NCBI RefSeq assembly: GCF_023715895.1
Contig: NZ_JAMBOO010000008.1
Coordinates: 62,001 to 126,000, forward strand
Direction: 5' to 3'
From: Domibacillus indicus
Lineage (GTDB): Bacteria > Bacillota > Bacilli > Bacillales > Domibacillaceae
Length of the DNA: 64,000 nt
Shown here: in pieces, positions 1 through 64,000 of the stretch
How positions within the stretch are numbered: position 1 is the first letter of the stretch
How the letters are laid out: each line of letters begins with the position of its first letter
Position numbers and translations under genes: made by a program
Notes under the pieces: generated by a model
The model's database searches: none
What the model was told of the DNA's origin: nothing
Seen by the model: the letters and a program-made list of their open reading frames with translations, nothing else

Positions 1-688
1 GCTTTCTGTAATCCGCAAAGCATTGTTCAAGAAATTCGATAGTTCGAGAGACCGACACTCCGTGGACGACTATCTGGGCGATTTCTTGATAATCTTCAAT
101 GCTTGGAAAACTCGGCTTGCCTTGCTGGGCTGTTTTTAAATCTGCAAATCGTTCAGCAATTAAATCAACAGGGTCAGATTCTTTAGTAGTATTAGTACTT
201 TTGTTTATCCCTGTAATATCTTTATTAGATGCGACACTTTTGTCGCTTCTCTTGGACAAAAATGTCGTATCACTATCTGACTGATCAGACATTTTTGTCT
301 CATCACTAGATGACTGAACCGACATATCTGGCGTATCACTCTTTTCTGATGCGACATTTTTGTCCGGCTTATTAATGTACTTTTTCGAATTTCTTACTGA
401 AAAAATTAATCCATGAGGAGCACGGGTTGTTTTGATATACTCGTTTTTCTCCAGGTCATTGATCCATCGCTCTACTGTCTTTTCGCTGACACCGAATATC
501 GGCGCTATATCTTTCTTCTTCAGCGGCTTATTACCTAACACGATGCCCCAGTTCACCCCGTCTCGCTCGACTTCTTTTGTTGTTGAACTGACACACCAGA
601 GAAATAGCCACAATGCTGAACCGATCTTTTTGTAATGTTCTGGCTCCAACAAACCGGAGTACATTGGAAACGGGTAACTGTCTGGCAC
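1..688 (-). CDS. Phage replication-type protein with N-terminal helix-turn-helix (partial)
   Basis: The reading frame starts at a GTG at 688 behind a near-perfect ribosome site (AAGGCGGTGAT) and runs off the window edge, so about 229 residues are visible. Residues about 15-95 look like a winged-helix domain: LWLFLWCVSSTTKE, then KKKDIAPIFGVSEKTVERW as a recognition-type helix. Next comes a long polar Ser/Asp/Lys-rich linker (about 110-170) in which DKNVAS- and DTTFLS-type segments recur, then the start of a helical C-terminal part. Phage replication-initiation proteins of the DnaD/YqaL kind have this layout and this place downstream of recT. The C-terminal domain that would settle it is missing, so the assignment is by layout and context. 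Confidence 0.6.
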   Translation of the reverse strand, partial: MPDSYPFPMYSGLLEPEHYKKIGSALWLFLWCVSSTTKEVERDGVNWGIVLGNKPLKKKDIAPIFGVSEKTVERWINDLEKNEYIKTTRAPHGLIFSVRNSKKYINKPDKNVASEKSDTPDMSVQSSSDETKMSDQSDSDTTFLSKRSDKSVASNKDITGINKSTNTTKESDPVDLIAERFADLKTAQQGKPSFPSIEDYQEIAQIVVHGVSVSRTIEFLEQCFADYRK

Positions 689-703
689 CAAATCACCGCC
701 TTA

Positions 704-862
704 TTATTCTTTCCTAACCAGCACGCCGGATTTCTTTTCGATCCGGACGAGTCTTAGATGAGGATGAGAAGACTTGAAGTAGCTTCTCACCCATCGGATA
801 TACTCATTGTTGTCTTTGCTCATCTGTCGGATAAAACCAGGTATGGCCATTTTGTATTCCAT
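704..862 (-). CDS. Small basic phage protein, 52 aa
   Basis: This short frame begins at an ATG whose A is the last base of the recT stop codon (TAATG), so it is probably translated by coupling to recT. It ends 15 bases before the start of the replication gene. The product begins MEYKMAIPGFIRQMSK and is rich in Arg, Lys and aromatic residues, with WVRSYFKSS in the middle and a basic tail. It has no signal peptide or membrane segment. I recognise no family. Tight packing between recT and the replication gene, both stop and start shared, supports a real gene. Confidence 0.6.
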   Translation of the reverse strand: MEYKMAIPGFIRQMSKDNNEYIRWVRSYFKSSHPHLRLVRIEKKSGVLVRKE

Positions 863-1770
863 TATTGTTTGCCGAATGGAAGATCTTCTTCAGCAATATC
901 AATCGTGTCAAAATTGATATCCTTTGCTGATGGTTTCTTAGTTTCTTTTGCCGTTGATTGTTCAACTGGTGCTTCTTGCTGTTCCTCCTGCAGCTCAATG
1001 AGCTCAGGCTGTACATCGATTATTTCACTCATATCCGGCGCAATCTCTTTCTTAATGGTTGAATCAGCTTCAACCGTCTTTTGAAATTCAATTGATTTTG
1101 GAGCGTATTTAAGTACTTCCTTCAACACTGTTTTCTTTGCCATCGCGTCATAGTTTGTTTTCCAAGGGCTTGTCCAGCCTTTTTGAACAGCCTGGCTAAA
1201 TTTCTTAGCATGCTGATCAATGCGTTCACGCGTCCAATAGACAAAATCAAAACCGCCGTTCTGTAAGTGGTACACTGCGTAATAGCCAATTGGTTCACCT
1301 TCTGGAACACTGGCAGGAATATGTTTTAAATCTTTATACAGACCATATTCAAAAGTTAATTCATCATTTGGATATACTTCATGTGCATAGATCGCTTTGT
1401 ATTGGCCGCTTCGTACTGCTAAATCGATTAACCCTTTATAGGAAAGCTGGAATTGCACCTGCTTGCCGTATGGGATTAAATACGCCTGGCCAAGTCCTGT
1501 GTTCGGTTCAACGCCCAGCTGGGCCGACTGCATAAGTGCTGCAAGAAAAGACATCTGATCGCATTCAAGAAGCTTTGGTGTAGTACGGACAGCAGTTAAA
1601 GCAATACGCGCCATCCGATCGGCATCCATGTGTTTAGGAAGAGCCCGCTGAATTTCAGGGCCCATCCGTTTTAGTAAACCGTTCAACTGCTGTTCAGGTG
1701 CTACCTGTTTAGCCGGCGCATTCTGCTGTTTCTTGGCCAGTTCGTTTTTCATTGTGCTGTTTGTTGCCAC
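862..1770 (-). CDS. recT: RecT/YqaK family single-strand annealing recombinase
   Basis: RecT-type proteins bind single-stranded DNA and promote annealing and strand invasion together with a partner exonuclease. The 302-aa product has the normal family length. The family core is visible: LLKRMGPEIQRALP near the start, CDQMSFLAALMQSAQLGVEP, then GQAYLIPYGKQVQFQLSYKG, which is the most diagnostic RecT stretch. The C-terminus is acidic and low in complexity, as usual. The N-terminal 30 residues are Gln/Lys/Ala-rich. The gene follows the YqaJ exonuclease gene by 14 bases, so the two form the expected recombination pair in the early operon. Confidence 0.95.
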   Translation of the reverse strand: MATNSTMKNELAKKQQNAPAKQVAPEQQLNGLLKRMGPEIQRALPKHMDADRMARIALTAVRTTPKLLECDQMSFLAALMQSAQLGVEPNTGLGQAYLIPYGKQVQFQLSYKGLIDLAVRSGQYKAIYAHEVYPNDELTFEYGLYKDLKHIPASVPEGEPIGYYAVYHLQNGGFDFVYWTRERIDQHAKKFSQAVQKGWTSPWKTNYDAMAKKTVLKEVLKYAPKSIEFQKTVEADSTIKKEIAPDMSEIIDVQPELIELQEEQQEAPVEQSTAKETKKPSAKDINFDTIDIAEEDLPFGKQ

Positions 1771-1784
1771 AGTAAAACCTCCAG

Positions 1785-2756
1785 TTATTTAATTTTGAAA
1801 GGACGGGAAATGCTTTGTTTGGCGTATGCTTCGTAAATTTCCGGTTGTTCTTTCTTGAGACGGGCGGAATCAATTCGGTTTGAAACCTGTGCTTTCCAGG
1901 TAATCTTCTGATCACCGATAAAAGCTGTTTCGTTTTCTTTCATGGCATCTTTCAAAACGTTTTGGCATTCAGCCATTTTCAGCTCAATCGCTTTTTTATC
2001 TGCTTCCAACGCTTTATATGAGTCAATGTAGACCTGTAGATCAGTCGTCAAATTGATAGAAGTTCCTGGTTCATGCTGCGGATACAGAGCCTTAAGCAAG
2101 TCACTTGAAGCAGTTGTTCCATCGAATGGTGGTGGATTATTGGCCAAAACATGGTTTTCCCAAAACTCTTTTTCAATATTGATGAGATAATCAATCAGCT
2201 CCTCATCACGTTCAATTCGTTTATGGATGAATTTATTGCCACCGACTAATACGGCAATCCACCAGGCTTCATATCCGGTTACGGCCATGTAATGCTGGCA
2301 CTGCAGCAAATAGGAAGCTGGAATTTCGTCGCCTTCCCACTCTCCTTTTAAAAACTCAGAAGCTGTTTTACATTCAAGTCCCTCTTTTTTGCCAGCAATG
2401 AGTCGGTCTACATTGGCATAAATGAAATCATGTTCTGGATGCTTCAGAATAGCGTTGCGCCGGCGTACTTTTAAGCCAGTACGGCGGGAAAACTCCTGGG
2501 CAACCAGGCCTTCGTTTAAGACCCCGAAATAGGCTGCTTCACTACCATCTTCAAATCCACCCTGCTCGTTCACCGTAAAGATCTCTTCTGACTCAATTTG
2601 ATTCGTTTTTTCCAAATACACCTTCATCGGTGAACTGTACTTATTGACGCCGGCGATCGCAGCACAATCACTGCCGCCAATGCCATTGCGTCTTGCCATA
2701 AGCCAGTCATGCCGGGATAGATCGACTGTTGAAATGGCACCCATGTTCTTTGCCAA
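1785..2756 (-). CDS. YqaJ-type phage exonuclease (recombination partner of RecT)
   Basis: YqaJ proteins are PD-(D/E)xK-fold alkaline-exonuclease relatives that resect double-strand ends and feed single strands to RecT. The product of about 323 residues has the N-terminal signature RRNGIGGSDCAAIAGVNKY and an EGLECKTAS stretch holding the catalytic E-x-K, with FIYANVDRLI supplying the preceding Asp. The C-terminal third is helical and charged (ALEADKKAIELKMAEC). The frame is open from a GTG at 2765, but the site AAGGGAG lies against that codon; the TTG at 2756 has normal spacing, and an ATG at 2744 is also possible. It lies directly upstream of recT. Confidence 0.9.
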   Translation of the reverse strand: MAKNMGAISTVDLSRHDWLMARRNGIGGSDCAAIAGVNKYSSPMKVYLEKTNQIESEEIFTVNEQGGFEDGSEAAYFGVLNEGLVAQEFSRRTGLKVRRRNAILKHPEHDFIYANVDRLIAGKKEGLECKTASEFLKGEWEGDEIPASYLLQCQHYMAVTGYEAWWIAVLVGGNKFIHKRIERDEELIDYLINIEKEFWENHVLANNPPPFDGTTASSDLLKALYPQHEPGTSINLTTDLQVYIDSYKALEADKKAIELKMAECQNVLKDAMKENETAFIGDQKITWKAQVSNRIDSARLKKEQPEIYEAYAKQSISRPFKIK

Positions 2757-2792
2757 ATTCTTCACTCCCTTGATTGATTTTTTGAAGTACAG

Positions 2793-2853
2793 TACAATGT
2801 TCTTAATGAAATATTTTTAAACAGTCGACTCCTGCTCTAACAGGAGTCTTTTT
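2793..2853 (+). other. Hairpin element A with plus-strand T tract (related to element B)
   Basis: A perfect 8-bp stem (GACTCCTG / CAGGAGTC, 2827-2848) with a six-base loop is followed by TTTTT on the plus strand, opposite to the early operon. A TACAAT hexamer lies at 2793. The loop region TGCTCTA and the preceding ATTTTTAA are shared with the element at 3199-3256. It fills the gap between yqaI-like and yqaJ. It could be a plus-strand terminator or a structured intergenic element of the leftward transcript. Confidence 0.45.
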
Positions 2854-3071
2854 CATGCTTCCGCTTGTTTTTCGGATGCGTTCAAATACTGGACTGCATA
2901 TTCAGCAAGATTTTGCTCCAATACAACTGAGCCATCTTTCATGACAAAGTAGATGTCGTTGCTCATGATTTCGTCACCGAAAATGTCTTCCACTGGATAA
3001 TTAGATTCACGTTCTTGAAAATGTTCCGGAAAGCCAGTCCGTTCAATTTGCTGGATAAGTGGATGATCCAT
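2853..3071 (-). CDS. YqaI-like small phage protein, 72 aa
   Basis: The product resembles the small YqaI protein found next to yqaJ in the B. subtilis skin element: an N-terminal MDHPLIQQIERTGFPE, then an FGDEI motif around residue 32 and a C-terminal helical part VVLEQNLAEYAVQYL. Its function is unknown. The start follows an AGAAAGAAGG ribosome site. A strongly structured RNA segment lies just upstream (3090-3184), and a hairpin begins at its stop codon. Family assignment rests on remembered sequence resemblance and on gene order (yqaI-yqaJ-recT), so it is likely but not certain. Confidence 0.7.
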   Translation of the reverse strand: MDHPLIQQIERTGFPEHFQERESNYPVEDIFGDEIMSNDIYFVMKDGSVVLEQNLAEYAVQYLNASEKQAEA

Positions 3072-3089
3072 TTTGTTTACCTTCTTTCT

Positions 3090-3184
3090 GATGGAAGATG
3101 TCCATCAACAGCGGCCGGAACTTTCAACAGGTACAGGGGGAAACCCGTTCCGGTCGCCGTTGACGAGCACCGAAGTGCCCATCG
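3090..3184 (-). ncRNA. Strongly structured phage RNA, possibly C4-like
   Basis: On the minus strand the segment folds into a hairpin capped by a C(UUCG)G tetraloop (GCAC/GTGC, 3167-3178). A 17-bp stem follows, pairing 3147-3163 with 3105-3121 with one A-C mismatch and one G-U wobble, and its terminal loop contains GGGTTTCCCCC. A third hairpin (GATGGA/TCCATC, 3090-3106) ends just before the ribosome site of the YqaI-like gene. The stable UUCG loop forms only on the minus strand, which fixes the orientation. Layout and location resemble C4 antisense RNAs of phages, but that name is from memory and unverified. Confidence 0.55.
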
Positions 3185-3198
3185 AAAAAAATATATGG

Positions 3199-3256
3199 TA
3201 TAATGTTTTTAACGACACCGACGTCTGCTCTAGCCAGCAGGCGTTATTTTTTTTGG
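3199..3256 (+). other. Hairpin element B with extended -10 and T tract on the plus strand
   Basis: An extended -10 (TGGTATAAT, hexamer at 3199-3204) is followed after 16 bases by a 9-bp stem (ACGTCTGCT / AGCAGGCGT, 3221-3244, one wobble) and a run of eight T at 3247-3254. Read on the plus strand this would specify an RNA of only about 45 nt, antisense to the early operon. It shares TTTTTAA, CGAC and TGCTCTA blocks with element A. The alternative is a leftward intergenic element after the 40-aa gene. Confidence 0.45.
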
Positions 3257-3366
3257 TCTTCTTTATACCGATCCCACACAGGCCGTGTCACCCAGGCCAT
3301 TGCCCAAATACTGATTCCCATGATTGTTAAAAGAATTGTTTGTGCTGCATCAAACACCCAAAACAT
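3244..3366 (-). CDS. 40-aa single-pass membrane peptide of the phage early operon
   Basis: The short frame starts at an ATG preceded by GGTGAG at normal distance and ends in a run of lysines. The product MFWVFDAAQTILLTIMGISI is followed by WAMAWVTRPVWDRYKEDQKK. That is one hydrophobic membrane span (about residues 3-27) and a positively charged tail, so the C-terminus probably stays in the cytoplasm. No family is recognised. It lies between the XRE regulator and the structured RNA. Small membrane peptides in this position may affect host or superinfecting-phage functions, but nothing in the sequence shows this. Confidence 0.55.
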   Translation of the reverse strand: MFWVFDAAQTILLTIMGISIWAMAWVTRPVWDRYKEDQKK

Positions 3367-3474
3367 GACGTTTGCTCACCACTTTCGCTGGAATGTTTTT
3401 TTGATTTAATCGAATGACCATTCTCCCAACCTTTGTATATGGTTGGCGTCGCTTCCTTGGCTTGTCCTTCTTCT

Positions 3475-4017
3475 TCACGCTTCAACCCAGCCTTTTGCTT
3501 TTATTCGGGTCAGTGTCTCATCTCTAACCTGTTTCGGGTTGATAAGATACGCTTCATGCAGATGACGCCGAAAGTTTGCTGCAGCCATTTCCATTTCATT
3601 CAATTCGATGATCAAATCCTTTAACCAATCCTTTTCAGCTTTACTGGCTTCGTTAGGAGGCTTGCACCAGTCAAATTCCTCTGAATTTATTCGTCCATAG
3701 ACATCTGTCCATTCCTTGAGTAAAAAATGCTTGAATGACAACCGGTGCTGCTCGATGGCTTTGCCTCTCAAGACTGGTGAGGTAAAGCCGTTACTGAACT
3801 CGAAGATCAGGTCCATCACGAAAGCCGGACAGTCGTTAAACACATTGATTGCTCTTTTGGCAATATCCCTTTGCAATGGGCGCCGGTCATTTTTTATGTG
3901 ACTGCCCATCTGCGGGGAAACACCTATGTCGAACGAAAGCTGATTCACTGACACCCCCTCTTCTTCGATTAATCGTTCGAATATTTCTCCCGCATTGATT
4001 GATTTTTTGATGTCCAT
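3475..4017 (-). CDS. XRE-type helix-turn-helix phage regulator, 180 aa
   Basis: Residues about 15-60 form a lambda-repressor-like helix-turn-helix: FERLIEEEGVSVNQLSFDIG then VSPQMGSHIKNDRRPLQRD. The remaining 120 residues are helical with many Trp, Glu and Lys (LKEWTDVYGRI, EEFDWCKPPNEASKAEKDWL) and have no known fold that I can name. The frame is open to an ATG at 4062, but the ATG at 4017 has a good site (GGGGGTG, 9-base gap) and is preferred. It lies downstream of the cro-like and excisionase-like genes, so it is probably an early-lytic regulator or antirepressor. Confidence 0.7.
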   Translation of the reverse strand: MDIKKSINAGEIFERLIEEEGVSVNQLSFDIGVSPQMGSHIKNDRRPLQRDIAKRAINVFNDCPAFVMDLIFEFSNGFTSPVLRGKAIEQHRLSFKHFLLKEWTDVYGRINSEEFDWCKPPNEASKAEKDWLKDLIIELNEMEMAAANFRRHLHEAYLINPKQVRDETLTRIKAKGWVEA

Positions 4018-4092
4018 AAGCTGACACCCCCATCTTTTGTATTTAATTGTAGCTTTCTTCATACATTTCAGTGCTTTACTGTAAAAGAAAGG

Positions 4093-4293
4093 TTATGCTG
4101 ATTCTTCACCAGCGAGCCAAGCGTCGATTTCATCAAGGTTAAATAAAAACACTTGAGGTGAAATTTTTCGGTGCGGGATGGTTTTTGCTTTCACCCCGCG
4201 GTATAAAGCTGTGAGCGCGATGTCAACGCCGATTTCATTAAAATACTTGTGCAGGTTCTTCACGCCAGTGACGACTCTTGCTTTTGTTTTCAT
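4093..4293 (-). CDS. Excisionase-like (HTH_17/MerR-type) DNA-binding protein, 66 aa
   Basis: The small product has the winged-helix pattern of excisionase-like proteins: a helix-turn-helix (residues about 15-35, FNEIGVDIALTALYRGV), then KAKTIPHRKISPQVFLFNLD and the closing EIDAWLAGEES. The IPHRKI...F.LDEID.WL ending is the most telling part. The start has a strong AAGGAGG site. It is the second gene of the leftward early operon. It could direct excision with the integrase or regulate transcription; the sequence does not separate these. Confidence 0.75.
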   Translation of the reverse strand: MKTKARVVTGVKNLHKYFNEIGVDIALTALYRGVKAKTIPHRKISPQVFLFNLDEIDAWLAGEESA

Positions 4294-4403
4294 TGTGTGT
4301 TCCTCCTTAAAATGATGTGTTTAGATGTTACTCTTACTTAAATGGCAGCAATTTTTACCGTACTGGGAAGGTAAGACCATAAAGTTCCTCCCTACCTGAT
4401 CTA

Positions 4404-4628
4404 TTAAGAACTCCTCTCCAAAACTTCACGTATTGCATAGTGTTTAGGTAAAAAAATTTCATCTTTCTCACAACCGTATAATTTTGCGATCTCATCTGCG
4501 CGTTTTGAATCGATTTGTCGCTGGCCGTTTTCAATTTGGGAAAGGTAACCTCCCGAGATATTCAACTCTTTAGCTGCACCTTCTACGGTAAAACCAGCGG
4601 CAATTCTAGCCTTCTTAGGCAAACTCAC
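4404..4628 (-). CDS. Cro-like XRE repressor, 74 aa
   Basis: Almost the whole product is one XRE helix-turn-helix domain: KKARIAAGFTVEGAAKELNI, SGGYLSQIENGQRQIDSKRA, then DEIAKLYGCEKDEIFLP. The GTG start at 4628 is preceded by AGAGGTGA. It is the first gene transcribed leftward from the divergent switch and faces the CI-type gene, so by layout it is the Cro-type partner of the genetic switch. It should compete for the operators at 4657-4764. Confidence 0.85.
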   Translation of the reverse strand: MSLPKKARIAAGFTVEGAAKELNISGGYLSQIENGQRQIDSKRADEIAKLYGCEKDEIFLPKHYAIREVLERSS

Positions 4629-4656
4629 TTTAATTCACCTCTTTCTCAATTCGAAA

Positions 4657-4764
4657 ACTTTGCATATCGTGTTGCTTGTTTTCATGTTACAACGCATAAC
4701 GCAAAGTGTCAACGCATTTTGCAAAGTTATTTGTTTTTTTCTTTATATTCGCATTTTGCAAAGT
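4657..4764. promoter_or_regulatory. Four repressor-operator repeats in the lysis-lysogeny switch
   Basis: Copies of the motif CGCAttttGCAAAGT occur at 4693-4707, 4713-4727 and 4750-4764, with a fourth, inverted copy (ACTTTGCATATCG) at 4657-4669. The 4750 copy touches the -10 (TATAAT, 4764-4769) of the rightward repressor promoter. The 4693 copy lies between the -35 and -10 of the leftward promoter. This is the expected arrangement for binding by the CI-type and Cro-type proteins. Confidence 0.85.
4684..4712 (-). promoter_or_regulatory. Leftward early promoter
   Basis: The minus strand reads TTGACA (4712-4707), a 17-base spacer and TAACAT (4689-4684). The -35 is perfect and the -10 matches at four of six positions. 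An operator repeat fills the spacer, so a bound repressor would block polymerase. The promoter would serve the cro-like gene and the early operon. Confidence 0.7.
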
Positions 4765-4801
4765 ATAATGGATTTATATAGAAATTAGGAGGATCATTGC
4801 T

Positions 4802-5248
4802 ATGTTCGGTAATCGATTACGGGAACTTAGAAAAGAAAAAAAATTAACTATGAAGGAACTAGGGAAAAAATTCTCCCTTGCTGAGTCCACCATTTCTGGA
4901 TATGAAAATGGAAATCGAAAACCCGACAGCGAAATGATCAATGCGTTTGCTGACTTTTTCGAAGTTTCTACCGATTACTTGTATGGAAGAACAGATAAAA
5001 GAAAGATTGATAATAATACTGAGCTTCCTGAACTGACTGCTAAAGATGAACGGGATATTTTAAGAGACCTCGAAAAAATCATTAATAATCTTGAAAGCAA
5101 AGATGGTCTGGCAAGTTTTGATGGTCATACTCTGGATGACATGGATGAGGAAGATCGTGAACTGCTAATTGCTTCACTTGAAAATTCCATGCGCTTAGCA
5201 AAACGCATGGCAAAACAAAAATTTACACCTAAGAAACACCGTAAATAG
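4802..5248 (+). CDS. CI-type XRE repressor of the prophage, 148 aa
   Basis: An N-terminal XRE domain (residues about 5-62) is clear: LRELRKEKKLTMKELGKKFS, AESTISGYENGNRKPDSEMI, then ADFFEVSTDYLYGRTDK. The remainder is helical and acidic, ending in a very basic tail (AKRMAKQKFTPKKHRK). It lacks a LexA-type Ser-Lys protease domain. The next gene encodes an ImmA-type protease, so induction probably works by external cleavage as in ICEBs1/phi105-type systems. The ribosome site is TTAGGAGG. A TATAAT at 4764 overlaps an operator, which suggests autoregulation. Confidence 0.9.
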   Translation: MFGNRLRELRKEKKLTMKELGKKFSLAESTISGYENGNRKPDSEMINAFADFFEVSTDYLYGRTDKRKIDNNTELPELTAKDERDILRDLEKIINNLESKDGLASFDGHTLDDMDEEDRELLIASLENSMRLAKRMAKQKFTPKKHRK

Positions 5249-5260
5249 GAGTGGAGAATT

Positions 5261-5704
5261 ATGTCGGACATCAAAGTCACGGTACAAAATTTAATTAAAA
5301 AACATAACACCAGCGATCCTTTTACGATTGCAGAACAAAACGGCATTCTCCTCTCCTACGAAGCTTTAGGGAATATATTGGGTTATTTCAGCAGCTATAA
5401 AAGGGTTAATTTTATTCATATTAATAATAAATTAAACGAGCATGGCCAACGTTTTGTATGTGCTCATGAACTGGGTCACGCCCTTCTACACCCTAAAACG
5501 AACACCTCATTTTTGAAGAGAAAAACGTTATTCTCTATTGATCGTATGGAAGTTGAAGCAAATACCTTTGCTGTGGAACTTCTTCTTCCAGATGAAAAAA
5601 TAAAAGAATATTCAAATGAACATCTTACTCTCTACCAAATTGGCGAAATGCATGGTGTCCCACGAGAAATTGTTTCGCTTAAAACGGTAGAGTCATTTTT
5701 TTAA
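5261..5704 (+). CDS. immA: ImmA/IrrE-family metallopeptidase
   Basis: ImmA proteins cleave the phage or ICE repressor and so lift repression. The zinc site is seen as CAHELGHALLHP (HExxH, residues about 67-71) with a downstream VEANTFAVELLLP supplying the third acidic ligand. Its 147 residues fit the short ImmA form of phi105/ICEBs1. It begins 12 bases after the repressor gene with a GGAGTGGAG site, so repressor and protease are one operon. The substrate is inferred from neighbourhood, not seen. Confidence 0.9.
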   Translation: MSDIKVTVQNLIKKHNTSDPFTIAEQNGILLSYEALGNILGYFSSYKRVNFIHINNKLNEHGQRFVCAHELGHALLHPKTNTSFLKRKTLFSIDRMEVEANTFAVELLLPDEKIKEYSNEHLTLYQIGEMHGVPREIVSLKTVESFF

Positions 5705-5770
5705 ATTTTTTACTGGAACATTTTTCTCAAAATGTATTAAGTTAACTAGGAATGAGAGGAGATAAGAAAA

Positions 5771-6217
5771 ATGAAAAAACATTTGTTCGCAGGAATTATT
5801 TTCTTGTCAGCTTCTCTTATCTTAACTGGTTGCAATGATGACAGTTCATCAAAAATGACTGCCTCCGATGAAGAGCGATTGAAAAAGGAAGCCCAAGTAC
5901 TTGATTACACTACAATGTCCGAGAGTGGAATTGAAGAAGAAACTAAAGTTGTAATTGAAGGCGTTGTAACGTCTGCGGATAACTACGTTAATAATGATGT
6001 TATTCCGGCTCGCACACAGTTTAGACTAGAAAAGAATGATGATTCTATTCATTACTGGGTTGAAAACGTCTCAGATGACCGGTTTAAATTAAATTCTTAT
6101 ATCAAAGTATACGGAATCTATAAAGGTATTGATCCTGACAGCTTGGTGCCAGTTGTTGAAGGGCAAGTAGTAGAGATAGTTGATGAAGATGTTACTGATG
6201 ACAATGAAGGTTCTTAA
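5771..6217 (+). CDS. Prophage-encoded lipoprotein with OB-fold-like domain
   Basis: The first 21 residues form a lipoprotein signal (MKKHLFAGIIFLSASLILTG) with lipobox LTGC, so the mature protein should be lipid-anchored outside the membrane. Residues about 50-135 have the strand pattern of the tRNA_anti-like/OB-fold proteins (VVIEGVVTSADNY, FRLEKNDDSIHYWVENV, YIKVYGIYKGI). The ribosome site is GAGAGGAGAT. After the stop the same frame stays open for 26 more codons (6218-6295), possibly a lost C-terminus. Phage-carried lipoproteins often modify the lysogen's surface; a role in exclusion is inference. Confidence 0.75.
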   Translation: MKKHLFAGIIFLSASLILTGCNDDSSSKMTASDEERLKKEAQVLDYTTMSESGIEEETKVVIEGVVTSADNYVNNDVIPARTQFRLEKNDDSIHYWVENVSDDRFKLNSYIKVYGIYKGIDPDSLVPVVEGQVVEIVDEDVTDDNEGS

Positions 6218-6362
6218 AGAACAAATCTTACTGATTTTGAAGGTGCTGTACTCTTTCGCAAGGAGTTTGAAGCGCAGAAGAAGAAGCTGTTTTCTTGATA
6301 AATCAAACAAAATTAGATCATCAAAAACAAATTTACATATATGAAGAAAAGAGGTTAATATA

Positions 6363-7541
6363 ATGGCAAACTTGCGTCATACATACACATCCCCACTTTT
6401 GAGAAACTTTGAAATTCAAGATTTAAAGAGTTTCCTCCCTGAGTATATAGACGATTTCACAAAAAAACTTACCAACCAAACAGGTGATAATGGCTGGTAT
6501 AAAATTTCTGAAGTTTTAAATGAGTTTATTCAAAATGATGAGAATGCTGATAACGAAATTGATAAAATATTGTTTGAAAAGTTATTCTTCAACTTACAGG
6601 ATCATGTTCATCTTTTTCATCTTGAAAGTGACATCAACGCAGATGAATTTGTTAGCAGGTTTCAAGACCGTTCCGTTTTCCTTAGTAAGTTAAGTACTCT
6701 AACTCAATCAGAAGATAAACTTATTTCTTTAAGAAGAGATGGCAACAAAATTTTCTTGTTGTATAAATACGATACTATTACTCTAGGTTCAACTGGACAA
6801 AGGTCAAACTTTTATATCCCCTGCATGCTAGATTTTGAAAATTCACTTTTTCAAATTAGACTAAGGAAACATTACATTACTTCATCACCATACAAACATA
6901 ATGATCTTCTGACAAATATCAAAAGCTATGTGAACGAATTAGATGGGGATATTTCGATCCACTCTTATAATGAAACACACATTTATAATCTTATTTATTC
7001 AATTTTCAAGGAAGAATCAGAAAACGCTGAAAAGATTATTAAACAAAGCATGAATGATGATCTTACAGAAGAAATAGTTGATCAGAAAATAATAGATTTT
7101 CTTGCAGATCAACTTGCAATGTCAAACCCAGAAGGCTATTCTGATAGAGTAAAGTCAGCTTTTTATCAAGACCTTTCTGTGCATATGGATCCTTCTACAT
7201 TTCATGATGGGTTTATTTCTGCATTTACATTCTTGGATAAAAATTTTATTAAATCATCAACGAGAAGTCCAAGAAGAGATCCAATTTATAACTCTAAAGT
7301 ATACTGGAATCTTAAAGATTTAATTCATGAGTACGAAGAAGTATCTGAACTAGCTTGTTTTTGGAAGTTTAATGAAGCTAACTTTGATGCTCATCCTGAA
7401 GGAAATGAATTCGAGTTTGTCGAAGTAGCATTAAGAGAAAGAAATGGATCCATTGAAATTCAATACTATCAGAGTCCTAATGAGAAAAGGAGGTTGAAAG
7501 AGGAATATGTTTATTACAGAATTAAAAGGCATTTACTCTAA
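6363..7541 (+). CDS. Unknown cassette protein A, 392 aa (prophage cargo)
   Basis: First gene of an AT-rich three-gene cassette between the repressor operon and the integrase. The product is soluble, with no signal or membrane segment. The first 110 residues are helical and acidic (LKSFLPEYIDDFTKKL). Residues about 125-185 look beta-rich (NKIFLLYKYDTITLGS, FYIPCMLDFENSLFQIRL). A second helical half follows, ending with a basic strand-rich tail (SIEIQYYQSPNEKRRLKEE). I do not recognise a family or catalytic motif. The start has an AAAGAGG site. Its last 35 bases overlap the next gene, which argues for coupled expression. Confidence 0.8.
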   Translation: MANLRHTYTSPLLRNFEIQDLKSFLPEYIDDFTKKLTNQTGDNGWYKISEVLNEFIQNDENADNEIDKILFEKLFFNLQDHVHLFHLESDINADEFVSRFQDRSVFLSKLSTLTQSEDKLISLRRDGNKIFLLYKYDTITLGSTGQRSNFYIPCMLDFENSLFQIRLRKHYITSSPYKHNDLLTNIKSYVNELDGDISIHSYNETHIYNLIYSIFKEESENAEKIIKQSMNDDLTEEIVDQKIIDFLADQLAMSNPEGYSDRVKSAFYQDLSVHMDPSTFHDGFISAFTFLDKNFIKSSTRSPRRDPIYNSKVYWNLKDLIHEYEEVSELACFWKFNEANFDAHPEGNEFEFVEVALRERNGSIEIQYYQSPNEKRRLKEEYVYYRIKRHLL

Positions 7542-8100
7542 TAAACCATTTTTAAGTAATATTGTTCCTTATCATGAAATTGCACCTCAGTTAGAGCTGT
7601 TTATCAATCAAGAAGTTCGTCTCGGATCGAGATATTTAAATCCTTACCGTTTTGCATTTAAATTTGGGTATAACCCTAAAGATATCATCAATCTTTTTAT
7701 TGCCTTCTCTTCTAAGGGTGGACCATTAAAAAGGTTCTATAGATTTGAATGCGGTGAGTGTGAAGAATTACATCTATTAGACGATGATCAATTTAAGAAT
7801 CTTAAATGCCCTGAGTGTGGGTATGATGGAGATATAGAAAATATCGATTTTTTAGATAATGTCAAGGTGGTTTTCGAAATTAAAGAGCCATTTTTGAAAG
7901 AAGTGCAACGCCGTTTAAAAGATCAAGCCTCCTCTGAAAGAAAAACAAAACTGAAACCGCAAAAAACGAGCGATTCAGAGGAGGCATCCCTAAAATCTGT
8001 AATGGATTCTACTGATGCTGCTAACGAAAGTCCTGATGAGGATTTCACAGAAATGATTAAACAAGTCAAATCTCGATTATCTTCAGGTTTAAGAAAATGA
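7507..8100 (+). CDS. Unknown cassette protein B with zinc ribbon, 197 aa
   Basis: The start ATG lies inside the end of gene A in another frame, after AAAGAGGAAT. Residues about 1-75 are mixed and uncharacterised. Residues about 81-103 hold a CxxC-x16-CxxC pair (CGEC ... CPEC), a probable zinc ribbon. A beta-rich segment FLDNVKVVFEIKEPF follows, then a charged, probably flexible tail with many Ser, Glu and Lys and a final helix TEMIKQVKSRLSSGLRK. The stop overlaps the start of gene C by four bases (ATGA). A zinc ribbon suggests nucleic-acid or protein contact; the actual function is unknown. Confidence 0.8.
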   Translation: MFITELKGIYSNKPFLSNIVPYHEIAPQLELFINQEVRLGSRYLNPYRFAFKFGYNPKDIINLFIAFSSKGGPLKRFYRFECGECEELHLLDDDQFKNLKCPECGYDGDIENIDFLDNVKVVFEIKEPFLKEVQRRLKDQASSERKTKLKPQKTSDSEEASLKSVMDSTDAANESPDEDFTEMIKQVKSRLSSGLRK

Positions 8101-8747
8101 TTTCTAAATTTTTTTCAAAACCGGCATTTATTTTTATTTCGTTCTTGTTCTTTGTATCTCTAACTTTAAGTTTTATTATAATTTTAATTTTAATAAACAA
8201 AAAAGTTTTAATTGATTCATCTAGTTTTGACTTTATGCAAATGTTAGTTCGTTCGTCTTTTACATTAATTGGTGCTGCCATATCTGCCGGGATCGCATTA
8301 TTGATATTCACATTACAGCAAAATAGAATAGAATACGATAAGAACGAGCTTCAAGATTTGTATATAGCAAAGATTAAAGATGAGCATTCAAATAATTTAG
8401 AGGTTTTAAAAAATCTCGAAGAAGCCATAGCTCCATTTGAAAATCCTCCTCTGGCAAAAATGCTACTAATGACTAAACAAGAGGAAAAAAATGAATTAAA
8501 GGAATTCATCCTAATCTACTATACCCAATTAGATTTTTCTATGTTCGATTCCTTATTTAAGGATATAAGGATCACTGATAAGGACAATATTATGCTTTTA
8601 ACAGACGTTAGAAAGCTAAAGTTAATTAATAAATATTTAAAATTAATTTTAGAAGAAGTTACTCAAGTAGACCCATTAGAAAAATTATTAAGTTTACTTA
8701 AAGATGATCTAGCACAAATTCCAAACCCTCCCTCTTCTCCTTCGTGA
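8097..8747 (+). CDS. Unknown cassette protein C, two-pass membrane protein, 216 aa
   Basis: Two membrane spans are clear: about residues 8-32 (FIFISFLFFVSLTLSFIIIL) and 47-72 (LVRSSFTLIGAAISAGIALL). The remaining 140 residues are helical, charged and probably cytoplasmic (NELQDLYIAKIKDEHSNN, KNLEEAIAPFENPP). Translation is coupled to gene B through ATGA. Codon use is strongly AT-rich, unlike the host genes after 10.3 kb. The stop codon lies within the stem of the cassette terminator. A membrane effector at the end of a coupled cargo operon is a common layout in phage-defence systems, but no family is recognised here. Confidence 0.8.
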   Translation: MISKFFSKPAFIFISFLFFVSLTLSFIIILILINKKVLIDSSSFDFMQMLVRSSFTLIGAAISAGIALLIFTLQQNRIEYDKNELQDLYIAKIKDEHSNNLEVLKNLEEAIAPFENPPLAKMLLMTKQEEKNELKEFILIYYTQLDFSMFDSLFKDIRITDKDNIMLLTDVRKLKLINKYLKLILEEVTQVDPLEKLLSLLKDDLAQIPNPPSSPS

Positions 8748-8763
8748 GTAGAGGCTTTTTTTT
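8731..8763 (+). terminator. Terminator of the lysogeny/cassette operon
   Basis: CCTCTTCTC pairs with GAGTAGAGG (one T-T mismatch) around a CTTCGT loop and is followed by a C and eight T. The stop codon of the membrane-protein gene sits in the stem. The operon from the repressor through the cassette would therefore end here, before the integrase gene. Confidence 0.75.
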
Positions 8764-9002
8764 AAAAATTTACCTATGCGTATAACGTGTATGATCCGTC
8801 CCTCTTGCTGGACGTTCACAAAGCCTTTTTGTATTCGTCAGCAAATTGAATACTACTCCCTTTTCATAAAAGCTTAAAATGAGATGAAAGAATGCTTCTT
8901 TTGCCTAGTCTGGAACATTTGGATTTATGACGGATTTTTCATCATAATAAGGTAAAATAAAACTAACAAGAATCTTTACTCAAGAAGAAAGGAGATGCTC
9001 TA
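8764..9002 (+). other. Non-coding gap before the integrase gene
   Basis: No convincing ORF is present on either strand. The segment before the integrase is AT-rich, with TAAAAT at about 8953 as a possible -10, and ends in the ribosome site AAAGGAG. It may hold integrase arm sites, but no clear repeats were found. Confidence 0.5.
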
Positions 9003-10154
9003 GTGTCGAGTTATATTGTTTTAGATAAGAAGAACCCGGCTGATAAGTCCGAGCTCCCTCGTATAAAGATAACCGTTGAGTTAGGTTATGATGAGCGCGG
9101 TAAACGGATCCGGCGTAAAAAGACGGTTTCACTCAAAACTCTTTCAGATCGTGCTATTAAAAAGGCGATTACCGAATTTGAAATTGAAGTAGCAACTAGC
9201 GGCCCGGTTGATACAAATAATCTTAAATACCGGGAAGCAGTTGCTTTGTGGCTCGAGAACCATGTATCCCACCTCTCTTTCCAATCACAAAAAGCATATG
9301 AGCAGAACATCCAGCCTGCAGTTGAGTTTTTTGGAGACATAAAGCTGAAGGATTTGAAGAAGTTTCATATTGTCGAGTTTATGAACCATTTAACAGCTTT
9401 AGATGAAAAGTCTGCTGATTATAAAATGAAGATGAACCGCTTGATGCTGCAAAAAATGGTTGAGTGGGATTTGATGTCCGAAAACGTCGCGGCCACTGTT
9501 AAGAAGAAAAAAGAGGCCAGGAAAGAAATGCTCTTCTATAGTGAGCAGGAAGTAAAGCAGCTGTTTGAACTGCTTGAAGAAGCTATGCCGAAGCACCGGC
9601 TGGTTATCAAGATGGCTGTTCTTTCCGGTATGCGTCTTGGTGAGATTCTAGGCTTAACAATGGAGAATGTAAACTTCTCGGATAATACGATCACAGTTAA
9701 GCACACACTGGTTCACGATACGAAGAAAGACATCTATTACCTGGGCGCTCCTAAAAATAAGAAAAAGCGTATCATCCCAATGCCAGCTGACTACATGGCT
9801 GAGCTGCGCGGTTATATTAAAGAAGTGAAAAAGAATCGGCTAGCGTATGGATCTGAATGGCGAGGAATTGAAGGAATGGATTTGATCTTCTGCCGGCCGG
9901 ATGGATACCCGCACCTTCCACAGTCGTTTCTAAAATATTTTCACACCTTTACAGAGAACCACGGCATGAAGCGAATTCGATTTCATGATCTTCGCCACAC
10001 CCATGCTTCCCTTTTATTATCGAAAGGTGTTAATATTAAAGTCATTCAAGAACGGATGGGTCACAGTACAATCACATTGACCATCGACACATATTCACAT
10101 TTAACGAAGGAAAACGAACAAGAAGCAGTTACAAAATTAACGAGCATCTTTTAA
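9003..10154 (+). CDS. int: Prophage tyrosine integrase
   Basis: Site-specific recombinase for integration and excision, 383 aa, the usual length. The N-terminus (residues about 15-55) is an arm-binding, AP2-like domain (ITVELGYDERGKRIRRKK). A SAM-like core-binding domain follows (LKYREAVALWLENHVS). The catalytic domain has the first Arg in SGMRLGEILGL, a Lys in GAPKNKKKRIIPMP, the HxxR in FHDLRHTHASLLLSKG, the second His in GHSTITLTIDTYSH and the Tyr there. The start is GTG after AAAGGAG. It is the last phage gene before the host boundary. Confidence 0.95.
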   Translation: MSSYIVLDKKNPADKSELPRIKITVELGYDERGKRIRRKKTVSLKTLSDRAIKKAITEFEIEVATSGPVDTNNLKYREAVALWLENHVSHLSFQSQKAYEQNIQPAVEFFGDIKLKDLKKFHIVEFMNHLTALDEKSADYKMKMNRLMLQKMVEWDLMSENVAATVKKKKEARKEMLFYSEQEVKQLFELLEEAMPKHRLVIKMAVLSGMRLGEILGLTMENVNFSDNTITVKHTLVHDTKKDIYYLGAPKNKKKRIIPMPADYMAELRGYIKEVKKNRLAYGSEWRGIEGMDLIFCRPDGYPHLPQSFLKYFHTFTENHGMKRIRFHDLRHTHASLLLSKGVNIKVIQERMGHSTITLTIDTYSHLTKENEQEAVTKLTSIF

Positions 10155-10314
10155 CGTTTTTTATTCTTTGGTCCCCTTTCGGTCACCTAAAACAAAAAAT
10201 ACCACTAAAAAACGCTAGAAACCCTTGATTTATAAGGGTTTCTATTTTTATGTCCAGATAACTATAGATTATATGGAATATACATAATCATTTTACGGTA
10301 AAGGACTGAAAAAC
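10155..10314 (+). other. Probable attachment-site junction region
   Basis: The 160 bases after the integrase contain a pair of related GGTCcCC / GGTCACC blocks (10172-10188) and the palindrome AGAAACCCTT / AAGGGTTTCT. The prophage-host junction should be in here because the integrase is the last phage gene and 10315 starts a host-like gene. The core overlap cannot be identified without the other end of the prophage. Confidence 0.45.
10216..10249 (+). terminator. Terminator after the integrase (or att-associated palindrome)
   Basis: TAGAAACCCTT and AAGGGTTTCTA form a perfect stem with loop GATTTAT, followed by TTTTTA. It suits rho-independent termination of int. Palindromes of this kind next to integrases can also belong to the attachment site. 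Confidence 0.65.
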
Positions 10315-11394
10315 ATGAATCTGCCGGCGATTTTGGCCTCACACGAAGCGTTTTTGCAGCTGCTTCAATCAAAAGAGCATATGCTTGATGAAGAGCGCAA
10401 CTTGTCTCTTGCCCACTGTACAGACGAAGAATTTTTAGAGTATTTTTTTGCGATCGGCCTTTTAAAAGAAAATCGGACGTTTTCTCCGCACACGATCAAG
10501 GCGTATCGAAGTGATGCGAAAACGCTTCTTTCTTATCTTTCTTACCATAATCTTGAATTCCGTGCGATTGGCTTTCCGGAGGTTAAAGCCTTTAACCGGT
10601 TTATTATTAGTACATACAAGCCAAAAAGCGCCCTGAGAAAATTAGAATTTTTCCGCCGTTTTCTTGAATTCGGTTTTCATACGCATTTCTATACCGCCCA
10701 GCTGTCGGTTTGGATTCAAAAACCGCGCGTTCAAAAAGGACACACAGCGGAAACAAGCGAAAACCGGACCGTCATGCGCGAGCTGTCTTCACAGGAAGCA
10801 CGCCATATTATCGACTGCTTTGCAAAAACGATTAAAACGACGAAAAATGCAGAAGCGATTGAAGCCCGCAACCGGCTGATCGGGATGATGCTGTTGACAC
10901 TTGGCATCCGCGCTTCTGAATTGATCGGGTTAAATTGGGGAAGTTTCCGGCGCAGCCGGCAGGGTGATTTGTTGGTAGATGTGATAGGAAAAGGCGGAAA
11001 AGAACGGACTCTTCCAATTATGAGAGAAACCGAGTCTCTTCTTTTTCATTATCGAAGTGTATGCGGCGAAACAACGGAACTTCAGCCCCATTCAGCCGAG
11101 CCGCTTTTTTATGCCCTGTACAATAAAACCGATATACATGCAGATAAAAAAAGACTTTCCTACGCCGCTTTGTACAAGCTTGTAAAAAAAGCCGTCGAAG
11201 CTGCCGGGAGCCGGTCCGATGTCAGCCCTCACTGGTTCCGGCATACATTTGTCACAAATTTGCTTGAACAGGATGTTCCGCTTGCTGTTGTAAAAGATCT
11301 GGCAGGACATTCAGATATTTCCATTACCAATCTTTATTTAGAGCGAATTCAAGAAGATCGCATGCATCATCACCTCCAAAATATCCGTTTTTAA
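10315..11394 (+). CDS. XerC/D-like tyrosine recombinase, probably chromosomal
   Basis: The 359-aa product has a core-binding domain (residues about 45-130, ENRTFSPHTIKAYRSDAKTL) and a complete catalytic domain: Arg in LGIRASELIGLNWG, Lys in DVIGKGGKERTLPI, HxxR in SPHWFRHTFVTNLLEQ, His in AGHSDISITNLYLE with the Tyr. It differs strongly from the phage integrase and lacks the AP2-like domain. Base composition is like the host genes that follow. It may be a stand-alone chromosomal recombinase or an older integrase. The start follows AAAGGACTG; a bidirectional terminator lies after it. Confidence 0.85.
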   Translation: MNLPAILASHEAFLQLLQSKEHMLDEERNLSLAHCTDEEFLEYFFAIGLLKENRTFSPHTIKAYRSDAKTLLSYLSYHNLEFRAIGFPEVKAFNRFIISTYKPKSALRKLEFFRRFLEFGFHTHFYTAQLSVWIQKPRVQKGHTAETSENRTVMRELSSQEARHIIDCFAKTIKTTKNAEAIEARNRLIGMMLLTLGIRASELIGLNWGSFRRSRQGDLLVDVIGKGGKERTLPIMRETESLLFHYRSVCGETTELQPHSAEPLFYALYNKTDIHADKKRLSYAALYKLVKKAVEAAGSRSDVSPHWFRHTFVTNLLEQDVPLAVVKDLAGHSDISITNLYLERIQEDRMHHHLQNIRF

Positions 11395-11465
11395 GCATGC
11401 TTGAGATTCGCTTTCTCGCGCATCAAGAAACGGTTAGATGAATAACTGTCCGGCTCGATGCAAAT

Positions 11466-11497
11466 AAAAACAGCACTCATTTTGAGTGCTGTTTTTC
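11466..11497. terminator. Bidirectional terminator between recombinase and MBL hydrolase
   Basis: AAAAACAGCACTCA and TGAGTGCTGTTTTT form a long stem with T runs on both strands. It ends the rightward recombinase gene and the leftward hydrolase gene, whose stop codon lies in the stem. Confidence 0.85.
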
Positions 11498-12403
11498 CTT
11501 ATAATGGATCATCCCTTGGGCGCTGACTCTGAGATCAATAGCAAGCAGTTCATAAACTGGATGATCATTCTCAACTCCGGCTTGTTCGAGCTGTTCGCGG
11601 ACTTTTTGCATGAGTACCGTCTCGATCTCTTCGACCGTGCTGTTTTTTTCCAAAACCTGCATATACACATCAAGCCAGTTCAAAACCATGTTTGCAGCTT
11701 GCTTCGGCTGATCGTTCATTCCATAATGACTAAAGAAAAATCGTTCCGGATGAAAGGCCATCATTTTATCGATAGACTGCTTCATCAAATGCGGGTCAAA
11801 TTGGTTCGGTGAGCTAGTCGGCATAAAAAGCTCGATTTCTTTGTTTTTAAGCTGGGCATATTGAATACCTGCTGTGTCGCCGGTAAACATACCAGCCGAT
11901 TTTTCATCCCAGATCGAAAAGTGATGGTTCGCATGCCCTGGTGTATGAAGAAACCGCAGAATGCGGCCGCCAAGGTCAAGTTCGCCCCCGTCTTCTATTT
12001 CAATGATTCTTTCTTTCGGCACCGGCACAATCGGGTCGAATAATTCATCGAATTTTTCACCGTATACCATTTTTGCACTGGCAATCAGCCGGCTCGGATC
12101 TGCCAGGTGGCGGGCACCTTTTGGATGCACAACCAATTTTGCATTCGGGCAGGATTCCAAAAACAAGCCGGCGCCGCCTGCATGATCAAGATGAATATGC
12201 GTGACAATCACATAATCAATCTCTTCAAGCTGTATGTGGAGTTCCTTCAGTCCATCAAGTAAAAAAGGAACAGAAGGGCTGGCACTTGTTTCAATAATCG
12301 CTTTTTTCGGCTCGTGAAACACATAGCAGCTCGTCCGCTCTTCAAAACCGGAATCGTGTAAATCAATTAACGATAAGTCAAATCCTAATGAAACCGCCGT
12401 CAT
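11477..12403 (-). CDS. MBL-fold metallo-hydrolase, 308 aa
   Basis: Metallo-beta-lactamase-fold hydrolase. The metal ligands are visible as THIHLDHAGGAG (HxHxDH), HTPGHANHHFSIW, the Asp of MFTGDTAGIQ, and a final His in FFFSHYG. The substrate is not known; related Bacillus proteins are annotated as glyoxalase-like or lactonase-like hydrolases. No signal peptide is present, so it acts in the cytoplasm. It is transcribed separately from ilvE, whose terminator lies upstream. Confidence 0.85.
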   Translation of the reverse strand: MTAVSLGFDLSLIDLHDSGFEERTSCYVFHEPKKAIIETSASPSVPFLLDGLKELHIQLEEIDYVIVTHIHLDHAGGAGLFLESCPNAKLVVHPKGARHLADPSRLIASAKMVYGEKFDELFDPIVPVPKERIIEIEDGGELDLGGRILRFLHTPGHANHHFSIWDEKSAGMFTGDTAGIQYAQLKNKEIELFMPTSSPNQFDPHLMKQSIDKMMAFHPERFFFSHYGMNDQPKQAANMVLNWLDVYMQVLEKNSTVEEIETVLMQKVREQLEQAGVENDHPVYELLAIDLRVSAQGMIHYKEKQHSK

Positions 12404-12424
12404 TTTTTTGCCTCCTTTTGAAAC

Positions 12425-12456
12425 GAAACGAACTGCCCGAGGGAGCAGTTCGTTTC
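12425..12456 (-). terminator. Terminator-like hairpin after ilvE
   Basis: GAAACGAACTGC and GCAGTTCGTTTC form a perfect 12-bp stem with an eight-base loop, 18 bases after the ilvE stop. The T tract on the minus strand is weak (GTTTC), so termination may be partial. Confidence 0.6.
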
Positions 12457-12474
12457 ATCCGTACAGTATAGGAA

Positions 12475-13560
12475 TTATTTTGAAACGGGAACTTCCGTTA
12501 CCCATCCAAACTCGTCTTTGATCTTGCCTTTTTGAATGCCTGTAATCGTATCGTAAATACGTTTTGACAATTCACCTGTCTGGCCGTCGTTTAGCACCAT
12601 TTTTTCTTCTTCCCATAAAAATTCACCAATTGGAGAAATAACCGCAGCGGTGCCTGTTCCAAAAGCTTCTTCCAATTTTCCGTCACGGTAAGCCTGTGCA
12701 ACTTCCTCAATGGAGATACGGCGTTCTGAAACCGGTACATTCCAGTGTTTTAAAAGCTGAATGACTGAGTCGCGAGTTACCCCGTGCAAAATGCTGCCGT
12801 TTAGCGCAGGTGTCACCACTTCCCCATCAATTTTAAAGAATACATTCATGCTGCCCACTTCTTCGATGTATTTTTTCTCCACACCATCAAGCCAGAGCAC
12901 TTGTGAGTATTCTTTCCCTGTGGCTGCTTCCTGCGCTTTTAAGCTGGATGCATAGTTCCCGCCTGTTTTCGCTTCACCTGTTCCGCCTTTTACCGCGCGG
13001 ACAAACTCATTTTCCACGAGAATTTTAACCGGCGCAATTCCTTCTTTGTAATACGAACCGACCGGCGACATGATAATCATGAAAATATAATTTTTCGATG
13101 GAGCAACACCTAAAAACGGTTCTGTAGCCACAATAAATGGACGGACATATAATGATGTGCCTTCCGCTGTCGGAATCCATTCCTGGTCTACCTCAATCAG
13201 CTTTTTTAACCCTTCAATTGCAAATTCACCATCAATTTGCGGAATGCAAAGACGTTCATTGGAGCGGTTTAAGCGTTCCATGTTTTTCTCCGGGCGGAAT
13301 AAAAAGACTTTTCCTTCATCCGTCAAATAAGCTTTCATTCCTTCGAATACCGTTTGTCCGTAATGGAACACCATAGCCGACGGATCAAGGGTAATCGGCT
13401 GGAATGGAACGATGCGCGCATCATGCCATCCTCTGCCTTCCGTGTAATCCATCATAAACATATGATCGGTAAAAAAACGGCCGAATCCAAGGTTGGATTG
13501 ATCCGGTTTTTCTCTTTTTGTGTCAGCTAATTGTACGGTTAATTCTTGTGTCATCTTCAA
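12475..13560 (-). CDS. ilvE: Branched-chain amino acid aminotransferase
   Basis: PLP enzyme that interconverts Ile, Leu and Val with their 2-oxo acids using glutamate. The 361-aa length and sequence match the longer, Bacillus YbgE/YwaA type of fold-IV aminotransferase. Landmarks are FHYGQTVFEGMKAY, RLNRSNERLCIPQ, the PLP lysine in GGNYASSLKAQ, and GTAAVISPIGEF near the end. The start has GAGGAG. A CodY-like box lies in the upstream region at 13625-13639, in line with known CodY control of the B. subtilis paralogues. Confidence 0.95.
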   Translation of the reverse strand: MKMTQELTVQLADTKREKPDQSNLGFGRFFTDHMFMMDYTEGRGWHDARIVPFQPITLDPSAMVFHYGQTVFEGMKAYLTDEGKVFLFRPEKNMERLNRSNERLCIPQIDGEFAIEGLKKLIEVDQEWIPTAEGTSLYVRPFIVATEPFLGVAPSKNYIFMIIMSPVGSYYKEGIAPVKILVENEFVRAVKGGTGEAKTGGNYASSLKAQEAATGKEYSQVLWLDGVEKKYIEEVGSMNVFFKIDGEVVTPALNGSILHGVTRDSVIQLLKHWNVPVSERRISIEEVAQAYRDGKLEEAFGTGTAAVISPIGEFLWEEEKMVLNDGQTGELSKRIYDTITGIQKGKIKDEFGWVTEVPVSK

Positions 13561-13624
13561 GGACTCCTCATGTGTAAAAATTAGTCAGCACAGGGGCTGA
13601 TGTATGTACTTCTTCTATCATACA

Positions 13625-13639
13625 ATTTTTTAGAATATT
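13625..13639. promoter_or_regulatory. Candidate CodY box upstream of ilvE
   Basis: ATTTTTTAGAATATT matches 12 of 15 positions of the CodY consensus AATTTTCWGAAAATT. It lies 65 bases upstream of the ilvE start and between the two divergent genes. CodY represses branched-chain amino acid genes in Bacillus when these amino acids and GTP are plentiful. Confidence 0.5.
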
Positions 13640-13660
13640 TTCACACTGTAAAATCAAATT

Positions 13661-13690
13661 TTTTCAATATGCTCTGCTTTCCACTATAAT
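13661..13690 (+). promoter_or_regulatory. Sigma-A promoter of the Nudix gene
   Basis: TTTTCA, an 18-base spacer and a perfect TATAAT (13685-13690) lie 30 bases before the start codon. The -35 is weak, matching four of six positions. Confidence 0.6.
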
Positions 13691-13719
13691 AGATAAGAAA
13701 GAAAAGTGGAGCTGGTTAA

Positions 13720-14355
13720 ATGAATATAAATGAACTAAAAGCTTTGTTTGGAGAAAGAACTCCGGATATACTGGGCGGTGAAAATCTAGTCAAGTTTTCG
13801 GTCCTGCTGCCGCTTATTCAAAAAACCGGCGAACTGCATGTGCTTTTTGAAGTCCGTTCCCTTTTTATGCGGCGGCAGCCAGGTGAAATTTGCTTTCCGG
13901 GCGGCAAAATCGATCAAAGTGACGAGAGCCCCGCTCATGCGGCCATTCGTGAAACGAAGGAAGAGCTGGGAATCCCGGTGGAACATATTGAGCTCCTCTT
14001 TCCTCTTGATTACATGATTTCGCCATTTGGGACCATCATTTACAGTTATGCCGGCCTCGTTGACGTATCTCATATGCAGCTGAATGAAGCGGAAGTAGGT
14101 GAAATATTTACCGTACCGCTTTCCTTTTTGCTGCAAACGGAGCCGGAGCTTCACTACGTGGCACTTAGGCCGGAGCCAGAAGAAAATTTCCCCTATCATT
14201 TAATTGCACAGGGAGAAAACTATGACTGGCAGACGAAGAAAATGGAAGAATATTTTTACCTTTACGAGAACCGGATTATATGGGGGCTGACCGCACAAAT
14301 TTTAAAGCATTTCCTTGATATCCTTCGTTCTCATCCACATATGCTTGACAAATAG
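13720..14355 (+). CDS. Nudix hydrolase, CoA-pyrophosphatase (NudL) type
   Basis: The Nudix box is clear: GGKIDQSDESPAHAAIRET followed by KEELGI. In front of it stands MRRQPGEICFPGG, the pattern typical of the NudL/CoA pyrophosphatase branch. Those enzymes hydrolyse CoA to 3',5'-ADP and 4'-phosphopantetheine. The 211-aa length fits. The ribosome site is GTGGAG. The last codons contain the -35 of the next transcription unit. Substrate assignment is by family signature only. Confidence 0.85.
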   Translation: MNINELKALFGERTPDILGGENLVKFSVLLPLIQKTGELHVLFEVRSLFMRRQPGEICFPGGKIDQSDESPAHAAIRETKEELGIPVEHIELLFPLDYMISPFGTIIYSYAGLVDVSHMQLNEAEVGEIFTVPLSFLLQTEPELHYVALRPEPEENFPYHLIAQGENYDWQTKKMEEYFYLYENRIIWGLTAQILKHFLDILRSHPHMLDK

Positions 14356-14372
14356 TTAGAATATACGATAAT
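14345..14372 (+). promoter_or_regulatory. Sigma-A promoter of the T-box-proBA unit
   Basis: A perfect TTGACA (14345-14350) lies within the last codons of the Nudix gene. A 16-base spacer and GATAAT (14367-14372) follow, giving a start near 14379 for the leader RNA. Confidence 0.75.
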
Positions 14373-14378
14373 AAAAAC

Positions 14379-14618
14379 AAATATATCAAAATGATGGGAT
14401 TAGTATACAGACAGCTGCCGGATTAGAGAGGGAGTTCATTGGCTGAAAAACTCCTGCGGAAAAGCACTGTAGAACCTGCCCTAGCCAACATTGCTTATGA
14501 AAACATAAGCCGGTCTTTCCCCGTTACGGATACAGAGTGGGCGCAGTTTTGCGTCAAAAAAGGTGGTACCACGGAAAGCATACCCGTCCTTTATGGACGA
14601 TTCGGTATGCTTTTTTTT
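14379..14618 (+). promoter_or_regulatory. T-box riboswitch (probably tRNA-Pro) controlling proBA
   Basis: The leader has the conserved T-box sequence AGGTGGTACCACGG at 14561-14574, directly before an intrinsic terminator (GCATACC / GGTATGC around a GTCC/GGAC inner stem, then eight T; 14577-14618). Upstream is stem I with a GGAGTT/AACTCC hairpin. The segment GAACCTGCC at 14472-14480 would place CCT, a proline codon, in the specifier loop (14475-14477). Uncharged tRNA-Pro would then favour the antiterminator and expression of proline synthesis genes. Confidence 0.9.
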
Positions 14619-14640
14619 ATGGAAAAGGATGAGATAATCA

Positions 14641-15756
14641 ATGAAAAAGCAACGTATTGTCGTAAAAATTGGCAGCAGTTCTTTAACAGATGACAGCGGC
14701 AACATTATGGAAGAAAAAATCGCAGATCACACATCTGCAATTGCGGCGATGAAGCAGGCAGGACACGAAGTCATTGTTGTTTCCTCTGGCGCTGTAGCAG
14801 CCGGCTTTCGGGCGCTTGGCTACCCCGCGCGGCCGAAAGTAATGGCCGCACGCCAGGCCTCGGCAGCTGTCGGACAAAGCTTATTGATTCAGCGGTATAT
14901 TGCCCACTTGTCGCCAAAAGGCATTACAACCGCCCAGATGCTGCTTACAAAAGGCGATTTTTATTCAAAAGGACGGTTTCAAAATTTCTACACGTCGATG
15001 AGTGAACTGTTAAGCCGCGGGGCTGTGCCGATCATCAACGAAAATGATTCTATTTCGATTGAGGAATTAACGTACGGAGATAATGATATGCTTTCGGCAC
15101 TTGTCAGCGGCTTCCTGCAGGCGGATGGCCTAGTGATTTTAACGGATATTGATGGCTTATATGACAGCAACCCGAAAACAAATCCAAATGCAAAACGGTT
15201 TAACTTTGTTCCGTCTATTACGGAAGAAATGCTTCAGGCAGCGGGTGGAAGCGGCTCGTCTGTCGGTACCGGCGGCATGAAATCAAAATTGCTGGCTGCA
15301 GACAAAGCCCAGTCTCTTGGCGTTTCTGTTTTTATTGGCAACGGAACCGGCGAACGAAAGCTGCTTGATATTATTGAAGGAAAAGGGGCCGGCACCTATA
15401 TCGGCTCGCCGATGCAGCCGCATATGCAGCGAAAAAAACAGTGGCTCGCCCTTCATGCAAAGCCGGCCGGAACGGTTACGGTAGATGCAGGAGCCGAAAA
15501 AGCAGTGTTAAAAGGCGGCAAAAGTCTTCTTCCTGTCGGCATCCTGGCTGTAGAAGGCTTGTTTGACGCATTGGATGTTGTAGATATACGCAGCCAAAGC
15601 GGTGAATTACTCGGCCGCGGCCAGGTCTTTTACTCATCGGTTGATTTAGAAAAAGTAAAAGGCCTGCCCGGTCCTGAAGCAAAAGCTTATTCCATCAACG
15701 AACGGGCTGAAGTGATCCACCGCGATAACTGGGTAACATTAAAAAATGAGAGCTAG
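14641..15756 (+). CDS. proB: Glutamate 5-kinase
   Basis: First step of proline synthesis: phosphorylates glutamate to gamma-glutamyl phosphate. The 371 aa comprise an N-terminal amino-acid-kinase domain ([53 protein letters not shown]) and a C-terminal PUA domain from about residue 280 ([20 protein letters not shown]). It starts just after the T-box terminator, with AAAGGATGAG as ribosome site. Three bases separate its stop from the GTG in the proA leader, so the two are one operon. Confidence 0.97.
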
Positions 15757-15767
15757 GAGTGGAAAAC

Positions 15768-17009
15768 ATGAGTGAATTATTACAAAAAGCAGCCCTGTTG
15801 AAAGAAGCATCTTTCGATATGGCAATGAAATCAACAGCCGAAAAAGACGAGGCACTTTTGCTGATTGCGAATGCTTTAATCGAACAGACCCCTTACATTT
15901 TAGCGGCAAATGAGCAGGATATGGCCGCTGGACGCGAAGCCGGATTTACCGATTCTCTGCTTGACCGGCTGCAACTGACGGAAGAACGTTTAACTGCTAT
16001 TGCTGAAGCGGTGCGCCAGCTGACAAAGCTAAATGACCCAATTGGTGAAACGGTCGAATCGTGGACGACTGAGCATGGCCTTGAAATTGAAACGATCCGA
16101 GTGCCGCTCGGCGTAGTCGGCATGGTATATGAAGCACGTCCAAACGTAACGGTTGATGCAGCTACTCTTTGCTTAAAAGCAGGCAATGCCGTTCTGCTCC
16201 GCGGCAGCACTTCTGCACTCGAATCCAATAAAGCGCTCGTTTCAGTGATGAAAAAAGCGCTCGAGCAGTCTGCTCTTTCCGCAGATGCGATTCAGCTTTT
16301 AGAAGATACAAGCCGCTCCACTGCAGCTCAAATGTTTAAGCTGAATGAATATTTAGATGTATTAATCCCGCGGGGCGGCGCTGGCCTCATTCAATCGGTG
16401 ATTGAACAGGCAACCGTTCCGGTTCTTGAGACAGGGGTTGGAAACTGCCACATTTTTATTGATGAGTCAGCTCAGAAGAACATGGCTATCGATATCGCGT
16501 TAAACGCGAAAACACATCGTCCTTCTGTTTGTAACGCAGCGGAAAGCCTGCTTGTTCATCGAAACTGGCCTCATCAGCGCGAATTGTTTGCGGCTCTTCA
16601 AGAAGCCGGCGTAGAAGTGCGGGGCGATGATAACCTGACCCATTCCTATGAGTATATAAAAGAAGCATCCGAAGAAGACTGGGGCCAGGAATACTTGGCT
16701 ATGACGCTGTCAGCAAAGCTCGTTGACAGTACAAAAGAAGCGGTGGCCCATATTAACCGTTACGGCACAAAGCATTCAGAAGCGATTGTGACGGACAATG
16801 AAGAAAGTGCGGATTTATTTTTCCGTGGAATCGATGCAGCGGTTTTATACCGAAATGCGTCTACCCGTTTTACAGACGGAGAACAATTCGGTTACGGAGC
16901 GGAGATTGGCATCAGCACCCAAAAATTGCACGCGCGTGGCCCTATGGGACTGACGGCCATTACAACCGTAAAATCCCTTGTTCGCGGATCCGGGCAAATA
17001 CGTCAATAA
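15768..17009 (+). CDS. proA: Gamma-glutamyl phosphate reductase
   Basis: Second step of proline synthesis: NADPH-dependent reduction of gamma-glutamyl phosphate to glutamate semialdehyde. The 413 aa have the aldehyde-dehydrogenase-like fold, with the catalytic Cys in RPSVCNAAESLLVH and typical stretches VPLGVVGMVYEARPNVT and GTGG-type end GYGAEIGISTQKLHARGPMG. The frame is open to a GTG at 15759, but AGGAG overlaps that codon, so the ATG at 15768 is the start. A strong terminator follows. Confidence 0.97.
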   Translation: MSELLQKAALLKEASFDMAMKSTAEKDEALLLIANALIEQTPYILAANEQDMAAGREAGFTDSLLDRLQLTEERLTAIAEAVRQLTKLNDPIGETVESWTTEHGLEIETIRVPLGVVGMVYEARPNVTVDAATLCLKAGNAVLLRGSTSALESNKALVSVMKKALEQSALSADAIQLLEDTSRSTAAQMFKLNEYLDVLIPRGGAGLIQSVIEQATVPVLETGVGNCHIFIDESAQKNMAIDIALNAKTHRPSVCNAAESLLVHRNWPHQRELFAALQEAGVEVRGDDNLTHSYEYIKEASEEDWGQEYLAMTLSAKLVDSTKEAVAHINRYGTKHSEAIVTDNEESADLFFRGIDAAVLYRNASTRFTDGEQFGYGAEIGISTQKLHARGPMGLTAITTVKSLVRGSGQIRQ

Positions 17010-17042
17010 AAAAGCGGCGAGAGATTTCTCTCGCCGCTTTAA
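17008..17042 (+). terminator. Terminator of proBA
   Basis: AAAGCGGCGAGAGA pairs with TCTCTCGCCGCTTT directly after the proA stop codon. The stem is GC-rich and framed by A and T runs. Confidence 0.85.
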
Positions 17043-17110
17043 GCTGCCCGCAAACGCCCGCTTTCTCACTTTGCCTACACTCCTTGAGCGGCGGAAAAAT
17101 CCGCCGCTTT

Positions 17111-17449
17111 TCACATAAACGCTTTGTCAATATAGTTGCTTTGTTTTAAAATCAGCCCATCTTCTACAAGCGCTTCCCATAGTACGCAATCAAGCGCGTA
17201 AGGCGCTTCTGCCTGAAGCTCCTTCAGCATTTGTTTTGTTACCGTAAAAGAGTGGGAGAAGCCGTCTATAATAAACAAACCAGAAACATAATCCTCCCGT
17301 TTGTCCCAATTGAATAAAAGAAGCGTATCATAATTCCAGTCTGCCAGCTGTTTTTCCATGCAGTTGATCACGTGAAAAAAGAAGCTTTCCTGATCCATTA
17401 CTTTAGCCAAATACCCGCGAAGCATTCCAGATGTATTCATATCTCCCAT
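17111..17449 (-). CDS. Unknown protein, 112 aa
   Basis: The product is soluble and rich in aromatic residues: LRGYLAKVMDQESFFFHVIN, QLADWNYDTLLLFNWDKRED, then FIIDGFSHSFTVTKQMLKEL. It has no signal peptide, membrane span or metal motif, and I do not recognise the family. It stands alone between proA and a lipoprotein gene on the opposite strand to proBA. The start codon has an upstream GGGGGATGGGAG-like stretch. The regular protein-like composition supports a real gene. Confidence 0.65.
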   Translation of the reverse strand: MGDMNTSGMLRGYLAKVMDQESFFFHVINCMEKQLADWNYDTLLLFNWDKREDYVSGLFIIDGFSHSFTVTKQMLKELQAEAPYALDCVLWEALVEDGLILKQSNYIDKAFM

Positions 17450-17510
17450 CCCCCTATAGTCCTTGCTGTCTTATAGTTTTTTCTTCCCTTTGCCTGTCCC
17501 TTTTAAACGA

Positions 17511-17541
17511 GAAAAGCGCATCATGTTTTGATGCGCTTTTC
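17511..17541 (-). terminator. Terminator after the low-complexity lipoprotein gene
   Basis: GAAAAGCGCATCA and TGATGCGCTTTTC form a 13-bp stem immediately after the leftward lipoprotein gene, with TTTTC on the minus strand. Confidence 0.8.
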
Positions 17542-17544
17542 ACT

Positions 17545-18237
17545 TTATTTCACCTCATTAATAACAAGCTGTTCACCGTTTTCTTCATAAACAAATGTCA
17601 CACTTTGGCCAGGTTCCATTGATTCAAATTTTTTCATTGTTTCACTTTCAGCTTCTACTTGATAAGCGTTTGGTACGCCGTCTAATTCAATTTCTACTGT
17701 ATGCGGATCGGCTACGCCGTTAAATGTCCCCGTTGCTTCTTTTCCCTGCACCGTTTCGGTCACTTCTTCCGTCGCATTTTCTGTAGCTGTTTCAGCTTGT
17801 TCTTTCGCGTCGCTTGCGCCCTGTTCAACGGCTGCGCCAGCATCAGCTGCTTTTTCTTTTACCGTATCGGCAGCTTTGCTTGCTTCATCCTGTACACCCT
17901 GTGTAGCTTGATCCGCTTCCTCAACAGCTTTTTCAGTTGACTGGGCTGCATTATCAGCTGCTGTTTTGGCATCGCTGGCCGTTTCATCTGCTGCTTGCTC
18001 TGCGTCTGTTGTTGTTTCTGTTTCTGTTGTTTCTGTTTCTGTTGTTTCTGTTGTTTCCGTTTCTTGCTGCTCGGTCTGCTGCTCAGTTTGCTCTGTTTCT
18101 TCCTGAGGCGCCGTTGTTGTTTCTTCTGCTGTGTTTTCGTTTTCCTCTGGTGATGCATTCTCAGAATCAGCTGAACAGCCGGCAAGAAGTCCTCCAGCCA
18201 GTAAAGCGGCTCCCATGAAACCTGTTGCTTTCTTCAT
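17545..18237 (-). CDS. Lipoprotein with Glu/Thr/Gln-repeat stalk
   Basis: The signal MKKATGFMGAALLAGGLLAG ends in lipobox LAGC, so the protein should be anchored to the outer face of the membrane. Residues about 27-90 are low-complexity Glu/Thr/Gln repeats (QQTEQQETETTETTETE). Residues about 90-165 are Ala/Glu/Lys/Asp repeats like LEA or apolipoprotein-type helices (EKAVEEADQATQG, DTVKEKAADAGAAVEQ). The last 60 residues form a compact, probably beta-rich domain (TFNGVADPHTVEIELDGV, VTFVYEENGEQLVINEV). The ATG at 18237 has GAGGAGGAG. The layout suggests a domain held on an extended stalk; the role is unknown. Confidence 0.8.
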   Translation of the reverse strand: MKKATGFMGAALLAGGLLAGCSADSENASPEENENTAEETTTAPQEETEQTEQQTEQQETETTETTETETTETETTTDAEQAADETASDAKTAADNAAQSTEKAVEEADQATQGVQDEASKAADTVKEKAADAGAAVEQGASDAKEQAETATENATEEVTETVQGKEATGTFNGVADPHTVEIELDGVPNAYQVEAESETMKKFESMEPGQSVTFVYEENGEQLVINEVK

Positions 18238-18255
18238 TATGTAGCTCCTCCTCAT

Positions 18256-18676
18256 ATGTTGTTACCTCACACTATACTTGTTTTTTGTTTTGAAGAAAAG
18301 TAATACGATAATAATAGAGGAGAAATGGATGATTTTTACTATTCCGATGGTCCTGCCAGTCAAGGAGGATTCGGCCGGTAACCTTTTTTTAATGGTACAA
18401 AAATGGAGTTCATCTGTCTTTGAAGGTTGAACGGATGCAGCTTTCTTTGGTTTTTCCTGTTTCGGTTCATGCTGTTGCGTTCAGTTTGTTCAATCAAGAC
18501 AATGCCTCTTCTTTTGCCCATTCAAGCACCTCTTTCAATTTAGGAAATAGTCATGCCGCTTCTCTTACTATCATACGGTACAAGTATGAAGAATATGTAA
18601 ATATGTTATTAAAGATTGTAAATTTATCAATCACCTATCCTGCTTAGCCGAGCAGTGATGTACCTCTCAACTTTCT
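18256..18676. other. Gap without a clear gene
   Basis: About 420 bases hold no convincing gene. On the plus strand a tiny ORF (ATG 18327, 18 codons, MDDFYYSDGPASQGGFGR) has a GAGGAG site. On the minus strand, stretches such as KLKEVLEWAKEEALS and GRILLDWQDHRNSKNHPF are interrupted by stops and may be remains of a lost gene. Confidence 0.4.
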
Positions 18677-18705
18677 TTTTCATTTCTGTGAAAAAGCGGT
18701 ATAAT
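18677..18705 (+). promoter_or_regulatory. Sigma-A promoter of the yfkAB-msrA-mocR run
   Basis: TTTTCA, a 17-base spacer and a perfect TATAAT (18700-18705) lie 33 bases before the yfkAB start. No attenuator or operator is evident. Confidence 0.65.
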
Positions 18706-18738
18706 TATGTGTTGAAAGATTAAAGAGGTGTTTTTAAA

Positions 18739-19866
18739 ATGAAAAAAACCATTTCACCCGCGTTTGATCCGTGGGAAAGCTATATGGATATTGACCAGTC
18801 CGGCTCTGCCCGGCTGTCTAATATTGAGTTTACGACGACGACACTCTGTAATATGCGCTGCGAGCATTGTGCGGTCGGCTATACGCTTCAAACAAAAGAC
18901 CCTGAGGCTCTGCCTCTTTCGCTGCTGCTGTCACGCCTGGAGGAAATTCCACACTTGCGCGCGATCAGCATCACAGGCGGCGAACCGATGCTTTCCAAAA
19001 AATCAGTTGAACAGTATGTAAAACCATTGCTCAAATATGCCCACGAGCGCGGTGTTTATACCCAAATGAATTCCAATTTGACGATTGATGCCGGGCGTTA
19101 TGAAGAGATTGCGCCTTTTCTTGATGTTCTGCATATTTCCCATAACTGGGGCACTGTAGACGATTTTGTGGAAGCCGGGTTTGCCAATATGGAGCGCAAA
19201 CCTTCCTATAGCCAGCGGGAAAAGCTATTTGACCGAATGATCGAAAACAGCCGGATTTTATCTGAGGCAAATGTGATGGTATCGGCCGAGACTATGCTGA
19301 ATAAACGGACTCTTCCCCATCTTGAACACATTCATAAACAAATTGTCGGGGAAATGAAATGTGCCCGACATGAGGTTCATCCTATGTATCCAAGTGATTT
19401 TGCCAGCGCGCTTGAATCTTTGACACTTGACGAAACCCGCAGCGCGATCCATCACTTGCTTGATGTTCGTGACCCGGGTGTGTGGATGCTGTTCGGAACA
19501 CTTCCGTTTTTTGCGTGCAGTTCGGATGAGCGCGATCGTGAACTTCTGACCCGCCTGCACCAGGAACCGCTGGTGACCGTGCGCAATGATCCGGATGGAC
19601 GCTCACGATTAAATGTGAATATTTTTTCCGGTGATGTGATCGTAACCGATTTTGCGGATGCACCGTCGCTTGGCAATATTGCAGACAACTCTCTTCAATC
19701 TTCTTTTGAAACGTGGAACCGTTCTGCATTAGCAAATGAAATTGCCTGCCATTGCTCGTCCGTCCGGTGTTTAGGCCCGAATTTACTTGTTAAAAAAGCT
19801 TATTATCCGGATACAGATTTTACAACACAAACAGCTTGGACAGAAAGAAAGGAAGTACAGCAATGA
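18739..19866 (+). CDS. yfkAB: Radical SAM protein YfkAB
   Basis: Radical S-adenosylmethionine enzyme. The iron-sulphur motif CxxxCxxC is seen as CNMRCEHC (residues about 38-45), followed by the SAM-binding ITGGEPML. The C-terminus has CHCSSVRC, the extra Cys motif for which this family is named (CxCxxxxC). The 375 aa match the B. subtilis YfkAB product. The reaction is not established. The stop overlaps the msrA start (ATGA), so it is the first gene of a run with msrA and a MocR-type regulator. Confidence 0.9.
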   Translation: MKKTISPAFDPWESYMDIDQSGSARLSNIEFTTTTLCNMRCEHCAVGYTLQTKDPEALPLSLLLSRLEEIPHLRAISITGGEPMLSKKSVEQYVKPLLKYAHERGVYTQMNSNLTIDAGRYEEIAPFLDVLHISHNWGTVDDFVEAGFANMERKPSYSQREKLFDRMIENSRILSEANVMVSAETMLNKRTLPHLEHIHKQIVGEMKCARHEVHPMYPSDFASALESLTLDETRSAIHHLLDVRDPGVWMLFGTLPFFACSSDERDRELLTRLHQEPLVTVRNDPDGRSRLNVNIFSGDVIVTDFADAPSLGNIADNSLQSSFETWNRSALANEIACHCSSVRCLGPNLLVKKAYYPDTDFTTQTAWTERKEVQQ

Positions 19867-20402
19867 AAAAAGAAAAAGCGATTTTTGCTGGTGGGTGTTT
19901 TTGGTGCATGGTCAAGCCATTTGACCGATGGGACGGTGTTGAATCCGTCATTTCCGGTTACACAGGCGGGCACACAGAAAACCCGACGTATGAGGAAGTA
20001 AAAGCCGGCGGCACCGGCCATAAAGAAGCAGTTGAAATTATCTACGATGCCGATATTATTTCATATGAGCAAATCCTTGAGGTATACTGGCAGCAAATTG
20101 ATCCAACCGATGACGAAGGACAGTTCCAGGACCGGGGTGACTCTTACCGGGCCGTTATCTTTTATTTGTCTCCTGAGCAGCAAAAAGCGGCCGAGGAGTC
20201 TAAACGAAAACTGGCAGAGAGCGGTATGTTTAAAAAGCCGGTTGTGACGCCTATTTTATCGGCTGGTCCGTTTTATCCGGCAGAAGACTACCATCAGAAT
20301 TTTTATCAAACACACGAGGAAGAATATAAAGCGGACCGGGCACAGTCCGGCCGCGATGAATTTTTAAATGAGCATTGGACAGATGATGAAACGAAGCATT
20401 AA
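19863..20402 (+). CDS. msrA: Peptide methionine sulfoxide reductase A
   Basis: Repairs oxidised proteins by reducing methionine-S-sulfoxide. The catalytic Cys lies in AGGCFWCMVKPF near the N-terminus, followed by SGYTGGHTENPTYEEV, GHKEAVEI and DRGDSYRAVIFY, all typical of MsrA. The 179 aa fit the family; no MsrB domain is fused. The ATG at 19863 overlaps the yfkAB stop and has GAAAGGAAG. Its 3' end overlaps the next gene by about 20 bases. Confidence 0.96.
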   Translation: MKKEKAIFAGGCFWCMVKPFDRWDGVESVISGYTGGHTENPTYEEVKAGGTGHKEAVEIIYDADIISYEQILEVYWQQIDPTDDEGQFQDRGDSYRAVIFYLSPEQQKAAEESKRKLAESGMFKKPVVTPILSAGPFYPAEDYHQNFYQTHEEEYKADRAQSGRDEFLNEHWTDDETKH

Positions 20403-21753
20403 GTCAGATGCTGTTGCCGGCTGGATTAAAGATCAAATTGTGCGCGGCAAATGGGCGATTGGCACGAAGATTCCAAGCCAGCGTGTTTTGGCAGAAGAAC
20501 TGTCTGTAAACCGCAGCACGGTTGTAGCTGCGCTCGAACAGCTGAAAGCGGCTGGAATTATCGAGGGCGTAATGGGAAAAGGGACGATTGTAGCGAGCAA
20601 TACATGGTCGCTTCTCGCTGCCCTGCCTGCAGAAGATAAAGTACAATCTTTACCAGCAGATACCGGGATTATTGACTTAAGCAAAGGGGAGCTTGCCGAA
20701 GATGTTTTTCCGGAAAATTATTTAAATGATGTACTCAGCCGGCTGTCTGGAAAAATCCATTCACTAGGATATGAAGACCGGGGCGGTTATGAGCCGCTTC
20801 GCGAGGCCATCGCCGGGTATATGACCCGGCAGGGAACCAAGGTAGCGCCGTCTTCTATTTTAATTGTGTCTGGTGCTATGCAGGGATTTGGCTTGATTGC
20901 ATCCGGCCTGCTTGAGCGGGGATCTTCTGTTTTACTCGAAGAGCCTTCTTATCTGTACTCCATCCGTACTTTTCAGTCGCTTGGCATGTCACTCAAAGGC
21001 ATTGAGATGGATGGCGAAGGAGTAAAACTGGATTCGCTGCAGAATACTTGGACGTCCGGACAAAAAGGAGCGCTTTATACCATTCCCTGCTTTCATAACC
21101 CGACCGGTATTTTAATGAGCGAAACAAGAAGAAAAGAAGTGCTGTCTTTTTGCAGTACAAACCGCCTGCCTGTAATTGAAGATGATATTTACCGGGATTT
21201 ATGGCTCGATGAACCGCCGCCGCCTTCTTTAAAATCAATGGATGAGACCGGTAATGTGCTTTATATTGGCAGCTTGTCAAAAACGTTGAGTCCCGGCCTG
21301 CGGATTGGCTGGATCGCCGGCTCTCATTCCGTTATTGAACGGCTGGCGGACTTGAAAATGCAGGCTGATTACGGAACGAGTTCTCTCTCGCAGCGTGTAG
21401 CAGCTGAGTGGCTTGGTGAAGGGCTCTATGAACATCATCTTGAATATGTCCGTAAAGAGCTGAAAAAGCGGCGGCAGGCAGCTTCTGAGTCGCTTCAAAG
21501 GCACCTATCAGATGTCGCGCAATGGACAATGCCGAACGGCGGCTTTTTTGTCTGGCTTCGTTTGAATCAGCCTATTTCTTTAAGAGAGTTATATACAGAA
21601 GCATTAAATGAAGGAATTTTATTTCACCCGGGAAGTATTTACACAGAGGGTGCGTCACGGGCGATTCGGCTGTCATACGGCTATGCCCGTCCCGATCAGT
21701 TTGAAGAAGGCATCAAACGGATGAAAAAATGGATTGTCGCTTTATCAAAATAA
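20383..21753 (+). CDS. MocR/PdxR-type regulator (GntR HTH fused to aminotransferase)
   Basis: Residues about 1-70 are a GntR winged helix (GKWAIGTKIPSQRVLAEELS, NRSTVVAALEQLKAAGIIEG). Residues about 90-455 are a fold-I aminotransferase-like domain with the PLP lysine in YIGSLSKTLSPGLRIGW, and ALYTIPCFHNPTG before it. Such proteins sense PLP or an amino compound and control adjacent genes. In-frame ATGs at 20368, 20383 and 20386 are possible; none has a strong ribosome site, so coupling to msrA is likely. The target is not evident. Confidence 0.9.
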   Translation: MMKRSIKSDAVAGWIKDQIVRGKWAIGTKIPSQRVLAEELSVNRSTVVAALEQLKAAGIIEGVMGKGTIVASNTWSLLAALPAEDKVQSLPADTGIIDLSKGELAEDVFPENYLNDVLSRLSGKIHSLGYEDRGGYEPLREAIAGYMTRQGTKVAPSSILIVSGAMQGFGLIASGLLERGSSVLLEEPSYLYSIRTFQSLGMSLKGIEMDGEGVKLDSLQNTWTSGQKGALYTIPCFHNPTGILMSETRRKEVLSFCSTNRLPVIEDDIYRDLWLDEPPPPSLKSMDETGNVLYIGSLSKTLSPGLRIGWIAGSHSVIERLADLKMQADYGTSSLSQRVAAEWLGEGLYEHHLEYVRKELKKRRQAASESLQRHLSDVAQWTMPNGGFFVWLRLNQPISLRELYTEALNEGILFHPGSIYTEGASRAIRLSYGYARPDQFEEGIKRMKKWIVALSK

Positions 21754-21770
21754 CTAAAGGAGTATCACAC

Positions 21771-22052
21771 ATGGTCATTACAGAACATACACTTGAAAAA
21801 ATAGAAGATCCATTTGGCATTTTAGAGGGAGATCGATACGAATATCGCCTTTTTGCTTCCGTAGATGAAGAGGATGAGCTGTATTCACCAGAAGGCTTTT
21901 ATATCCGCGTTTTGTACGCAGTAACGGAATCTGGACAGCACATAGCCGGTTTATTTTTGCATAACCGCACAGATGACAGCGTATTGGATTTTGAACTAGA
22001 AGAAGATGAAGTGGAGATGGTTCGCGAATACTGCGCTGCCCACCTTTCCTAA
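21771..22052 (+). CDS. Small acidic protein of unknown function, 93 aa
   Basis: The ATG at 21771 follows AAAGGAG, 17 bases after the MocR gene, so it may be co-transcribed. The product is acidic and strand-rich: VITEHTLEKIEDPFGILEGD, RYEYRLFASVDEEDELYSPE, then FYIRVLYAVTESGQHIAGLF and a C-terminal acidic helix. It resembles small uncharacterised Bacillus proteins. No motif indicates a reaction. Confidence 0.75.
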   Translation: MVITEHTLEKIEDPFGILEGDRYEYRLFASVDEEDELYSPEGFYIRVLYAVTESGQHIAGLFLHNRTDDSVLDFELEEDEVEMVREYCAAHLS

Positions 22053-22059
22053 ACAGTAC

Positions 22060-22097
22060 AAACCCCGTCTGCTCTATCAATGCGGACGGGGTTTTTA
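22060..22097 (+). terminator. Terminator at the end of the yfkAB-msrA-mocR run
   Basis: AACCCCGTCTGC pairs with GCGGACGGGGTT and is followed by TTTTA, eight bases after the last gene of the run. Confidence 0.85.
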
Positions 22098-22144
22098 TAT
22101 GACTTCACTGACGGCTGTTTCCGTAACGACCAATCCCTTCTTCC

Positions 22145-22282
22145 TTATTGGGCTTTTTGAATATATAACTTCATCTGCTCTTCTGTTAAGTTGTGCATAA
22201 AACGGTAAAACGGAATTTTTTTAATTCCAAACGCCTTGCACATTTCCAAGTAATATTCATATGCTTCCCGGTACATTTCCAT
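22145..22282 (-). CDS. Small helical protein, 45 aa
   Basis: From the ATG at 22282, which has AAGGGTGG in front, the frame encodes MEMYREAYEYYLEMCKAFGI followed by KKIPFYRFMHNLTEEQMKLY. It is highly helical and Tyr/Met-rich, with no membrane span. An upstream in-frame start exists at 22357 but has no ribosome site. The family is not recognised. A terminator-type hairpin lies upstream, so it has its own promoter. Confidence 0.55.
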   Translation of the reverse strand: MEMYREAYEYYLEMCKAFGIKKIPFYRFMHNLTEEQMKLYIQKAQ

Positions 22283-22368
22283 ATTTGCCACCCTTTCTGT
22301 TATATAACAATTTATTTTTATATAAATTAATATATAACAGTATGAAAGGGTTGTCAATTTCTTTCAAT

Positions 22369-22398
22369 AAAAAAAAGCAGAAAGAGTTCTGCTTTTTA
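22369..22398. terminator. Bidirectional terminator hairpin near the Spo0M-like gene
   Basis: AAGCAGAA / TTCTGCTT with A and T runs on either side. The stop codon of the Spo0M-like gene overlaps it, so it ends that leftward gene. Confidence 0.65.
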
Positions 22399-22800
22399 AT
22401 AAATAATCACTTCGTCTTCATCTTCTGGATCTACGGCCTGATCAATAAATACTTTTGTGCGGATGAACCATTTATGTGTTTCATCGGTTTTAGGACTCTG
22501 CAATGGAATTTTGATAGAAAATGGAACCTTGTGTGCCTCACTTGCTTTTATATTCCGTTTAAATGGCAGGATAACTTCTTGGAAACGTTTTTCGTGCCAT
22601 GAAAAATCACTGTCTTCCTTTACTTCTTCGTACTGAAGATAAAGCAATATTTGAATTTTATCAATCGGCTCTTCCACTTTTCCTCCCATTATGTGGACAT
22701 AACCGTGTATAGTTTCTCCCGGCGATACCGTTTTTTGATCTATCATTGTATCTACTTTAACGCTTCCTATGCCGATGCTCGAAAAAAAATCTTTCCACAT
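22396..22800 (-). CDS. Spo0M-like arrestin-fold protein, short form, 134 aa
   Basis: Resembles the N-terminal arrestin-like half of Spo0M: FFSSIGIGSVKVDTMID, VSPGETIHGYVHIMGGKVEE, and VPFSIKIPLQSPKTDETHKW. B. subtilis Spo0M is about twice as long, so this is a one-domain version. Spo0M-type proteins act in the cytoplasm and affect early sporulation and cell shape. The C-terminus is complete (DEDEVIIY) and shows no sign of frameshift. The ATG has AGGAGGAAC in front. Confidence 0.75.
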   Translation of the reverse strand: MWKDFFSSIGIGSVKVDTMIDQKTVSPGETIHGYVHIMGGKVEEPIDKIQILLYLQYEEVKEDSDFSWHEKRFQEVILPFKRNIKASEAHKVPFSIKIPLQSPKTDETHKWFIRTKVFIDQAVDPEDEDEVIIY

Positions 22801-22919
22801 GTACAGTTCCTCCTGTTTTTAGTTTTCTTTTCCCTGAACAGGCTGTTTTTATTACGTTTTTTGATTATTTTATTTGAATTTTGCACACAATGTATTATTA
22901 ACAAAATAACAGTAAGCGG

Positions 22920-23549
22920 TCAAAATTCTTTTTTCCATACTGGATAAAAGAATTTGGTTCCTTTTTTATTGTATGGAAGCAGCTTCATGTCGGCGATCAA
23001 ATGAGATAAGTATGCAAGCATTAAAACGGTTTGAAGACCCTGAATCGGGAACTTTTGGGCAATTTCAGCGGCAACAAAATAAAAAAGAACCATGCCGATA
23101 AAAGAGTGCGTCCATGTCCGATGGGAAACAACAGAAGCAAATATAATGAATAATCCTATGTAAACAATCCATATTTCCTGTATGTACCACCCTGCATATG
23201 CGGCCGCCGCGCCGGTTAAAAACAGTGATGTTCTTTGCTTAATAAACAGTCTTGGCAGAAGCAGCAGTCCAAGGCTGACAAGAAAGCCGGTTACCTGTTT
23301 TACACCGAACAGCATAAAATAACTGTATAAAGCCAGCAGCACACCGGCTGCCGCAAAAAACAACACAAGCCATTTCTTTTCTACCGTAATTTTATTTGCC
23401 AGCTTTCCGTTCACATCCAGATCGGGAACTAATGCGGTAACTGCTCCGACAAAACCGAAAAGAGCTGTTTCAACGATTGAAGACTGCGACCAGACAGCTA
23501 TGCCCACCCCTGTAGCAGCCCCAATCGCCATATGGGAAGATCCTTTCAT
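22920..23549 (-). CDS. YdjM/YfhP-type membrane-bound metal-dependent hydrolase
   Basis: Membrane protein of the YdjM family (LexA-binding, inner-membrane hydrolase-like). Conserved polar residues are seen in MKGSSHMAIGAATG, VPDLDVNGKLANK, VVSHRTWTHSFIGMVL and YLSHLIADMKLLP, all typical metal-ligand motifs. Between them are about five membrane spans. The 209 aa are shorter than YfhP of B. subtilis but show the same core. The substrate is unknown. The ATG at 23549 has GAAAGGATGAGG upstream. Confidence 0.8.
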   Translation of the reverse strand: MKGSSHMAIGAATGVGIAVWSQSSIVETALFGFVGAVTALVPDLDVNGKLANKITVEKKWLVLFFAAAGVLLALYSYFMLFGVKQVTGFLVSLGLLLLPRLFIKQRTSLFLTGAAAAYAGWYIQEIWIVYIGLFIIFASVVSHRTWTHSFIGMVLFYFVAAEIAQKFPIQGLQTVLMLAYLSHLIADMKLLPYNKKGTKFFYPVWKKEF

Positions 23550-23571
23550 GATTCCTCATCCTTTCATCATA

Positions 23572-23603
23572 TAAAAAACCGCCCTTTTACCGGACGGCTT
23601 TTT
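23572..23603 (-). terminator. Terminator after the 99-aa gene
   Basis: On the minus strand AAAGCCGTCC pairs with GGGCGGTTTT-type sequence with a short loop and is followed by TTTTTTA. It lies between the 99-aa gene and the YfhP-type gene. Confidence 0.65.
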
Positions 23604-23607
23604 ACTT

Positions 23608-23907
23608 TTATAAATTGTCCATAACTTGAAGCATCCAGTCTTGTACTGCTTCAATATGCTCTGTAGAAATTTCCATTTCGCATAATACAGTGCCCTTGCC
23701 GATAATTTTCAGCACTGGAACAATGGCCGGCTTTTTAGGATTGTAAGAATAAACAACCGTATCGATGTGTTTGATCGGTATCCGCGTATTGGTTACCATC
23801 CCTGTGCTTTTTAAGTATCCATTTTCTACTTTCACGCAGTTTTTCTTCCAGCTGTAGGATGATTCGGTTACAACTGCCTGCGCCTGCTCATCTGTAAAAA
23901 TTGCCAT
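23608..23907 (-). CDS. Unknown small protein, possibly PH-like fold, 99 aa
   Basis: The ATG at 23907 is preferred because AAAAGGAG lies upstream; a GTG at 23934 sits before that site. The product has seven or so short strands followed by one C-terminal helix (IEAVQDWMLQVMDNL), the layout of bacterial PH-like domains: VKVENGYLKSTGM, TRIPIKHIDTVVYSYN, KGTVLCEMEI. No signal or membrane part. The function is unknown. Confidence 0.6.
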   Translation of the reverse strand: MAIFTDEQAQAVVTESSYSWKKNCVKVENGYLKSTGMVTNTRIPIKHIDTVVYSYNPKKPAIVPVLKIIGKGTVLCEMEISTEHIEAVQDWMLQVMDNL

Positions 23908-24024
23908 CTTTATTGATAACTCCTTTTTGTTCACCGCGACTACTTAAAAATAACAGCTTCTATTTCATTTGTAAATACCATTCTAAAGTTTACATAATAT
24001 TATTACGGTTCATTTTGGCAAAAA

Positions 24025-24052
24025 AAATAAAACGGAACTTATTCCGTTTTAC
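24025..24052 (-). terminator. Terminator of the 24.05-24.4 kb gene
   Basis: AAAACGGAA / TTCCGTTTT with a four-base loop, followed on the minus strand by ATTTTTTT. It overlaps the stop codon of the leftward gene. Confidence 0.75.
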
Positions 24053-24399
24053 ATCACTTTTGCTTTGATAAACACTTGTGGATTCTGCGCTTTTATTGCT
24101 TTTACGAAACGGTTTGGGTTGCGCAGAATAAAAAAGTAAGAAACATTTGAACGGGTATAAACAGCAATCCGTTCCTTTTTGACGTAAGGACGGATAATAT
24201 ATTTTTCAAAAAAGGATGCATCTTTTGATATTTCACCCATTTCAAACACTTCCACAATCTCATTCGTTGGAATAGAGGTTTCCTGGGTGCCATTTTTAAC
24301 AACAAGCACTCCTTCTTCAACTTTATGTCCAGAGAATACACGACTTGCCCATACTATTCCAGCAATCATTGCAACGACAGCTGCTGCCATATAGATCAT
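24049..24399 (-). CDS. Membrane-anchored protein, PH-like, 116 aa
   Basis: The start at 24399 has AGGAGG at six bases; an ATG two codons upstream touches the site. An N-terminal span (MAAAVVAMIAGIVWASRVF) is followed by a cytoplasmic or external domain with the strand pattern EEGVLVVKNGTQETSIP, TNEIVEVFEMGEIS, KKERIAVYTRSNVSYFFIL and a final helix RFVKAIKAQNP. This again resembles small PH-like domains, as does the neighbouring 99-aa product. Family and role are unknown. Confidence 0.65.
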   Translation of the reverse strand: MIYMAAAVVAMIAGIVWASRVFSGHKVEEGVLVVKNGTQETSIPTNEIVEVFEMGEISKDASFFEKYIIRPYVKKERIAVYTRSNVSYFFILRNPNRFVKAIKAQNPQVFIKAKVM

Positions 24400-24569
24400 A
24401 CTCATCCTCCTGATCGTTCATCATTCATCTATTTGCCATCCTTATTTTACTCGTTTTTTCTAAAAAAACACCTATTTCCTTCAGAAAAATGTAGCATTTT
24501 TGTGACAAATAACCAGAATAATATTGACAGCGCTTGCAATTTATGCTTTTAAAAAATGATTCTAAAAAT

Positions 24570-24602
24570 GTAAAACAGGTGAAGCGTTTGCTTCACCTGT
24601 TA
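24570..24602 (-). terminator. Terminator of the cold-shock gene
   Basis: AACAGGTGAAGC / GCTTCACCTGTT with a GTTT loop, followed on the minus strand by TTACATTTTT. It lies 16 bases after the csp stop codon. Confidence 0.75.
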
Positions 24603-24617
24603 TGGTTTCATTCAGAA

Positions 24618-24818
24618 TTATTGTTTTTCAACGTTAGCAGCTTGTGGGCCACGTGGTCCTTCAACCACTTCAAATGTCACATTTTGACCTTCTTCAAGTG
24701 ATTTGTAGCCTTCACCTTGAATAGCTGAGAAATGAACGAATACATCGTCCTGTCCTTCAACTTCGATAAAACCGAAGCCTTTTTCTGCATTAAACCATTT
24801 TACTTTACCTTCTAGCAT
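24618..24818 (-). CDS. cspD: Cold-shock protein (CspB/CspD type)
   Basis: Single-strand RNA/DNA-binding OB-fold protein of 66 aa. Both ribonucleoprotein motifs are intact: KGFGFIEV and VFVHFSAI, within [20 protein letters not shown]. It acts as an RNA chaperone. The start has GAGGAGG. Which Csp paralogue it is cannot be told from the sequence alone; the CspD label is by overall likeness. It is monocistronic between two hairpins. Confidence 0.92.
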
Positions 24819-24933
24819 GTTATGTCCTCCTCGCGCTTAATACGCAAATCTTTTCTTGCTGTTTGCTGCTATTTCAAGATGAAGCACGTAATGTGATATC
24901 ATTTGAAACGAACGAACAACTGTCTTTACTATA

Positions 24934-25449
24934 TCATCTTTTTTTAGGCGGTGCAACCGCAATCTTTCCATTTTTCTCAATTTCAAGCATCCTTGCTATC
25001 TGTAAAAGATGAGCTGGAATATCCCATTTTATCGTACGGTCCGGGTAGACCCACATGCGAATGATATCAAGCTTATCAAGACCGTTCTCAAGCTTTGATA
25101 CAACCCATTTCATTCGGTCAAGCCCTGGATTTGCCATAATAAACAAGCTTGGGTTTTCAGCTTCTCCCTGAGCACGAATCAGCTTTTCAATCTGGTCTCC
25201 TGTATTGCCCCGTAGCTGGTTATTGTCATAAACCATGCCTTCCTGCTGGCGTTTTCCGCGTGAACCTTTACACTTTATGTAAGCGTACCAGTCCTGTTTA
25301 GCGGCGATTAGATCATGGCTCCCGGCTGCGGATTCAAGCTGGACCGTCCATCCTTGAGCCATTAAATGCTCCGTTACGGCTTCAAGCACTTCTTCCTGTG
25401 TTAGAACAAATTCATCCGGCACTTTTAATCGTTCAAGACTAATCGGCAC
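24934..25449 (-). CDS. Unknown protein resembling a degenerate PD-(D/E)xK nuclease domain
   Basis: The GTG at 25449 follows AAAGGGGG by seven bases; an ATG at 25473 with GGTGG is an alternative. Residues about 20-75 run helix-strand-strand: TQEEVLEAVTEHLMAQGWTV, then GSHDLIAAKQDWYAYIKCKG. This is the shape of restriction-endonuclease-like domains, where HDLI would give the Asp and IxCKG the E-x-K, but the Glu is replaced by Lys. The second half (SLFIMANPGLDRMKWVVSKL, VYPDRTIKWDIP) is not recognised. It may be an inactive or nucleic-acid-binding relative. Confidence 0.6.
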   Translation of the reverse strand: MPISLERLKVPDEFVLTQEEVLEAVTEHLMAQGWTVQLESAAGSHDLIAAKQDWYAYIKCKGSRGKRQQEGMVYDNNQLRGNTGDQIEKLIRAQGEAENPSLFIMANPGLDRMKWVVSKLENGLDKLDIIRMWVYPDRTIKWDIPAHLLQIARMLEIEKNGKIAVAPPKKR

Positions 25450-25506
25450 ACGTCTTCCCCCTTTTCTTTTCATATTACATTCCACCCGCACGCCCGGTTT
25501 CCCTTC

Positions 25507-26877
25507 TCAGCGCAGAATTTTCCGCATAATCTGCACGCGATTTTCATAAGGAGGATACAAAAACGGCATGGAAAGCGACGTTTTTTTGCGCAGAATGCTT
25601 TTTTTATGGGAAAAAAGATCGAAGCTTGCTTTTCCATGATAGGCATTCATGCCGGAAGGCCCGACGCCGCCAAACGGAAGATGCGGACTTGATACGTGAA
25701 GAAGCGTATCATTGATCGTCGCACCGCCAAACGGAATGGAAGAAACAAGCTTTTCTTCAATTGCTGCCTTCTTTGTAAACGCGTAAAGCGCCAGCGGTTT
25801 AGGAAGCTGTTTGACTTTCTTAATAGCCTCATCGAGCTCCGTATAAGCAAGAACAGGCAAAATCGGACCGAATATCTCTTCTTCCATTAATACATCGTCC
25901 CACTCTGCTTCAACCACAGCAGGCGCAATAAACAAGTCTTCCCTGTCTGCCGCACCGCCCATAAGAAGGCGCCCGTTTGTCCGCTCGAGCATAGCGTGCA
26001 GCCGGTTAAACTGCCGTTCATTGACAATACGCGCAAAATCAGGACTTTCCTGCGGCGCTGCCCCGTAAAAATCATGCACAGCAAGCTGCAGTTCTTCCAA
26101 AAAAGCGCCCTTTGCATTTTGATGTACGAGCACATAATCCGGTGCTACACATGTCTGGCCGGCGTTTGTAAATTTCCCCCATGCAATCCGGCGGGCGGCT
26201 TGTTTTAAATCAGCTGAATAGTCTACGAAAGCTGGACTTTTGCCGCCGAGCTCCAGTGTAACGGGAATCAGCTGCTTAGCTGCTGCACTCATTACTACTT
26301 TTGCCGTTGAGGCACTTCCGGTAAAAAATATATAATCAAAAGGAGCCTCTAGCAAAGCGGCAACCGTTTCTTTTCCGCCTTCCTGGACACCGATAAACCC
26401 GGGCTCAAAAAGTTCTTCTAAAAGGCTTTTAATCACAGCAGAGGTGTGCGGGGTGCTTTCGGAAGGCTTGACCACAACGGTATTTCCAGCTGCAACGGCG
26501 CCGATCAGCGGTTCAAGAACCAATTGAAACGGATAATTAAACGGGCCGATGATGAGAACACTCCCGTACGGCTCCGGAATAATATAGCTTTCCGCCGGCT
26601 GCTGGTATAAAGGAGTAGCGACTTTTTCCGCCGCTGCCCACTCCTTTAGATGATTCTGCATGTATCGAATGCTTTCATATAAGAAGCCGATTTCTGTTGT
26701 ATACGCTTCAAAGGCACTTTTGCGTAAATCTCGGTGCAGTGCTGCTGAAATCTCGTTTTCATACTTTTTTATCGCTTGCTTTAACTCTGTCAGGCGCTCG
26801 ATTCGCCAATCGATACTTTGGGTGACGCCTGAATCAAAAAAATCCTTCTGGGCCTGCATCATATCGGCCACATTCAT
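25507..26877 (-). CDS. Class 3-type aldehyde dehydrogenase
   Basis: NAD(P)-dependent oxidation of aldehydes. At 456 aa it is the short class without the N-terminal extension. Key residues are visible: NAD-site stretch IIGPFNYPFQLVLEPLIGA, FTGSASTAKVVM, the base Glu in TLELGGKSPAFV, the nucleophile Cys in AGQTCVAPDYVLV, and EEEIFGPILPVL. The C-terminal tail is basic and aromatic, as in B. subtilis YwdH. The ATG at 26877 has GGGG at nine bases. The substrate is probably a medium- or long-chain aldehyde by family. Confidence 0.92.
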   Translation of the reverse strand: MNVADMMQAQKDFFDSGVTQSIDWRIERLTELKQAIKKYENEISAALHRDLRKSAFEAYTTEIGFLYESIRYMQNHLKEWAAAEKVATPLYQQPAESYIIPEPYGSVLIIGPFNYPFQLVLEPLIGAVAAGNTVVVKPSESTPHTSAVIKSLLEELFEPGFIGVQEGGKETVAALLEAPFDYIFFTGSASTAKVVMSAAAKQLIPVTLELGGKSPAFVDYSADLKQAARRIAWGKFTNAGQTCVAPDYVLVHQNAKGAFLEELQLAVHDFYGAAPQESPDFARIVNERQFNRLHAMLERTNGRLLMGGAADREDLFIAPAVVEAEWDDVLMEEEIFGPILPVLAYTELDEAIKKVKQLPKPLALYAFTKKAAIEEKLVSSIPFGGATINDTLLHVSSPHLPFGGVGPSGMNAYHGKASFDLFSHKKSILRKKTSLSMPFLYPPYENRVQIMRKILR

Positions 26878-26994
26878 GCTTATCAACCCCTGTATGTATA
26901 TTTCTTTTAGTTTAACAGTCTCCTATAGGAGCGTCAAAAAACACCTTCAAATTTGGGATAAAGTGCGTTATGATGACACAGAGAGGTGAAGGTT

Positions 26995-27591
26995 GTGAAC
27001 ATATTGCTTTGGACAGCTGGTGCCGCCATTCAAGCAGCAGCAATGTCGATTTTTTTATTTCCGCACGCCATTTCTTCCGGCGGTGCAGCAGGTATCAGCA
27101 TTATGATGAATCATGTGCTTCACACTCCCTATGCGGCAACAATCTGGGGAGTGAACGCCATCATGATCGTCCTGGCCTTTAAATGGCTTGGCTTGAAAAC
27201 AGCGGCCGGCACCATGTATTGTGTGTCGGTTACAGCGACCGTTATTCATTTTTTAACACCGATTTTTATTGTTCCACCCGCAACAATTTGGCTTGATCTT
27301 CCGGCCGGCGCCCTTTTGTTTGGAATTGGGCTTGGCATCCTGTTTAAAGCCGGCGCTTCTTCCGGCGGTATGGATATCGCGGCGCTTATTCTGTCAAAAT
27401 GGCGGAACTGGGCACCAGGACGAACGTTATTTTACATAAACACGCTGATTTTAATTGCAACGGGAATTGTGGTGGATGTTAAAACCATCCTCTATGCGAT
27501 TGTCTGTCAATGGATCGCATCACGGATGATTGATTTTATTCAATCTGCCGCTTTTCATCCTGTGCAAAAAAAGGCGCTTCCGAAGCAGTAG
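26995..27591 (+). CDS. YitT-family membrane protein (short form)
   Basis: Integral membrane protein with about six spans, such as LLWTAGAAIQAAAMSIFLFP, ATIWGVNAIMIVLAFKWLGL and GALLFGIGLGILFKAGASSG. The motifs FPHAISSGGAAGISIMM and GASSGGMDIAALIL are the paired repeats of the YitT/DUF161 family. It lacks the C-terminal cytoplasmic domain of full-length YitT. The GTG at 26995 is favoured by GAGGTGAAGG; an upstream GTG overlaps that site. The transported substrate is unknown. Confidence 0.85.
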   Translation: MNILLWTAGAAIQAAAMSIFLFPHAISSGGAAGISIMMNHVLHTPYAATIWGVNAIMIVLAFKWLGLKTAAGTMYCVSVTATVIHFLTPIFIVPPATIWLDLPAGALLFGIGLGILFKAGASSGGMDIAALILSKWRNWAPGRTLFYINTLILIATGIVVDVKTILYAIVCQWIASRMIDFIQSAAFHPVQKKALPKQ

Positions 27592-27613
27592 CTTCAGGAA
27601 GCGCCTTTTTTTA
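27566..27613. terminator. Bidirectional terminator between yitT-type gene and znuA
   Basis: AAAAAAGGCGCTTCC pairs with GGAAGCGCCTTTTTTT; an inner GAAGC/GCTTC hairpin extends it. T runs exist on both strands, so it serves both converging genes. Confidence 0.85.
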
Positions 27614-28633
27614 TTTGTCGTTCATCGCTGTTTTTAACGTTTCAATATTTTGTTTCATAATTGACATATAATCCTGTTTCTGTTCAATATCTTCTTCTGT
27701 CAGTGTAGCGAGATTGTGAAGGCGGAGAGAATCTGCTCCAATTTCAGCTTGGATCACCTCAGCAATTTTAGGCGTTACGTTTTGCTCGAAAATCATGTAG
27801 TGAATATTATGCTCTTTCGCTGTATCGGCCAAATCTTTCAGCTCTTTTTGTGATGGCTCATCCGTAGACGATAAACCAGCCACACTCAGCTGTTCAATGC
27901 CGTATGATTTTTCCCAGTAGCCGTACGCTGCATGAGATACGAGAATTTCCTTATGTGCTGCTGTATCGGCCAGTGTATGGAAATCTTCATCCAGCTGCTC
28001 AAGCTCGGCTGCCAGCGCTTCATAGTTTTTTGTATAAAGTGCTTCTTCATTCGGGTTTAGTTCAACCAATTCTTCCTTTACTATTTCGGCCATTTGTTCT
28101 GCCAACAGCGGATCCAGCCAGATGTGCGGGTCCACTCCACCGTGGTCATGCCCATCTTCTGATTCATGGCTGTCCTCTGCTGCTTCTTCTGATTCATGAT
28201 TGTGCTCTTCCGCTGCTTCTTCCGATTCGGCGCTATGTTCTTCTGTCCCATGGTCATGTGCCGAATCAAGATCCACCTGCTCACCTACATTTACCACATG
28301 CACATCTTCAGAAGAAAGGGTTTCGGTTACTTTATCTGCAAACGGCTCCAACTGAAGGCCGTTATACAGGAATAAATCAGCTCCAGCGATATCTAATATC
28401 GTTTTAGATGTTGGCTCATACGTATGCTCATCTGCTCCTGCAGGCAGCATGCTTTCTACTTTCACCGTATCACCGCCGATGCGCTGGGTAAAATATTGAA
28501 GCGGATAAATCGTTGTATAAACCGTCAATGTGTCATCCGCTGCTTTTTTTGTATCCGCTGCTTCGTTTTCTTTATTTCCGCAAGCTGCCAGCATTAAAAC
28601 CAAGCCAGCTGCCGCTGCTGTCCATTTTTTCAC
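27611..28633 (-). CDS. znuA: Zinc-binding lipoprotein of a zinc ABC importer (ZnuA/AdcA)
   Basis: The GTG at 28633 follows GGAGG. The signal ends in lipobox LAAC, so it is a membrane-anchored solute-binding protein. Family landmarks are TIYPLQYFTQRIGGDTVKV, LPAGADEHTYEPTSKT, the metal ligands in DPHIWLDP, SHAAYGYWEK and IFEQNVTPK. Residues about 125-170 form a His/Glu-rich loop (EHNHESEEAA, DGHDHGGVDPH), typical of zinc-specific members. The permease and ATPase genes are not adjacent. Two Zur-box-like palindromes upstream support zinc-dependent repression. Confidence 0.93.
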   Translation of the reverse strand: MKKWTAAAAGLVLMLAACGNKENEAADTKKAADDTLTVYTTIYPLQYFTQRIGGDTVKVESMLPAGADEHTYEPTSKTILDIAGADLFLYNGLQLEPFADKVTETLSSEDVHVVNVGEQVDLDSAHDHGTEEHSAESEEAAEEHNHESEEAAEDSHESEDGHDHGGVDPHIWLDPLLAEQMAEIVKEELVELNPNEEALYTKNYEALAAELEQLDEDFHTLADTAAHKEILVSHAAYGYWEKSYGIEQLSVAGLSSTDEPSQKELKDLADTAKEHNIHYMIFEQNVTPKIAEVIQAEIGADSLRLHNLATLTEEDIEQKQDYMSIMKQNIETLKTAMNDK

Positions 28634-28671
28634 GTGTATATCCTCCAGAATCGAATGTTTCTTTAATAATA

Positions 28672-28709
28672 TAGTAATCATTCCGATTTGTAAACAGTAA
28701 TTGTTACGA
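28672..28709 (-). promoter_or_regulatory. Two Zur-box-like operators upstream of znuA
   Basis: On the minus strand TCGGAATGATTACTA (28686-28672) matches 13 of 15, and TCGTAACAATTACTG (28709-28695) matches 12 of 15, of the Bacillus Zur core TCGTAATnATTACGA. They lie 39 and 62 bases before the start codon, where the promoter should be. Zinc-loaded Zur would repress znuA. Confidence 0.75.
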
Positions 28710-28713
28710 TTTA

Positions 28714-28740
28714 AAAAAGCACCCACCTTTTGGTGAGTGC
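28714..28740 (-). terminator. Terminator of map
   Basis: On the minus strand GCACTCACC pairs with GGTGGGTGC around AAAA and is followed by TTTTTT, eight bases after the map stop codon. Confidence 0.85.
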
Positions 28741-28747
28741 CTGCTCG

Positions 28748-29521
<774 letters not shown>

Positions 29522-29644
29522 TTACTTATTATAGCAGAATGTTAAGAATCTGTTGAAAATATGTATGGATCATGTTTGATGCACCGATGCAATGTTAAAC
29601 TAATACTATAAGCCGATACCATCCTGACCGAAGGAGTGATTTCG

Positions 29645-30268
29645 ATGACGAAATGCATCATTTTTGATTTTGACGGTACCCTTTCTGATTCTATTCAAAT
29701 ATTTATAAAGGCATACAATGATTTTGCCGAAAAAGAGGGCTATAATCAAGTTTCAATTGAAGAACTTGATGATTTAAAAAAAATGAGTATTCCTGAGCGC
29801 TGCCGCCATTTAAATTTCCCAATGCGCAGCATTCCATTTGCGGCTCCAAAGCTGTACCGCTTTATACGTGAATCAAAGGCCTCTCTTCCGCTGTTCCCAG
29901 GCATTAAACAAATGCTTGATGAATTAAGCAGCCGTGGCATTCACATTGCGATCATTTCATCTAATGCATCAGATATTATTAACCACTGCTTAAAATCAAA
30001 TGGGATTCATTACATTCATGATATCTTTTCTTCTAAGTACATCTTCAGTAAAGATAAAATGATCAAAAAATTATTGAAGCAGTACAATTATTCACGGGAA
30101 GAGGTTTTTTATGTAGGCGATGAGCAGCGTGATATTGATGCCTGCATGAAAAGCGGACTACGGGCCGTCTGGGCGTCGTGGGGATACGACCATGAATCTC
30201 TCATTTCCGGCGAAGCGTCCAAAGCGGCTGTTCCAGACGATATTGTTGATTTTGCGCTGCGGACATAA
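29645..30268 (+). CDS. HAD-superfamily phosphatase, PGP-like
   Basis: Haloacid-dehalogenase-fold hydrolase of 207 aa. Motif I is CIIFDFDGTLSDS at the start, motif II HIAIISSNA, the motif III Lys in FSKDKMIKKLL and motif IV VFYVGDEQRDIDACMKSG. The helical cap between residues 20 and 90 is of the C1 type seen in phosphoglycolate phosphatases and PpaX. The substrate is not determined. The ATG at 29645 follows GAAGGAGTG; a GTG three codons earlier lies inside that site. Confidence 0.88.
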   Translation: MTKCIIFDFDGTLSDSIQIFIKAYNDFAEKEGYNQVSIEELDDLKKMSIPERCRHLNFPMRSIPFAAPKLYRFIRESKASLPLFPGIKQMLDELSSRGIHIAIISSNASDIINHCLKSNGIHYIHDIFSSKYIFSKDKMIKKLLKQYNYSREEVFYVGDEQRDIDACMKSGLRAVWASWGYDHESLISGEASKAAVPDDIVDFALRT

Positions 30269-30300
30269 AAAAAGTGCGGATCTTTAGTCCGCACTTTTTT
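30267..30300. terminator. Bidirectional terminator between HAD and MFS genes
   Basis: AAAAAAGTGCGGA / TCCGCACTTTTTT with a six-base loop. It ends both converging genes; the MFS stop codon lies at its edge. Confidence 0.9.
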
Positions 30301-31495
30301 AATGAACTGAACTTGCGGTGCTCTGCCTTCTCCCTCTTGCCCAGTGGATGCAGATCAGAAGCGTAACACCGATAATGACAGCTCCAAAAATATAAGGAAG
30401 CCCCATATTTACGTCAAACAGGGTACCTGCAAGAGCCGGCCCAATCATATTGCCAATGCTCATGTAGGCGTTGTTCATACCGGCTGCAAATCCCTGCTCA
30501 CTTCCTGCCATTTTTGAAATGGTTGTGTTAATGGATGGGCGCAGCAGGGAAGCAGCGGTAAAAAACACAGCTGAAATAAGTAAAACGGACGAGAAGCCGG
30601 TTGCAAATAAAATACCGAGCATCGAAACCGCTGCAACAACAAGCATCGTATTCATGACGCGAACTTCCCCAAATCGTTCCAGCACACGGTCAAGCACAAA
30701 CGCCTGAACAATCACACCAATCAAGCCGCCGATTACCATTAAAATTGAAATGTCTGACGGGCTAAAGCCAAACTTTTGATCGGTAAATAAGCTGATGGTA
30801 GATTGATAATTAGCCAGTCCAAAAGAGAGTGTAAACATCATAACAAGCAAAATAAAATAAGGCTTTTTCAAAGAAAGCGCAAGCTGTTTCACAAGCGGAT
30901 CCCGTTTTTTTACAATGGCTTGTACATGTTCTTTCGCTGGTTCACTCAAGAAAAAAGTGGAGATCAGCGCTGCCAGTGCCGCTACCGTACCGGCAATCAT
31001 AAACGGCGCCCGAAGCCCGAATGCTGCCAGGAAACCGCCGACACCCGGTCCCACTACAAATCCAAATGACATGGCCGCTCCAAGGCGCCCCATCCCTTTT
31101 GCCCGCGTTTCAACGGTTGTAATATCCGCCACAAATGCCATCATCGACGGAATCATAAAAGCGCCTCCGATACCGCCAATCACACGGGATGCATATAAAA
31201 GAGCAAGGTGATTAGAAAACGCGAATAAGAATTGGGCGGCAGAAAACAGCAGAAGACCAAAAATAATCGATTTCTTTCGTCCGTATCGGTCTGATAAGTC
31301 TCCAGCCAGCGGTGAGAATAAAAACTGGGCAAACGCAAACGTTGCAATTAAAAATCCAAACGTTTTTCCGCCGGCCCCAAATTCATGAATAATGGTTGGC
31401 ATGATCGGAATCACCAGGCCAATTCCTGTCATGACGATAAACATATTCATCATTAAAATCAGCAGTGGAAACTGCTGAATATCTTGTCTTGACAT
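30299..31495 (-). CDS. MFS drug-efflux-type transporter (12 spans)
   Basis: Major-facilitator permease of 398 aa with about 12 membrane spans. Motif A is GDLSDRYGRKKSIIF between spans 2 and 3. Motif C, typical of drug/H+ antiporters, is visible as GFVVGPGVGGFLAAFG in span 5. The start at 31495 follows GAAGG; an ATG two codons upstream is too close. The gene is 20 bases downstream of a TetR-type regulator in the same direction, so the pair looks like a regulated efflux operon. The substrate is unknown. Confidence 0.9.
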   Translation of the reverse strand: MSRQDIQQFPLLILMMNMFIVMTGIGLVIPIMPTIIHEFGAGGKTFGFLIATFAFAQFLFSPLAGDLSDRYGRKKSIIFGLLLFSAAQFLFAFSNHLALLYASRVIGGIGGAFMIPSMMAFVADITTVETRAKGMGRLGAAMSFGFVVGPGVGGFLAAFGLRAPFMIAGTVAALAALISTFFLSEPAKEHVQAIVKKRDPLVKQLALSLKKPYFILLVMMFTLSFGLANYQSTISLFTDQKFGFSPSDISILMVIGGLIGVIVQAFVLDRVLERFGEVRVMNTMLVVAAVSMLGILFATGFSSVLLISAVFFTAASLLRPSINTTISKMAGSEQGFAAGMNNAYMSIGNMIGPALAGTLFDVNMGLPYIFGAVIIGVTLLICIHWARGRRQSTASSVH

Positions 31496-31515
31496 GTACA
31501 TCCTTCTTTCTTGTC

Positions 31516-32385
31516 TTAATAAATCGTTTTAGGCATTTTGCTGACTGCCTGTTCAAGCTCTTCAGCCATCGCTTTCATATGCGGCAGGCTTTTCAAATTA
31601 AAAAGCATCCCTGTTAGAACGGCGGCACGCGGGTTTACTTCAAGTAATTCTTTTTCTAAAAGCGCGATCGAGTCGAGTGCAAAAGAAGCATCCTGTTCCC
31701 CTTCCGCCAGGGCTTTCAGTTTTTTAATAAAATAAAGGGGATGAACACTTTCTGCATACAAACCGTCTTCCTTATCAGAACCGGAGGCTTTAAAAAACGG
31801 CTCCGGTTTGTTCTGAAGCATCCAAAGAGCTGAGGCGTTCAACTGCTGAAATAAATGCCGGGCAAGGCGGTCAAAATCGTGCTGGACGTCTTGTTCAATA
31901 ATTTCTCCTAAGTACGATATCATCATTCCCTTTATGGAAGTGTTCAAATCTGGTGCATATGGAATGATTTCTTCTCCGTAGATAGCAGTAATCTGTCCCT
32001 CTGTCCGCTTTCTCAACTGAATACTTTCCTGGCGGACAAAATCGTGTAAAGATGAATCTTCAAGGCCGCGTATTTCTTTTAGCTGCATCATAAAAAATTC
32101 CTGAAAGGCATAATAATGCCGCGCTCGAATGGCCATCTCTCGGATAAAATGTTCTTCATGGCTGTCTGACTCGTTTTTCGCCGCTGCAATTTGATCGTGC
32201 AGCACCTGATAGTAATACTCGAATATATCGGATAACAGTTCTTCTTTTGATTTAAAGTACGTGTATAAACTTCCCTTTGACAGCCCGCATACATCCGCAA
32301 TCTGCTGCATGGACGTTTGGTGAAAGCTCGTTGTTGAAAAGAGCCTCATCGCCGTCAGCAGGATTTTTCTTTTTTTTCCATTCAT
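31516..32385 (-). CDS. TetR/AcrR-family regulator, long form, 289 aa
   Basis: N-terminal TetR helix-turn-helix: KRKILLTAMRLFSTTSFHQT, SMQQIADVCGLSKGSLYTYF, then KSKEELLSDI. The rest is an all-helical ligand domain, longer than most TetR members, with a further helical part after residue 190. The ATG at 32385 has GGTGTGG upstream. It immediately precedes the MFS gene, which is its probable target together with its own promoter. Confidence 0.88.
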   Translation of the reverse strand: MNGKKRKILLTAMRLFSTTSFHQTSMQQIADVCGLSKGSLYTYFKSKEELLSDIFEYYYQVLHDQIAAAKNESDSHEEHFIREMAIRARHYYAFQEFFMMQLKEIRGLEDSSLHDFVRQESIQLRKRTEGQITAIYGEEIIPYAPDLNTSIKGMMISYLGEIIEQDVQHDFDRLARHLFQQLNASALWMLQNKPEPFFKASGSDKEDGLYAESVHPLYFIKKLKALAEGEQDASFALDSIALLEKELLEVNPRAAVLTGMLFNLKSLPHMKAMAEELEQAVSKMPKTIY

Positions 32386-32487
32386 TTTCCACACCAACCG
32401 AACAGTTTTTTAATTGACCGCGAAGTCAATCTTAACATAGGCTGTCCCAAAACACACGAAAAATGTTTCGTGGAACGAAATAAATAT

Positions 32488-32520
32488 CAAAAAGATACCC
32501 GGACGGTTTGTCCGGGTATC
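32488..32520 (-). terminator. Terminator of mscL
   Basis: On the minus strand GATACCCGGAC pairs with GTCCGGGTATC, then TTTTTG, next to the mscL stop codon. Confidence 0.85.
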
Positions 32521-32523
32521 GGG

Positions 32524-32904
32524 TCACTGCCTGCCTGACTTCAGCAAGTCTCGTATTTCCGTTAAAAGCTCTTCTTCTTTTGTTAAAGAAGGCCGTGCTT
32601 CTTCTTCTTTTTTTTCTTTTGTATAAAGCTTATTAAATAATTTAATAAACAAAAAAATGGAAAATGAAATAATAACAAAATCCACAACAGTTTGAATGAA
32701 AATACCGTATTTCACCTCAGCCTTGCCAAATGTAAAAGACAAGTCTGAAAAGTCGATTCCGCCAACTAAAAGTCCAACAAGCGGCATGATCACATCAGCC
32801 ACAAGAGAAGAAACAATTTTACCAAAAGCGGCTCCGAGGATCACCCCGACGGCTAAATCCATCACGTTGCCCCGCATCGCAAATGATTTAAATTCCTTCA
32901 GCAT
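32524..32904 (-). CDS. mscL: Large-conductance mechanosensitive channel
   Basis: Homopentameric membrane channel that releases solutes on osmotic downshock. The 126 aa match the family. The first span with the channel hinge is [20 protein letters not shown], followed by [20 protein letters not shown] and the second span [18 protein letters not shown]. The C-terminal charged helix ([14 protein letters not shown]) is typical. The ATG at 32904 follows AAAGGAGGGAGG; the upstream in-frame start lies before that site. Confidence 0.96.
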
Positions 32905-32979
32905 GGTCCTCCCTCCTTTCTGCTTCACTGTTTTATATCCTGCAAACAGGCATAAAAAACATTTTAGCAGAAAAGGAGC

Positions 32980-33123
32980 TTATTTTTCAGCAAGATCGTC
33001 TTTTTTCATTTTTTCCCTTCTATTCCATCTTTGCTCGGACTTAAAAAGCTTAATAAATAACGTAATAAAAAAAACTGGGACTGCATAAACCAATACATAC
33101 AGAAAACCGGCCAGCCATTGCAT
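32980..33123 (-). CDS. 47-aa single-span membrane protein
   Basis: The ATG at 33123 follows GGGGGCGGG. The product begins MQWLAGFLYVLVYAVPVFFI and continues TLFIKLFKSEQRWNRREKMK. It has one long membrane span and a strongly basic tail, so the tail should be cytoplasmic. No family is recognised. It stands alone between parC and mscL. The clean layout of ribosome site, span and basic tail supports a real gene. Confidence 0.55.
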   Translation of the reverse strand: MQWLAGFLYVLVYAVPVFFITLFIKLFKSEQRWNRREKMKKDDLAEK

Positions 33124-33237
33124 ATTCCCGCCCCCTCTGTTGATTGACTTTCAGTTTTTATATTATATAAGGTTTTTCTGTTTTATTGCAATCTGATTTG
33201 AATTTTGCACATAATTAAATAAACACATTGAGAAACT

Positions 33238-33273
33238 TAAAAAGCTTCACGCTGTGAAGGCGTGAAGCTTTTT
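33238..33273 (-). terminator. Terminator of parEC
   Basis: AAAGCTTCACGC / GCGTGAAGCTTT stem with a short loop, directly after the parC stop codon; the minus strand continues with a short T run. Confidence 0.85.
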
Positions 33274-33275
33274 AG

Positions 33276-35699
33276 TTAGGCTTCTTCTTTTTCCGTTACA
33301 AGAAGCTGTTCTACAGCGCCTTGTTCCTTTTCGTCTACAACAAAGGAACCATTTGAATAACGGTCCACTTTTTTCAAAGTATGGACAGCCACTTTTACAT
33401 CCGGTCCTTTTTTCGTCCGTACAAAATAGTCCCGGTCTTCATCAAGCTTTGCTGCACCGACAATACGGTGTGGATTTGTTTTCAACTCACGAAGCAGCAC
33501 GACGCCGCGCTTGGCGCGTGTTGTCTGCTCGAATTGATCGAGCCCGCCCCGTTTTGCCGATCCGCGGTTTGTAACGGCGATAAACGACGTTTCGTCTCCG
33601 CTGTCCGATACAATAACCGCAACGGTATAATCTTCGTCTTTTAAGCTGATTCCTTTTACGCCGGCTGCACGCGGTCCAACCACAGGTACTTCTTCTTCTG
33701 GAAACCGCAGGCCATAGCCGTAATGCGTAATCATTAAAATTTCACTGCTGCCGTCTGTAAGTGCCGCTGCACACACTTCATCGTCACCCTTGACATTCAT
33801 AGCCGTCAACGCCCGTGAATAGCGCTGTACGCTCAACTGCGAAAGCTCTGTACGCTTAATCATGCCGTCTTTTGTGGCCAGCAGCACATATCGCTCGGCA
33901 GAAAAATCACGTACAGGAAAAGCTGCCACAATTGATTCATCCTTAAAGCCGCTGACCATACCCGATGCATGCTGGCCGGCGTCTTTCCAGCGAATATCCG
34001 GCAGCTCGTGTACCGGTAAATACAAGTAGCTGCCTTTATTTGTGAAAACAAGCAGCACATCTGTTGTATTCATTTCGCGCTTAAATAACAGCCCGTCCGA
34101 TTCTTTCATGGCCGGAAGCCCGCCAGAAGCGGAATAAGAGCGCGTACCGGTCCGTTTAATGTATCCTTCCCGCGTAACAGAAACGATTACATCCTCACTT
34201 GGGATCATCGCTTTTTGATCGATTTTAATTTCCTGGATCTCTGCTTCGATCACCGTGCGGCGCTCGGTCGCATAGATTTTCTTCATGTCTTTCAATTCAC
34301 GCTTAATAACCGATTCAAGCTTTTTCGCACTTCCTAAAATGGCCTCCAGCTGCTTGATTGTTTTTTCAAGCTCAGCCGACTCTTTTTGAAGCGCGGTAAT
34401 GTCTGTGTTGGTTAAGCGGTAAAGCTGTAATGTCACGATTGCTTCAGCCTGCGGCTCCGTAAATTCAAATTGATCCATCAAGCGGTGTTTCGCATCCTGT
34501 TTATCTTTTGAAGAGCGAATGCAGGCAATCACTTCGTCCAAAATAGACAGTGCTTTGATCAGCCCTGCTACGATATGGTGACGGGCTTTTGCTCTCTCTA
34601 AATCATAAGCTGACCGGTTGGTTACCACTTCTTTTCTATGTTCAATATAAGCATCCAGCAGGCGGTGCAGTCCCATCAAAACAGGGCGCTTATTGGCGAT
34701 TGCAACCATGTTAAAGTTATACGAAATCTGCAGGTCCGTCGCTTTAAATAAATAATTTAAAATCAGCTCTGCATCTGCTTCTTTTTTCAAATCAATCACG
34801 ACCCGCAATCCGGTACGGTCGGTCTCATCCCGAACCTCGGCGATACTGTCGAGCTTTCGGTCGATGCGTAAATCATCCATTTTCTTTACAAGTGATGCTT
34901 TGTTTACTTCATATGGTATTTCTGTAATGACAATCCGCTGACGTCCTCCACGCATATCTTCAATTTCCGTTTTGGCGCGGACAATGATTTTTCCTTTTCC
35001 GGTTTTATACGCTTTTTCAATGCCGTCTACACCTTGAATGATCCCGCCGGTTGGAAAATCCGGACCCGGAAGAACAGTCATTAACTCCTCCACTGTGCAA
35101 TCCGGTTTTTCCATACGCATAATAACAGCGTCAATCACTTCATCAAGGCGGTGAGGAGGAATTTCCGTGGCATATCCTGCTGAGATCCCTGTTGATCCAT
35201 TCACAAGCAGATTTGGAAATCTTGCCGGCAGCACAACCGGCTCATTGGTTGTTTCATCGAAGTTCGGAATAAAATCAACGGTTCTTTTTTCAATATCTGT
35301 CAGCAATTCACCGGCAATCGCTGACAGTCTAGTTTCTGTATACCGCATCGCCGCAGGCGGATCCCCATCGACTGATCCGTTGTTGCCATGCATTTCAATG
35401 AGCGGTGTCCGCATTTTCCAGTTTTGACTCAAGCGGACCATTGCATCATACACCGATGTATCACCATGAGGGTGGTAATTACCGATTACGTTCCCGACCG
35501 TTTTGGCGGCTTTCCGGAACGGCTTTTGGTGTGTATTCCCCTCTGTATGCATAGAAAACAAAATACGGCGCTGTACCGGTTTGAGTCCATCCCGTGCATC
35601 CGGAAGCGCCCGTTCTTGAATAATGTATTTACTATACCGCCCGAATCGGTCGCCAATGACGTCCTCAAGCGGCAAATCTTGAATGTGTTCACTTTCCAA
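33276..35699 (-). CDS. parC: DNA topoisomerase IV subunit A
   Basis: ATP-dependent decatenation of replicated chromosomes, with ParE. The 807 aa match ParC/GrlA. The quinolone-resistance region reads GNYHPHGDTSVYDAMVRLSQ, and the catalytic Tyr lies in DPPAAMRYTETRLSAIA. The C-terminal half has the beta-pinwheel repeats (TREGYIKRTG, TKDGMIKRTELS, TNRGSAKRGG). The frame is open to 35735, but GGGAGGAAT points to the TTG at 35699 as the start, four bases after the parE stop. Confidence 0.97.
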   Translation of the reverse strand: MESEHIQDLPLEDVIGDRFGRYSKYIIQERALPDARDGLKPVQRRILFSMHTEGNTHQKPFRKAAKTVGNVIGNYHPHGDTSVYDAMVRLSQNWKMRTPLIEMHGNNGSVDGDPPAAMRYTETRLSAIAGELLTDIEKRTVDFIPNFDETTNEPVVLPARFPNLLVNGSTGISAGYATEIPPHRLDEVIDAVIMRMEKPDCTVEELMTVLPGPDFPTGGIIQGVDGIEKAYKTGKGKIIVRAKTEIEDMRGGRQRIVITEIPYEVNKASLVKKMDDLRIDRKLDSIAEVRDETDRTGLRVVIDLKKEADAELILNYLFKATDLQISYNFNMVAIANKRPVLMGLHRLLDAYIEHRKEVVTNRSAYDLERAKARHHIVAGLIKALSILDEVIACIRSSKDKQDAKHRLMDQFEFTEPQAEAIVTLQLYRLTNTDITALQKESAELEKTIKQLEAILGSAKKLESVIKRELKDMKKIYATERRTVIEAEIQEIKIDQKAMIPSEDVIVSVTREGYIKRTGTRSYSASGGLPAMKESDGLLFKREMNTTDVLLVFTNKGSYLYLPVHELPDIRWKDAGQHASGMVSGFKDESIVAAFPVRDFSAERYVLLATKDGMIKRTELSQLSVQRYSRALTAMNVKGDDEVCAAALTDGSSEILMITHYGYGLRFPEEEVPVVGPRAAGVKGISLKDEDYTVAVIVSDSGDETSFIAVTNRGSAKRGGLDQFEQTTRAKRGVVLLRELKTNPHRIVGAAKLDEDRDYFVRTKKGPDVKVAVHTLKKVDRYSNGSFVVDEKEQGAVEQLLVTEKEEA

Positions 35700-35703
35700 T
35701 TCG

Positions 35704-37680
35704 TTATTCCTCCCTGTTGCCAGCCAGCTGCTCATTTTCTAAAAGCGCGGCTTCCTCTTCCAATCCGAACGCGACATTGGATTCGATCCATTTTCTGCGC
35801 GGCTCTACTTTATCCCCCATCAAGACGGTTACGCGACGCTCCGCCCGTGCGGCATCATCAATGGTCACCCGGATCAGCGTTCTTGTTTCAGGGTTCATCG
35901 TTGTTTCCCATAGCTGGTCGGCATTCATCTCACCAAGACCCTTGTAACGTTGAATGGTGGTTCCTTTGCCCATTTTTTTGAGCAGCGCATCGAGTTCACG
36001 CTCAGTCCACACATATTCTGTTACTTCTTTTTTTCCAGTTCCTTTTGATACTTTAAAAAGCGGCGGCATCGCAATGTACACTTTACCGCTATCAATGAGC
36101 GGCTTCATATACCGGTAGAAAAACGTAAGCAGCAGCACTTGGATATGAGCGCCGTCCGTATCGGCGTCTGTCATTATCACGACTTTATCATAATTGGCAT
36201 CATCTACAGCAAAGTCCGGGCCAACACCGGCGCCGATTGCATGAATAATAGTATTGATTTCTTCGTTTTTAAAAATATCTGCGAGTTTTGCTTTTTCTGT
36301 GTTAATGACTTTTCCGCGAAGCGGCAGCACTGCTTGAAACTTGCGGTCGCGTCCTTGCTTTGCAGAGCCGCCGGCCGAGTCTCCTTCAACCAGGTACAGC
36401 TCATTACGCTCTGGATTGCGCGACTGGGCCGGCGTCAGCTTTCCGGACAGCACCGATTCCCCTTTTTTGCGCTTTTTGCCGTTCCGGGCATCTTCCCGGG
36501 CTTTGCGGGCAGCTTCTCTCGCTTGCGCCGCTTTGATTGCTTTTTTGATCAGAAGCGCACTTACATCCTGGTTTTCTTCAAGAAAATACAGCATTTTTTC
36601 AGATACGACTTGATCGACTGCCGAGCGGGCTTCCCCGGTTCCAAGCTTTCCTTTTGTCTGCCCTTCAAACTGGAGAAGATGCTCAGGGACGCGCACCGAT
36701 ACGATGGCCGTCAGCCCTTCTCGAATATCCGTTCCTTCAAGGTTTTTATCTTTTTCCTTCAGCAGACCATTCTTACGCGCATATTCATTAAATGTACGCG
36801 TCATAGCTGCCCGTGCACCCGCTTCATGTGTACCGCCGTCTTTCGTGCGCACATTGTTGACAAACGACAGCACATTCTCAGAAAAACCATCGTTAAATTG
36901 AAAAGCGAATTCTGCTTCGATCTCGTTCTGTGTTCCTTCAAACGATACAACTGGATGAAGCGCATCTTTTTCTTCATTTAAGTATTTAACAAACTCTTCA
37001 ATCCCGTTCTCAAAAAAGTATTCTTCTTTTTGTTCACGGTCTTTTCGCTTGTCTTCTAACGTAATTTTCAAGCCTTTTAACAAAAATGCTGACTCTCTTA
37101 ACCGTTCGCTCAGCGTGTCAAATTGAAAAACGGTCGTTGAAAAAATCGTTTCATCCGGCTTGAAATGAATTTGTGTACCGGTTGATTTTGCTTTCCCTTT
37201 TTTCTCAAGTGTTGTAACTGGATGGCCGCCTTTTTCAAAACGCTGCTCAAATTGAAAGCCGTCCCGCCAAATTGTAACCGTGAGCGACTCAGACAGGGCA
37301 TTGACAACAGAAGCCCCTACCCCATGCAGGCCGCCGCTTGTTTTATAGCCGCCTTGTCCAAATTTTCCGCCTGCGTGAAGCACGGTTAAAATCACTTCCG
37401 TTGTCGGCTTGCCCGTGCGGTGCATGCCCGTTGGCATTCCGCGCCCGTAGTCACGCACACTGATTGAATTGTCTTTATGGATCGTAACGTTAATCTCGGT
37501 TCCATGTCCGCCAAGCGCTTCATCAACCGAGTTGTCAACGATTTCATACACCAAATGGTGAAGCCCACGGCTGTCTGTCGACCCTATATACATTCCAGGG
37601 CGCTTTCGAACCGCTTCAAGTCCCTCAAGAACCTGGATGGAGTCTTCATTGTAAGTTGATTGTTTTGTTGCATCCGCCAT
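35704..37680 (-). CDS. parE: DNA topoisomerase IV subunit B
   Basis: ATPase subunit of topoisomerase IV, 658 aa. The GHKL ATP site is present as YEIVDNSVDEALGG, DYGRGMPTG and KTSGGLHGVGASVVNALS. The TOPRIM domain has the acidic motif LVEGDSAGGSAKQGRDRKFQ and DADTDGAHI. The end KYGLE-type sequence YKGLGEMNADQLWETTM is typical. It precedes parC by four bases in one operon. The start has AGAGGAG. The order parE-parC next to plsY and yneR is as in B. subtilis. Confidence 0.97.
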   Translation of the reverse strand: MADATKQSTYNEDSIQVLEGLEAVRKRPGMYIGSTDSRGLHHLVYEIVDNSVDEALGGHGTEINVTIHKDNSISVRDYGRGMPTGMHRTGKPTTEVILTVLHAGGKFGQGGYKTSGGLHGVGASVVNALSESLTVTIWRDGFQFEQRFEKGGHPVTTLEKKGKAKSTGTQIHFKPDETIFSTTVFQFDTLSERLRESAFLLKGLKITLEDKRKDREQKEEYFFENGIEEFVKYLNEEKDALHPVVSFEGTQNEIEAEFAFQFNDGFSENVLSFVNNVRTKDGGTHEAGARAAMTRTFNEYARKNGLLKEKDKNLEGTDIREGLTAIVSVRVPEHLLQFEGQTKGKLGTGEARSAVDQVVSEKMLYFLEENQDVSALLIKKAIKAAQAREAARKAREDARNGKKRKKGESVLSGKLTPAQSRNPERNELYLVEGDSAGGSAKQGRDRKFQAVLPLRGKVINTEKAKLADIFKNEEINTIIHAIGAGVGPDFAVDDANYDKVVIMTDADTDGAHIQVLLLTFFYRYMKPLIDSGKVYIAMPPLFKVSKGTGKKEVTEYVWTERELDALLKKMGKGTTIQRYKGLGEMNADQLWETTMNPETRTLIRVTIDDAARAERRVTVLMGDKVEPRRKWIESNVAFGLEEEAALLENEQLAGNREE

Positions 37681-37910
37681 GAACTAAATCTCCTCTCTTT
37701 CCAACACCCGTACATAAAACGTATGTTCTTAACTATCATATCATAAAAAGCGGCCGTTCACCAATCTCTTTGCTGATTCCGTTTTAAAGAGTACGTTACT
37801 TTTCCTCGAGAATCAACCGAAATAATTTTACCGCCGCCGTAACCCTCGTGGTAAAATGAATGAGAATGTCATGCACATGATTATACAACACAAAAAGGGA
37901 GAATGAGAAA

Positions 37911-38516
37911 TTGATTCCAGCACTTGTACTTGTTATCGCCTACTTACTGGGCTCGATTCCTTCTGGTTTAATTGCGGGAAAAGCATTTTTCGGCATAGAT
38001 ATACGGGAGCATGGAAGCGGGAATTTGGGCGCAACCAATTCGTTTCGCGTTCTCGGAAAAAAAGCCGGCGCTTTTGTGACAGCGGCAGATATTTTAAAAG
38101 GAACAGCCGCTGCCTCTATTCCGATTATGTTTGATGATACAGGGGTTCATGCCCTTTTAGCCGGCCTTGCCGCAGTGATCGGACACATCTTTCCCGTATT
38201 TGCCGGATTTCGCGGCGGCAAAGCAGTCGCCACATCAGCGGGTGTGCTCCTTGCGTACGAACCGCTTTTTTTCCTGCTCTTAATCGCGATCTTTTTAGTT
38301 GTTCTGCTGACCACAAAGTATGTGTCTGTCGCATCCGTAACCGCTGCTCTAGCTGCCTTTATTTATGCGGTCGTCCACACTTTTTATACGCAGGACATCC
38401 CATTTTTAGCGGTTGTGACCGCTCTGGCTTTTTTCGTTGTTTACCGGCACCGGGCAAACATGACACGCCTTCGTAATGGGACAGAGCCTAAAATTCCATT
38501 AGGCGGGCGCAAATAA
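37911..38516 (+). CDS. plsY: Glycerol-3-phosphate acyltransferase PlsY
   Basis: Membrane enzyme that transfers the acyl group from acyl-phosphate to glycerol-3-phosphate, the first step of phospholipid synthesis. The 201 aa have about five spans. The conserved motifs are [34 protein letters not shown] and [20 protein letters not shown]. The TTG start follows AAAGGGAG. It is divergent from parE, the B. subtilis arrangement (yneS next to parE). A strong terminator follows. Confidence 0.96.
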
Positions 38517-38552
38517 AAAACGGCTTGACTGTTGAAGTCAAGCCGTTTTTTG
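38514..38552 (+). terminator. Terminator of plsY
   Basis: AAAAAACGGCTTGACT / AGTCAAGCCGTTTTTT with a small loop, overlapping the stop codon of plsY. Confidence 0.9.
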
Positions 38553-38634
38553 CGGAAATAATTCAAAAACAGCGAACTATTTTGAGTCCTTCTCTTTCCA
38601 TGCTACACTATGAAAAAAGAATGGAGTGGTAACA

Positions 38635-38943
38635 GTGAACATCGATATAACAAACGAAGCCTTAAATTGGTTTAAGGAAGAAATGCAGGCGGCAGAGGGA
38701 GATACCGTCCGCTTTTATGTACGGTACGGCGGCTCAAGCCCTCTTCATGAAGGGTTCTCACTTGGCATGACAAAAGACGAGCCACTTGAACCAGCCGTAA
38801 CCGTTTCTCATGAAGGTGTGACCTATTTTGTTGAAGAAAAAGATGTCTGGTACTTTGACGGCCACCATTTAAAAGTCACTTATGATGAAAAGCTGCAGGA
38901 GCCTGCTTTTGAGTACATAAAAGATTCCGCTGCTAAAGATTAA
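38635..38943 (+). CDS. yneR: HesB/YneR-type small protein, 102 aa
   Basis: Belongs to the HesB/IscA-like YneR group. Landmarks are ITNEALNWFKEEMQAAEGDT, VRFYVRYGGSSPLHEGFSLG and VTYFVEEKDVWYFDGHHLKV. The cysteines that bind iron-sulphur in IscA are absent, as in YneR, so a scaffold role is doubtful. The GTG at 38635 is favoured by TGGAG; a GTG three codons earlier overlaps it. The last bases overlap the convergent yneQ gene. Position next to plsY matches B. subtilis. Confidence 0.85.
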   Translation: MNIDITNEALNWFKEEMQAAEGDTVRFYVRYGGSSPLHEGFSLGMTKDEPLEPAVTVSHEGVTYFVEEKDVWYFDGHHLKVTYDEKLQEPAFEYIKDSAAKD

Positions 38944-39235
38944 ATCGTTTAATATGGTCAAACAGTTTTTCATTTTTTAAGACAACCAGCTGCTTTTCGC
39001 CAAGCAGATCGAAATGAGGCCGGGATGGATTTCGCATATCGATCCATTCCGGTTTTAACCCGTACTTTCTTCCCCACTCCGCCAATTTCTCAGCATCGGT
39101 ACAGCCTGCTTTTGTTACGGTCCGGCAATCCGGGAACCGATCATCCTTCCAATAGTGGGTTAAAAAGGCCACTTTGCCCCGTGCAATCTCCTCTTTCCAA
39201 TTTTCCACTTCTTCCCGCTTCACTCCGAATGCCAT
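38933..39235 (-). CDS. yneQ: YneQ-like protein, 100 aa
   Basis: Small soluble protein with MAFGVKREEVENWKEEIARG, HYWKDDRFPDCRTVTKAGC and YGLKPEWIDMRNPSRPHFDL. It matches B. subtilis YneQ by appearance and by place between yneP and yneR. The function is unknown; the pattern HYWKDDRFP...VTKAGC suggests a conserved pocket. The start codon overlaps the yneP stop by one base, so the two are translated together. Confidence 0.8.
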   Translation of the reverse strand: MAFGVKREEVENWKEEIARGKVAFLTHYWKDDRFPDCRTVTKAGCTDAEKLAEWGRKYGLKPEWIDMRNPSRPHFDLLGEKQLVVLKNEKLFDHIKRFNL

Positions 39236-39657
39236 TATTTTTCCTTCTTTTCTTTTTCATACACTTCATGCCACTCGGGAAAAGCTTTTTTAAATTTGAC
39301 CGGGCGGAATGTTTCCTTGTCTACGACGGTATGTACGCTTGAGCCGGTTACACAAACGTCGCCTGCTTCGTTCACAATTTCGTAGCCGTATGTCGTGCGG
39401 ATGCCTGTATGTGATTGGATCCATGTTCGAACAAGCGCCCTCTCTCCGTAACGAAACGGCCGCTTATAGGAAAGCTGGATATCGGTTACCGGGGAAACAA
39501 ATCCCGCTCTTTCCATATCAGCATAATGAAAGCCTAAATCTTTAATGAGCTGGGTTCGTCCAATTTCAAACCAAACAACATACTGGCCATGATACACAAC
39601 CTGCATGGCATCAGTTTCTGCATATCGGACTTCTACTTGTGCTTCTGAAATAAACAA
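39235..39657 (-). CDS. yneP: Acyl-CoA thioesterase, hot-dog fold (YneP)
   Basis: Thioesterase of the 4-hydroxybenzoyl-CoA/YbgC type, 140 aa. The catalytic region is VEVRYAETDAMQVVYHGQYV, with the Asp that marks this family, followed by FEIGRTQLIKDLG. The TTG at 39657 follows AAAGGAG at eight bases; a TTG two codons upstream is too close. It is the first gene of the yneP-yneQ pair. In B. subtilis it lies next to citB; here ggt and cobT have come between. Confidence 0.88.
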   Translation of the reverse strand: MFISEAQVEVRYAETDAMQVVYHGQYVVWFEIGRTQLIKDLGFHYADMERAGFVSPVTDIQLSYKRPFRYGERALVRTWIQSHTGIRTTYGYEIVNEAGDVCVTGSSVHTVVDKETFRPVKFKKAFPEWHEVYEKEKKEK

Positions 39658-39797
39658 AATCAAAACTCCTTTAACAAAATCAAATTCTTTACCTATTTTA
39701 CCATGTTTTGAACGGGCGTTTATTCATTTTGCTTTTATGGGTACAGACAAAGAACACGTAAACAAGTTCTTCTGCGTCATACAGTGTTTAAATCCTG

Positions 39798-40321
39798 TTT
39801 AACGGCGATGAAGAGATCCACCCTCCCTTCCTCCCAAGTCTTGACTAAAGACGCGGCGGAAGGGAAAAGATACAGCCTGACAGCGGGATGCAGGTGTCCT
39901 GGCAAAGCATCGGCCGTTTTCATATGCATGTTTCCAGTAAAAGTGACCATGCCGGCGTCGAGCCCGAGCTTGCCCGGAGTGCTATTGAAGAAATCGCTCG
40001 TAAAGTGATTAAGGCCCAGCAGTTAGGCGATCATTCAAATGGGCCGTCTGTCGATATCGGATTAATCGAAGGCAGAACGTCTGCCCATGAAAAAATGATG
40101 GCTTCCGTCCGGCTTTTAAAAGAAGCAAAAGAAACCAGCAGGCATATTGTACTGGACATTCACGATGAGTATACAGGCAGCGCCTCAGACGCTTTTTTAC
40201 TGCAGACAAGGGCACTCCAGCAACCGATGGAATGGAGCCTGTCGGTGAATTTTCACATAGTGAAACCGATGAGTATCCCTTGACCGATTCACTGGTAGAG
40301 CGGACTGTTTTACTTGTATAA
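39798..40321 (+). pseudogene. Decayed M20-family peptidase (glutamate carboxypeptidase-like)
   Basis: The fragments spread over three frames match an M20 metallopeptidase: FNGDEEI (39798) from the metal site, then GRFHMHVSSKSDHAGVEPEL and ARSAIEEIARKVIKAQQLGD from the dimerisation domain, SVDIGLIEGRTSA, and near the end TDGMEPVGEFSHSETDEYPL and TDSLVERTVLL in another frame. The N-terminal part is missing, and there are an in-frame stop at 39846 and later frameshifts. It lies just upstream of ggt; a peptidase next to a gamma-glutamyl transferase fits glutamyl-peptide use before it decayed. Confidence 0.75.
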
Positions 40322-40361
40322 ACGATTGAACGATTATCTCAAACTGACGGAGGATAACCCT

Positions 40362-42041
40362 ATGACAATAGATCACATTTGGAAAAATCAACGAAATCAT
40401 GCGCACAAGCAGCGCGCTCACGGATCGAAAGGAATGACAGCGAGCGCCACTGAAGAATCGTCCCTTATTGGTGCAGATGTGTTAGCGAAAGGCGGGAACG
40501 CCATGGATGCCCTGGTGGCTATGCAGTTCGCTTTGGCCGTATCTGAACCGTTTAACACAGGGCTTGCAGCCAGCGGCTTTATTCTTTATTACGATGCCGA
40601 AACAAAAAAAACGTCCGTTGTAAACGGACACTCGATTTCACCGAAAAGAGCGCATAAAAATGTTTTTGTAGATGAGCACCAGGATGTGATTCCATTTTTA
40701 AAGCGCTCCACCCCTGGTACGGCTGTAGCGGTTCCCGGCCTTTTAAGGGGAATAGAAAAAGCGTTGAATGAATTTGGAACCATGTCCTGGCAGGATGTAA
40801 TTGCCCCAGCCATTGATTTGTCCGAAAAAGGAGTTCGTGTGAATTTAACCTGGAATACAGGGCTGCAGCGCTTCAGCGACCGGCTTGGGGAGAAAGCGAA
40901 AGACTTTTTTTATCCAAACGGCGTGCCGCTTACTGAAGGGGAAATTGTCGTGAACGAAGACTTAACGAAAACACTTAAAATTCTGCAAAATCATGGGGCA
41001 GATGCTTTTTACAAAGGAGAAATTGCCGATAAAATTGTCCAAACCGTTCAAGAGTTTGACGGTTTTATGGAAAAAGACGACTTGGCCGCTTATGAAGCAA
41101 CTGTGTCTGAAGCGATCACCGGCACTTATAAGGATTATACGGTTACAGTTCCTGCTCCGCCAAATGGAGGCGGCTTTGCTCTTCTTTATATGCTCAAACT
41201 GCTTGAAAAGCTGGATATCGGCCAATATGGCCTTCGTTCGTGGGAAAAATATTATCTTCTTGCTGAAGTAATGCGCATTATGACGGCTGATAAGCTTGCG
41301 TTTATGGGTGATCCTGCTTTTTACGATATCCCGTTAAAGGGTCTGTTAACAGAGGAATATTTAGAGGAGCGATTGAAGCTGGTAAACTTTAAATTCCGGA
41401 ATGAAGACGTAACAGAAGGCAATCCGTGGCCGTATGATGAAAAAAAACCTCATGATAAAAACGCCAGTACAACAGATCCTGGACCCGATACCACTCACTT
41501 TATAGCTGTAGATGAAAAAGGTAACATCGCTGCCTGTACCTCTTCGTTAGAGCACTTCTTCGGCTCTGGTATTATGGTGCCCGGCTGCGGATTTTTATTA
41601 AATAATGATATGACTGATTTTGATCCGGATCCAGCCGGTTTAAATTCCGTTGAACCTGGCAAATATCCGGTCAGCATGAAGACGCCGACGATTGTTTTTA
41701 AGGATGGCGAACCGATTTTAACACTTGGCTCACCCGGCGGGCCAACCATTCCAGCATCCGTTTTACAGACGATGATCCATGTGCTTGATTTTGGGCTTGA
41801 TTTAAAAGAAGCGATTGAAGAACCCCGCATCTATAACGGCACAGGACCGCTTATTTGGCAGGAAGAAGGCATCCCGGAAGAAGCAAAACAGACGCTTGAG
41901 AGCATGAACTATCAGTTTGATTCCATTGCGCTGTCTATAGGAAACGTTCAAGCAATTTTACTAAACCCCAAGACGGGTGAACGTATTGGCGGCAGTGATT
42001 CCTCTCGTCCAGGAATTCCCGCTTCCCAGGACCCTGAATAA
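40362..42041 (+). CDS. ggt: Gamma-glutamyltransferase, cytoplasmic form
   Basis: Ntn-hydrolase that cleaves or transfers gamma-glutamyl groups (glutathione, poly-gamma-glutamate or gamma-glutamyl compounds). The 559 aa start with KGMTASATEESSLIGADVLA and GGNAMDALVAMQFALAV, as in GGT. The self-cleavage nucleophile is the Thr in DPGPDTTHFIAVDEKGN. The GxxS-type GSPGGPTIPASVLQ is present near the end. No signal peptide is seen, unlike secreted GGT of B. subtilis. The ATG at 40362 follows CGGAGGAT. The longer frame from 40314 has no ribosome site. Confidence 0.93.
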   Translation: MTIDHIWKNQRNHAHKQRAHGSKGMTASATEESSLIGADVLAKGGNAMDALVAMQFALAVSEPFNTGLAASGFILYYDAETKKTSVVNGHSISPKRAHKNVFVDEHQDVIPFLKRSTPGTAVAVPGLLRGIEKALNEFGTMSWQDVIAPAIDLSEKGVRVNLTWNTGLQRFSDRLGEKAKDFFYPNGVPLTEGEIVVNEDLTKTLKILQNHGADAFYKGEIADKIVQTVQEFDGFMEKDDLAAYEATVSEAITGTYKDYTVTVPAPPNGGGFALLYMLKLLEKLDIGQYGLRSWEKYYLLAEVMRIMTADKLAFMGDPAFYDIPLKGLLTEEYLEERLKLVNFKFRNEDVTEGNPWPYDEKKPHDKNASTTDPGPDTTHFIAVDEKGNIAACTSSLEHFFGSGIMVPGCGFLLNNDMTDFDPDPAGLNSVEPGKYPVSMKTPTIVFKDGEPILTLGSPGGPTIPASVLQTMIHVLDFGLDLKEAIEEPRIYNGTGPLIWQEEGIPEEAKQTLESMNYQFDSIALSIGNVQAILLNPKTGERIGGSDSSRPGIPASQDPE

Positions 42042-42076
42042 AAAAATTTCCGGCGTATCAGCCGGAAATTTTTTTG
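42040..42076 (+). terminator. Terminator of ggt
   Basis: AAAAATTTCCGGC / GCCGGAAATTTTT with a six-base loop, directly at the ggt stop codon. Confidence 0.9.
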
Positions 42077-42139
42077 TGGCAAGAAAACAGCTGAAAAACC
42101 GCTAAGCGCAGCCGGTTTGCACAATACCGTTTTGCTTAT

Positions 42140-43189
42140 CTATACTTGTCCGGCTACCTGGGCAGATTCAAATGTAGCCATTTCCTTAAGCATTAAAACC
42201 GCTGATTGAAGAATCGGAAAAGCAACAGCGGCACCTGACCCTTCTCCCAGTCTCATTTGAAAATCAAGAAGCGGTTCTTTTCCTAATAATTCAAGAATAG
42301 CGGAATGGCCGGGTTCAACCGAGCGGTGAGCCATGATCATATAATCCTTTACATTGTTTGATATTTTCGATGCAGCAAGTGCCGCCGTCGCTGCAATAAA
42401 ACCATCTACAAGAATCGGCGTTCTATTCGCTGCGGAAGCAAGCATTGCCCCTGTCATACCGCAGATCTCCAATCCTCCTACTTTCGCTAATACGTCAATT
42501 GGATCTTCTGCATTCGGCTTTCTTCTTTCAAGTGCCAGGCGGATCACCTGTTTTTTATGTTCTCTTTCGTTCTCTTTAATTCCGGTGCCTGCACCTGTCA
42601 GCTTTTCGATGCTGATCCCGCTGAGCGCGGCGGTAACCGCACTGCTTGCGGTCGTATTACCGATCCCCATCTCTCCAAGGATCAGACATTTAACGCCGCC
42701 GCGAATCATTGCTACTGCCTGCTGATAGCCTGTTTCGATTGCTTTGACCGCTTCATCCCGGCTCATCGCGTTTTCGTTTAAAAAGTTAGCTGTGCCGTAT
42801 TTAATCTTCTTGTTTACCAGCTTCTCCTCTTTCATATCTCCTGCTATTCCGATATCCACTACACACATTTTGGCTCCAATGGATTTACTGAAAACATTGA
42901 TAGCCGCTCCCCCGTTTAAAAAATTGCGTACCATTTGCCTCGTCACTTCCTGCGGAAAAGCAGACACCCCTTCAGATACGACTCCATGATCGGCAGCAAA
43001 TACAATCACACCCGGCGGTGAAACAACAGGAAATGATTCTCCCGTCATTTTAGCCAGCTCAACAGCCAGTTCTTCCAGCCTGCCGAGGCTGTTTTTCGGT
43101 TTGGTCAGCGTATCTGCATACTGCTGAGCCAATTCTCCCGCTCTTTCGTCCAGGCTTGGTATATGTATAGCCATTATCTTGCTTTCCAT
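42140..43189 (-). CDS. cobT: Nicotinate-nucleotide-dimethylbenzimidazole phosphoribosyltransferase
   Basis: Makes alpha-ribazole phosphate for the lower ligand of cobalamin. The 349 aa match CobT: LTKPKNSLGRLEELAVELAK, FAADHGVVSEGVSAFPQEVT, LGEMGIGNTTASSAVTAALS, TGAGTGIKENE and the catalytic Glu in MRLGEGSGAAVAFPI. No cobalamin riboswitch is seen upstream (only the citB terminator). No other cobalamin gene is near, so it may serve salvage. The ATG at 43189 has an AAAGGA site; a TTG one codon upstream is an alternative. Confidence 0.93.
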   Translation of the reverse strand: MESKIMAIHIPSLDERAGELAQQYADTLTKPKNSLGRLEELAVELAKMTGESFPVVSPPGVIVFAADHGVVSEGVSAFPQEVTRQMVRNFLNGGAAINVFSKSIGAKMCVVDIGIAGDMKEEKLVNKKIKYGTANFLNENAMSRDEAVKAIETGYQQAVAMIRGGVKCLILGEMGIGNTTASSAVTAALSGISIEKLTGAGTGIKENEREHKKQVIRLALERRKPNAEDPIDVLAKVGGLEICGMTGAMLASAANRTPILVDGFIAATAALAASKISNNVKDYMIMAHRSVEPGHSAILELLGKEPLLDFQMRLGEGSGAAVAFPILQSAVLMLKEMATFESAQVAGQV

Positions 43190-43301
43190 CAATCCAAAAA
43201 CATCCTTTCTCCTTTTTATCTGCATACAGCTCCAACAAAAATCCGCTAGCAGCTGGAAACAGCATTGCCACATTTATTTTACAATGTATGGTGGAGACCA
43301 A

Positions 43302-43331
43302 TAAAAAAGCCGGCTCCTGATTGGAACCGGC
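43302..43331 (-). terminator. Terminator of citB
   Basis: On the minus strand GCCGGTTCC pairs with GGAGCCGGC around AATCA (one mismatch), followed by TTTTTTA. It lies 13 bases after the citB stop codon. Confidence 0.85.
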
Positions 43332-43343
43332 TGCATTCAAATA

Positions 43344-46070
43344 TTAGTTGCCTGCTTTAACACTTTGCAATTTGCCGCGAAGGACCATCTGCAAAATACC
43401 GCCATGACGGTAGTAGTCAACATCTACTTCAGAATCAAAACGAACAAGCGCTTCAAATTCTGTTTTCTTGCCTTCTTTATTTATAGCAGTTACTTTAACG
43501 ATTTCGCGTGGTTTTACACTGTCTGTAATCGCCACTTCGAATGTTTCTTCTCCTGTTAAGCCAAGAGTATCAGCATTCTCGCCTTTTTTGAATTGAAGCG
43601 GAAGCACACCCATCATGACAAGGTTGGAACGGTGAATACGCTCATAGCTTTCTGCGATAACTGTTTTTACGCCAAGAAGGTTTGTACCTTTTGCTGCCCA
43701 GTCACGTGAAGAGCCCATGCCGTAGTCTTTGCCTGCCAATACAACAAGGCCTGTTCCCTGCTCCTGATACTTCATGCAAGCATCATAAATCGGCATTACT
43801 TCGCCTGTCGGCCAGAATGTTGTGTATCCGCCTTCTGTGCCTGGTGCAATCTGGTTGCGAATACGGATGTTCGCAAATGTACCGCGCATCATGACTTCGT
43901 GGTTTCCACGGCGTGAACCGTAAGAGTTGAAGTTGCGAGGCTCTACGCCTTTTTCACGCAAGTATTTGCCTGCTGGTGTATCTTTGCCGATTGCACCTGC
44001 TGGTGAAATGTGGTCTGTCGTAACCGAGTCACCGAATTTACCCATCACGCGAAGGCCAGCAAGTGCCTGGATCGGCTCTGGATTTGGTGAAAGATTTTCA
44101 AAGAATGTTGGATTCGCAATGTATGTGGATTCAGAATCCCAGCTGTAAAGAGCATCATCGTTCGTTTGGATTTGATTCCATTTTGCATTGCTGTTAAATA
44201 CTTGATCGTATTCTTTGCGGAACAATTCAGGTGTTACAGTGCGTTGTACCGCTTCTTTTACTTCTGCTGTACCCGGCCAAATGTCTTTAAAGAATACATC
44301 TTGTCCGTCTTTTCCTTTGCCAATCGGATCTTTTTGAAGATCGATGTTTACGTTGCCTGCAAGCGCATAAGCCACAACAAGCGGCGGAGACGCAAGGTAG
44401 TTTCCTTTTACAAGCGGATGAATACGTCCTTCAAAGTTACGGTTTCCTGAAAGAACAGACGTGACAAGAAGGTCGGAATCAATAATCGCTTTTTCAATTT
44501 CTTCTTTCATTGGACCTGAGTTTCCGATACATGTTGTGCAGCCATAGCCGACAACGTTGAAGCCGATTTTCTCCATGTATGGAAGAAGTCCGGAATCACG
44601 CAGGTAGCCTGTTACAACTTTTGAACCTGGCGCCAATGAAGTTTTTACATACTTCGGCACTTCAAGACCAAGTTCAACCGCTTTTTTCGCAACTAGACCT
44701 GCTGCCAGAAGAACATATGGGTTTGATGTATTTGTACAAGATGTGATCGCTGCAATACCGATCGCCCCTGTTTTCATTTCTGCTGTTGTGCCATCTGCAA
44801 ATGTAACGGTTGCTGTACGGTCAAGCTCTTCTTTAGTTAAGCCAAAACCGTGGTTGCCTTGCGGCGCACTTACAGCTTCCTGGAATGATTTTTGCATTTG
44901 AGAAAGCGGAATTAAGTCCTGCGGACGTTTTGGTCCAGACAAGTTTGGCTCAATTTGGGCCAAGTCTAGCTCTACTACTTGTGTGTAAACAGGATCTTCG
45001 CTCGCTGGCGTAAAGAACATGTCGTTTTCTTTCAAGTACTGCTCAACGACTTGAATGTGTGCTTCATCACGTCCAGTTAAACGCATGTAATCAAGCGCTT
45101 CTGAATCCACTGGGAAGAATCCGCATGTTGCACCGTATTCTGGAGCCATGTTTGCAATCGTTGCACGATCCGCAAGCGGAAGCGTAGCAACACCTGCACC
45201 GAAGAATTCAACGAACTTACCAACTACGCCTGTTTGACGAAGCACTTGTGTTACTTTTAGTGCAAGGTCTGTCGCTGTAGCGCCGTCTGGAAGCTCACCT
45301 GTTAGTTTTACACCTACAACCTCAGGAATTGGGAAGTAAGATGGCTGTCCAAGCATACCTGCTTCTGCTTCAATTCCTCCAACGCCCCAGCCAAGTACAC
45401 CGATACCATTGATCATCGTTGTATGCGAGTCAGTTCCAACCAATGAATCAGGGTATGTTTCAAATTCACCGTTTTCTCCTTCTACTGCATGAACAACGCT
45501 TGCGAGGTACTCAAGGTTTACCTGGTGGACGATACCAGTTGCCGGCGGAACCGCACGATAGTTATCAAATGCTTTTTGAGCCCAGCTTAAAAACTCATAA
45601 CGTTCTGCGTTACGATCAAACTCAAGCTCCATATTGCGCTCAAGTGCTTCTTGTGTACCGTAAGCATCTACTTGAACAGAGTGGTCGATAACAAGATCAA
45701 CTGGAATCTCAGGATTGATCACTTGTGGATCGCCGCCGATATCTGCCATTGCTTTACGAAGAGATGCCAGGTCAACAACAACCGGTACACCTGTAAAGTC
45801 CTGCAGGATAACACGGGATGGCTTAAATGGAACTTCTGCTTCTGCATCCGCATCTGCGCCCCATTTAGCCAGGTTTTCAACATGTTCTTTTGTAATGACA
45901 TAACCATCAAATTGACGAAGAACAGATTCAAGTAATACTTTAATTGAGTAAGGAAGACGGGATACGTTTCCGATACCTGCTTCCTGAAGTGCTGCCAGAC
46001 GGTAGTAGTTATAGCGCTTACCGTTTAAGTCAAAGCTCGCACGGGCGTTAAAAACATCAGTAGTCGCCAT
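43344..46070 (-). CDS. citB: Aconitate hydratase
   Basis: TCA-cycle enzyme that isomerises citrate to isocitrate. The 908 aa match the Bacillus CitB (IRP1-like, AcnA) type, which is also an RNA-binding regulator when the cluster is lost. The 4Fe-4S ligands are the Cys in [16 protein letters not shown] and the pair in [36 protein letters not shown] and the mobile C-terminal domain ([20 protein letters not shown]) are intact. The start has AGAGGGGGAAC. A sigma-A promoter lies about 90 bases upstream. Confidence 0.98.
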
Positions 46071-46156
46071 TTTGGTTCCCCCTCTTAACTAGTTGAATAT
46101 GTACTAAAACGATTGGAAAATAAATTTTTTATTTTTTCTAATTTTCCACCCCTTTT

Positions 46157-46185
46157 ATCTTAGTACATTCATTAACATAAGTAAA
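46157..46185 (-). promoter_or_regulatory. Probable sigma-A promoter of citB
   Basis: The minus strand reads TTTACT (46185-46180), a 17-base spacer and TAAGAT (46162-46157), each matching four of six consensus positions. It would give a 5' leader of about 80 bases. An ATAA...TTAT dyad lies just upstream (spacing 8), somewhat like a CcpC site, but it does not fit exactly. Confidence 0.5.
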
Positions 46186-46222
46186 TAAAAAGAAATTTAT
46201 TGCTTCCGATAAGAAAAACAAA

Positions 46223-46565
46223 TCACTTAAAAAATGACTTTTGCCTTGTCTTTTTAAAGTATCCCCTATCCAGCCGCGTTTTTTCAAGAAACAAATAGTC
46301 ATATTCCCAGTCGGGCTCGGGCACATACATATGCTTAAAATTCATTCCCTAAATGATGCTCAGTACCCAACGCTGATGGTCTGCATTCGCTGTCCGGTCG
46401 AGTGTTTACACATTGTTTTGCTTTTTTATTTTCCAAAATCATTCCCGGAGTTTTTAGTTTGAACTTATCAATCTCATACAGTTTGCATGTATAATGAGGC
46501 CGGGCAAGCTCTTCTGCCAGCTTTTCACCTTCTACATTAATCTTTCTGGGAAAAACGAAAAACAT
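46223..46565 (-). pseudogene. Small ORF pair, possibly one frameshifted gene
   Basis: A 76-aa frame (46335-46565) encodes KINVEGEKLAEELARPHYTC and ends in HHLGNEF. A second frame (46223-46345, 40 aa) overlaps its end and encodes MNFKHMYVPEPDWEYDYLFL, then EKTRLDRGYFKKTRQKSFFK. Both look protein-like and lie head to tail, so they may be one gene split by a frameshift near 46340. No family is recognised. The rest of 46186-46739 is AT-rich and without clear genes. Confidence 0.3.
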
Positions 46566-46739
46566 GTGCCATCATCCCTGTTTCTCCCGCTTCATTTAAC
46601 ATATCACTATTACCCCATTTTTGTTTGGTTAAACTGGCAGCTGTTTCTAAATACCGCGTTTTGAAAAACGGGTCTGCGGGTAAAATTAGTTATACGCAGG
46701 CGCCCAAGCGGCAGCTTCTGTAAGAAGGAGGATTTTCGT

Positions 46740-47024
46740 ATGTATACTAGCAATGTAAATAAAAAACAAAAAAGCGGCGGACTTGGCTATCTTTTAGTAG
46801 GGGCAGGAGCAGCAGTATGGTGGCTGTCCAAAGAAGAAAATCGTTCCAAATTAGACAGCTTGATTTCCCAGGCGAAGCAAAAGTTAAGCAGCTCTCCGTC
46901 TTCTAACGAGTCATCTCCGATTCAAAAAGCAGGCGATTCACACTCAATTGACGTCCCTGATCATAAAATGGTTGGAGAAGGATCCCAATTTGCTGTTGAT
47001 TACTACAACAAAAAACAAAAATGA
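46740..47024 (+). CDS. Small membrane-anchored protein, 94 aa
   Basis: The ATG follows AGAAGGAGG. After a basic start (MYTSNVNKKQKSGG) comes one short span (LGYLLVGAGAAVWWLSKEEN). A Ser/Pro-rich polar region then runs to the C-terminal VDYYNKKQK. The Gly/Ala/Trp span near a basic N-terminus suggests a cytoplasmic N-end. I recognise no family. It is next to degraded mobile-element DNA, but its ribosome site and composition support an active gene. Confidence 0.6.
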   Translation: MYTSNVNKKQKSGGLGYLLVGAGAAVWWLSKEENRSKLDSLISQAKQKLSSSPSSNESSPIQKAGDSHSIDVPDHKMVGEGSQFAVDYYNKKQK

Positions 47025-47105
47025 GCTGTTTAATTTGTTTCATTTCAATGAAAAGAGTTGATTTGCCAACGTTCCTACGAGGGTAGATTATTTTTTGCTT
47101 TGTAG

Positions 47106-47151
47106 TCTCTCCCACTGTTCCCCCAGTACTTCCGGGGAACAGTGGGGGAGA
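47106..47151. repeat. Strong inverted repeat (13-bp stem)
   Basis: CCCACTGTTCCCC (47111-47123) and GGGGAACAGTGGG (47134-47146) form a perfect stem. There is no T tract, so it is not a normal terminator. It lies at the left edge of the decayed region and could be an element end. Confidence 0.6.
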
Positions 47152-47211
47152 CTTTAAATTTAGGGCAGACGCTCTAAAAAGGTTCTTATCTGAGACCCTT
47201 TTATTTTTCTT

Positions 47212-47310
47212 CTATGGATCTCTTGACCAACCTTCGCGGCTTTTTAATGTACCAAGTTTTAAATCATGCTTTTCCGCTAATGCAGCAAGCGTGATTTGAT
47301 TGTTTTCCAT
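47212..47310 (-). pseudogene. Fragment resembling a phage small-terminase N-terminus
   Basis: A 32-aa frame reads MENNQITLAALAEKHDLKLG followed by TLKSREGWSRDP. Phage small terminases start with such a helix-turn-helix (LAEK...K.GTLKSRKxREGW). The rest of the gene is absent. It supports a decayed prophage origin for the surrounding DNA, but the match is short and from memory. Confidence 0.35.
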
Positions 47311-47407
47311 TCTGATCTGATATCATCCCAATTCGCCACTTCACATCACCACTTGTTTTTAGGCAAAGAAAAAAGCATCCCGCAGGCTGCTTCCTTCCAC
47401 TCTGTAT

Positions 47408-47818
47408 TCAGCTAATTACTTCCTCGAAAACTACTTTTAGATATTCATCAAACTTATGTTCATTAAAGAATCCACCTTCGTGACATACCCAATTACCTTC
47501 GGATACTAAGGGAGATATAATATCAATTCGCTGTCGGTCTTCCCCAATAATCTTAAAAACCTCAATAGAGTTTTTATCTCTTTTGAACCCAAGAACATGC
47601 CCTTGGATTCTTATTTCCGAGAAAAGTTCATCTTCTGGATAATCACTATATACTTGGATATCTCCATAAGTTGCTGGTATAAAGTCCTCTACGCTTTCAC
47701 CAAACTTTTCGACGCGATCATTGATAAAAGATACAGCACGATCTGTTAACTCTTTTCTTTTTACATCATTTGCATACTGATCTCTTAAACTCGCTACGAA
47801 TCGACTTTCAAAACTCAT
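47408..47818 (-). CDS. Unknown protein, 136 aa
   Basis: Soluble acidic protein: MSFESRFVASLRDQYANDVK, ELTDRAVSFINDRVEKFGES, then strands SEIRIQGHVLGFKRDKNSIE and a closing EGGFFNEHKFDEYLKVVFEE. It has a helical start and a beta-rich middle. No motif for a reaction was found. It is AT-rich and surrounded by mobile-element remnants, so it may be cargo from an old element. Confidence 0.6.
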   Translation of the reverse strand: MSFESRFVASLRDQYANDVKRKELTDRAVSFINDRVEKFGESVEDFIPATYGDIQVYSDYPEDELFSEIRIQGHVLGFKRDKNSIEVFKIIGEDRQRIDIISPLVSEGNWVCHEGGFFNEHKFDEYLKVVFEEVIS

Positions 47819-48281
47819 ACAAACACCTCCCCTAGTTTATTATCATTATTTCGACAAAAGGAGATATTTTCCTGCATTAAACATATCTGATTCGGTGAAA
47901 TGGCTGATCAGGCGAGGTGATCTCTTGGAAACAAAACAGGAGATCGATTTAAGCGTGGTTTACAACATTAAAGTATCCTGGTATTAAAAGCGGCCTTTGC
48001 GACAACGCTTATTTTAAGAGTTCCATCAAAATATGGCCTTTCTTTGAATCCCTAACTGTGGCGTGAAGAAACTGATTAAACCCGGCCAACTGGCAGGGTT
48101 TAATTATAGCTGCAATTTTATTGAGTCAATCACATCCTTCGTTAACTATCGCACCCTCTAGTTAACGAAAAATAATTACATTTATTTTCACATAAAATGT
48201 AATGGAATAAAAAAGAGTAACCGGTGCAGGCTGCTTCATGATGAAAATAGCTTTATAGCTTTTTAAAAAGGCATTTTACAC
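47819..48281. other. Gap with palindrome but no clear gene
   Basis: About 460 bases with no convincing ORF. The only strong structure is the 11-bp inverted repeat at 48138-48169. Short protein-like stretches are broken by stops. Confidence 0.5.
48138..48169. repeat. Perfect 11-bp inverted repeat around a 10-base centre
   Basis: TTCGTTAACTA (48138-48148) and TAGTTAACGAA (48159-48169) are exact reverse complements with tcgcaccctc between. There is no T tract. The spacing suits a dimeric DNA-binding protein or a recombinase site. Confidence 0.65.
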
Positions 48282-48440
48282 TTATCTCTCATAAAATTCT
48301 CTTTCCATCATTTTCAGCTTTCTTTTCATCTCTCGAATATCTTCTTTCATCTCTCGAAGATCATCTTCCATCCGTTTAAGCTCGTCTTCCATCCGTTCAC
48401 GCCGACTTCTCCGGTCGCGGTTACTGCAGTTAGAGCACAT
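48282..48440 (-). CDS. 52-aa coiled-coil protein with tandem heptads
   Basis: The ATG at 48440 follows AAAGGAG. The product starts MCSNCSNRDRRSRRE, with a CSNC pair that could bind metal or form a disulfide. It then repeats seven-residue units: RMEDELK, RMEDDLR, EMKEDIR, EMKRKLK, MMEREF. This gives a near-perfect parallel coiled coil with Met and Leu/Ile at the a/d positions. No larger family is recognised. The first Cys pair and basic patch could contact nucleic acid, but that is a guess. Confidence 0.6.
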   Translation of the reverse strand: MCSNCSNRDRRSRRERMEDELKRMEDDLREMKEDIREMKRKLKMMEREFYER

Positions 48441-49128
48441 ATCATAATACTCTCCTTTCATTTTTTATTGTCTTACACCATTAGAATATGAAAAAATGCT
48501 AGACGTGCTTGGGAGATTATCCACAATTTAAGTTGTAAGTAAAAGAAAAAAGAGGACTGACTAAAAACTTGCAAAGATCGCATTTAAGCACAAAAGAGAT
48601 TTAGTCCTAAAAATCAAATACCGAAAAGCAAACTGGGCTTCCCTTCACTTCTGCATGCCGGCTTTTATGCTTGAAAAACGGTTGGCCGCCAGTAAAGCTG
48701 TAGCGGCCATTTAATGTTGAGTATGCTTTCTCGGAAGAGCGTCTTGCTCTATGGGAGATTCCTCAATCGATTCGTCTTCAGACTACAGTAACTTTGCCTG
48801 ATCTATATCTTTATAATCAATAGTGCCGTTTCATCCTAAGAAACATAACAGCTTGGTACTCTATCTCCGTTCGGAAATGAAAACTTTGACGATAGAGGTG
48901 TATTGCTTCAGACAAATAATTCACCATAATTTATATGAACTAATTAAGTATACCTCCGAATAATAGAGTGCTGTTTTTAAACCGGAAAGATACCTAACAA
49001 AGATTAAATTTGCAAACAGTGGTAATATTAAGATTAAGGATTCATCCTATAGGCAAAATTTCTAAAAGTGGCTTGGAAGAAAGGTGTCACCTTTTGTCTA
49101 AAAATAGATTTAAAAGGAGCGTTTGTAA
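48441..49128. other. Gene-poor stretch of 690 bases
   Basis: No ORF with a ribosome site and protein-like composition was found. A degraded-looking pattern of short frames on both strands suggests old mobile DNA. Confidence 0.45.
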
Positions 49129-49347
49129 ATGAAAACAATGACTAAACTCACTTTCGCCAATAGCCAAAAAGAGCTGGATCATAAAATTGAACTAATTACA
49201 CAAGACCATGAACAACGAAATCCTGAATGCAATGTTCAGATTTCTTACTTAGACCCGGAATTAGATGATATCCATTTTTTAAAGAACCAAACCACACAAT
49301 TATTAATTGGAATACGAATAGTTGAAAAAGCAGATGACAATAAATAA
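49129..49347 (+). CDS. Small acidic protein, 72 aa
   Basis: The ATG follows AAAAGGAGC. Product: MKTMTKLTFANSQKELDHKI, ELITQDHEQRNPECNVQISY, then LDPELDDIHFLKNQTTQLLI and an acidic end. Alternating strand and helix pattern, no membrane part. It and the next gene have the same orientation, 43 bases apart, and may be co-transcribed. No family is recognised. Confidence 0.55.
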   Translation: MKTMTKLTFANSQKELDHKIELITQDHEQRNPECNVQISYLDPELDDIHFLKNQTTQLLIGIRIVEKADDNK

Positions 49348-49390
49348 GCAGTATTAAACATGTTTATTTTGAAAAAAGAGGTGTAAAAGT

Positions 49391-49564
49391 ATGGCAAGCA
49401 AAAACAAGTATAATACTGGAGAAACAGTGAAAATAAAAATAACAGATGAATTAGTAACCATAAATAAATGGCATTATGTACAAAACATGAAGCAATACTC
49501 TTATACCGTAAAAGAGCATCCATTAACTTTTTATTTCGAAGATGAATTTTACTGTCATAACTAA
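49391..49564 (+). CDS. Small protein, 57 aa
   Basis: The ATG follows GAGGTGTAAAAGT. Product: MASKNKYNTGETVKIKITDE, LVTINKWHYVQNMKQYSYTV, then KEHPLTFYFEDEFYCHN. The first part resembles a small SH3-like or Tudor-like barrel (Gly-Glu-x-Val-Lys-Ile, then Trp and Tyr strands). It has no signal peptide. Unknown function; next to decayed integrase DNA. Confidence 0.5.
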   Translation: MASKNKYNTGETVKIKITDELVTINKWHYVQNMKQYSYTVKEHPLTFYFEDEFYCHN

Positions 49565-49752
49565 ATTAATCAATGCGGTTGGTCAAATCACAGCTAAGTC
49601 GACTCTAGCAAAGAAACATTCAGGAACATGCATTGAGCCTTGAAAAAAGGATCCAGACGGCGTGAAAAAAAGCCACCTAGCTTATGATAATAAATATGAA
49701 CGTGATAAAAGCCGTTACTTTTGTGATAGAAGTTAAAAATTTCTTTCTCAAC

Positions 49753-49787
49753 CAGCCTGTCCCTTTTTAAGACAGGTTTTTTATTTT
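49753..49787 (+). terminator. Terminator hairpin in the decayed region
   Basis: CCTGTC / GACAGG with a nine-base loop, followed by TTTTTTATTTT. It may end the unit of the two small genes at 49.1-49.6 kb. Confidence 0.6.
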
Positions 49788-49822
49788 ACACTATAAAGGA
49801 ACGTATATTCTAAAAACTTTAT

Positions 49823-50450
49823 TTGTCCGCAAACCCAATCCACTTCAGACAATTTGAGGACGTGACCGAGAACCCCCTTATCCCCTCAGAATTGCGTCTG
49901 TTTCTGGTCGGAGCTAGAGGCCCAAGAGAGAACATAACTAACTATATTCTACCCCTCCTCCCGGGTTATACAGGGATCCATAGAGGACAGGCTCCAGGTC
50001 TTACATGGAATGACGTTGATGTAAAGAACAAAAATAGTCCATATAAAACGGACAAGAGATACGTACGGGTCTCGTCCACCCAAAACAAAAAATAGTTATC
50101 GGACTGTTTTGATAGATGATATTGTTTTTCAGCAGCTGGAAAAGTATAAAAGATGGTGTAAAGAAACGAAGCTAAAAAATGGGACATGATTAATAGACGA
50201 TGATTATATTTTTATCTCTCACCAAGGTGGTACTCCAACCGGACCTGTGACCGTTTTATACTCTTTTGAACGGCTGCATCAACAAACGGGTGTAAAGCGA
50301 ATTACCCCACACGGGTTACGTCATACTCACGCGCCGATCTTAATAGCCAGAAAGTGCCGGTAAACGTCATAGCTGCTCGTTTAGGGAATACGCCCGAAAT
50401 GATCCTCTCTACTTACACTGTTCATCATACCTGCAGTCTGTTTTCATGAT
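49823..50450 (+). pseudogene. Decayed tyrosine integrase
   Basis: Stretches of an integrase catalytic domain are spread over more than one frame with stops between them. They include IHRGQAPGLTWNDVDVKNKN (the region after the first Arg), then VKRITPHGLRHTHAPI (the HxxR motif) and VNVIAARLGNTPEMILSTYT with the final Tyr. The first Arg box is altered and frameshifts occur at about 50095 and 50360. It cannot be active. It marks an old prophage or integrative element here. Confidence 0.8.
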
Positions 50451-50552
50451 GGCTGCTCCTTATGGGCAAATCAAAAAAGGGCATAAACAGGACACTGTTT
50501 CGCGTCTGTTTAGTGCCCTCTGCTTTTACAAGGCGGCAATTAAAAAACGTGT

Positions 50553-50901
50553 TTAATGTACTTCAAGCTTAAACCGTTCATCCTTTGCTTCATTGTGCCC
50601 TTCCTTAAATAACGGCGGTGTGTTTGAAGAAGACTTTGAGGATTTTATCCCATTTTCAGATAAGGTGTCTAATATTTTTTGAATATCCTCTTTCGTGGCA
50701 GGAGCCTTGCCTGGTTTTACGGTAATTGAAAATAAGCAGTTCCCTGGATTTAGGAAACCACATTTGAATTTTCATAAGCAAAACAATCCCTATAACAAAT
50801 AAAGTACCGCCATAAAGCGCCTGCCATTCTGTTTTTAATGCTACCGGACGGATGATGGCCGTACCAGCTGCAATCCTCATAACAGCTTCTGCAACGGTCA
50901 T
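50553..50901 (-). pseudogene. Frameshifted small membrane protein
   Basis: One frame encodes MTVAEAVMRIAAGTAIIRPV and a span YGGTLFVIGIVLLMKIQMWF. After about residue 58 the protein-like reading continues in another frame: VKPGKAPATKEDIQKILDTL, SENGIKSSKSSSNTPPLFKE and a normal stop at 50553. The two halves join if one base is shifted near 50725. The family is not recognised. An active frameshift is possible, but decay is more likely in this region. Confidence 0.45.
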
Positions 50902-50982
50902 AGGCGATGATTTTGAGATTTACTGCTTTTTCAGGCCCATTAAACAAAGCATTGATCGCCAAAACAAGCAAATAAGAACAGC

Positions 50983-51011
50983 AAAAAGCCGCCGGAAATC
51001 CGGCGGCTTTT
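50983..51011 (-). terminator. Terminator of the transglycosylase-like gene
   Basis: AAAGCCGCCGG / CCGGCGGCTTT with a four-base loop, followed by TTTG on the minus strand. It overlaps the stop codon of the lytic-enzyme gene. Confidence 0.85.
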
Positions 51012-51609
51012 ACTGTTCTCTTTTTGTGTATTCGCCAACATAATATAAAATGTCAGATACATACTGGTCACTTTGATTATAAGCGAAGATCGCCCGTTTC
51101 ATATCACCATCGGCAGCACCGTTTTCACTTAAATAATGGGCAGCACTGTAGATTGCATCTTCCACATTGAAAGGATCTGCTTTCCCATCTCCATTGGCGT
51201 CCACCCCGTATCCGCCATATTTTGCAATGACAGCCGGGTCTGTTTTTTCCTCTTCCGGGATATTACCCTTACCGAGGCCGCTGCAAGTCGGGTGCTCCCA
51301 TCCTACAAACGTGCACGGCATAAACTGCATCGGACCTTCCGCGCCTGCTGGAGAAATCATTGGATCCATCGTTGAAAATTTTGTTTCTACACGGTGGTGA
51401 GCAGCAAGAAGCTCCCACGGAATTCCATACTCTTCAGCTGCCGCTTTATAGATCGGCATGTACTCTTCTGGAATCGACTTAGACTGCAGAAATTTCGGCG
51501 CTTTGTCTGTTATTGAAAAAACGGCCATTAAGAGAAAAGCGGCCAGCAAGAATGGAATCGCCAAACAGCCATACGCCCGTTTTTTCAATCTTCTTCTTTT
51601 TTTTGCCAT
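51010..51609 (-). CDS. Membrane-anchored lytic transglycosylase/lysozyme-like protein
   Basis: After a basic start (MAKKRRRLKKRAYG) comes one span (CLAIPFLLAAFLLMAVFSIT), so the domain faces outside. Residues about 50-190 are a lysozyme-like, SLT-type fold: PIYKAAAEEYGIPWELLAAH, the likely catalytic Glu in HHRVETKFS, SPAGAEGPMQFMPCTFVGWE, DPFNVEDAIYSAAHYLSENG and AIFAYNQSDQYVSDIL. It resembles the N-terminal domain of CwlT-like enzymes. The role is cell-wall cleavage; regulation is unknown. Confidence 0.88.
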   Translation of the reverse strand: MAKKRRRLKKRAYGCLAIPFLLAAFLLMAVFSITDKAPKFLQSKSIPEEYMPIYKAAAEEYGIPWELLAAHHRVETKFSTMDPMISPAGAEGPMQFMPCTFVGWEHPTCSGLGKGNIPEEEKTDPAVIAKYGGYGVDANGDGKADPFNVEDAIYSAAHYLSENGAADGDMKRAIFAYNQSDQYVSDILYYVGEYTKREQ

Positions 51610-51675
51610 GATCGTTAAACTCCTTAAATGCTCTTGCTTAACTCATCATAGAAAAGACCGAACAAAACTTCAAGC

Positions 51676-51720
51676 AAAAACAAATCTCTCTTCTATGAAG
51701 AAGAGAGATTTGTTTTTCTT
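51676..51720. terminator. Bidirectional hairpin terminator
   Basis: CAAATCTCTCTTC / GAAGAGAGATTTG, a perfect 13-bp stem with loop TATGAA and T runs on both sides. It lies downstream of the 500-aa gene. Confidence 0.75.
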
Positions 51721-51841
51721 TATAAGTTCAGAAGACACCCATCTATTTTCCTTATTCCTGCAGCCTTTCTTCCACCAAACGGAATGATCATTTCATTTCT
51801 CCGCTGCATTGTCATGAGCGAGCGGCCAGGAGAACGTTCTA

Positions 51842-53344
51842 TCAAGTAATGGAACTTCCTGAAAGCATGTCGCCTGCATCAAGCTGTTTAAGCCCCGGCG
51901 TTTTAGCTGCGGCTTCTGCTGCTTTTTCCCGAAGCTTTAATTCTTCGTTTTTCAAGTCCGCCAGCGATTTTGAAGCTTCTGCTTCCGCTTTTCGAAGACG
52001 GCTGCTTTCAAACTGCCAGCCGTTTGCCGTTGCGCGTGCTGTTGTCAGCTCCGCAATCAAATCTGCTTCATAGTATGGATACTTTTCCATCACTTCGTCT
52101 GCCATTTTCTCATAGGATGCTTGCAGCTTTTTCTCGAGCGTGTTTTTTTCGGTCTGCCAGTACGTGTTTGACAACCAAGCGCCGGCAGCAGATAAAACAC
52201 CTCTTTTTTCCCTATTTGTATCTATTTTTTCTGTTACCCGAATCAACTTTTCTCTAAGCCGTGTATTAGATATGCTCACATCTCCAAGAAAAGGGCGGGC
52301 GGCATCGGTTTTCAAAAGTACTATAAGCCGCTCTCTTAAGTTTTGGTAAACGGCTTCAGCTCTTTTTTCTGAGCTTTCAGCCAAAGCCAGCTCCTGCTGA
52401 ATGTGCAAAATATGCTTTTCTTCTTTTTGCTGCTCAAGCTTCAACTCATTAATCTGCCTGAACAGCAGCAAATAAGCAGACTCTCTTGTAACCCATTCTG
52501 ATGACAGAACCGATTCATCATTTGCTTGAGCGCTTTCATCTGATGTATACAAAATCAGCATCGCCGCAGGCAGCAGCCAGCTTCCCGAAAACAATGTTTT
52601 CAGCGCTGCTTCCGTTGTAAATAGGGCATCCGGGTGAAGAATCCACATTTCTTTTGGAAAGCCCGGCGGCACTTCCTTTTGAATCGGAGAAAGGATCTCG
52701 CCATACATGAATAAACCAGAGCGAATGCCCATTTCGAATAGGAGCGGTCCTATGCCGATCCCCTGCTTGATCTCTTCAAAAGAAGCATTGCGGTGTATAT
52801 GTAAATGCTCGAAAATCTGCACTTTTTTAAAATCCGGAAGTTCTTCCCAATAACGGCGGATATTTGCTTGAAAAGACTCTTTCCCTTCTTCCGCTTTTTC
52901 ATTTTTTAAAAAGCGCTCAAACAACTGGACATATTCGTAATGAAGTATAAATTCAAGCTTGCTGGAAATAAAAGAAGCTTCAAATTGTGCTTCCACCGCT
53001 TTATTTTTTTTCGCTCTTCTTTCAAACCATTTATTCTCAATTTCCGCACTGCGCGCGGTTACTTTTTCTCTTTCATTTAAGCGTGCAGCCGGCAGTTTCA
53101 GCAGCTTGGCTAATGCCAGAAACACATCAAGCTGAAGTACTTGATCCGGAATCTCATTTCTTTTTTTTATTTCAGCTGCAATGGCTCCAAAATAAGGAGC
53201 AGTTTCTTCTTTAGAAAAACGGCTTTTTGCTTTTAATGCCAGCAGTTCTTTTGCCTGCATAGAATGCAAAATCGCGTGAATCATCCGAAGCTTCGGACCT
53301 GTCACATTTGCTACCGCTTTGTCGATCGGCTTTAACTCTGTCAT
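51842..53344 (-). CDS. Large coiled-coil protein of unknown function, 500 aa
   Basis: The ATG at 53344 has GGAGCGG at nine bases; an ATG five codons upstream has AAAAGGAG but poor spacing. The first half is helical and compact (LRMIHAILHSMQAKELLALK, PDQVLQLDVFLALAKLLKLP), with a middle region FPKEMWILHPDALFTTEAAL and GSWLLPAAMLILYTSD. Residues about 300-480 are long, charged coiled coils (QQELALAESSEKRAEAVYQN, SSRLRKAEAEASKSLADLKN). It ends LDAGDMLSGSSIT. No family is recognised. It is a single gene with its own promoter region. Confidence 0.75.
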   Translation of the reverse strand: MTELKPIDKAVANVTGPKLRMIHAILHSMQAKELLALKAKSRFSKEETAPYFGAIAAEIKKRNEIPDQVLQLDVFLALAKLLKLPAARLNEREKVTARSAEIENKWFERRAKKNKAVEAQFEASFISSKLEFILHYEYVQLFERFLKNEKAEEGKESFQANIRRYWEELPDFKKVQIFEHLHIHRNASFEEIKQGIGIGPLLFEMGIRSGLFMYGEILSPIQKEVPPGFPKEMWILHPDALFTTEAALKTLFSGSWLLPAAMLILYTSDESAQANDESVLSSEWVTRESAYLLLFRQINELKLEQQKEEKHILHIQQELALAESSEKRAEAVYQNLRERLIVLLKTDAARPFLGDVSISNTRLREKLIRVTEKIDTNREKRGVLSAAGAWLSNTYWQTEKNTLEKKLQASYEKMADEVMEKYPYYEADLIAELTTARATANGWQFESSRLRKAEAEASKSLADLKNEELKLREKAAEAAAKTPGLKQLDAGDMLSGSSIT

Positions 53345-53516
53345 GTTGATCCGCTCCATTTACTCCTTTTTTTCTGATTTTACACGAAAAAAGTATGGAA
53401 AGAAAATGAAACCCTTTCTTTCTTATCGCGCTCGTTGTTTTAAAAGTATATCTTTTTTCCTTTTTATAGTTGCTAATTGTCTGCCATTTTTTTAGAATAA
53501 AGATACAATTCTGATT

Positions 53517-53530
53517 TGTAAGCGATTCCA
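53517..53530 (+). promoter_or_regulatory. cre site (CcpA operator) before the DUF485-actP operon
   Basis: TGTAAGCGATTCCA matches 13 of 14 positions of the cre consensus TGWAARCGYTWNCW. It lies just after a TACAAT at 53504, so CcpA bound there would block initiation or elongation. Catabolite repression of an acetate permease is expected. Confidence 0.75.
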
Positions 53531-53560
53531 GAATTGAAAACGGCCTAGGGGAGGGCTTTT

Positions 53561-53914
53561 ATGGAACAGAAAGTAGAACGCGTTTTACAGCCGCAAAAAA
53601 ACTACGATTATGAGAAAATTGCGGCCAGTCCGGAATTCAAGTCACTGATCCGCAAGAAAAACAAGTTTTTACTGCCCGTTACCATCTTTTTCTTACTGTT
53701 TTATTTTTCATTGCCCCTTTTAACTTCTTTTTCAACCGTACTGAACAAACCGGCGGTTGGCGACATCTCATGGGTATGGGTACTGGCTCTGGCACAGTTT
53801 ATTATGACCTGGACGCTTTGTATGGTGTATGTTAAAAAAGCGAACGGATTTGATGCCGATGCAGAGAGCATTGTAAACCGTCACAACGATACGAAAGGAA
53901 GTGACCGCCCGTGA
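53561..53914 (+). CDS. DUF485 membrane protein, partner of the ActP-type permease
   Basis: Small two-span membrane protein, 117 aa, of the DUF485 family: EKIAASPEFKSLIRKKNKFL, the first span LLPVTIFFLLFYFSLPLLTS and the second WVWVLALAQFIMTWTLCMVY. DUF485 genes regularly precede acetate/solute symporters (YwcB-YwcA in B. subtilis). The stop overlaps the actP start (GTGA), so expression is coupled. The ribosome site is GGGGAGG. Confidence 0.9.
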   Translation: MEQKVERVLQPQKNYDYEKIAASPEFKSLIRKKNKFLLPVTIFFLLFYFSLPLLTSFSTVLNKPAVGDISWVWVLALAQFIMTWTLCMVYVKKANGFDADAESIVNRHNDTKGSDRP

Positions 53915-55434
53915 GTATGGTAGGGCTTTTTTTCTTCGTTGCCATTGTGGGCCTGACTCTGTATGTGACGTATCTGGCTTCCAAGCGGACAAACTCCGCC
54001 AGTGAGTTTTACACGGCTGGGGGCGGGCTGACCGGCTGGCAGAATGGCATTGCCATTGCAGGTGATTACTTATCGGCTGCTTCATTTCTTGGTATTGCCG
54101 GTGCCATCGCCTTAAATGGCTTTGATGGCTTTTTTTACAGTATCGGCTATCTGGTCGCGTATCTCGTTGTCCTGTATATTGTAGCTGAACCGCTTCGCAA
54201 CTTAGGCAAATACACCCTTGCCGATATGATTACAGCCCGTTTTAATCAGCAGAAAATTCGCGGAGCTGCGGCCATTTCTACTTTAACCATTGTTCTTTTT
54301 TATATGATTGCCCAGCTTGTTGGAGCAGGTGCATTAATTCAGCTTTTGCTTGGCATTGATTACTGGGTGGCTGTTTTGCTTGTCGGCATTATGATGACCA
54401 CATACGTGCTTTGGGGCGGTATGGCGGCTACCAGCTGGGTGCAAATCATCAAAGCGGTTCTTCTGATGATCGGTACGGTTTTGATTTCGTTTCTTGTTTT
54501 ATTAAAGTTTGATTTTAATATTATGAAAATGTTTACCGATATGAAATCCCTTACGCCCGCGGGTGAAGCATACTTGAATCCAGGCGTAAAATACACAAAT
54601 GGGCTGGATACGATGTCCATGATGATTGCCCTTGTGTTTGGAACGGCTGGCCTGCCACATATTCTAATGCGCTTTTTCACCGTGAAAGATGCCCAAACAG
54701 CGCGCAGTTCCGTTGTTTATGCTACCTGGATTGTTGGAATCTTTTATATTTTAACGATTTTCCTTGGCTTTGGCGCCGCTGCTTTTGTAGGCTCTGAAAA
54801 AATTGTGGCAGCCAATGCAGCCGGTAATATGGCTGCACCTCTTCTCGCCCAGGCGCTGGGCGGCGATCTGTTAATGTCCTTTGTATCTGCGGTTGCTTTT
54901 GCAACGATTTTAGCTGTTGTAGCCGGCCTCGTACTATCCGGTGCATCTGCTTTTGCCCACGATATTTACGGACAGATTATTAAAAAAGGAAATGTCACCG
55001 AAAAAGAGCAAATGAATGCAGCCCGTTTTGCTTCAATCGGCGTTTCCGTTTTTTCAATTATTTTAGCTCTTGGTGCCCAGACGATGAACGTAGCGTTTCT
55101 TGTCTCGCTCGCCTTTTGTATTGCCGCAAGCGCAAACCTTCCTGTTATTATTTACACAATTTACTGGAAGAGATTTAATACAGCCGGTGCGCTGAGCTCT
55201 ATGATTACAGGTCTTGTGACCGCCCTTGTACTGGTTGCGTTAAGCCCGAATATTTGGAGCCCTGAAGGCACAGCCATTTTAACAGGAACCGCTCTATTCC
55301 CGTTAACAAATCCGGCGATCATTTCTGTGCCGGCCGGCTTTATCGCAGGCTATATTGGATCAATCGTTTCGGCTAAAGCAGATGCGCGCAAATATGCGGA
55401 AGTAGCCGTTAAAGCCAATACTGGATTAAAATAA
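53911..55434 (+). CDS. actP: Sodium:solute symporter, ActP acetate-permease type
   Basis: Sodium/solute symporter family (SSS), 507 aa, about 13 membrane spans. Landmarks are SASEFYTAGGGLTGWQNGIA, IAGDYLSAASFLGIAGAIAL, GGMAATSWVQIIKAVLLMIG and FGTAGLPHILMRFFTVKDA, which match ActP/YwcA. It takes up acetate and similar short acids with Na+ or H+. The GTG start overlaps the DUF485 stop. A cre site upstream of the operon indicates carbon control. Confidence 0.93.
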   Translation: MSMVGLFFFVAIVGLTLYVTYLASKRTNSASEFYTAGGGLTGWQNGIAIAGDYLSAASFLGIAGAIALNGFDGFFYSIGYLVAYLVVLYIVAEPLRNLGKYTLADMITARFNQQKIRGAAAISTLTIVLFYMIAQLVGAGALIQLLLGIDYWVAVLLVGIMMTTYVLWGGMAATSWVQIIKAVLLMIGTVLISFLVLLKFDFNIMKMFTDMKSLTPAGEAYLNPGVKYTNGLDTMSMMIALVFGTAGLPHILMRFFTVKDAQTARSSVVYATWIVGIFYILTIFLGFGAAAFVGSEKIVAANAAGNMAAPLLAQALGGDLLMSFVSAVAFATILAVVAGLVLSGASAFAHDIYGQIIKKGNVTEKEQMNAARFASIGVSVFSIILALGAQTMNVAFLVSLAFCIAASANLPVIIYTIYWKRFNTAGALSSMITGLVTALVLVALSPNIWSPEGTAILTGTALFPLTNPAIISVPAGFIAGYIGSIVSAKADARKYAEVAVKANTGLK

Positions 55435-55437
55435 AAG

Positions 55438-55475
55438 CACGGAGCAGACGGAACGGTCCGTCTGCTCCGTTTTTT
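55438..55475 (+). terminator. Terminator of the DUF485-actP operon
   Basis: CGGAGCAGACGGA / TCCGTCTGCTCCG with an ACGG loop and TTTTTT, right after the actP stop codon. Confidence 0.9.
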
Positions 55476-55507
55476 CATACAATAAAAGAAACAAGGAGGT
55501 TATCAAG

Positions 55508-56218
55508 TTGCGTAAGATTCTCACAGCCGGTTTATGTATACTTCTGGCTGCTGTGATCGTTCCCCTGCCTTCAAAGGCGGCTTCAGACCCTTATTTATCT
55601 GCACTGGCTCATGTGAAAAACAGCAAACAGGTCATCATTGCAGAAGGAAGTACAAAATCGATCACAGCAACGATCCGCCTTTACGAGAAAACAGGGCGCC
55701 ACTGGCAGTTAAAACGGATTTCTCCGGCAGTTACCGGAAAAAATGGCTTATCCTTCTCCAAACAAGAAGGAAACGGCGCCACCCCTACCGGCTTTTATGA
55801 CATTGGCCGAATGTTCGGCTATGCCCAAAAACCAGCAGGTGTCCGGAGCAGCTACACAGTCACAAACCGGTTTCATTATTGGATTGATGACCCCCACTCA
55901 CCAGACTATAACAAATGGATTTATTACCGGGGTGATCCTGCTGCCCGCTGGAAATCATTCGAGCGATTAAACCATGAATTATACAAACACGCGATCGTCA
56001 TTCGCTACAATGAAAACCCGATCGTCAAAAACGCAGGCAGCGCCATTTTTATTCACCGCTGGCGGACAGGATCGACGCCAACAGCCGGATGCCTGGCGCT
56101 GAGCGAATCGCATTTACTGGTTTTAATGAAATGGCTGGATCCTGCTAAATCACCGAAAATTGTCATCGGCACACCTGATTCGATCCGTTCTGACCTCGTT
56201 CAGGCCTCTGCCGATTAA
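55508..56218 (+). CDS. Secreted L,D-transpeptidase (YkuD/ErfK type)
   Basis: The TTG start follows AAGGAGG. A signal peptide (MRKILTAGLCILLAAVIVPL, cut near SKAAS) exports it. The catalytic domain holds IIAEGSTKSITATIRLYEKT, GNGATPTGFYDIGRMFGYAQ and the nucleophile motif IFIHRWRTGSTPTAGCLALS, with His and Cys in the usual spacing. Such enzymes cross-link peptidoglycan or attach proteins to it. No LysM domain is present. It converges with the AdeR-type gene; stops overlap by a few bases. Confidence 0.85.
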   Translation: MRKILTAGLCILLAAVIVPLPSKAASDPYLSALAHVKNSKQVIIAEGSTKSITATIRLYEKTGRHWQLKRISPAVTGKNGLSFSKQEGNGATPTGFYDIGRMFGYAQKPAGVRSSYTVTNRFHYWIDDPHSPDYNKWIYYRGDPAARWKSFERLNHELYKHAIVIRYNENPIVKNAGSAIFIHRWRTGSTPTAGCLALSESHLLVLMKWLDPAKSPKIVIGTPDSIRSDLVQASAD

Positions 56219-57441
56219 TTGAGAGAATGATTCATCTGCCGGATAAGCAAATCAATATAAAGCAGCGTTTTTCCGCTCATATCTTTGCTGTTAAACCCGG
56301 TAATTTCACTGATGCGCTTCATCCGGTAAGCAAGCGTATTGGGATGCACATGCATCACACTCGCCGCTTCGTTTATATTGCCGTCATGGGCTAAAAACAT
56401 ATAAAGCGATTCAATCATATTCGCATTATGTGTTTTGTCGTATTCTTCAAGCGCTTCAATGACCGCATTTTTTTTGCCAAGGCGGATGGAACGAAACTGT
56501 TCAATTGATTGAAAAATACCGAGCTGGTCAAAACAATGGGGCAGTGTAATGGTTGAAAAAATCTGTTTCATTTTTAATACACGTAGCGCTTCCTGATAGC
56601 TTTCCTGTACATGCAGCGGGTTTTGTACAGCTGTTCCTGCTGCCCCGACCGGCGAAAGGCCAAGCCGTTCCGCTGATTTAGCCGTAAAATCAGTAATATA
56701 GGAGCTGACCGTTTCTAAATCAGCGGGTTCTTTAAACCGGATCAGCAGAACCAGCTGCTCCCCGTCATAGGTTCTGGCAATACTGGCCAGCTGTTGCAGG
56801 GTTTCGGTCAGGTAATCGATTTGCCGCTCCAGGGTACGGTCAATGGTACGACCGAAATCAAACAGAATCACCAGCAAACTGCCGGTCAAGGAAAGGCCGT
56901 ATGCTTTATTGGCCTGTTCCACTTCATTGCGCGTGGCGAAATGCCCGGTCAAAAGCTTCCAAAAAAACTCCTGATGGCTTTCTTCCGCTGCACGCTTTCT
57001 TTTTTCATGCTGCAAAAGCTGGTTTCTTACCGCTTTTGCCGCTTCCTTTAAAATCGCCATCTGTTCATCTGAAAAATGAGCACCTGACTGGGCCCAGATA
57101 AAGCCGATCACTTTATCCTGTTTTCGTACTGAAATGGCCACCCGCTCGCCGAGAGAAACTTGTCCAATTGCAGGAATCACAACAGGTTCCTCTGTTTCAA
57201 AAAGAGTCGGGATCGCCCCGCTTTTCCATAGGCTGTTTATCACGTGCTCGGGTACTCTTCGTCTCATAATGGTGGCAATTCGAACGGGATCAATTTCTCC
57301 TTCGTGTCGGCTGTAGGCAATAATCTGGTGGTTGGCATCTTCAATCGTAATCGGGCAAAGAAGTGCTTCACTGATTCGGTCTGCCAGCATTTCAATTGAT
57401 TCATACTCGTGGGCAAAATAATGTGTTTTCTCGTTTGACAT
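56215..57441 (-). CDS. PucR/CdaR-type transcription regulator (AdeR-like)
   Basis: The ATG at 57441 follows CGGAGG. The N-terminal part is a GAF-like sensor (ALLCPITIEDANHQIIAYSR, VAISVRKQDKVIGFIWAQSG). The middle (LLVILFDFGRTIDRTLERQI) resembles the GGDEF-related domain of PucR proteins. The end is the diagnostic HTH_30: NINEAASVMHVHPNTLAYRM, KRISEITGFN. AdeR controls alanine dehydrogenase in Bacillus; ald is not next to it here, so the target is unknown. Confidence 0.88.
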   Translation of the reverse strand: MSNEKTHYFAHEYESIEMLADRISEALLCPITIEDANHQIIAYSRHEGEIDPVRIATIMRRRVPEHVINSLWKSGAIPTLFETEEPVVIPAIGQVSLGERVAISVRKQDKVIGFIWAQSGAHFSDEQMAILKEAAKAVRNQLLQHEKRKRAAEESHQEFFWKLLTGHFATRNEVEQANKAYGLSLTGSLLVILFDFGRTIDRTLERQIDYLTETLQQLASIARTYDGEQLVLLIRFKEPADLETVSSYITDFTAKSAERLGLSPVGAAGTAVQNPLHVQESYQEALRVLKMKQIFSTITLPHCFDQLGIFQSIEQFRSIRLGKKNAVIEALEEYDKTHNANMIESLYMFLAHDGNINEAASVMHVHPNTLAYRMKRISEITGFNSKDMSGKTLLYIDLLIRQMNHSLN

Positions 57442-57642
57442 ATTCATCCTCCGGTGCAATAGGCTATATTTATTATAATCGCCGCCTGATTAATTGTAAA
57501 AAAAACCGGAAAAGCAGGCTCTGATGCCTGGTAGATGTATATGCTTCAACGTGAATGATTTGAATTGGATAATGTCCAATCTTAATGGTGAATCTGGCTT
57601 CTTCTACTGACCTAAGAAATGGGCAGGTTCAGTTCGCAGCTG

Positions 57643-58092
57643 TCATTCCATTACTTTTAACTTTTTAAGATAAAGATAAAACCAATAGATAGAAGCCAAA
57701 GCAGATAAGTAAGACACATAAGTCCACAAAATGTTCCAGCCGTTCCTATATATAACAAGACCCGTAAAAACTAATATACATTCAAGCAGGGTCATACATA
57801 ATGCAGTGAAAAAAATAAGCAAATATGGATGTTCCTTTTTCATTATAAAAAAAATCAAATAGCACCCTATTATAGGGTATATGCCTATATTAAACGGAAG
57901 TACTGGCAAGGTTTTCTGTACGGAAAAAGGATATATCTCGCCAAAACTAAAATAAATCCAAAACTCATTGATAAGATAGGCAATAACTGATGTAAAAGGT
58001 CCGATCAATGGAATTATTTTTTTATTTTTTGAATGAAGATGTATGATTCCAATAATCCAAGGAACTATTAATACCATTAAAGAAAAGTACAT
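57643..58092 (-). CDS. CBO0543-type membrane protein, 149 aa
   Basis: Integral membrane protein with about five spans: FSLMVLIVPWIIGIIHLH, IGPFTSVIAYLINEFWIYFS, LPFNIGIYPIIGCYLIFFIM, LLIFFTALCMTLLECILVFT and ILWTYVSYLSALASIYWFYL. The pattern PFNIGIYPI and the overall layout are those of the CBO0543 group, which has no known function. The start has GAGG-type sequence upstream. It lies in an AT-rich stretch with few genes. Confidence 0.65.
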   Translation of the reverse strand: MYFSLMVLIVPWIIGIIHLHSKNKKIIPLIGPFTSVIAYLINEFWIYFSFGEIYPFSVQKTLPVLPFNIGIYPIIGCYLIFFIMKKEHPYLLIFFTALCMTLLECILVFTGLVIYRNGWNILWTYVSYLSALASIYWFYLYLKKLKVME

Positions 58093-58508
58093 CTTGTTTG
58101 AACCTCCATTGCGTTACCTTTCTTCATCAATGAGCTGCTTTGAGCGAATTTTACATATACATAGCTTAACCAATTTACAGTCATGCAATACTCCGTTAAA
58201 AATACTCCTCGGTGTTTCAATGCCCAGCCCCACATCCGCTGTACATACCGCTGGGCTGGCAGTTTTGACCGACACGACAACGCTGCTTACGGAAAAGCTC
58301 TACAGCTCAAGGGGTTGTCTATGTGAGTATATGGATCTGTATGATTCACCCTCTTGGTGATGTACAAGTGTGCTGAGCATAGGCTATCTTCTTCTTAACC
58401 TCGGAATGTCTTTGTATCAACCCTCGATGAACACTTTTCTTCATTTTCTTCCTGTCCAATTTACCAGCTCAAATGTATGGTTAATAAGTGATATAAAAAA
58501 GCCCTTGT
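58093..58508. other. Gap with no recognised gene
   Basis: About 415 bases. On the minus strand one stretch reads TASPAVCTADVGLGIETPRS and then IFNGVLHDCKLVKLCICK without a start codon. It may be a remnant. Nothing else was seen. Confidence 0.4.
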
Positions 58509-58661
58509 TCAGAAAACACCAGCTAAATATGATTGAATAAAATCGGGTAATAGCTGAAAGAACAGCCCCTCGTATTTAATATCGAGTAAGCCAGCAATAA
58601 ACCATAATACAATCATTAAAAATAAAATAGGTTTCTTATTCTTTTTAAATACCCACTTCAA
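58509..58661 (-). CDS. 50-aa membrane protein
   Basis: The TTG start at 58661 follows GGAGGG at normal distance. The product begins MKWVFKKNKKPILFLMIVLW, then FIAGLLDIKYEGLFFQLLPD and FIQSYLAGVF. It has a basic start and one long span with a hydrophobic tail. The frame is open further upstream but without a better start. No family is recognised. Confidence 0.45.
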   Translation of the reverse strand: MKWVFKKNKKPILFLMIVLWFIAGLLDIKYEGLFFQLLPDFIQSYLAGVF

Positions 58662-58847
58662 AAGGTTCCCTCCACTAAAATACCATAATAGTAAGCTTGT
58701 TCTTGTGCGAGACCGCAAGCTTGTCCTTTTCTTTTGTCCATTTTTCAACTTTAAACAGCTGACTCTTTTGATTGCCCGGTTTTCCGGCGCACAGCTTACC
58801 TATTCGACATTCCAAGTCTACCCATGATACATACACATACTGCCGCA

Positions 58848-59606
58848 TCAATGTTTCATTTCCAATGTAACTGGACAATGATCGCTCCCCATAACACCAG
58901 CATGGATTTCTGCTTTTAACAGAGATTCGGCCATTCGTTCGGAGACAATAAAATAATCGATCCTCCAGCCGATGTTTCTTTCTCTTACCTTATTCATATA
59001 AGACCACCATGTATAGGCGCCTTCTCTGTCAGGATAAAAATACCTGAAACTGTCGATAAAGCCCGCTTCCAGCAATGCAGTCATCTTACCCCGCTCCTCT
59101 TCTGTAAAGCCTGAGTTCCCCTTGTTGGACTTAGCGTTTTTTAAGTCAATCTCTCGGTGCGCAACATTCAAGTCTCCACAATAAACAACCGGTTTTACAC
59201 GATCCAGTTGGATTAAGTAATCGCGCACTTCCTCTTCCCAGATTAAACGATAATCGAGACGGGAAAGATCTCTCTTCGAATTGGGCGTGTAAACATTGAC
59301 TAGAAAAAATTTGTCAAACTCGAGGGTAATGACTCTGCCTTCGGGTTCTTGTTCATTCGCACCAATCCCGTATCTCACCGAAAGAGGCGGTATTTTAGTG
59401 AAAACGGCTGTGCCGGAATATCCTTTTTTCTCTGCATAATTCCAGTATTGATGATAGCTTTCCAGGGCAAGGTTGATTTGACCTTCCTGCAGCTTCGTTT
59501 CTTGGAGGCAAAATATATCAGCGCTTACCTCATTGAAATAATCCAAAAATCCCTTTTTTACACAAGCTCTTATGCCATTCACGTTCCATGAAACCAGTTT
59601 TACCAT
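58848..59606 (-). CDS. xth: Exodeoxyribonuclease III (AP endonuclease)
   Basis: Base-excision repair enzyme that cuts at abasic sites and removes 3' blocks. The 252 aa have the family motifs in order: VSWNVNGIRACVKKGFLDYF, FCLQETKLQEGQ (metal Glu), YCGDLNVAHREIDLKNAKSN (catalytic Asp/Asn), WWSYMNKVRERNIGWRIDYF and GSDHCPVTLEM (Asp-His pair). It matches B. subtilis ExoA. It stands just outside the TnpB element. The start has AAGGAGAC. Confidence 0.95.
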   Translation of the reverse strand: MVKLVSWNVNGIRACVKKGFLDYFNEVSADIFCLQETKLQEGQINLALESYHQYWNYAEKKGYSGTAVFTKIPPLSVRYGIGANEQEPEGRVITLEFDKFFLVNVYTPNSKRDLSRLDYRLIWEEEVRDYLIQLDRVKPVVYCGDLNVAHREIDLKNAKSNKGNSGFTEEERGKMTALLEAGFIDSFRYFYPDREGAYTWWSYMNKVRERNIGWRIDYFIVSERMAESLLKAEIHAGVMGSDHCPVTLEMKH

Positions 59607-59660
59607 GTACGATTGTCTCCTTGCTACACTTTTTAGTAAACTCCATGGTTACTATACTAG

Positions 59661-59885
59661 TTGACACTCCCACGGCTGAAGCCGCAAGCCCTTCACCTTG
59701 CGGTGAAACGGGTGGGATTCTGAAGTGCGAAACCGTTCACTGTCCATTTCTGTTTAGAACTCGCCTTCAGTTAAGGGCGGTGTCATCAGCCCATCCTGCT
59801 TCGTTATGTATGCCCTCGGCATACATGTACCTTACAGGCGGTCCTGCTGTTACCACAGGACTAGGTTAAGCTGCTTGCTTGTTTT
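59661..59885 (-). ncRNA. Omega-RNA (reRNA) region of the tnpB element
   Basis: By analogy with IS200/IS605 elements, the guide RNA covers the 3' end of tnpB and the non-coding right end. The 200 bases after the tnpB stop are GC-rich with several hairpins (ACCACAGGAC..., CCTTGCGGTG..., and CGGCT/AGCCG at the end). The guide would be the bases just outside the right end, near 59641-59660. Borders are approximate. Confidence 0.55.
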
Positions 59886-60945
59886 TCTTTTTTGAAAGGC
59901 CGCTGATGGCTTTCGAAATATTAATGGCCGCATTCGCATCAGCGTGAAGTTTATACTGACATTTGACACACACAAACGTGTGTCTTTTTCGATTCTTTTT
60001 GTCTACATGGCCACATTTACATGTTTGAGAGGTATGATGTGGATTCACATATTCAACTTCAATCCCCGCCATTTTGGCTTTGTATTCAATAAACTGCTGA
60101 AGCTGATAATGTGCCCAGGAGTGCAGATTTCTTCCAGCTTCTTTTTTTGATTTTGCTTTGTAGCGAATACCCGTCAAATCTTCCATTCGAATGCAGTGAA
60201 CACCGTTCTCTGCAGCAAAATTCACGATTTGCCGGCTAATTTTATGATTTAGATTTTTCATCCACTGTGATTCTTTGTTTTTGGATTTTTTAATAACGGA
60301 GAGAAGCTTTAGCTTTCCTACCTTTTTTCTTCTTGAAGAAAATGTTCTTCGAATGAAAGCAGCCTCGCTTCCGCGAAAGAAGAGCGTTTTCGTACCCACC
60401 GAGGCAACAGCTAAATAGTTCAGCCCTACATCGATGCCCATCACTTTTGAAGAAGCAGCAGCTCGTTTTGGCTCAAACGAAATAGAAAGCGAGATATACC
60501 ATTTGCCTTTTTTCTCATACAGCTCAGCGGCTCCTTGTTTTGCCTGCCCGGAAAGAATTTTATCCAGCCAGTGCTGCTGATACACTTCTGCGATAACCGG
60601 CACACCGATTCTCTTTTCTAACGTAGGGAAAGACAGCTTATATAAACCGTTTTCCTTTTCGATAGCGAGGTTTTGATTGTTAAAACCGCACCAAAAACGG
60701 CGAAATGTTTTTACTTTTTGATTCTTTTTCTTGGATTTCACTTCACGGATGGTTTGATTCACTATTGCCGAAGGTAGTTTTTCTTGAGAAAAAAGCTTGT
60801 AGACCTTAGACGTTGCTTTAGACAGTTCTTCATAACTTATCAGCCAGTTTGAAAAAGAAGTGTTTAATTCGGTCATTTTTTGATACATCTGTTTCTTTGT
60901 TTCCGTTGGTTTCATCAACTCTAACCGCAATGAAATAGTTTCCAC
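59866..60945 (-). CDS. tnpB: RNA-guided nuclease TnpB, intact
   Basis: TnpB proteins are omega-RNA-guided DNA nucleases and relatives of Cas12. The GTG at 60945 follows GGGAGGTG; no better start lies upstream. All three RuvC residues are present: Asp in VMGIDVGLNYLAVASV, Glu in IRMEDLTGIRYKA and Asp in KLHADANAAINISKA. The zinc finger is complete (CKCGHVDKKN and FVCVKC). The 359 aa are close to the family norm. The helical N-terminal part (ETKKQMYQKMTELNTSF) binds RNA/DNA in homologues. It should be active if expressed. Confidence 0.92.
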   Translation of the reverse strand: METISLRLELMKPTETKKQMYQKMTELNTSFSNWLISYEELSKATSKVYKLFSQEKLPSAIVNQTIREVKSKKKNQKVKTFRRFWCGFNNQNLAIEKENGLYKLSFPTLEKRIGVPVIAEVYQQHWLDKILSGQAKQGAAELYEKKGKWYISLSISFEPKRAAASSKVMGIDVGLNYLAVASVGTKTLFFRGSEAAFIRRTFSSRRKKVGKLKLLSVIKKSKNKESQWMKNLNHKISRQIVNFAAENGVHCIRMEDLTGIRYKAKSKKEAGRNLHSWAHYQLQQFIEYKAKMAGIEVEYVNPHHTSQTCKCGHVDKKNRKRHTFVCVKCQYKLHADANAAINISKAISGLSKKKNKQAA

Positions 60946-61140
60946 TTTTGAGTACACCTCCCAATTTACTTTTATAGAACAAGCATACCAAATGGGTGTT
61001 CTATACACAAATACTAAGATTGAAAAAACAAAAAAATTCGAACCTTTGACGTGTCAAAAGACATGCTCGGTTCGATCTTGCTCTTATCCCACCTCTGAAG
61101 AAGTGGGCTTTCCCGCTTGGAAAGTCTGTAATAGAAAGAA

Positions 61141-61569
61141 AAGCATCCAGTGACGAATTTTTTTGATAAAATAGTTCGTTCTTTGTTGTAAAATGACTGC
61201 CTTAAACATAAAAAAAGCCACTTCAAAAAAGCAGCTGGTTGTTTCTATCATGAAAGAGTTTTTTCATTTTCTTCTAATTTGGCCCATTGGCGACCTCTTT
61301 CATCGACAATGCGGTCTAGTTTCTCTTCACTAATTTCTAAAGCATATGACCGAACAGATCCAACAAAAATTTGTTCATTTGCCTAACCAAACCGCTTCCT
61401 AGATCCCATAATTTGGTTTATACTTTTTGTTTTTCATACATTCTTTAGACTCTCATTTGCATTGCGTAAAATAGTATCAGGTGCCATTTTAGATTTAACA
61501 TCTGAATAAATATAGAAATGTAGGATAGCTTTTTTGTGGGAAAATTTATAACAAAACTAAAAGCATTGT
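61141..61569. other. Gap with one protein remnant
   Basis: Between the TnpB element and the kinase-like gene there is one protein-like stretch, listed separately, and a hairpin with a T run at 61210-61242 on the minus strand. Nothing else was recognised. Confidence 0.5.
61248..61390 (-). pseudogene. C-terminal fragment of a lost gene
   Basis: The minus strand encodes ANEQIFVGSVRSYALEISEE followed by KLDRIVDERGRQWAKLEENE and a normal stop at 61248. A TAG just upstream and no start codon mean that only the C-terminus is left. The family is not recognised. A terminator-like hairpin follows. Confidence 0.4.
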
Positions 61570-62283
61570 TCAATGAAACGACTTCTTTTTATATTTCTTT
61601 CTAATATACGTATAGATCCTATAAGAATGCCTTACTAAATCTAAAACAAATAATGGAATCTTAACCGGGAATTTATATAAAGTCTTCCGGTAAAACTTAT
61701 AATAAGCTTTGACGATATCATTCCATTTTTCATCTTCCTTCTCTTTGTAGAAATCAGATATATCTACAATATATCCCTTTCCGTCATTCATCATCACATT
61801 TTTCCCATGCACATCTACAGGTGTCAGCCCTTGACTTCGAGCATAATCCAATGCTTGATTGATGTCTATGATCACTTGTTCCGGTATCCTAACTCCTTTT
61901 GTAACTGCATTGTATAAGGTAATCCCTTTTAGCCGCTTTAATACAAGGAAGTTCTCTCCCTTATAGACTAATTGAGAATAAGCAGGATGGTGCCCCAATC
62001 TTTGATAAACTTCCGCTTCTTTTTCTAATCCTTCCAAGTTTCTGGCGTAGATTTTTACAACCCAATCTTTATTTGAATGATGCAGAAAAACAGCAGCATA
62101 GTTACCGACACCAAGACACTCCCACTCTTTTGGTGTGTAAAGAACCTTAATGGGTTCAAAAGGATTTTTACTTTTCATTTTCACGTTATGTATAAGCGTT
62201 TTTTCAATTAGTGCAACGTAACTTTTCATTCTCCCATACAACTCCGTCCATAACATCACAGTACTTTCTTTAAATAACGACAA
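61570..62283 (-). CDS. Protein-kinase-like protein (YrzF-type)
   Basis: Kinase-fold motifs in order: a glycine loop LGVGNYAAVFLHH, the ATP lysine in DWVVKIYARN, a helix-C Glu in LEGLEKEAEVYQRLG, a catalytic loop PVDVHGKNVMMND (Asp, Asn) and a metal Asp in GYIVDISDFY instead of DFG. This is the compact bacterial Ser/Thr kinase type like YrzF. The C-terminus is basic and aromatic (YRIYTYIRKKYKKKSFH). The start is unclear: TTG at 62283 or ATG at 62229 both have weak sites. The substrate is unknown. Confidence 0.75.
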   Translation of the reverse strand: MSLFKESTVMLWTELYGRMKSYVALIEKTLIHNVKMKSKNPFEPIKVLYTPKEWECLGVGNYAAVFLHHSNKDWVVKIYARNLEGLEKEAEVYQRLGHHPAYSQLVYKGENFLVLKRLKGITLYNAVTKGVRIPEQVIIDINQALDYARSQGLTPVDVHGKNVMMNDGKGYIVDISDFYKEKEDEKWNDIVKAYYKFYRKTLYKFPVKIPLFVLDLVRHSYRIYTYIRKKYKKKSFH

Positions 62284-62482
62284 AATCCTTATATTATATT
62301 AACCGTCATAGCTTTAATTACACAGGCTTTTTTATACCTATTATGTACAATCAATGAACCACGTGTTCCCGAAATAGACGGAGTCGGTCACATCAACAGT
62401 ACAACTCCAGTTTTGATCAAACGGGAGCTTAAACAGTATCTATGTCGAGAAGCTTCCTGAAATAGCCGTCAGAGGGAGCCGG
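62284..62482. other. Gap with GC-rich hairpin at the mug 3' end
   Basis: The hairpin AGAGGG..CCGGC / GCCGGcCCTCT at about 62470-62498 overlaps the end of the mug gene and may terminate it. No gene was seen. Confidence 0.45.
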
Positions 62483-63016
62483 CTATTCCCGCCGGCCCTC
62501 TCCTTTTACGAGGGAAGAAACAAGCGGCAGGAGCTGCTTGTAAATACTGACGATTTCCTCTATTTTCATCCTTACCAGACCACTGGAAGAAGGCGCCACA
62601 AAGTCCAGGGTGCCTGGAACGACGGAAACAGGCTGGGGGCCCCATGCAACCTGCTTCCTGCCGCTATATTCCTGATAAACCCCTTTGCCGACAAAACAAA
62701 CAATTTTAGGCCGATAATGTTCTATTTTTTTCTTTAATAAAACCCTGCCCTCTTGATACTCTTCTTTTGTAATTTCATCAGCCGTTTTCGTTGGCCTCGC
62801 CACAATATTTGTCAATCCGTACCCTAACTCTACTAATTGGCTGTCCTCGATTGCTGTAAATTTTCTAGAGGTTAATCCCGCTTCAAAAAGAATTTTCCAA
62901 AAGCGGTTATTCGGATTCGCAAAATGATGCCCCGTTTCTCCGGAGCGGACACTGGGATTGAAGCCGACAAAAAGAATATCAAGATTTTCTTTTAAATGGT
63001 CCTTAATTGGTTTCAC
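62483..63016 (-). CDS. mug: G/U mismatch-specific uracil-DNA glycosylase
   Basis: Removes uracil (and some adducts) from G:U mispairs, leaving an abasic site. The 177 aa have the family motif LFVGFNPSVRSGETGHHFAN and then PNNRFWKILFEAGL, with the catalytic Asn in GFNPS. VCFVGKGVYQEYSG and VVPGTLDFVAPSSSGLVRM are the other conserved parts. The GTG start follows GGGAGG. It is close to xth, whose product would cut the abasic site, though the TnpB element lies between. Confidence 0.92.
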   Translation of the reverse strand: MKPIKDHLKENLDILFVGFNPSVRSGETGHHFANPNNRFWKILFEAGLTSRKFTAIEDSQLVELGYGLTNIVARPTKTADEITKEEYQEGRVLLKKKIEHYRPKIVCFVGKGVYQEYSGRKQVAWGPQPVSVVPGTLDFVAPSSSGLVRMKIEEIVSIYKQLLPLVSSLVKGEGRRE

Positions 63017-63204
63017 CCTTCAGACCTCCCTCTCTTTTAATCGACTCGTTTACTTCTCTTTACTATTCCCTAGTTTTTGATGTGATAAAAAACAGAACAC
63101 TAATCCTTACCCACCGGAACAGTTTTTCAGTTTTGCTTTATTGTTCCGGATAACTTAAGCAGCGGTAAAATTTACAAAAGCTAGTTTATCATTTTCGGCG
63201 AGAA

Positions 63205-63236
63205 CACCCCCACTTCAAGCCTTGCTAAGTGGGGGA
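63205..63236 (+). repeat. Left-end hairpin of the second TnpB element
   Basis: CCCCCACTT / AAGTGGGGG with an 11-base loop, followed by ATGAATCGC. It stands about 95 bases before the second tnpB start. IS605-group left ends have such a hairpin. Confidence 0.6.
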
Positions 63237-63331
63237 TGAATCGCTGCTCTTTCAGTCATTCTTTTTCCTTGAACGCACTATTGCTAAAATGGTATAATTA
63301 GGTATAGAACAAACGTTCTGTTGTGGGGAAA

Positions 63332-64000
63332 ATGATGAAAACCAAAACAGATGAAAAAAGAACCTTCATTTTAAAGCCTTTCGGTTTAAAATCCATCCAA
63401 GTGACGAGCAAAAACAACTGATTAACCAAACGATCGGCTGCTGCCGGTTTGTCTACAATTATATATTAAATGAAAACATCAAGAGTTTCGAAAAAACAAA
63501 AAAACGGTATACAGAAACAGCTGCCAAAAAGCTTCTCCCTGGGCTAAAAGAAACATTTAAATGGTTGTCTGGTCCTGACAGTATTGCTCTTCAGGCAAGC
63601 ATCGAATATCAGTACGAAGGATTCAAAAAATATAAGGAACAGCCGAAAAAAGAATTAAAAAAACGAGCCGCTAAAAAATGTGCAGAAGGCTATACGCCAA
63701 CGGCGTATGAATTTAAGGGCCATCCGACATTCAAAAGCAAGAAAAACCCGATTCAGAGCTATACGACCAAAATGACAAACAACAATATTAAAATGATAGA
63801 CAACCACATTCAGCTGCCGAAACTCGGCTGGATTCGTTTTTCCAAGTCCCGAAACATCCAAGGCGACATTAAACGTGTCACCGTGCGCCGCAGCAGTACC
63901 GGCCGGTATTCTATTTCAGTCATTTGCGAGATGCCTTATTCCCCGTACAAACCAAGCACCAACGATGCCGTTGGCATTGACCTGGGATTAAAAGAGTTTG
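63332..64000 (+). pseudogene. tnpB: Second TnpB gene, frameshifted in an A run near the N-terminus (partial)
   Basis: The ATG at 63332 follows GTGGGG. The frame first reads MMKTKTDEKRTFIL and stops at about 63419. The TnpB sequence runs in the -1 frame from 63355: FKAFRFKIHPSDEQKQLINQ, TIGCCRFVYNYILNENIKSF, and on to the first RuvC Asp in AVGIDLGLKEF at the edge. One more A in the run of six at 63354-63359 would join both as MMKTKTDEKKNLHFKAFRFK. So this is a homopolymer indel: real mutation, frameshift signal or sequencing error. The gene runs out of the window. Confidence 0.7.

Follow-up and report, generated by a model that had tools for sequence, protein, structure and literature searches.

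What is the role of three adjoining, AT-rich genes that lie among the lysogeny genes of a Domibacillus indicus prophage? A preliminary description of the 64-kb stretch of DNA that carries them (here called the window) had read them as a defence or exclusion cassette of an unrecognised type.

Architecture of the cassette and its prophage setting

Genes A (6363..7541; 392 aa), B (7507..8100; 197 aa), and C (8097..8747; 216 aa) lie on the plus strand and overlap by 35 nt (A/B) and 4 nt (B/C); the coordinates, lengths, and strand given in the preliminary description were exact. None of the three is a chance open reading frame, since the longest frame in 1,000 first-order Markov copies of the cassette region reached only 132 aa. 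Their AT-richness was borne out by a GC content of 31.1%, versus 43.4% for window positions 11001 to 64000. On the same strand, the cassette is preceded by genes for a prophage repressor (4802..5248; Pfam HTH_3, 7e-14), an ImmA/IrrE-type metallopeptidase (5261..5704; Pfam Peptidase_M78, 5.7e-24), and a 148-aa lipoprotein (5771..6217; signal peptide and LTGC lipobox read from the sequence) and is followed by a prophage tyrosine integrase gene (9003..10154; Pfam Phage_integrase, 8.9e-31), giving the order repressor-ImmA-lipoprotein-A-B-C-integrase. The placement between the repressor-ImmA operon and the integrase was confirmed with two refinements, namely, the lipoprotein gene that intervenes after ImmA and the gap between that gene and A. 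The lipoprotein gene is co-directional with the cassette and falls outside the conserved A-B-C trio; the best library match of its product was phrog_9170, of unknown function (E of 5.2e-6).

As had been described, a single terminator-like structure closes the cassette (8731..8763, plus strand). It consists of a hairpin of -9.3 kcal/mol (8731-8754; z of -2.13, equalled in 6 of 200 shuffles), which contains the stop codon of C, and a run of eight T residues (T8). The hairpin was absent from the output of a consensus terminator scan, probably because of one stem mismatch. A promoter-like match lies immediately 5′ of A (6332-6361), and the region total was 19 matches versus 17.3 (sd, 4.4) in shuffles. 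Given the gap of 145 bases between the lipoprotein gene and A and promoter matches near the shuffle level, one transcript spanning the lysogeny genes and the cassette in the lysogen goes no further than plausible. An Rfam search of window positions 1 to 14000 returned no RNAs at the gathering threshold.

Conservation of the trio and of the A-B junction

The preliminary description had suggested looking for the three genes together elsewhere. A and B were adjacent in 17 distinct loci, and C was the third gene in 14 of the 16 loci that could be assessed; in the other two (L017 and L018), which form a single clade in the A tree (100/100), a SLATT-like protein occupies that position. Among 397 genomes of the order, the A profile matched seven, the B profile matched all seven of these, and these seven genomes also contained the strong C matches (8.5e-43 or better). 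An eighth C match (2.8e-10) uncovered one more A-B-C locus. Divergence within the family is deep, with the A protein of L026 sharing 21% identity with window A and those of L100 and L111 being still more distant. Distance matrices for the three proteins were correlated (A-B, 0.93 over 15 loci; A-C, 0.88 over 12; B-C, 0.83 over 12; 0 of 2,000 permutations for each pair). A-B-C is a conserved unit.

Sixteen weaker C-profile matches (4.1e-6 to 9.9e-4) were also recorded, and no A or B gene was seen by eye in the eight of these loci that were opened (L089, L090, L091/L101, L092/L102, L093, L094, L096, and L098). INPHARED phages yielded no relative of A when the window, L026, L018, or L100 protein was the query and no near DNA match to window positions 5000 to 10200. 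Plasmids yielded one A record only, a degraded copy (L006) with parts of A and B gone and a C-like ORF retained; plasmid searches with the SLATT-like protein, C, B, or L100 A gave no match. In viral contigs, L026 A and L013 A found no new relative of A, L018 A found known loci only, and the L018 SLATT-like protein found only its own locus. No close relative of A was present in the eleven other genomes in the family of G156.

The junction between A and B is conserved in detail. The start codon of B (7507..7509, plus strand) is dual coded across A codons Y382 and V383; its position is identical in 17 of 17 loci, always within A and always straddling a Tyr/Phe/His-Val codon pair. It is preceded by an A-encoded Shine-Dalgarno-like run, which in the window is AAAGGAGG (7486..7493, plus strand), within A codons K-R-R. 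In 15 of 15 loci, B has a Shine-Dalgarno-like 5-mer on its 5′ side, compared with 799 of 16,710 positions across those A genes. Translational coupling had been proposed for the whole cassette; the conserved dual-coded start supports the A-to-B part of that proposal, and B is predicted on this basis to be translated in concert with A. As an example of coupling signals kept across very deep divergence, the junction is a clean one.

Repressor, ImmA-like, or integrase genes lie beside the cassette in eight loci (by eye outside the window). When chosen neighbour proteins were compared with PADLOC models, 8 of 10 matched at an E of 0.01 or better, a crude comparison whose control lacks matching for mobile DNA. 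The matching neighbours include DndB (L007), Mrr-type nucleases (L009, L010, and L012), and a DzbB-like protein (L017), as well as PDC-M58A, a type I methyltransferase, and a PDC-S02-like nuclease, all near L027. No recognisable mobile or defence gene lies near L100.

Protein families and known systems

Window A, B, and C had no matches above the curated cut-offs of Pfam and NCBIfam, and PHROGs and PADLOC returned nothing convincing for any of them. No PADLOC model recognised the trio as a system, in agreement with its description as an unrecognised type; the defence models searched were those of PADLOC-DB 2.0.0 (2023) and any in NCBIfam 20.0. Among the open-licence papers retrieved on related prophage defence, no title or abstract start described the trio. 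The profile searches suggested earlier gave no clear homology to virion, lysis, or replication functions. A hydropathy scan found no segments above threshold in A or B and two hydrophobic regions in C, which, with the CxxC-x15-CxxC motif of B, upheld the assignment of A as soluble, B as a zinc-ribbon protein, and C as a two-pass membrane protein.

PDB profile searches with A gave no credible match. A sliding-clamp match (7ybd; E of 0.026 with a 15-row A profile) was judged to be due to chance, since it involved a lone clamp chain and a 13-row A profile gave another single match instead. A tentative SAP-like segment, first noticed by eye, lies near the N terminus of L100 A and L111 A and, less clearly, of L026 A; hhalign gave 90.2% (P of 1.5e-6) for the segment of these three distant proteins. 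The SAP model PF02037 matched L100 A with 13 bits (E of 0.47) and fires likewise in 13 of 14 control genomes, and window A and L026 A had no SAP match in the Pfam scan. Sub-threshold matches of L027 A to NuiA_2 (0.0035) and of window A or C to UPF0261, OXA beta-lactamase, and ATP-synthase subunit h were set aside as noise or mere resemblance.

The zinc ribbon of B (7750..7818, plus strand) is formed by C82, C85, and C101, which are invariant in 15 of 15 rows, and C104, which is conserved in at least 90%. B aligned with DUF5939 (hhalign, 97.1%; P of 6.3e-11 over 104 columns), and its profile retrieved a DUF5939 cyclase at 3.9e-9; a single-sequence Pfam scan of B gave no DUF5939 match. Residues ~23 to 129 of B, both Cys pairs included, align with the N-terminal part of the DUF5939 region of class III adenylate/guanylate cyclases. 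B, a DUF5939-type N-terminal module, differs from these enzymes in that it lacks a cyclase domain and has no PF00211 match. The PADLOC candidate model PDC-M14A also matched the zinc-ribbon region (E of 3.9e-4), but membership in PDC-M14 was rejected because the partner gene in three of four strong PDC-M14A loci encodes a protein of 261 to 269 aa unlike A (by eye) and neither A nor C was seen by eye in the six PDC-M14A loci opened. Sub-threshold matches of L026 B to the restriction-alleviation protein Lar (2.8e-4) and PtuB (0.0076) were taken as noise or zinc-ribbon resemblance, and that of L030 B to Cas12u3 (0.011) was taken as noise or resemblance.

C has a charged C-terminal tail, and its second hydrophobic region (8256..8318, plus strand) is rich in small residues family-wide (IGS/IGG). 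Gly-zipper matches in some members were weak and sub-threshold. Sub-threshold matches of some C proteins to ZapG-like (4e-4) and DUF92 (1.7e-4) models and of L026 C to PD-Lambda-6 (0.0018) and CARF_2M (0.053) were ascribed to noise or hydrophobic resemblance. C is unrelated to the SLATT profiles compared and was rejected as a SLATT protein. The third-gene products of L017 and L018 matched the PADLOC model "Effector, 2TM" (6e-4 and 3e-3) and Pfam SLATT/DUF4231 models (0.02 to 0.05), values that are consistent yet lie under all curated cut-offs; hhalign against SLATT_4 gave a P of 0.0012 with a probability of just 19.6%, and each protein has one above-threshold hydropathy segment. Substitution by such a protein recalls CBASS and related systems, whose effectors include SLATT proteins. 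The cassette differs from CBASS in that no CD-NTase, SAVED, or SLOG gene was recognised in it; the A and B proteins scanned gave no credible CD-NTase match, and a match of L013 B to an oligonucleotide-cyclase model (0.0065) covers residues 174 to 210 only.

In layout, the cassette resembles RexAB of lambda and the RexAB-type systems of P. putida P1, Sbash, CarolAnn, and Butters (gp30/gp31), in which prophage genes 3′ of the repressor encode a soluble and a membrane component, with a possible DNA-binding sensor and a protein ratio that is likely important. The cassette differs in having three genes rather than two and in encoding the zinc-ribbon protein B. In the window it is encoded with the repressor on one strand, a RexAB-like placement that would suit expression in the lysogen. 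Sequence comparison covered lambda RexA and RexB, the other systems being likened by description, and homology to the lambda proteins was rejected. Window A and B had no PF15969 (RexA) match at an E of 1 or better (lambda RexA itself, 1e-97), PF15968 (RexB) was absent from the 19 families found at an E of 0.1 across 12 C members (lambda RexB itself, 8.5e-92), and hhalign gave 0.1% for A and B against PF15969 and 0.1% for C against PF15968. RexB has been described as a protein with four transmembrane regions; C has two.

One account describes RexAB-type prophage systems as pairing a sensor that binds DNA with an effector in the membrane and as sensitive to the ratio of the two proteins, and it describes the way in which lambda RexAB becomes activated as still unknown (PMC12894663). 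That account also names the cytosolic rather than the membrane partner as the effector of the Butters system and reports that RexA-RexB binding in P. putida went undetected in a two-hybrid test (PMC12894663), so the division into sensor and effector assumed here for A-B versus C is not a given. The integrase-repressor interval is described as a known site of exclusion genes, among them lactococcal Sie2009 and SieF7/2AB, the latter pairing a membrane protein with a protein that carries a zinc-binding motif (PMC7693887). Compared by description, SieF7/2AB differs in that its zinc motif is metalloprotease-like, as opposed to the ribbon of B, and the cassette has three genes. Lysogeny-module genes may also be inactive, as with the Dub35A genes, which are reported to have had no effect once cloned (PMC7693887).

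Possible functions of the cassette

Location, neighbours, and effector exchange together suggest a role in defence, and we give roughly even chances to the reading of the cassette as a prophage- or island-borne anti-phage system, of the abortive-infection or exclusion type, that follows the logic of RexAB and is expressed in the lysogen. The earlier defence reading gained from the conservation of the unit, its place in prophage lysogeny modules, and the defence genes near several loci; protection itself is something we infer. The finding that a SLATT-like protein takes the place of C in L017 and L018 strengthened the proposed layout of soluble sensor and membrane effector, with the roles themselves remaining putative.

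In the proposed mechanism, the cassette genes would be expressed in the lysogen, and A and B would be made at a fixed ratio from one message. A cytosolic complex of A, the proposed sensor component, and B would recognise a sign of infection, perhaps nucleic acid, as the SAP-like segment in distant A proteins and the wHTH-like/zinc-ribbon module in B may indicate. The complex would activate C, the proposed effector, which would open or disturb the membrane and so halt the infected cell; in one branch, the SLATT-like protein would take over the role of C. Further, we tentatively raise the possibility that a nucleic-acid-sensing pair, its stoichiometry locked by a B start and ribosome site in the C-terminal codons of A, works with exchangeable membrane effectors (C or SLATT) as a three-component class of prophage immunity undescribed in the libraries searched.

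The cassette might instead act in superinfection exclusion without cell death, with C blocking DNA entry by other phages at the membrane and A and B serving as regulators or chaperones. Lipoproteins are a gene type able to act in exclusion, and a lipoprotein gene adjoins the cassette in the window and in L005/L008; a lysogeny-module site and a membrane component are, moreover, described as typical of lactococcal Sie systems (PMC7693887). We consider this reading unlikely, however: two large conserved soluble proteins seem excessive for an entry block, C is replaceable by a protein resembling a family of predicted pores (PMC7159879), and the copies in L007, L027, and L100 have no recognised prophage around them. 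A compact operon on mobile elements, encoding a toxin-like membrane protein with a small-residue-rich hydrophobic region, could also be a maintenance or addiction module, in which A-B would restrain toxin C and the module would stabilise its prophage or island without having been selected to act against phages. This is quite unlikely, as A and B total ~590 aa and usual antitoxins are far smaller. Plasmid copy L006, moreover, keeps its C-like ORF despite damaged A and B (although that C may be silent), and in RexAB a similar arrangement serves defence (PMC12894663).

Control of the prophage life cycle, with A-B-C sensing host state or DNA damage and tuning ImmA repressor cleavage or induction, would fit the several prophages in which the cassette is co-directional with the repressor and often also with ImmA-like genes, the HTH gene immediately upstream in L007, and the presence of the B module in signalling cyclases. 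We regard it as very unlikely, since no adjacent repressor or ImmA-like gene was recognised in L027, L030, or L100 and in L017 and L018 the cassette occupies another part of the phage genome. It is barely credible that the genes are accessory to lysis or the virion and that C is a holin: weak, sub-threshold BhlA holin matches occur in 3 of 12 C members (best, 7e-5), but the cassette has no endolysin partner, its strand is opposite to that of the late genes (read by eye, contig C169, 22 to 50 kb), and A and B belong to no PHROG or Pfam virion family. C is disfavoured as a holin.

If the anti-phage reading holds in its three-component form, the cassette would answer, independently and in modular form, the problem that RexAB solves. 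Its sensor family and membrane effector family would be new to the curated defence models searched, a SLATT-like effector would be tied to a kind of sensor that differs from the usual nucleotide-signal enzymes, and effectors would be exchanged within one cassette. As a transferable unit of three genes in Bacillaceae relatives, it would then also offer a tractable second case beside lambda RexAB.

Organization and conservation of the cassette

The cassette consists of three real genes, A (6363-7541; 392 aa, soluble), B (7507-8100; 197 aa, zinc ribbon), and C (8097-8747; 216 aa, two-pass membrane), positioned exactly as in the preliminary description and overlapping, as it had claimed, by 35 nt (A/B) and 4 nt (B/C). 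The longest open reading frame (ORF) among 1,000 first-order Markov copies of the cassette region was 132 aa. The AT-richness noted earlier was borne out by a GC content of 31.1%, versus 43.4% at positions 11001 to 64000. Genes for a repressor (HTH_3), an ImmA-type peptidase, and a lipoprotein lie upstream; downstream are a terminator-like hairpin (8731-8754; -9.3 kcal/mol) with T8 after it and then a tyrosine integrase gene. This confirmed the reported slot between the repressor/ImmA genes and the integrase, with the lipoprotein gene also preceding the cassette, and is in line with a closing terminator behind C. Since terminase, head, sheath, tape-measure, baseplate, holin, and amidase genes were recognized upstream, by eye rather than by family scan, at 22 to 50 kb of the window's source contig (C169), the host element resembles a prophage of about 50 kb with a contractile tail.

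The lipoprotein gene (5771-6217; 148 aa) belongs to the lysogeny operon and had a single, weak match, phrog_9170; a DUF4352 lipoprotein occupies a similar place in L005/L008. Lipoproteins in this prophage slot can act as exclusion factors. Copies of a 13-bp direct repeat, AGATAACTATAGA, lie just outside the integrase (10256-10268) and close to the other end of the prophage (C169 18086-18098); this is a possible attachment core, a 13-mer match being not far from chance. Directly beyond the integrase is a second tyrosine recombinase-like gene (by eye; 10315-11394, 359 aa). Upstream of the window, a 215-aa protein with a hydrophobic N terminus (C169 51535-52182), encoded amid prophage genes, is a possible second cargo gene.

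Relatives of A were found in 3 of 101 near genomes, the window's own counted, and in 7 of 397 genomes of the order; among 398 genomes of the phylum, no relative other than the window's own A was found. Other collections gave seven loci in GTDB contigs, five in viral contigs, and one degraded plasmid copy. Dropping repeats of the same locus left 15 intact loci (the window, L004, L005 with its repeats L008 and L015, L007, L009, L010 with its repeat L003, L011, L012, L013, L016, L017, L018, L026, L027, and L030). In every one of these, A is followed by B and B by C or a substitute; the contig end interrupts the third gene in L004. In the order sample, a C-family profile found the seven A-bearing genomes and an eighth match, in genome G045 (2.8e-10), flanked by A-like and B-like proteins that the A profile had missed; hhalign gave 89.4% for A (P 2.1e-6), 98.5% for B (P 2.2e-15), and 95.3% for C (P 2.2e-8). 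The remaining 16 C-profile matches span 4.1e-6 to 9.9e-4, and neither A nor B was seen, by eye, in the eight inspected. Viral contig L111 encodes an A that is 59% identical, plus B, and stops there. Checked in this way for co-occurrence, the trio proved to be conserved as a unit: of 17 A-B loci in total, 14 have C as their third gene (incomplete in L004) and 2 have a gene for a SLATT-like protein instead; in L111, the third gene is off the contig.

Protein distance matrices were correlated for A-B (0.93; 15 loci), A-C (0.88; 12 loci), and B-C (0.83; 12 loci), each value being reached in 0 of 2,000 permutations. These correlations measure shared ancestry and indicate that A, B, and C travel together, with no binding implied. 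The very distant A-B-C set found via the C profile (L100, 4307-6671) lies between ordinary chromosomal genes; since it is out of reach of the A profile, the family is wider than A-based counts suggest. Priestia megaterium plasmid NZ_CP064271.1 (L006) carries a degraded cassette: the N-terminal part of A is missing, B is split between two separate ORFs and has no zinc ribbon, and a C-like ORF persists.

The dual-coded A-B junction

B starts at an identical place inside A in all 17 loci. Its start codon combines the final two bases of one codon of A with the G of the valine codon that comes next, which is invariant; the codon pair is TAT-GTN in 12 loci, TTT-GTN in 4, and CAT-GTA in 1. Where Phe replaces Tyr in A (L011, L012, L013, and L018), TTG replaces ATG as the B start. 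Just 5′ of this start, the A codons for R-(R/K)-x-K-E encode a Shine-Dalgarno (SD)-like run. An SD-like 5-mer was present 5 to 20 nt upstream of B in 15/15 loci, compared to 4.8% of positions (799 of 16,710) across those A genes, and AAGGAGG occupies the SD position in L100 and L111 too. The best SD match is spaced 3 to 14 nt from the B start. G-ending Lys, Glu, Arg, and Gln codons accounted for 49 of 78 in the SD stretch and 312 of 1,336 elsewhere in A (Fisher P 8e-13, for sequences that are related and hence not independent). The A/B overlap ranges from 32 to 53 nt because the tail of A varies while the start of B stays put. Together, the conserved dual-coded start and SD-like run support, at the sequence level, the earlier proposal of translational coupling as it applies to A and B, plus a constrained A:B ratio. 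Part of the C-terminal conservation of A would then be due to the translation signals of B.

Protein features and replacement of C

A hydropathy scan of A and B from 15 loci gave no segment above threshold. C contains two hydrophobic regions; small residues (IGS, IGG) abound in the second, and a charged tail comes after it. Searches of PDB with A returned nothing credible. A SAP-like segment, first spotted by eye, opens A in L100 and L111 and, with less clarity, in L026; the window's A shows no such segment. By hhalign, these three starts matched four SAP segments, two of them under the Pfam cutoff, at 90.2% (P 1.5e-6); the Pfam SAP model gave 13 bits (E 0.47) at the L100 A, a level reached in 13 of 14 control genomes. 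The SAP-like start of distant A proteins is a lead, not a result.

In B, C82, C85, and C101 are invariant in 15/15 rows and C104 is present in at least 90%. Residues 1 to 129 share homology with the N-terminal module of DUF5939, which occurs in class III adenylate/guanylate cyclases. A DUF5939 cyclase in genome G156 was detected with the B profile (3.9e-9), and hhalign of B with seven DUF5939 regions gave 97.1% (P 6.3e-11) over 104 columns that include both Cys pairs. B has this domain in common with the cyclases but not their identity. Judged by pattern, the module looks wHTH-like plus a zinc ribbon; searches of PDB with B gave no decisive fold match. At L060 (529-2382; G156:C15), a 617-aa protein with DUF5939 and guanylate-cyclase domains shares the module with B, and the following gene has the look of a response-regulator receiver.

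The window's A, B, and C had no match at the curated cutoff in Pfam or NCBIfam and a best PHROGs match of only 0.12; the best PADLOC match was B to PDC-M14A (3.9e-4). Several relatives scanned likewise gave sub-threshold matches only. At three of four strong PDC-M14A loci, the 261- to 269-aa neighbor is unlike A (in one, it is on the opposite strand); the fourth locus is truncated. Neither A nor C was seen, by eye, in the six PDC-M14A loci inspected. Membership of B in PDC-M14 was therefore rejected, and the resemblance most likely reflects just a shared zinc ribbon.

No C was found in L017 or L018, where a 152- to 153-aa protein occupies its position. This protein matched PADLOC "Effector, 2TM," which we take to be a CBASS model (6e-4 and 0.003), an RT-associated SLATT model (0.0015 and 0.014), and Pfam SLATT_4, SLATT_1, and DUF4231 (0.02 to 0.05), all below curated cutoffs where such exist. 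Its hhalign match to two SLATT_4 proteins covered 93 columns over the transmembrane region (P 0.0012; probability, 19.6%), and each of the two proteins has one hydropathy segment above threshold, not two. C shows no resemblance to it. In the A tree, L017 and L018 form one clade (100/100), whose placement inside the C-bearing branch is less well supported (82/96); in the B tree, they are not grouped. A single replacement of C explains the A tree most simply. SLATT proteins are described as predicted pore formers responsive to nucleotide signals (PMC7159879). In L044 (1456-2908), a CD-NTase-looking gene (by eye) overlaps a SLATT_4 gene, which was used as a reference. In two genomes (L048, 1465-2306; L049, 1459-2296), a DUF4231 (SLATT-type) gene is immediately followed by a TIR-like gene (by eye), a candidate separate defense pair.

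Genomic neighbors and a proposed anti-phage role

Neighbors outside the window were recognized by eye, apart from those scanned against PADLOC/Pfam. In eight loci (the window, L004, L005, L010, L013, L016, L026, and L111), the cassette is part of a lysogeny module, alongside repressor, ImmA-like, or integrase genes. In phage contigs L017 and L018, it comes after a lysin-like peptidase gene and ahead of recombinase and terminase genes, respectively. Elsewhere, the cassette lies ~1 kb from a recombinase-ImmA-Mrr-repressor block (L009) or adjoins an Mrr nuclease (L012), DndB and an HTH gene (L007), or an IS21-like pair (L030); the L027 island holds PDC-M58A, a type I methyltransferase, and a PDC-S02-like nuclease. 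In L011, it is ~0.5 kb behind a tmRNA gene, and no integrase was recognized in the stretch examined; here (L011 7095-7450 and 7995-10434), the cassette stands just 3′ of an smpB-like gene and the tmRNA gene. The tmRNA gene is a common integration site. No mobile or defense gene was recognized around L100.

Eight of ten neighbors picked by eye had a PADLOC match at E 0.01 or better (Pfam was also run on nine of the ten). In a broader scan, which covered 109 neighbors out of 152 listed, roughly within 5 kb around 13 loci and with the L027 methyltransferase omitted, the neighbors matched 58 PADLOC models at 1e-8, PDC-M58A and PDC-M58B being among the 25 matches listed. A control set of 110 proteins, out of 125 listed for eight 18-kb stretches in four genomes, matched 19 models, including AriA, GajA, PtuA, and RtcR-type matches, which we took for general ATPases. 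Because many of the neighbor models are HTH/repressor types, matched by any prophage, and the control was not matched for mobile DNA, the scan backs a defense association qualitatively only.

We give even chances to an anti-phage role with RexAB-like logic. A and B would be made together in the lysogen and form a cytosolic detector; upon infection, this detector would engage C (or the SLATT-like protein), which would compromise the membrane and end the infection, as proposed for RexA with RexB. RexAB-type systems are described as pairing a sensor that binds DNA and an effector that damages the membrane, in a ratio that matters, and the same account reports that a two-hybrid test detected no binding between the Pseudomonas putida partners (PMC12894663). 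Butters gp30/gp31 is a further such prophage pair (PMC7542560); there, the role of effector is ascribed to the cytosolic partner (PMC12894663). For lactococcal phages, the integrase-repressor interval is presented as a recognized site of exclusion genes, and Dub35A genes from this interval are reported to have had no effect once cloned (PMC7693887).

While the cassette may work like RexAB, membership by sequence was rejected, as neither the RexA nor the RexB family was matched in tests for which the lambda proteins served as positive controls; CBASS was rejected for the lack of a credible CD-NTase match in the A and B proteins scanned. With RexAB-like logic but neither membership, the cassette is classed as a putative prophage sensor plus membrane effector, a kind already known. 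On a more radical reading, it may represent a new modular three-component class.
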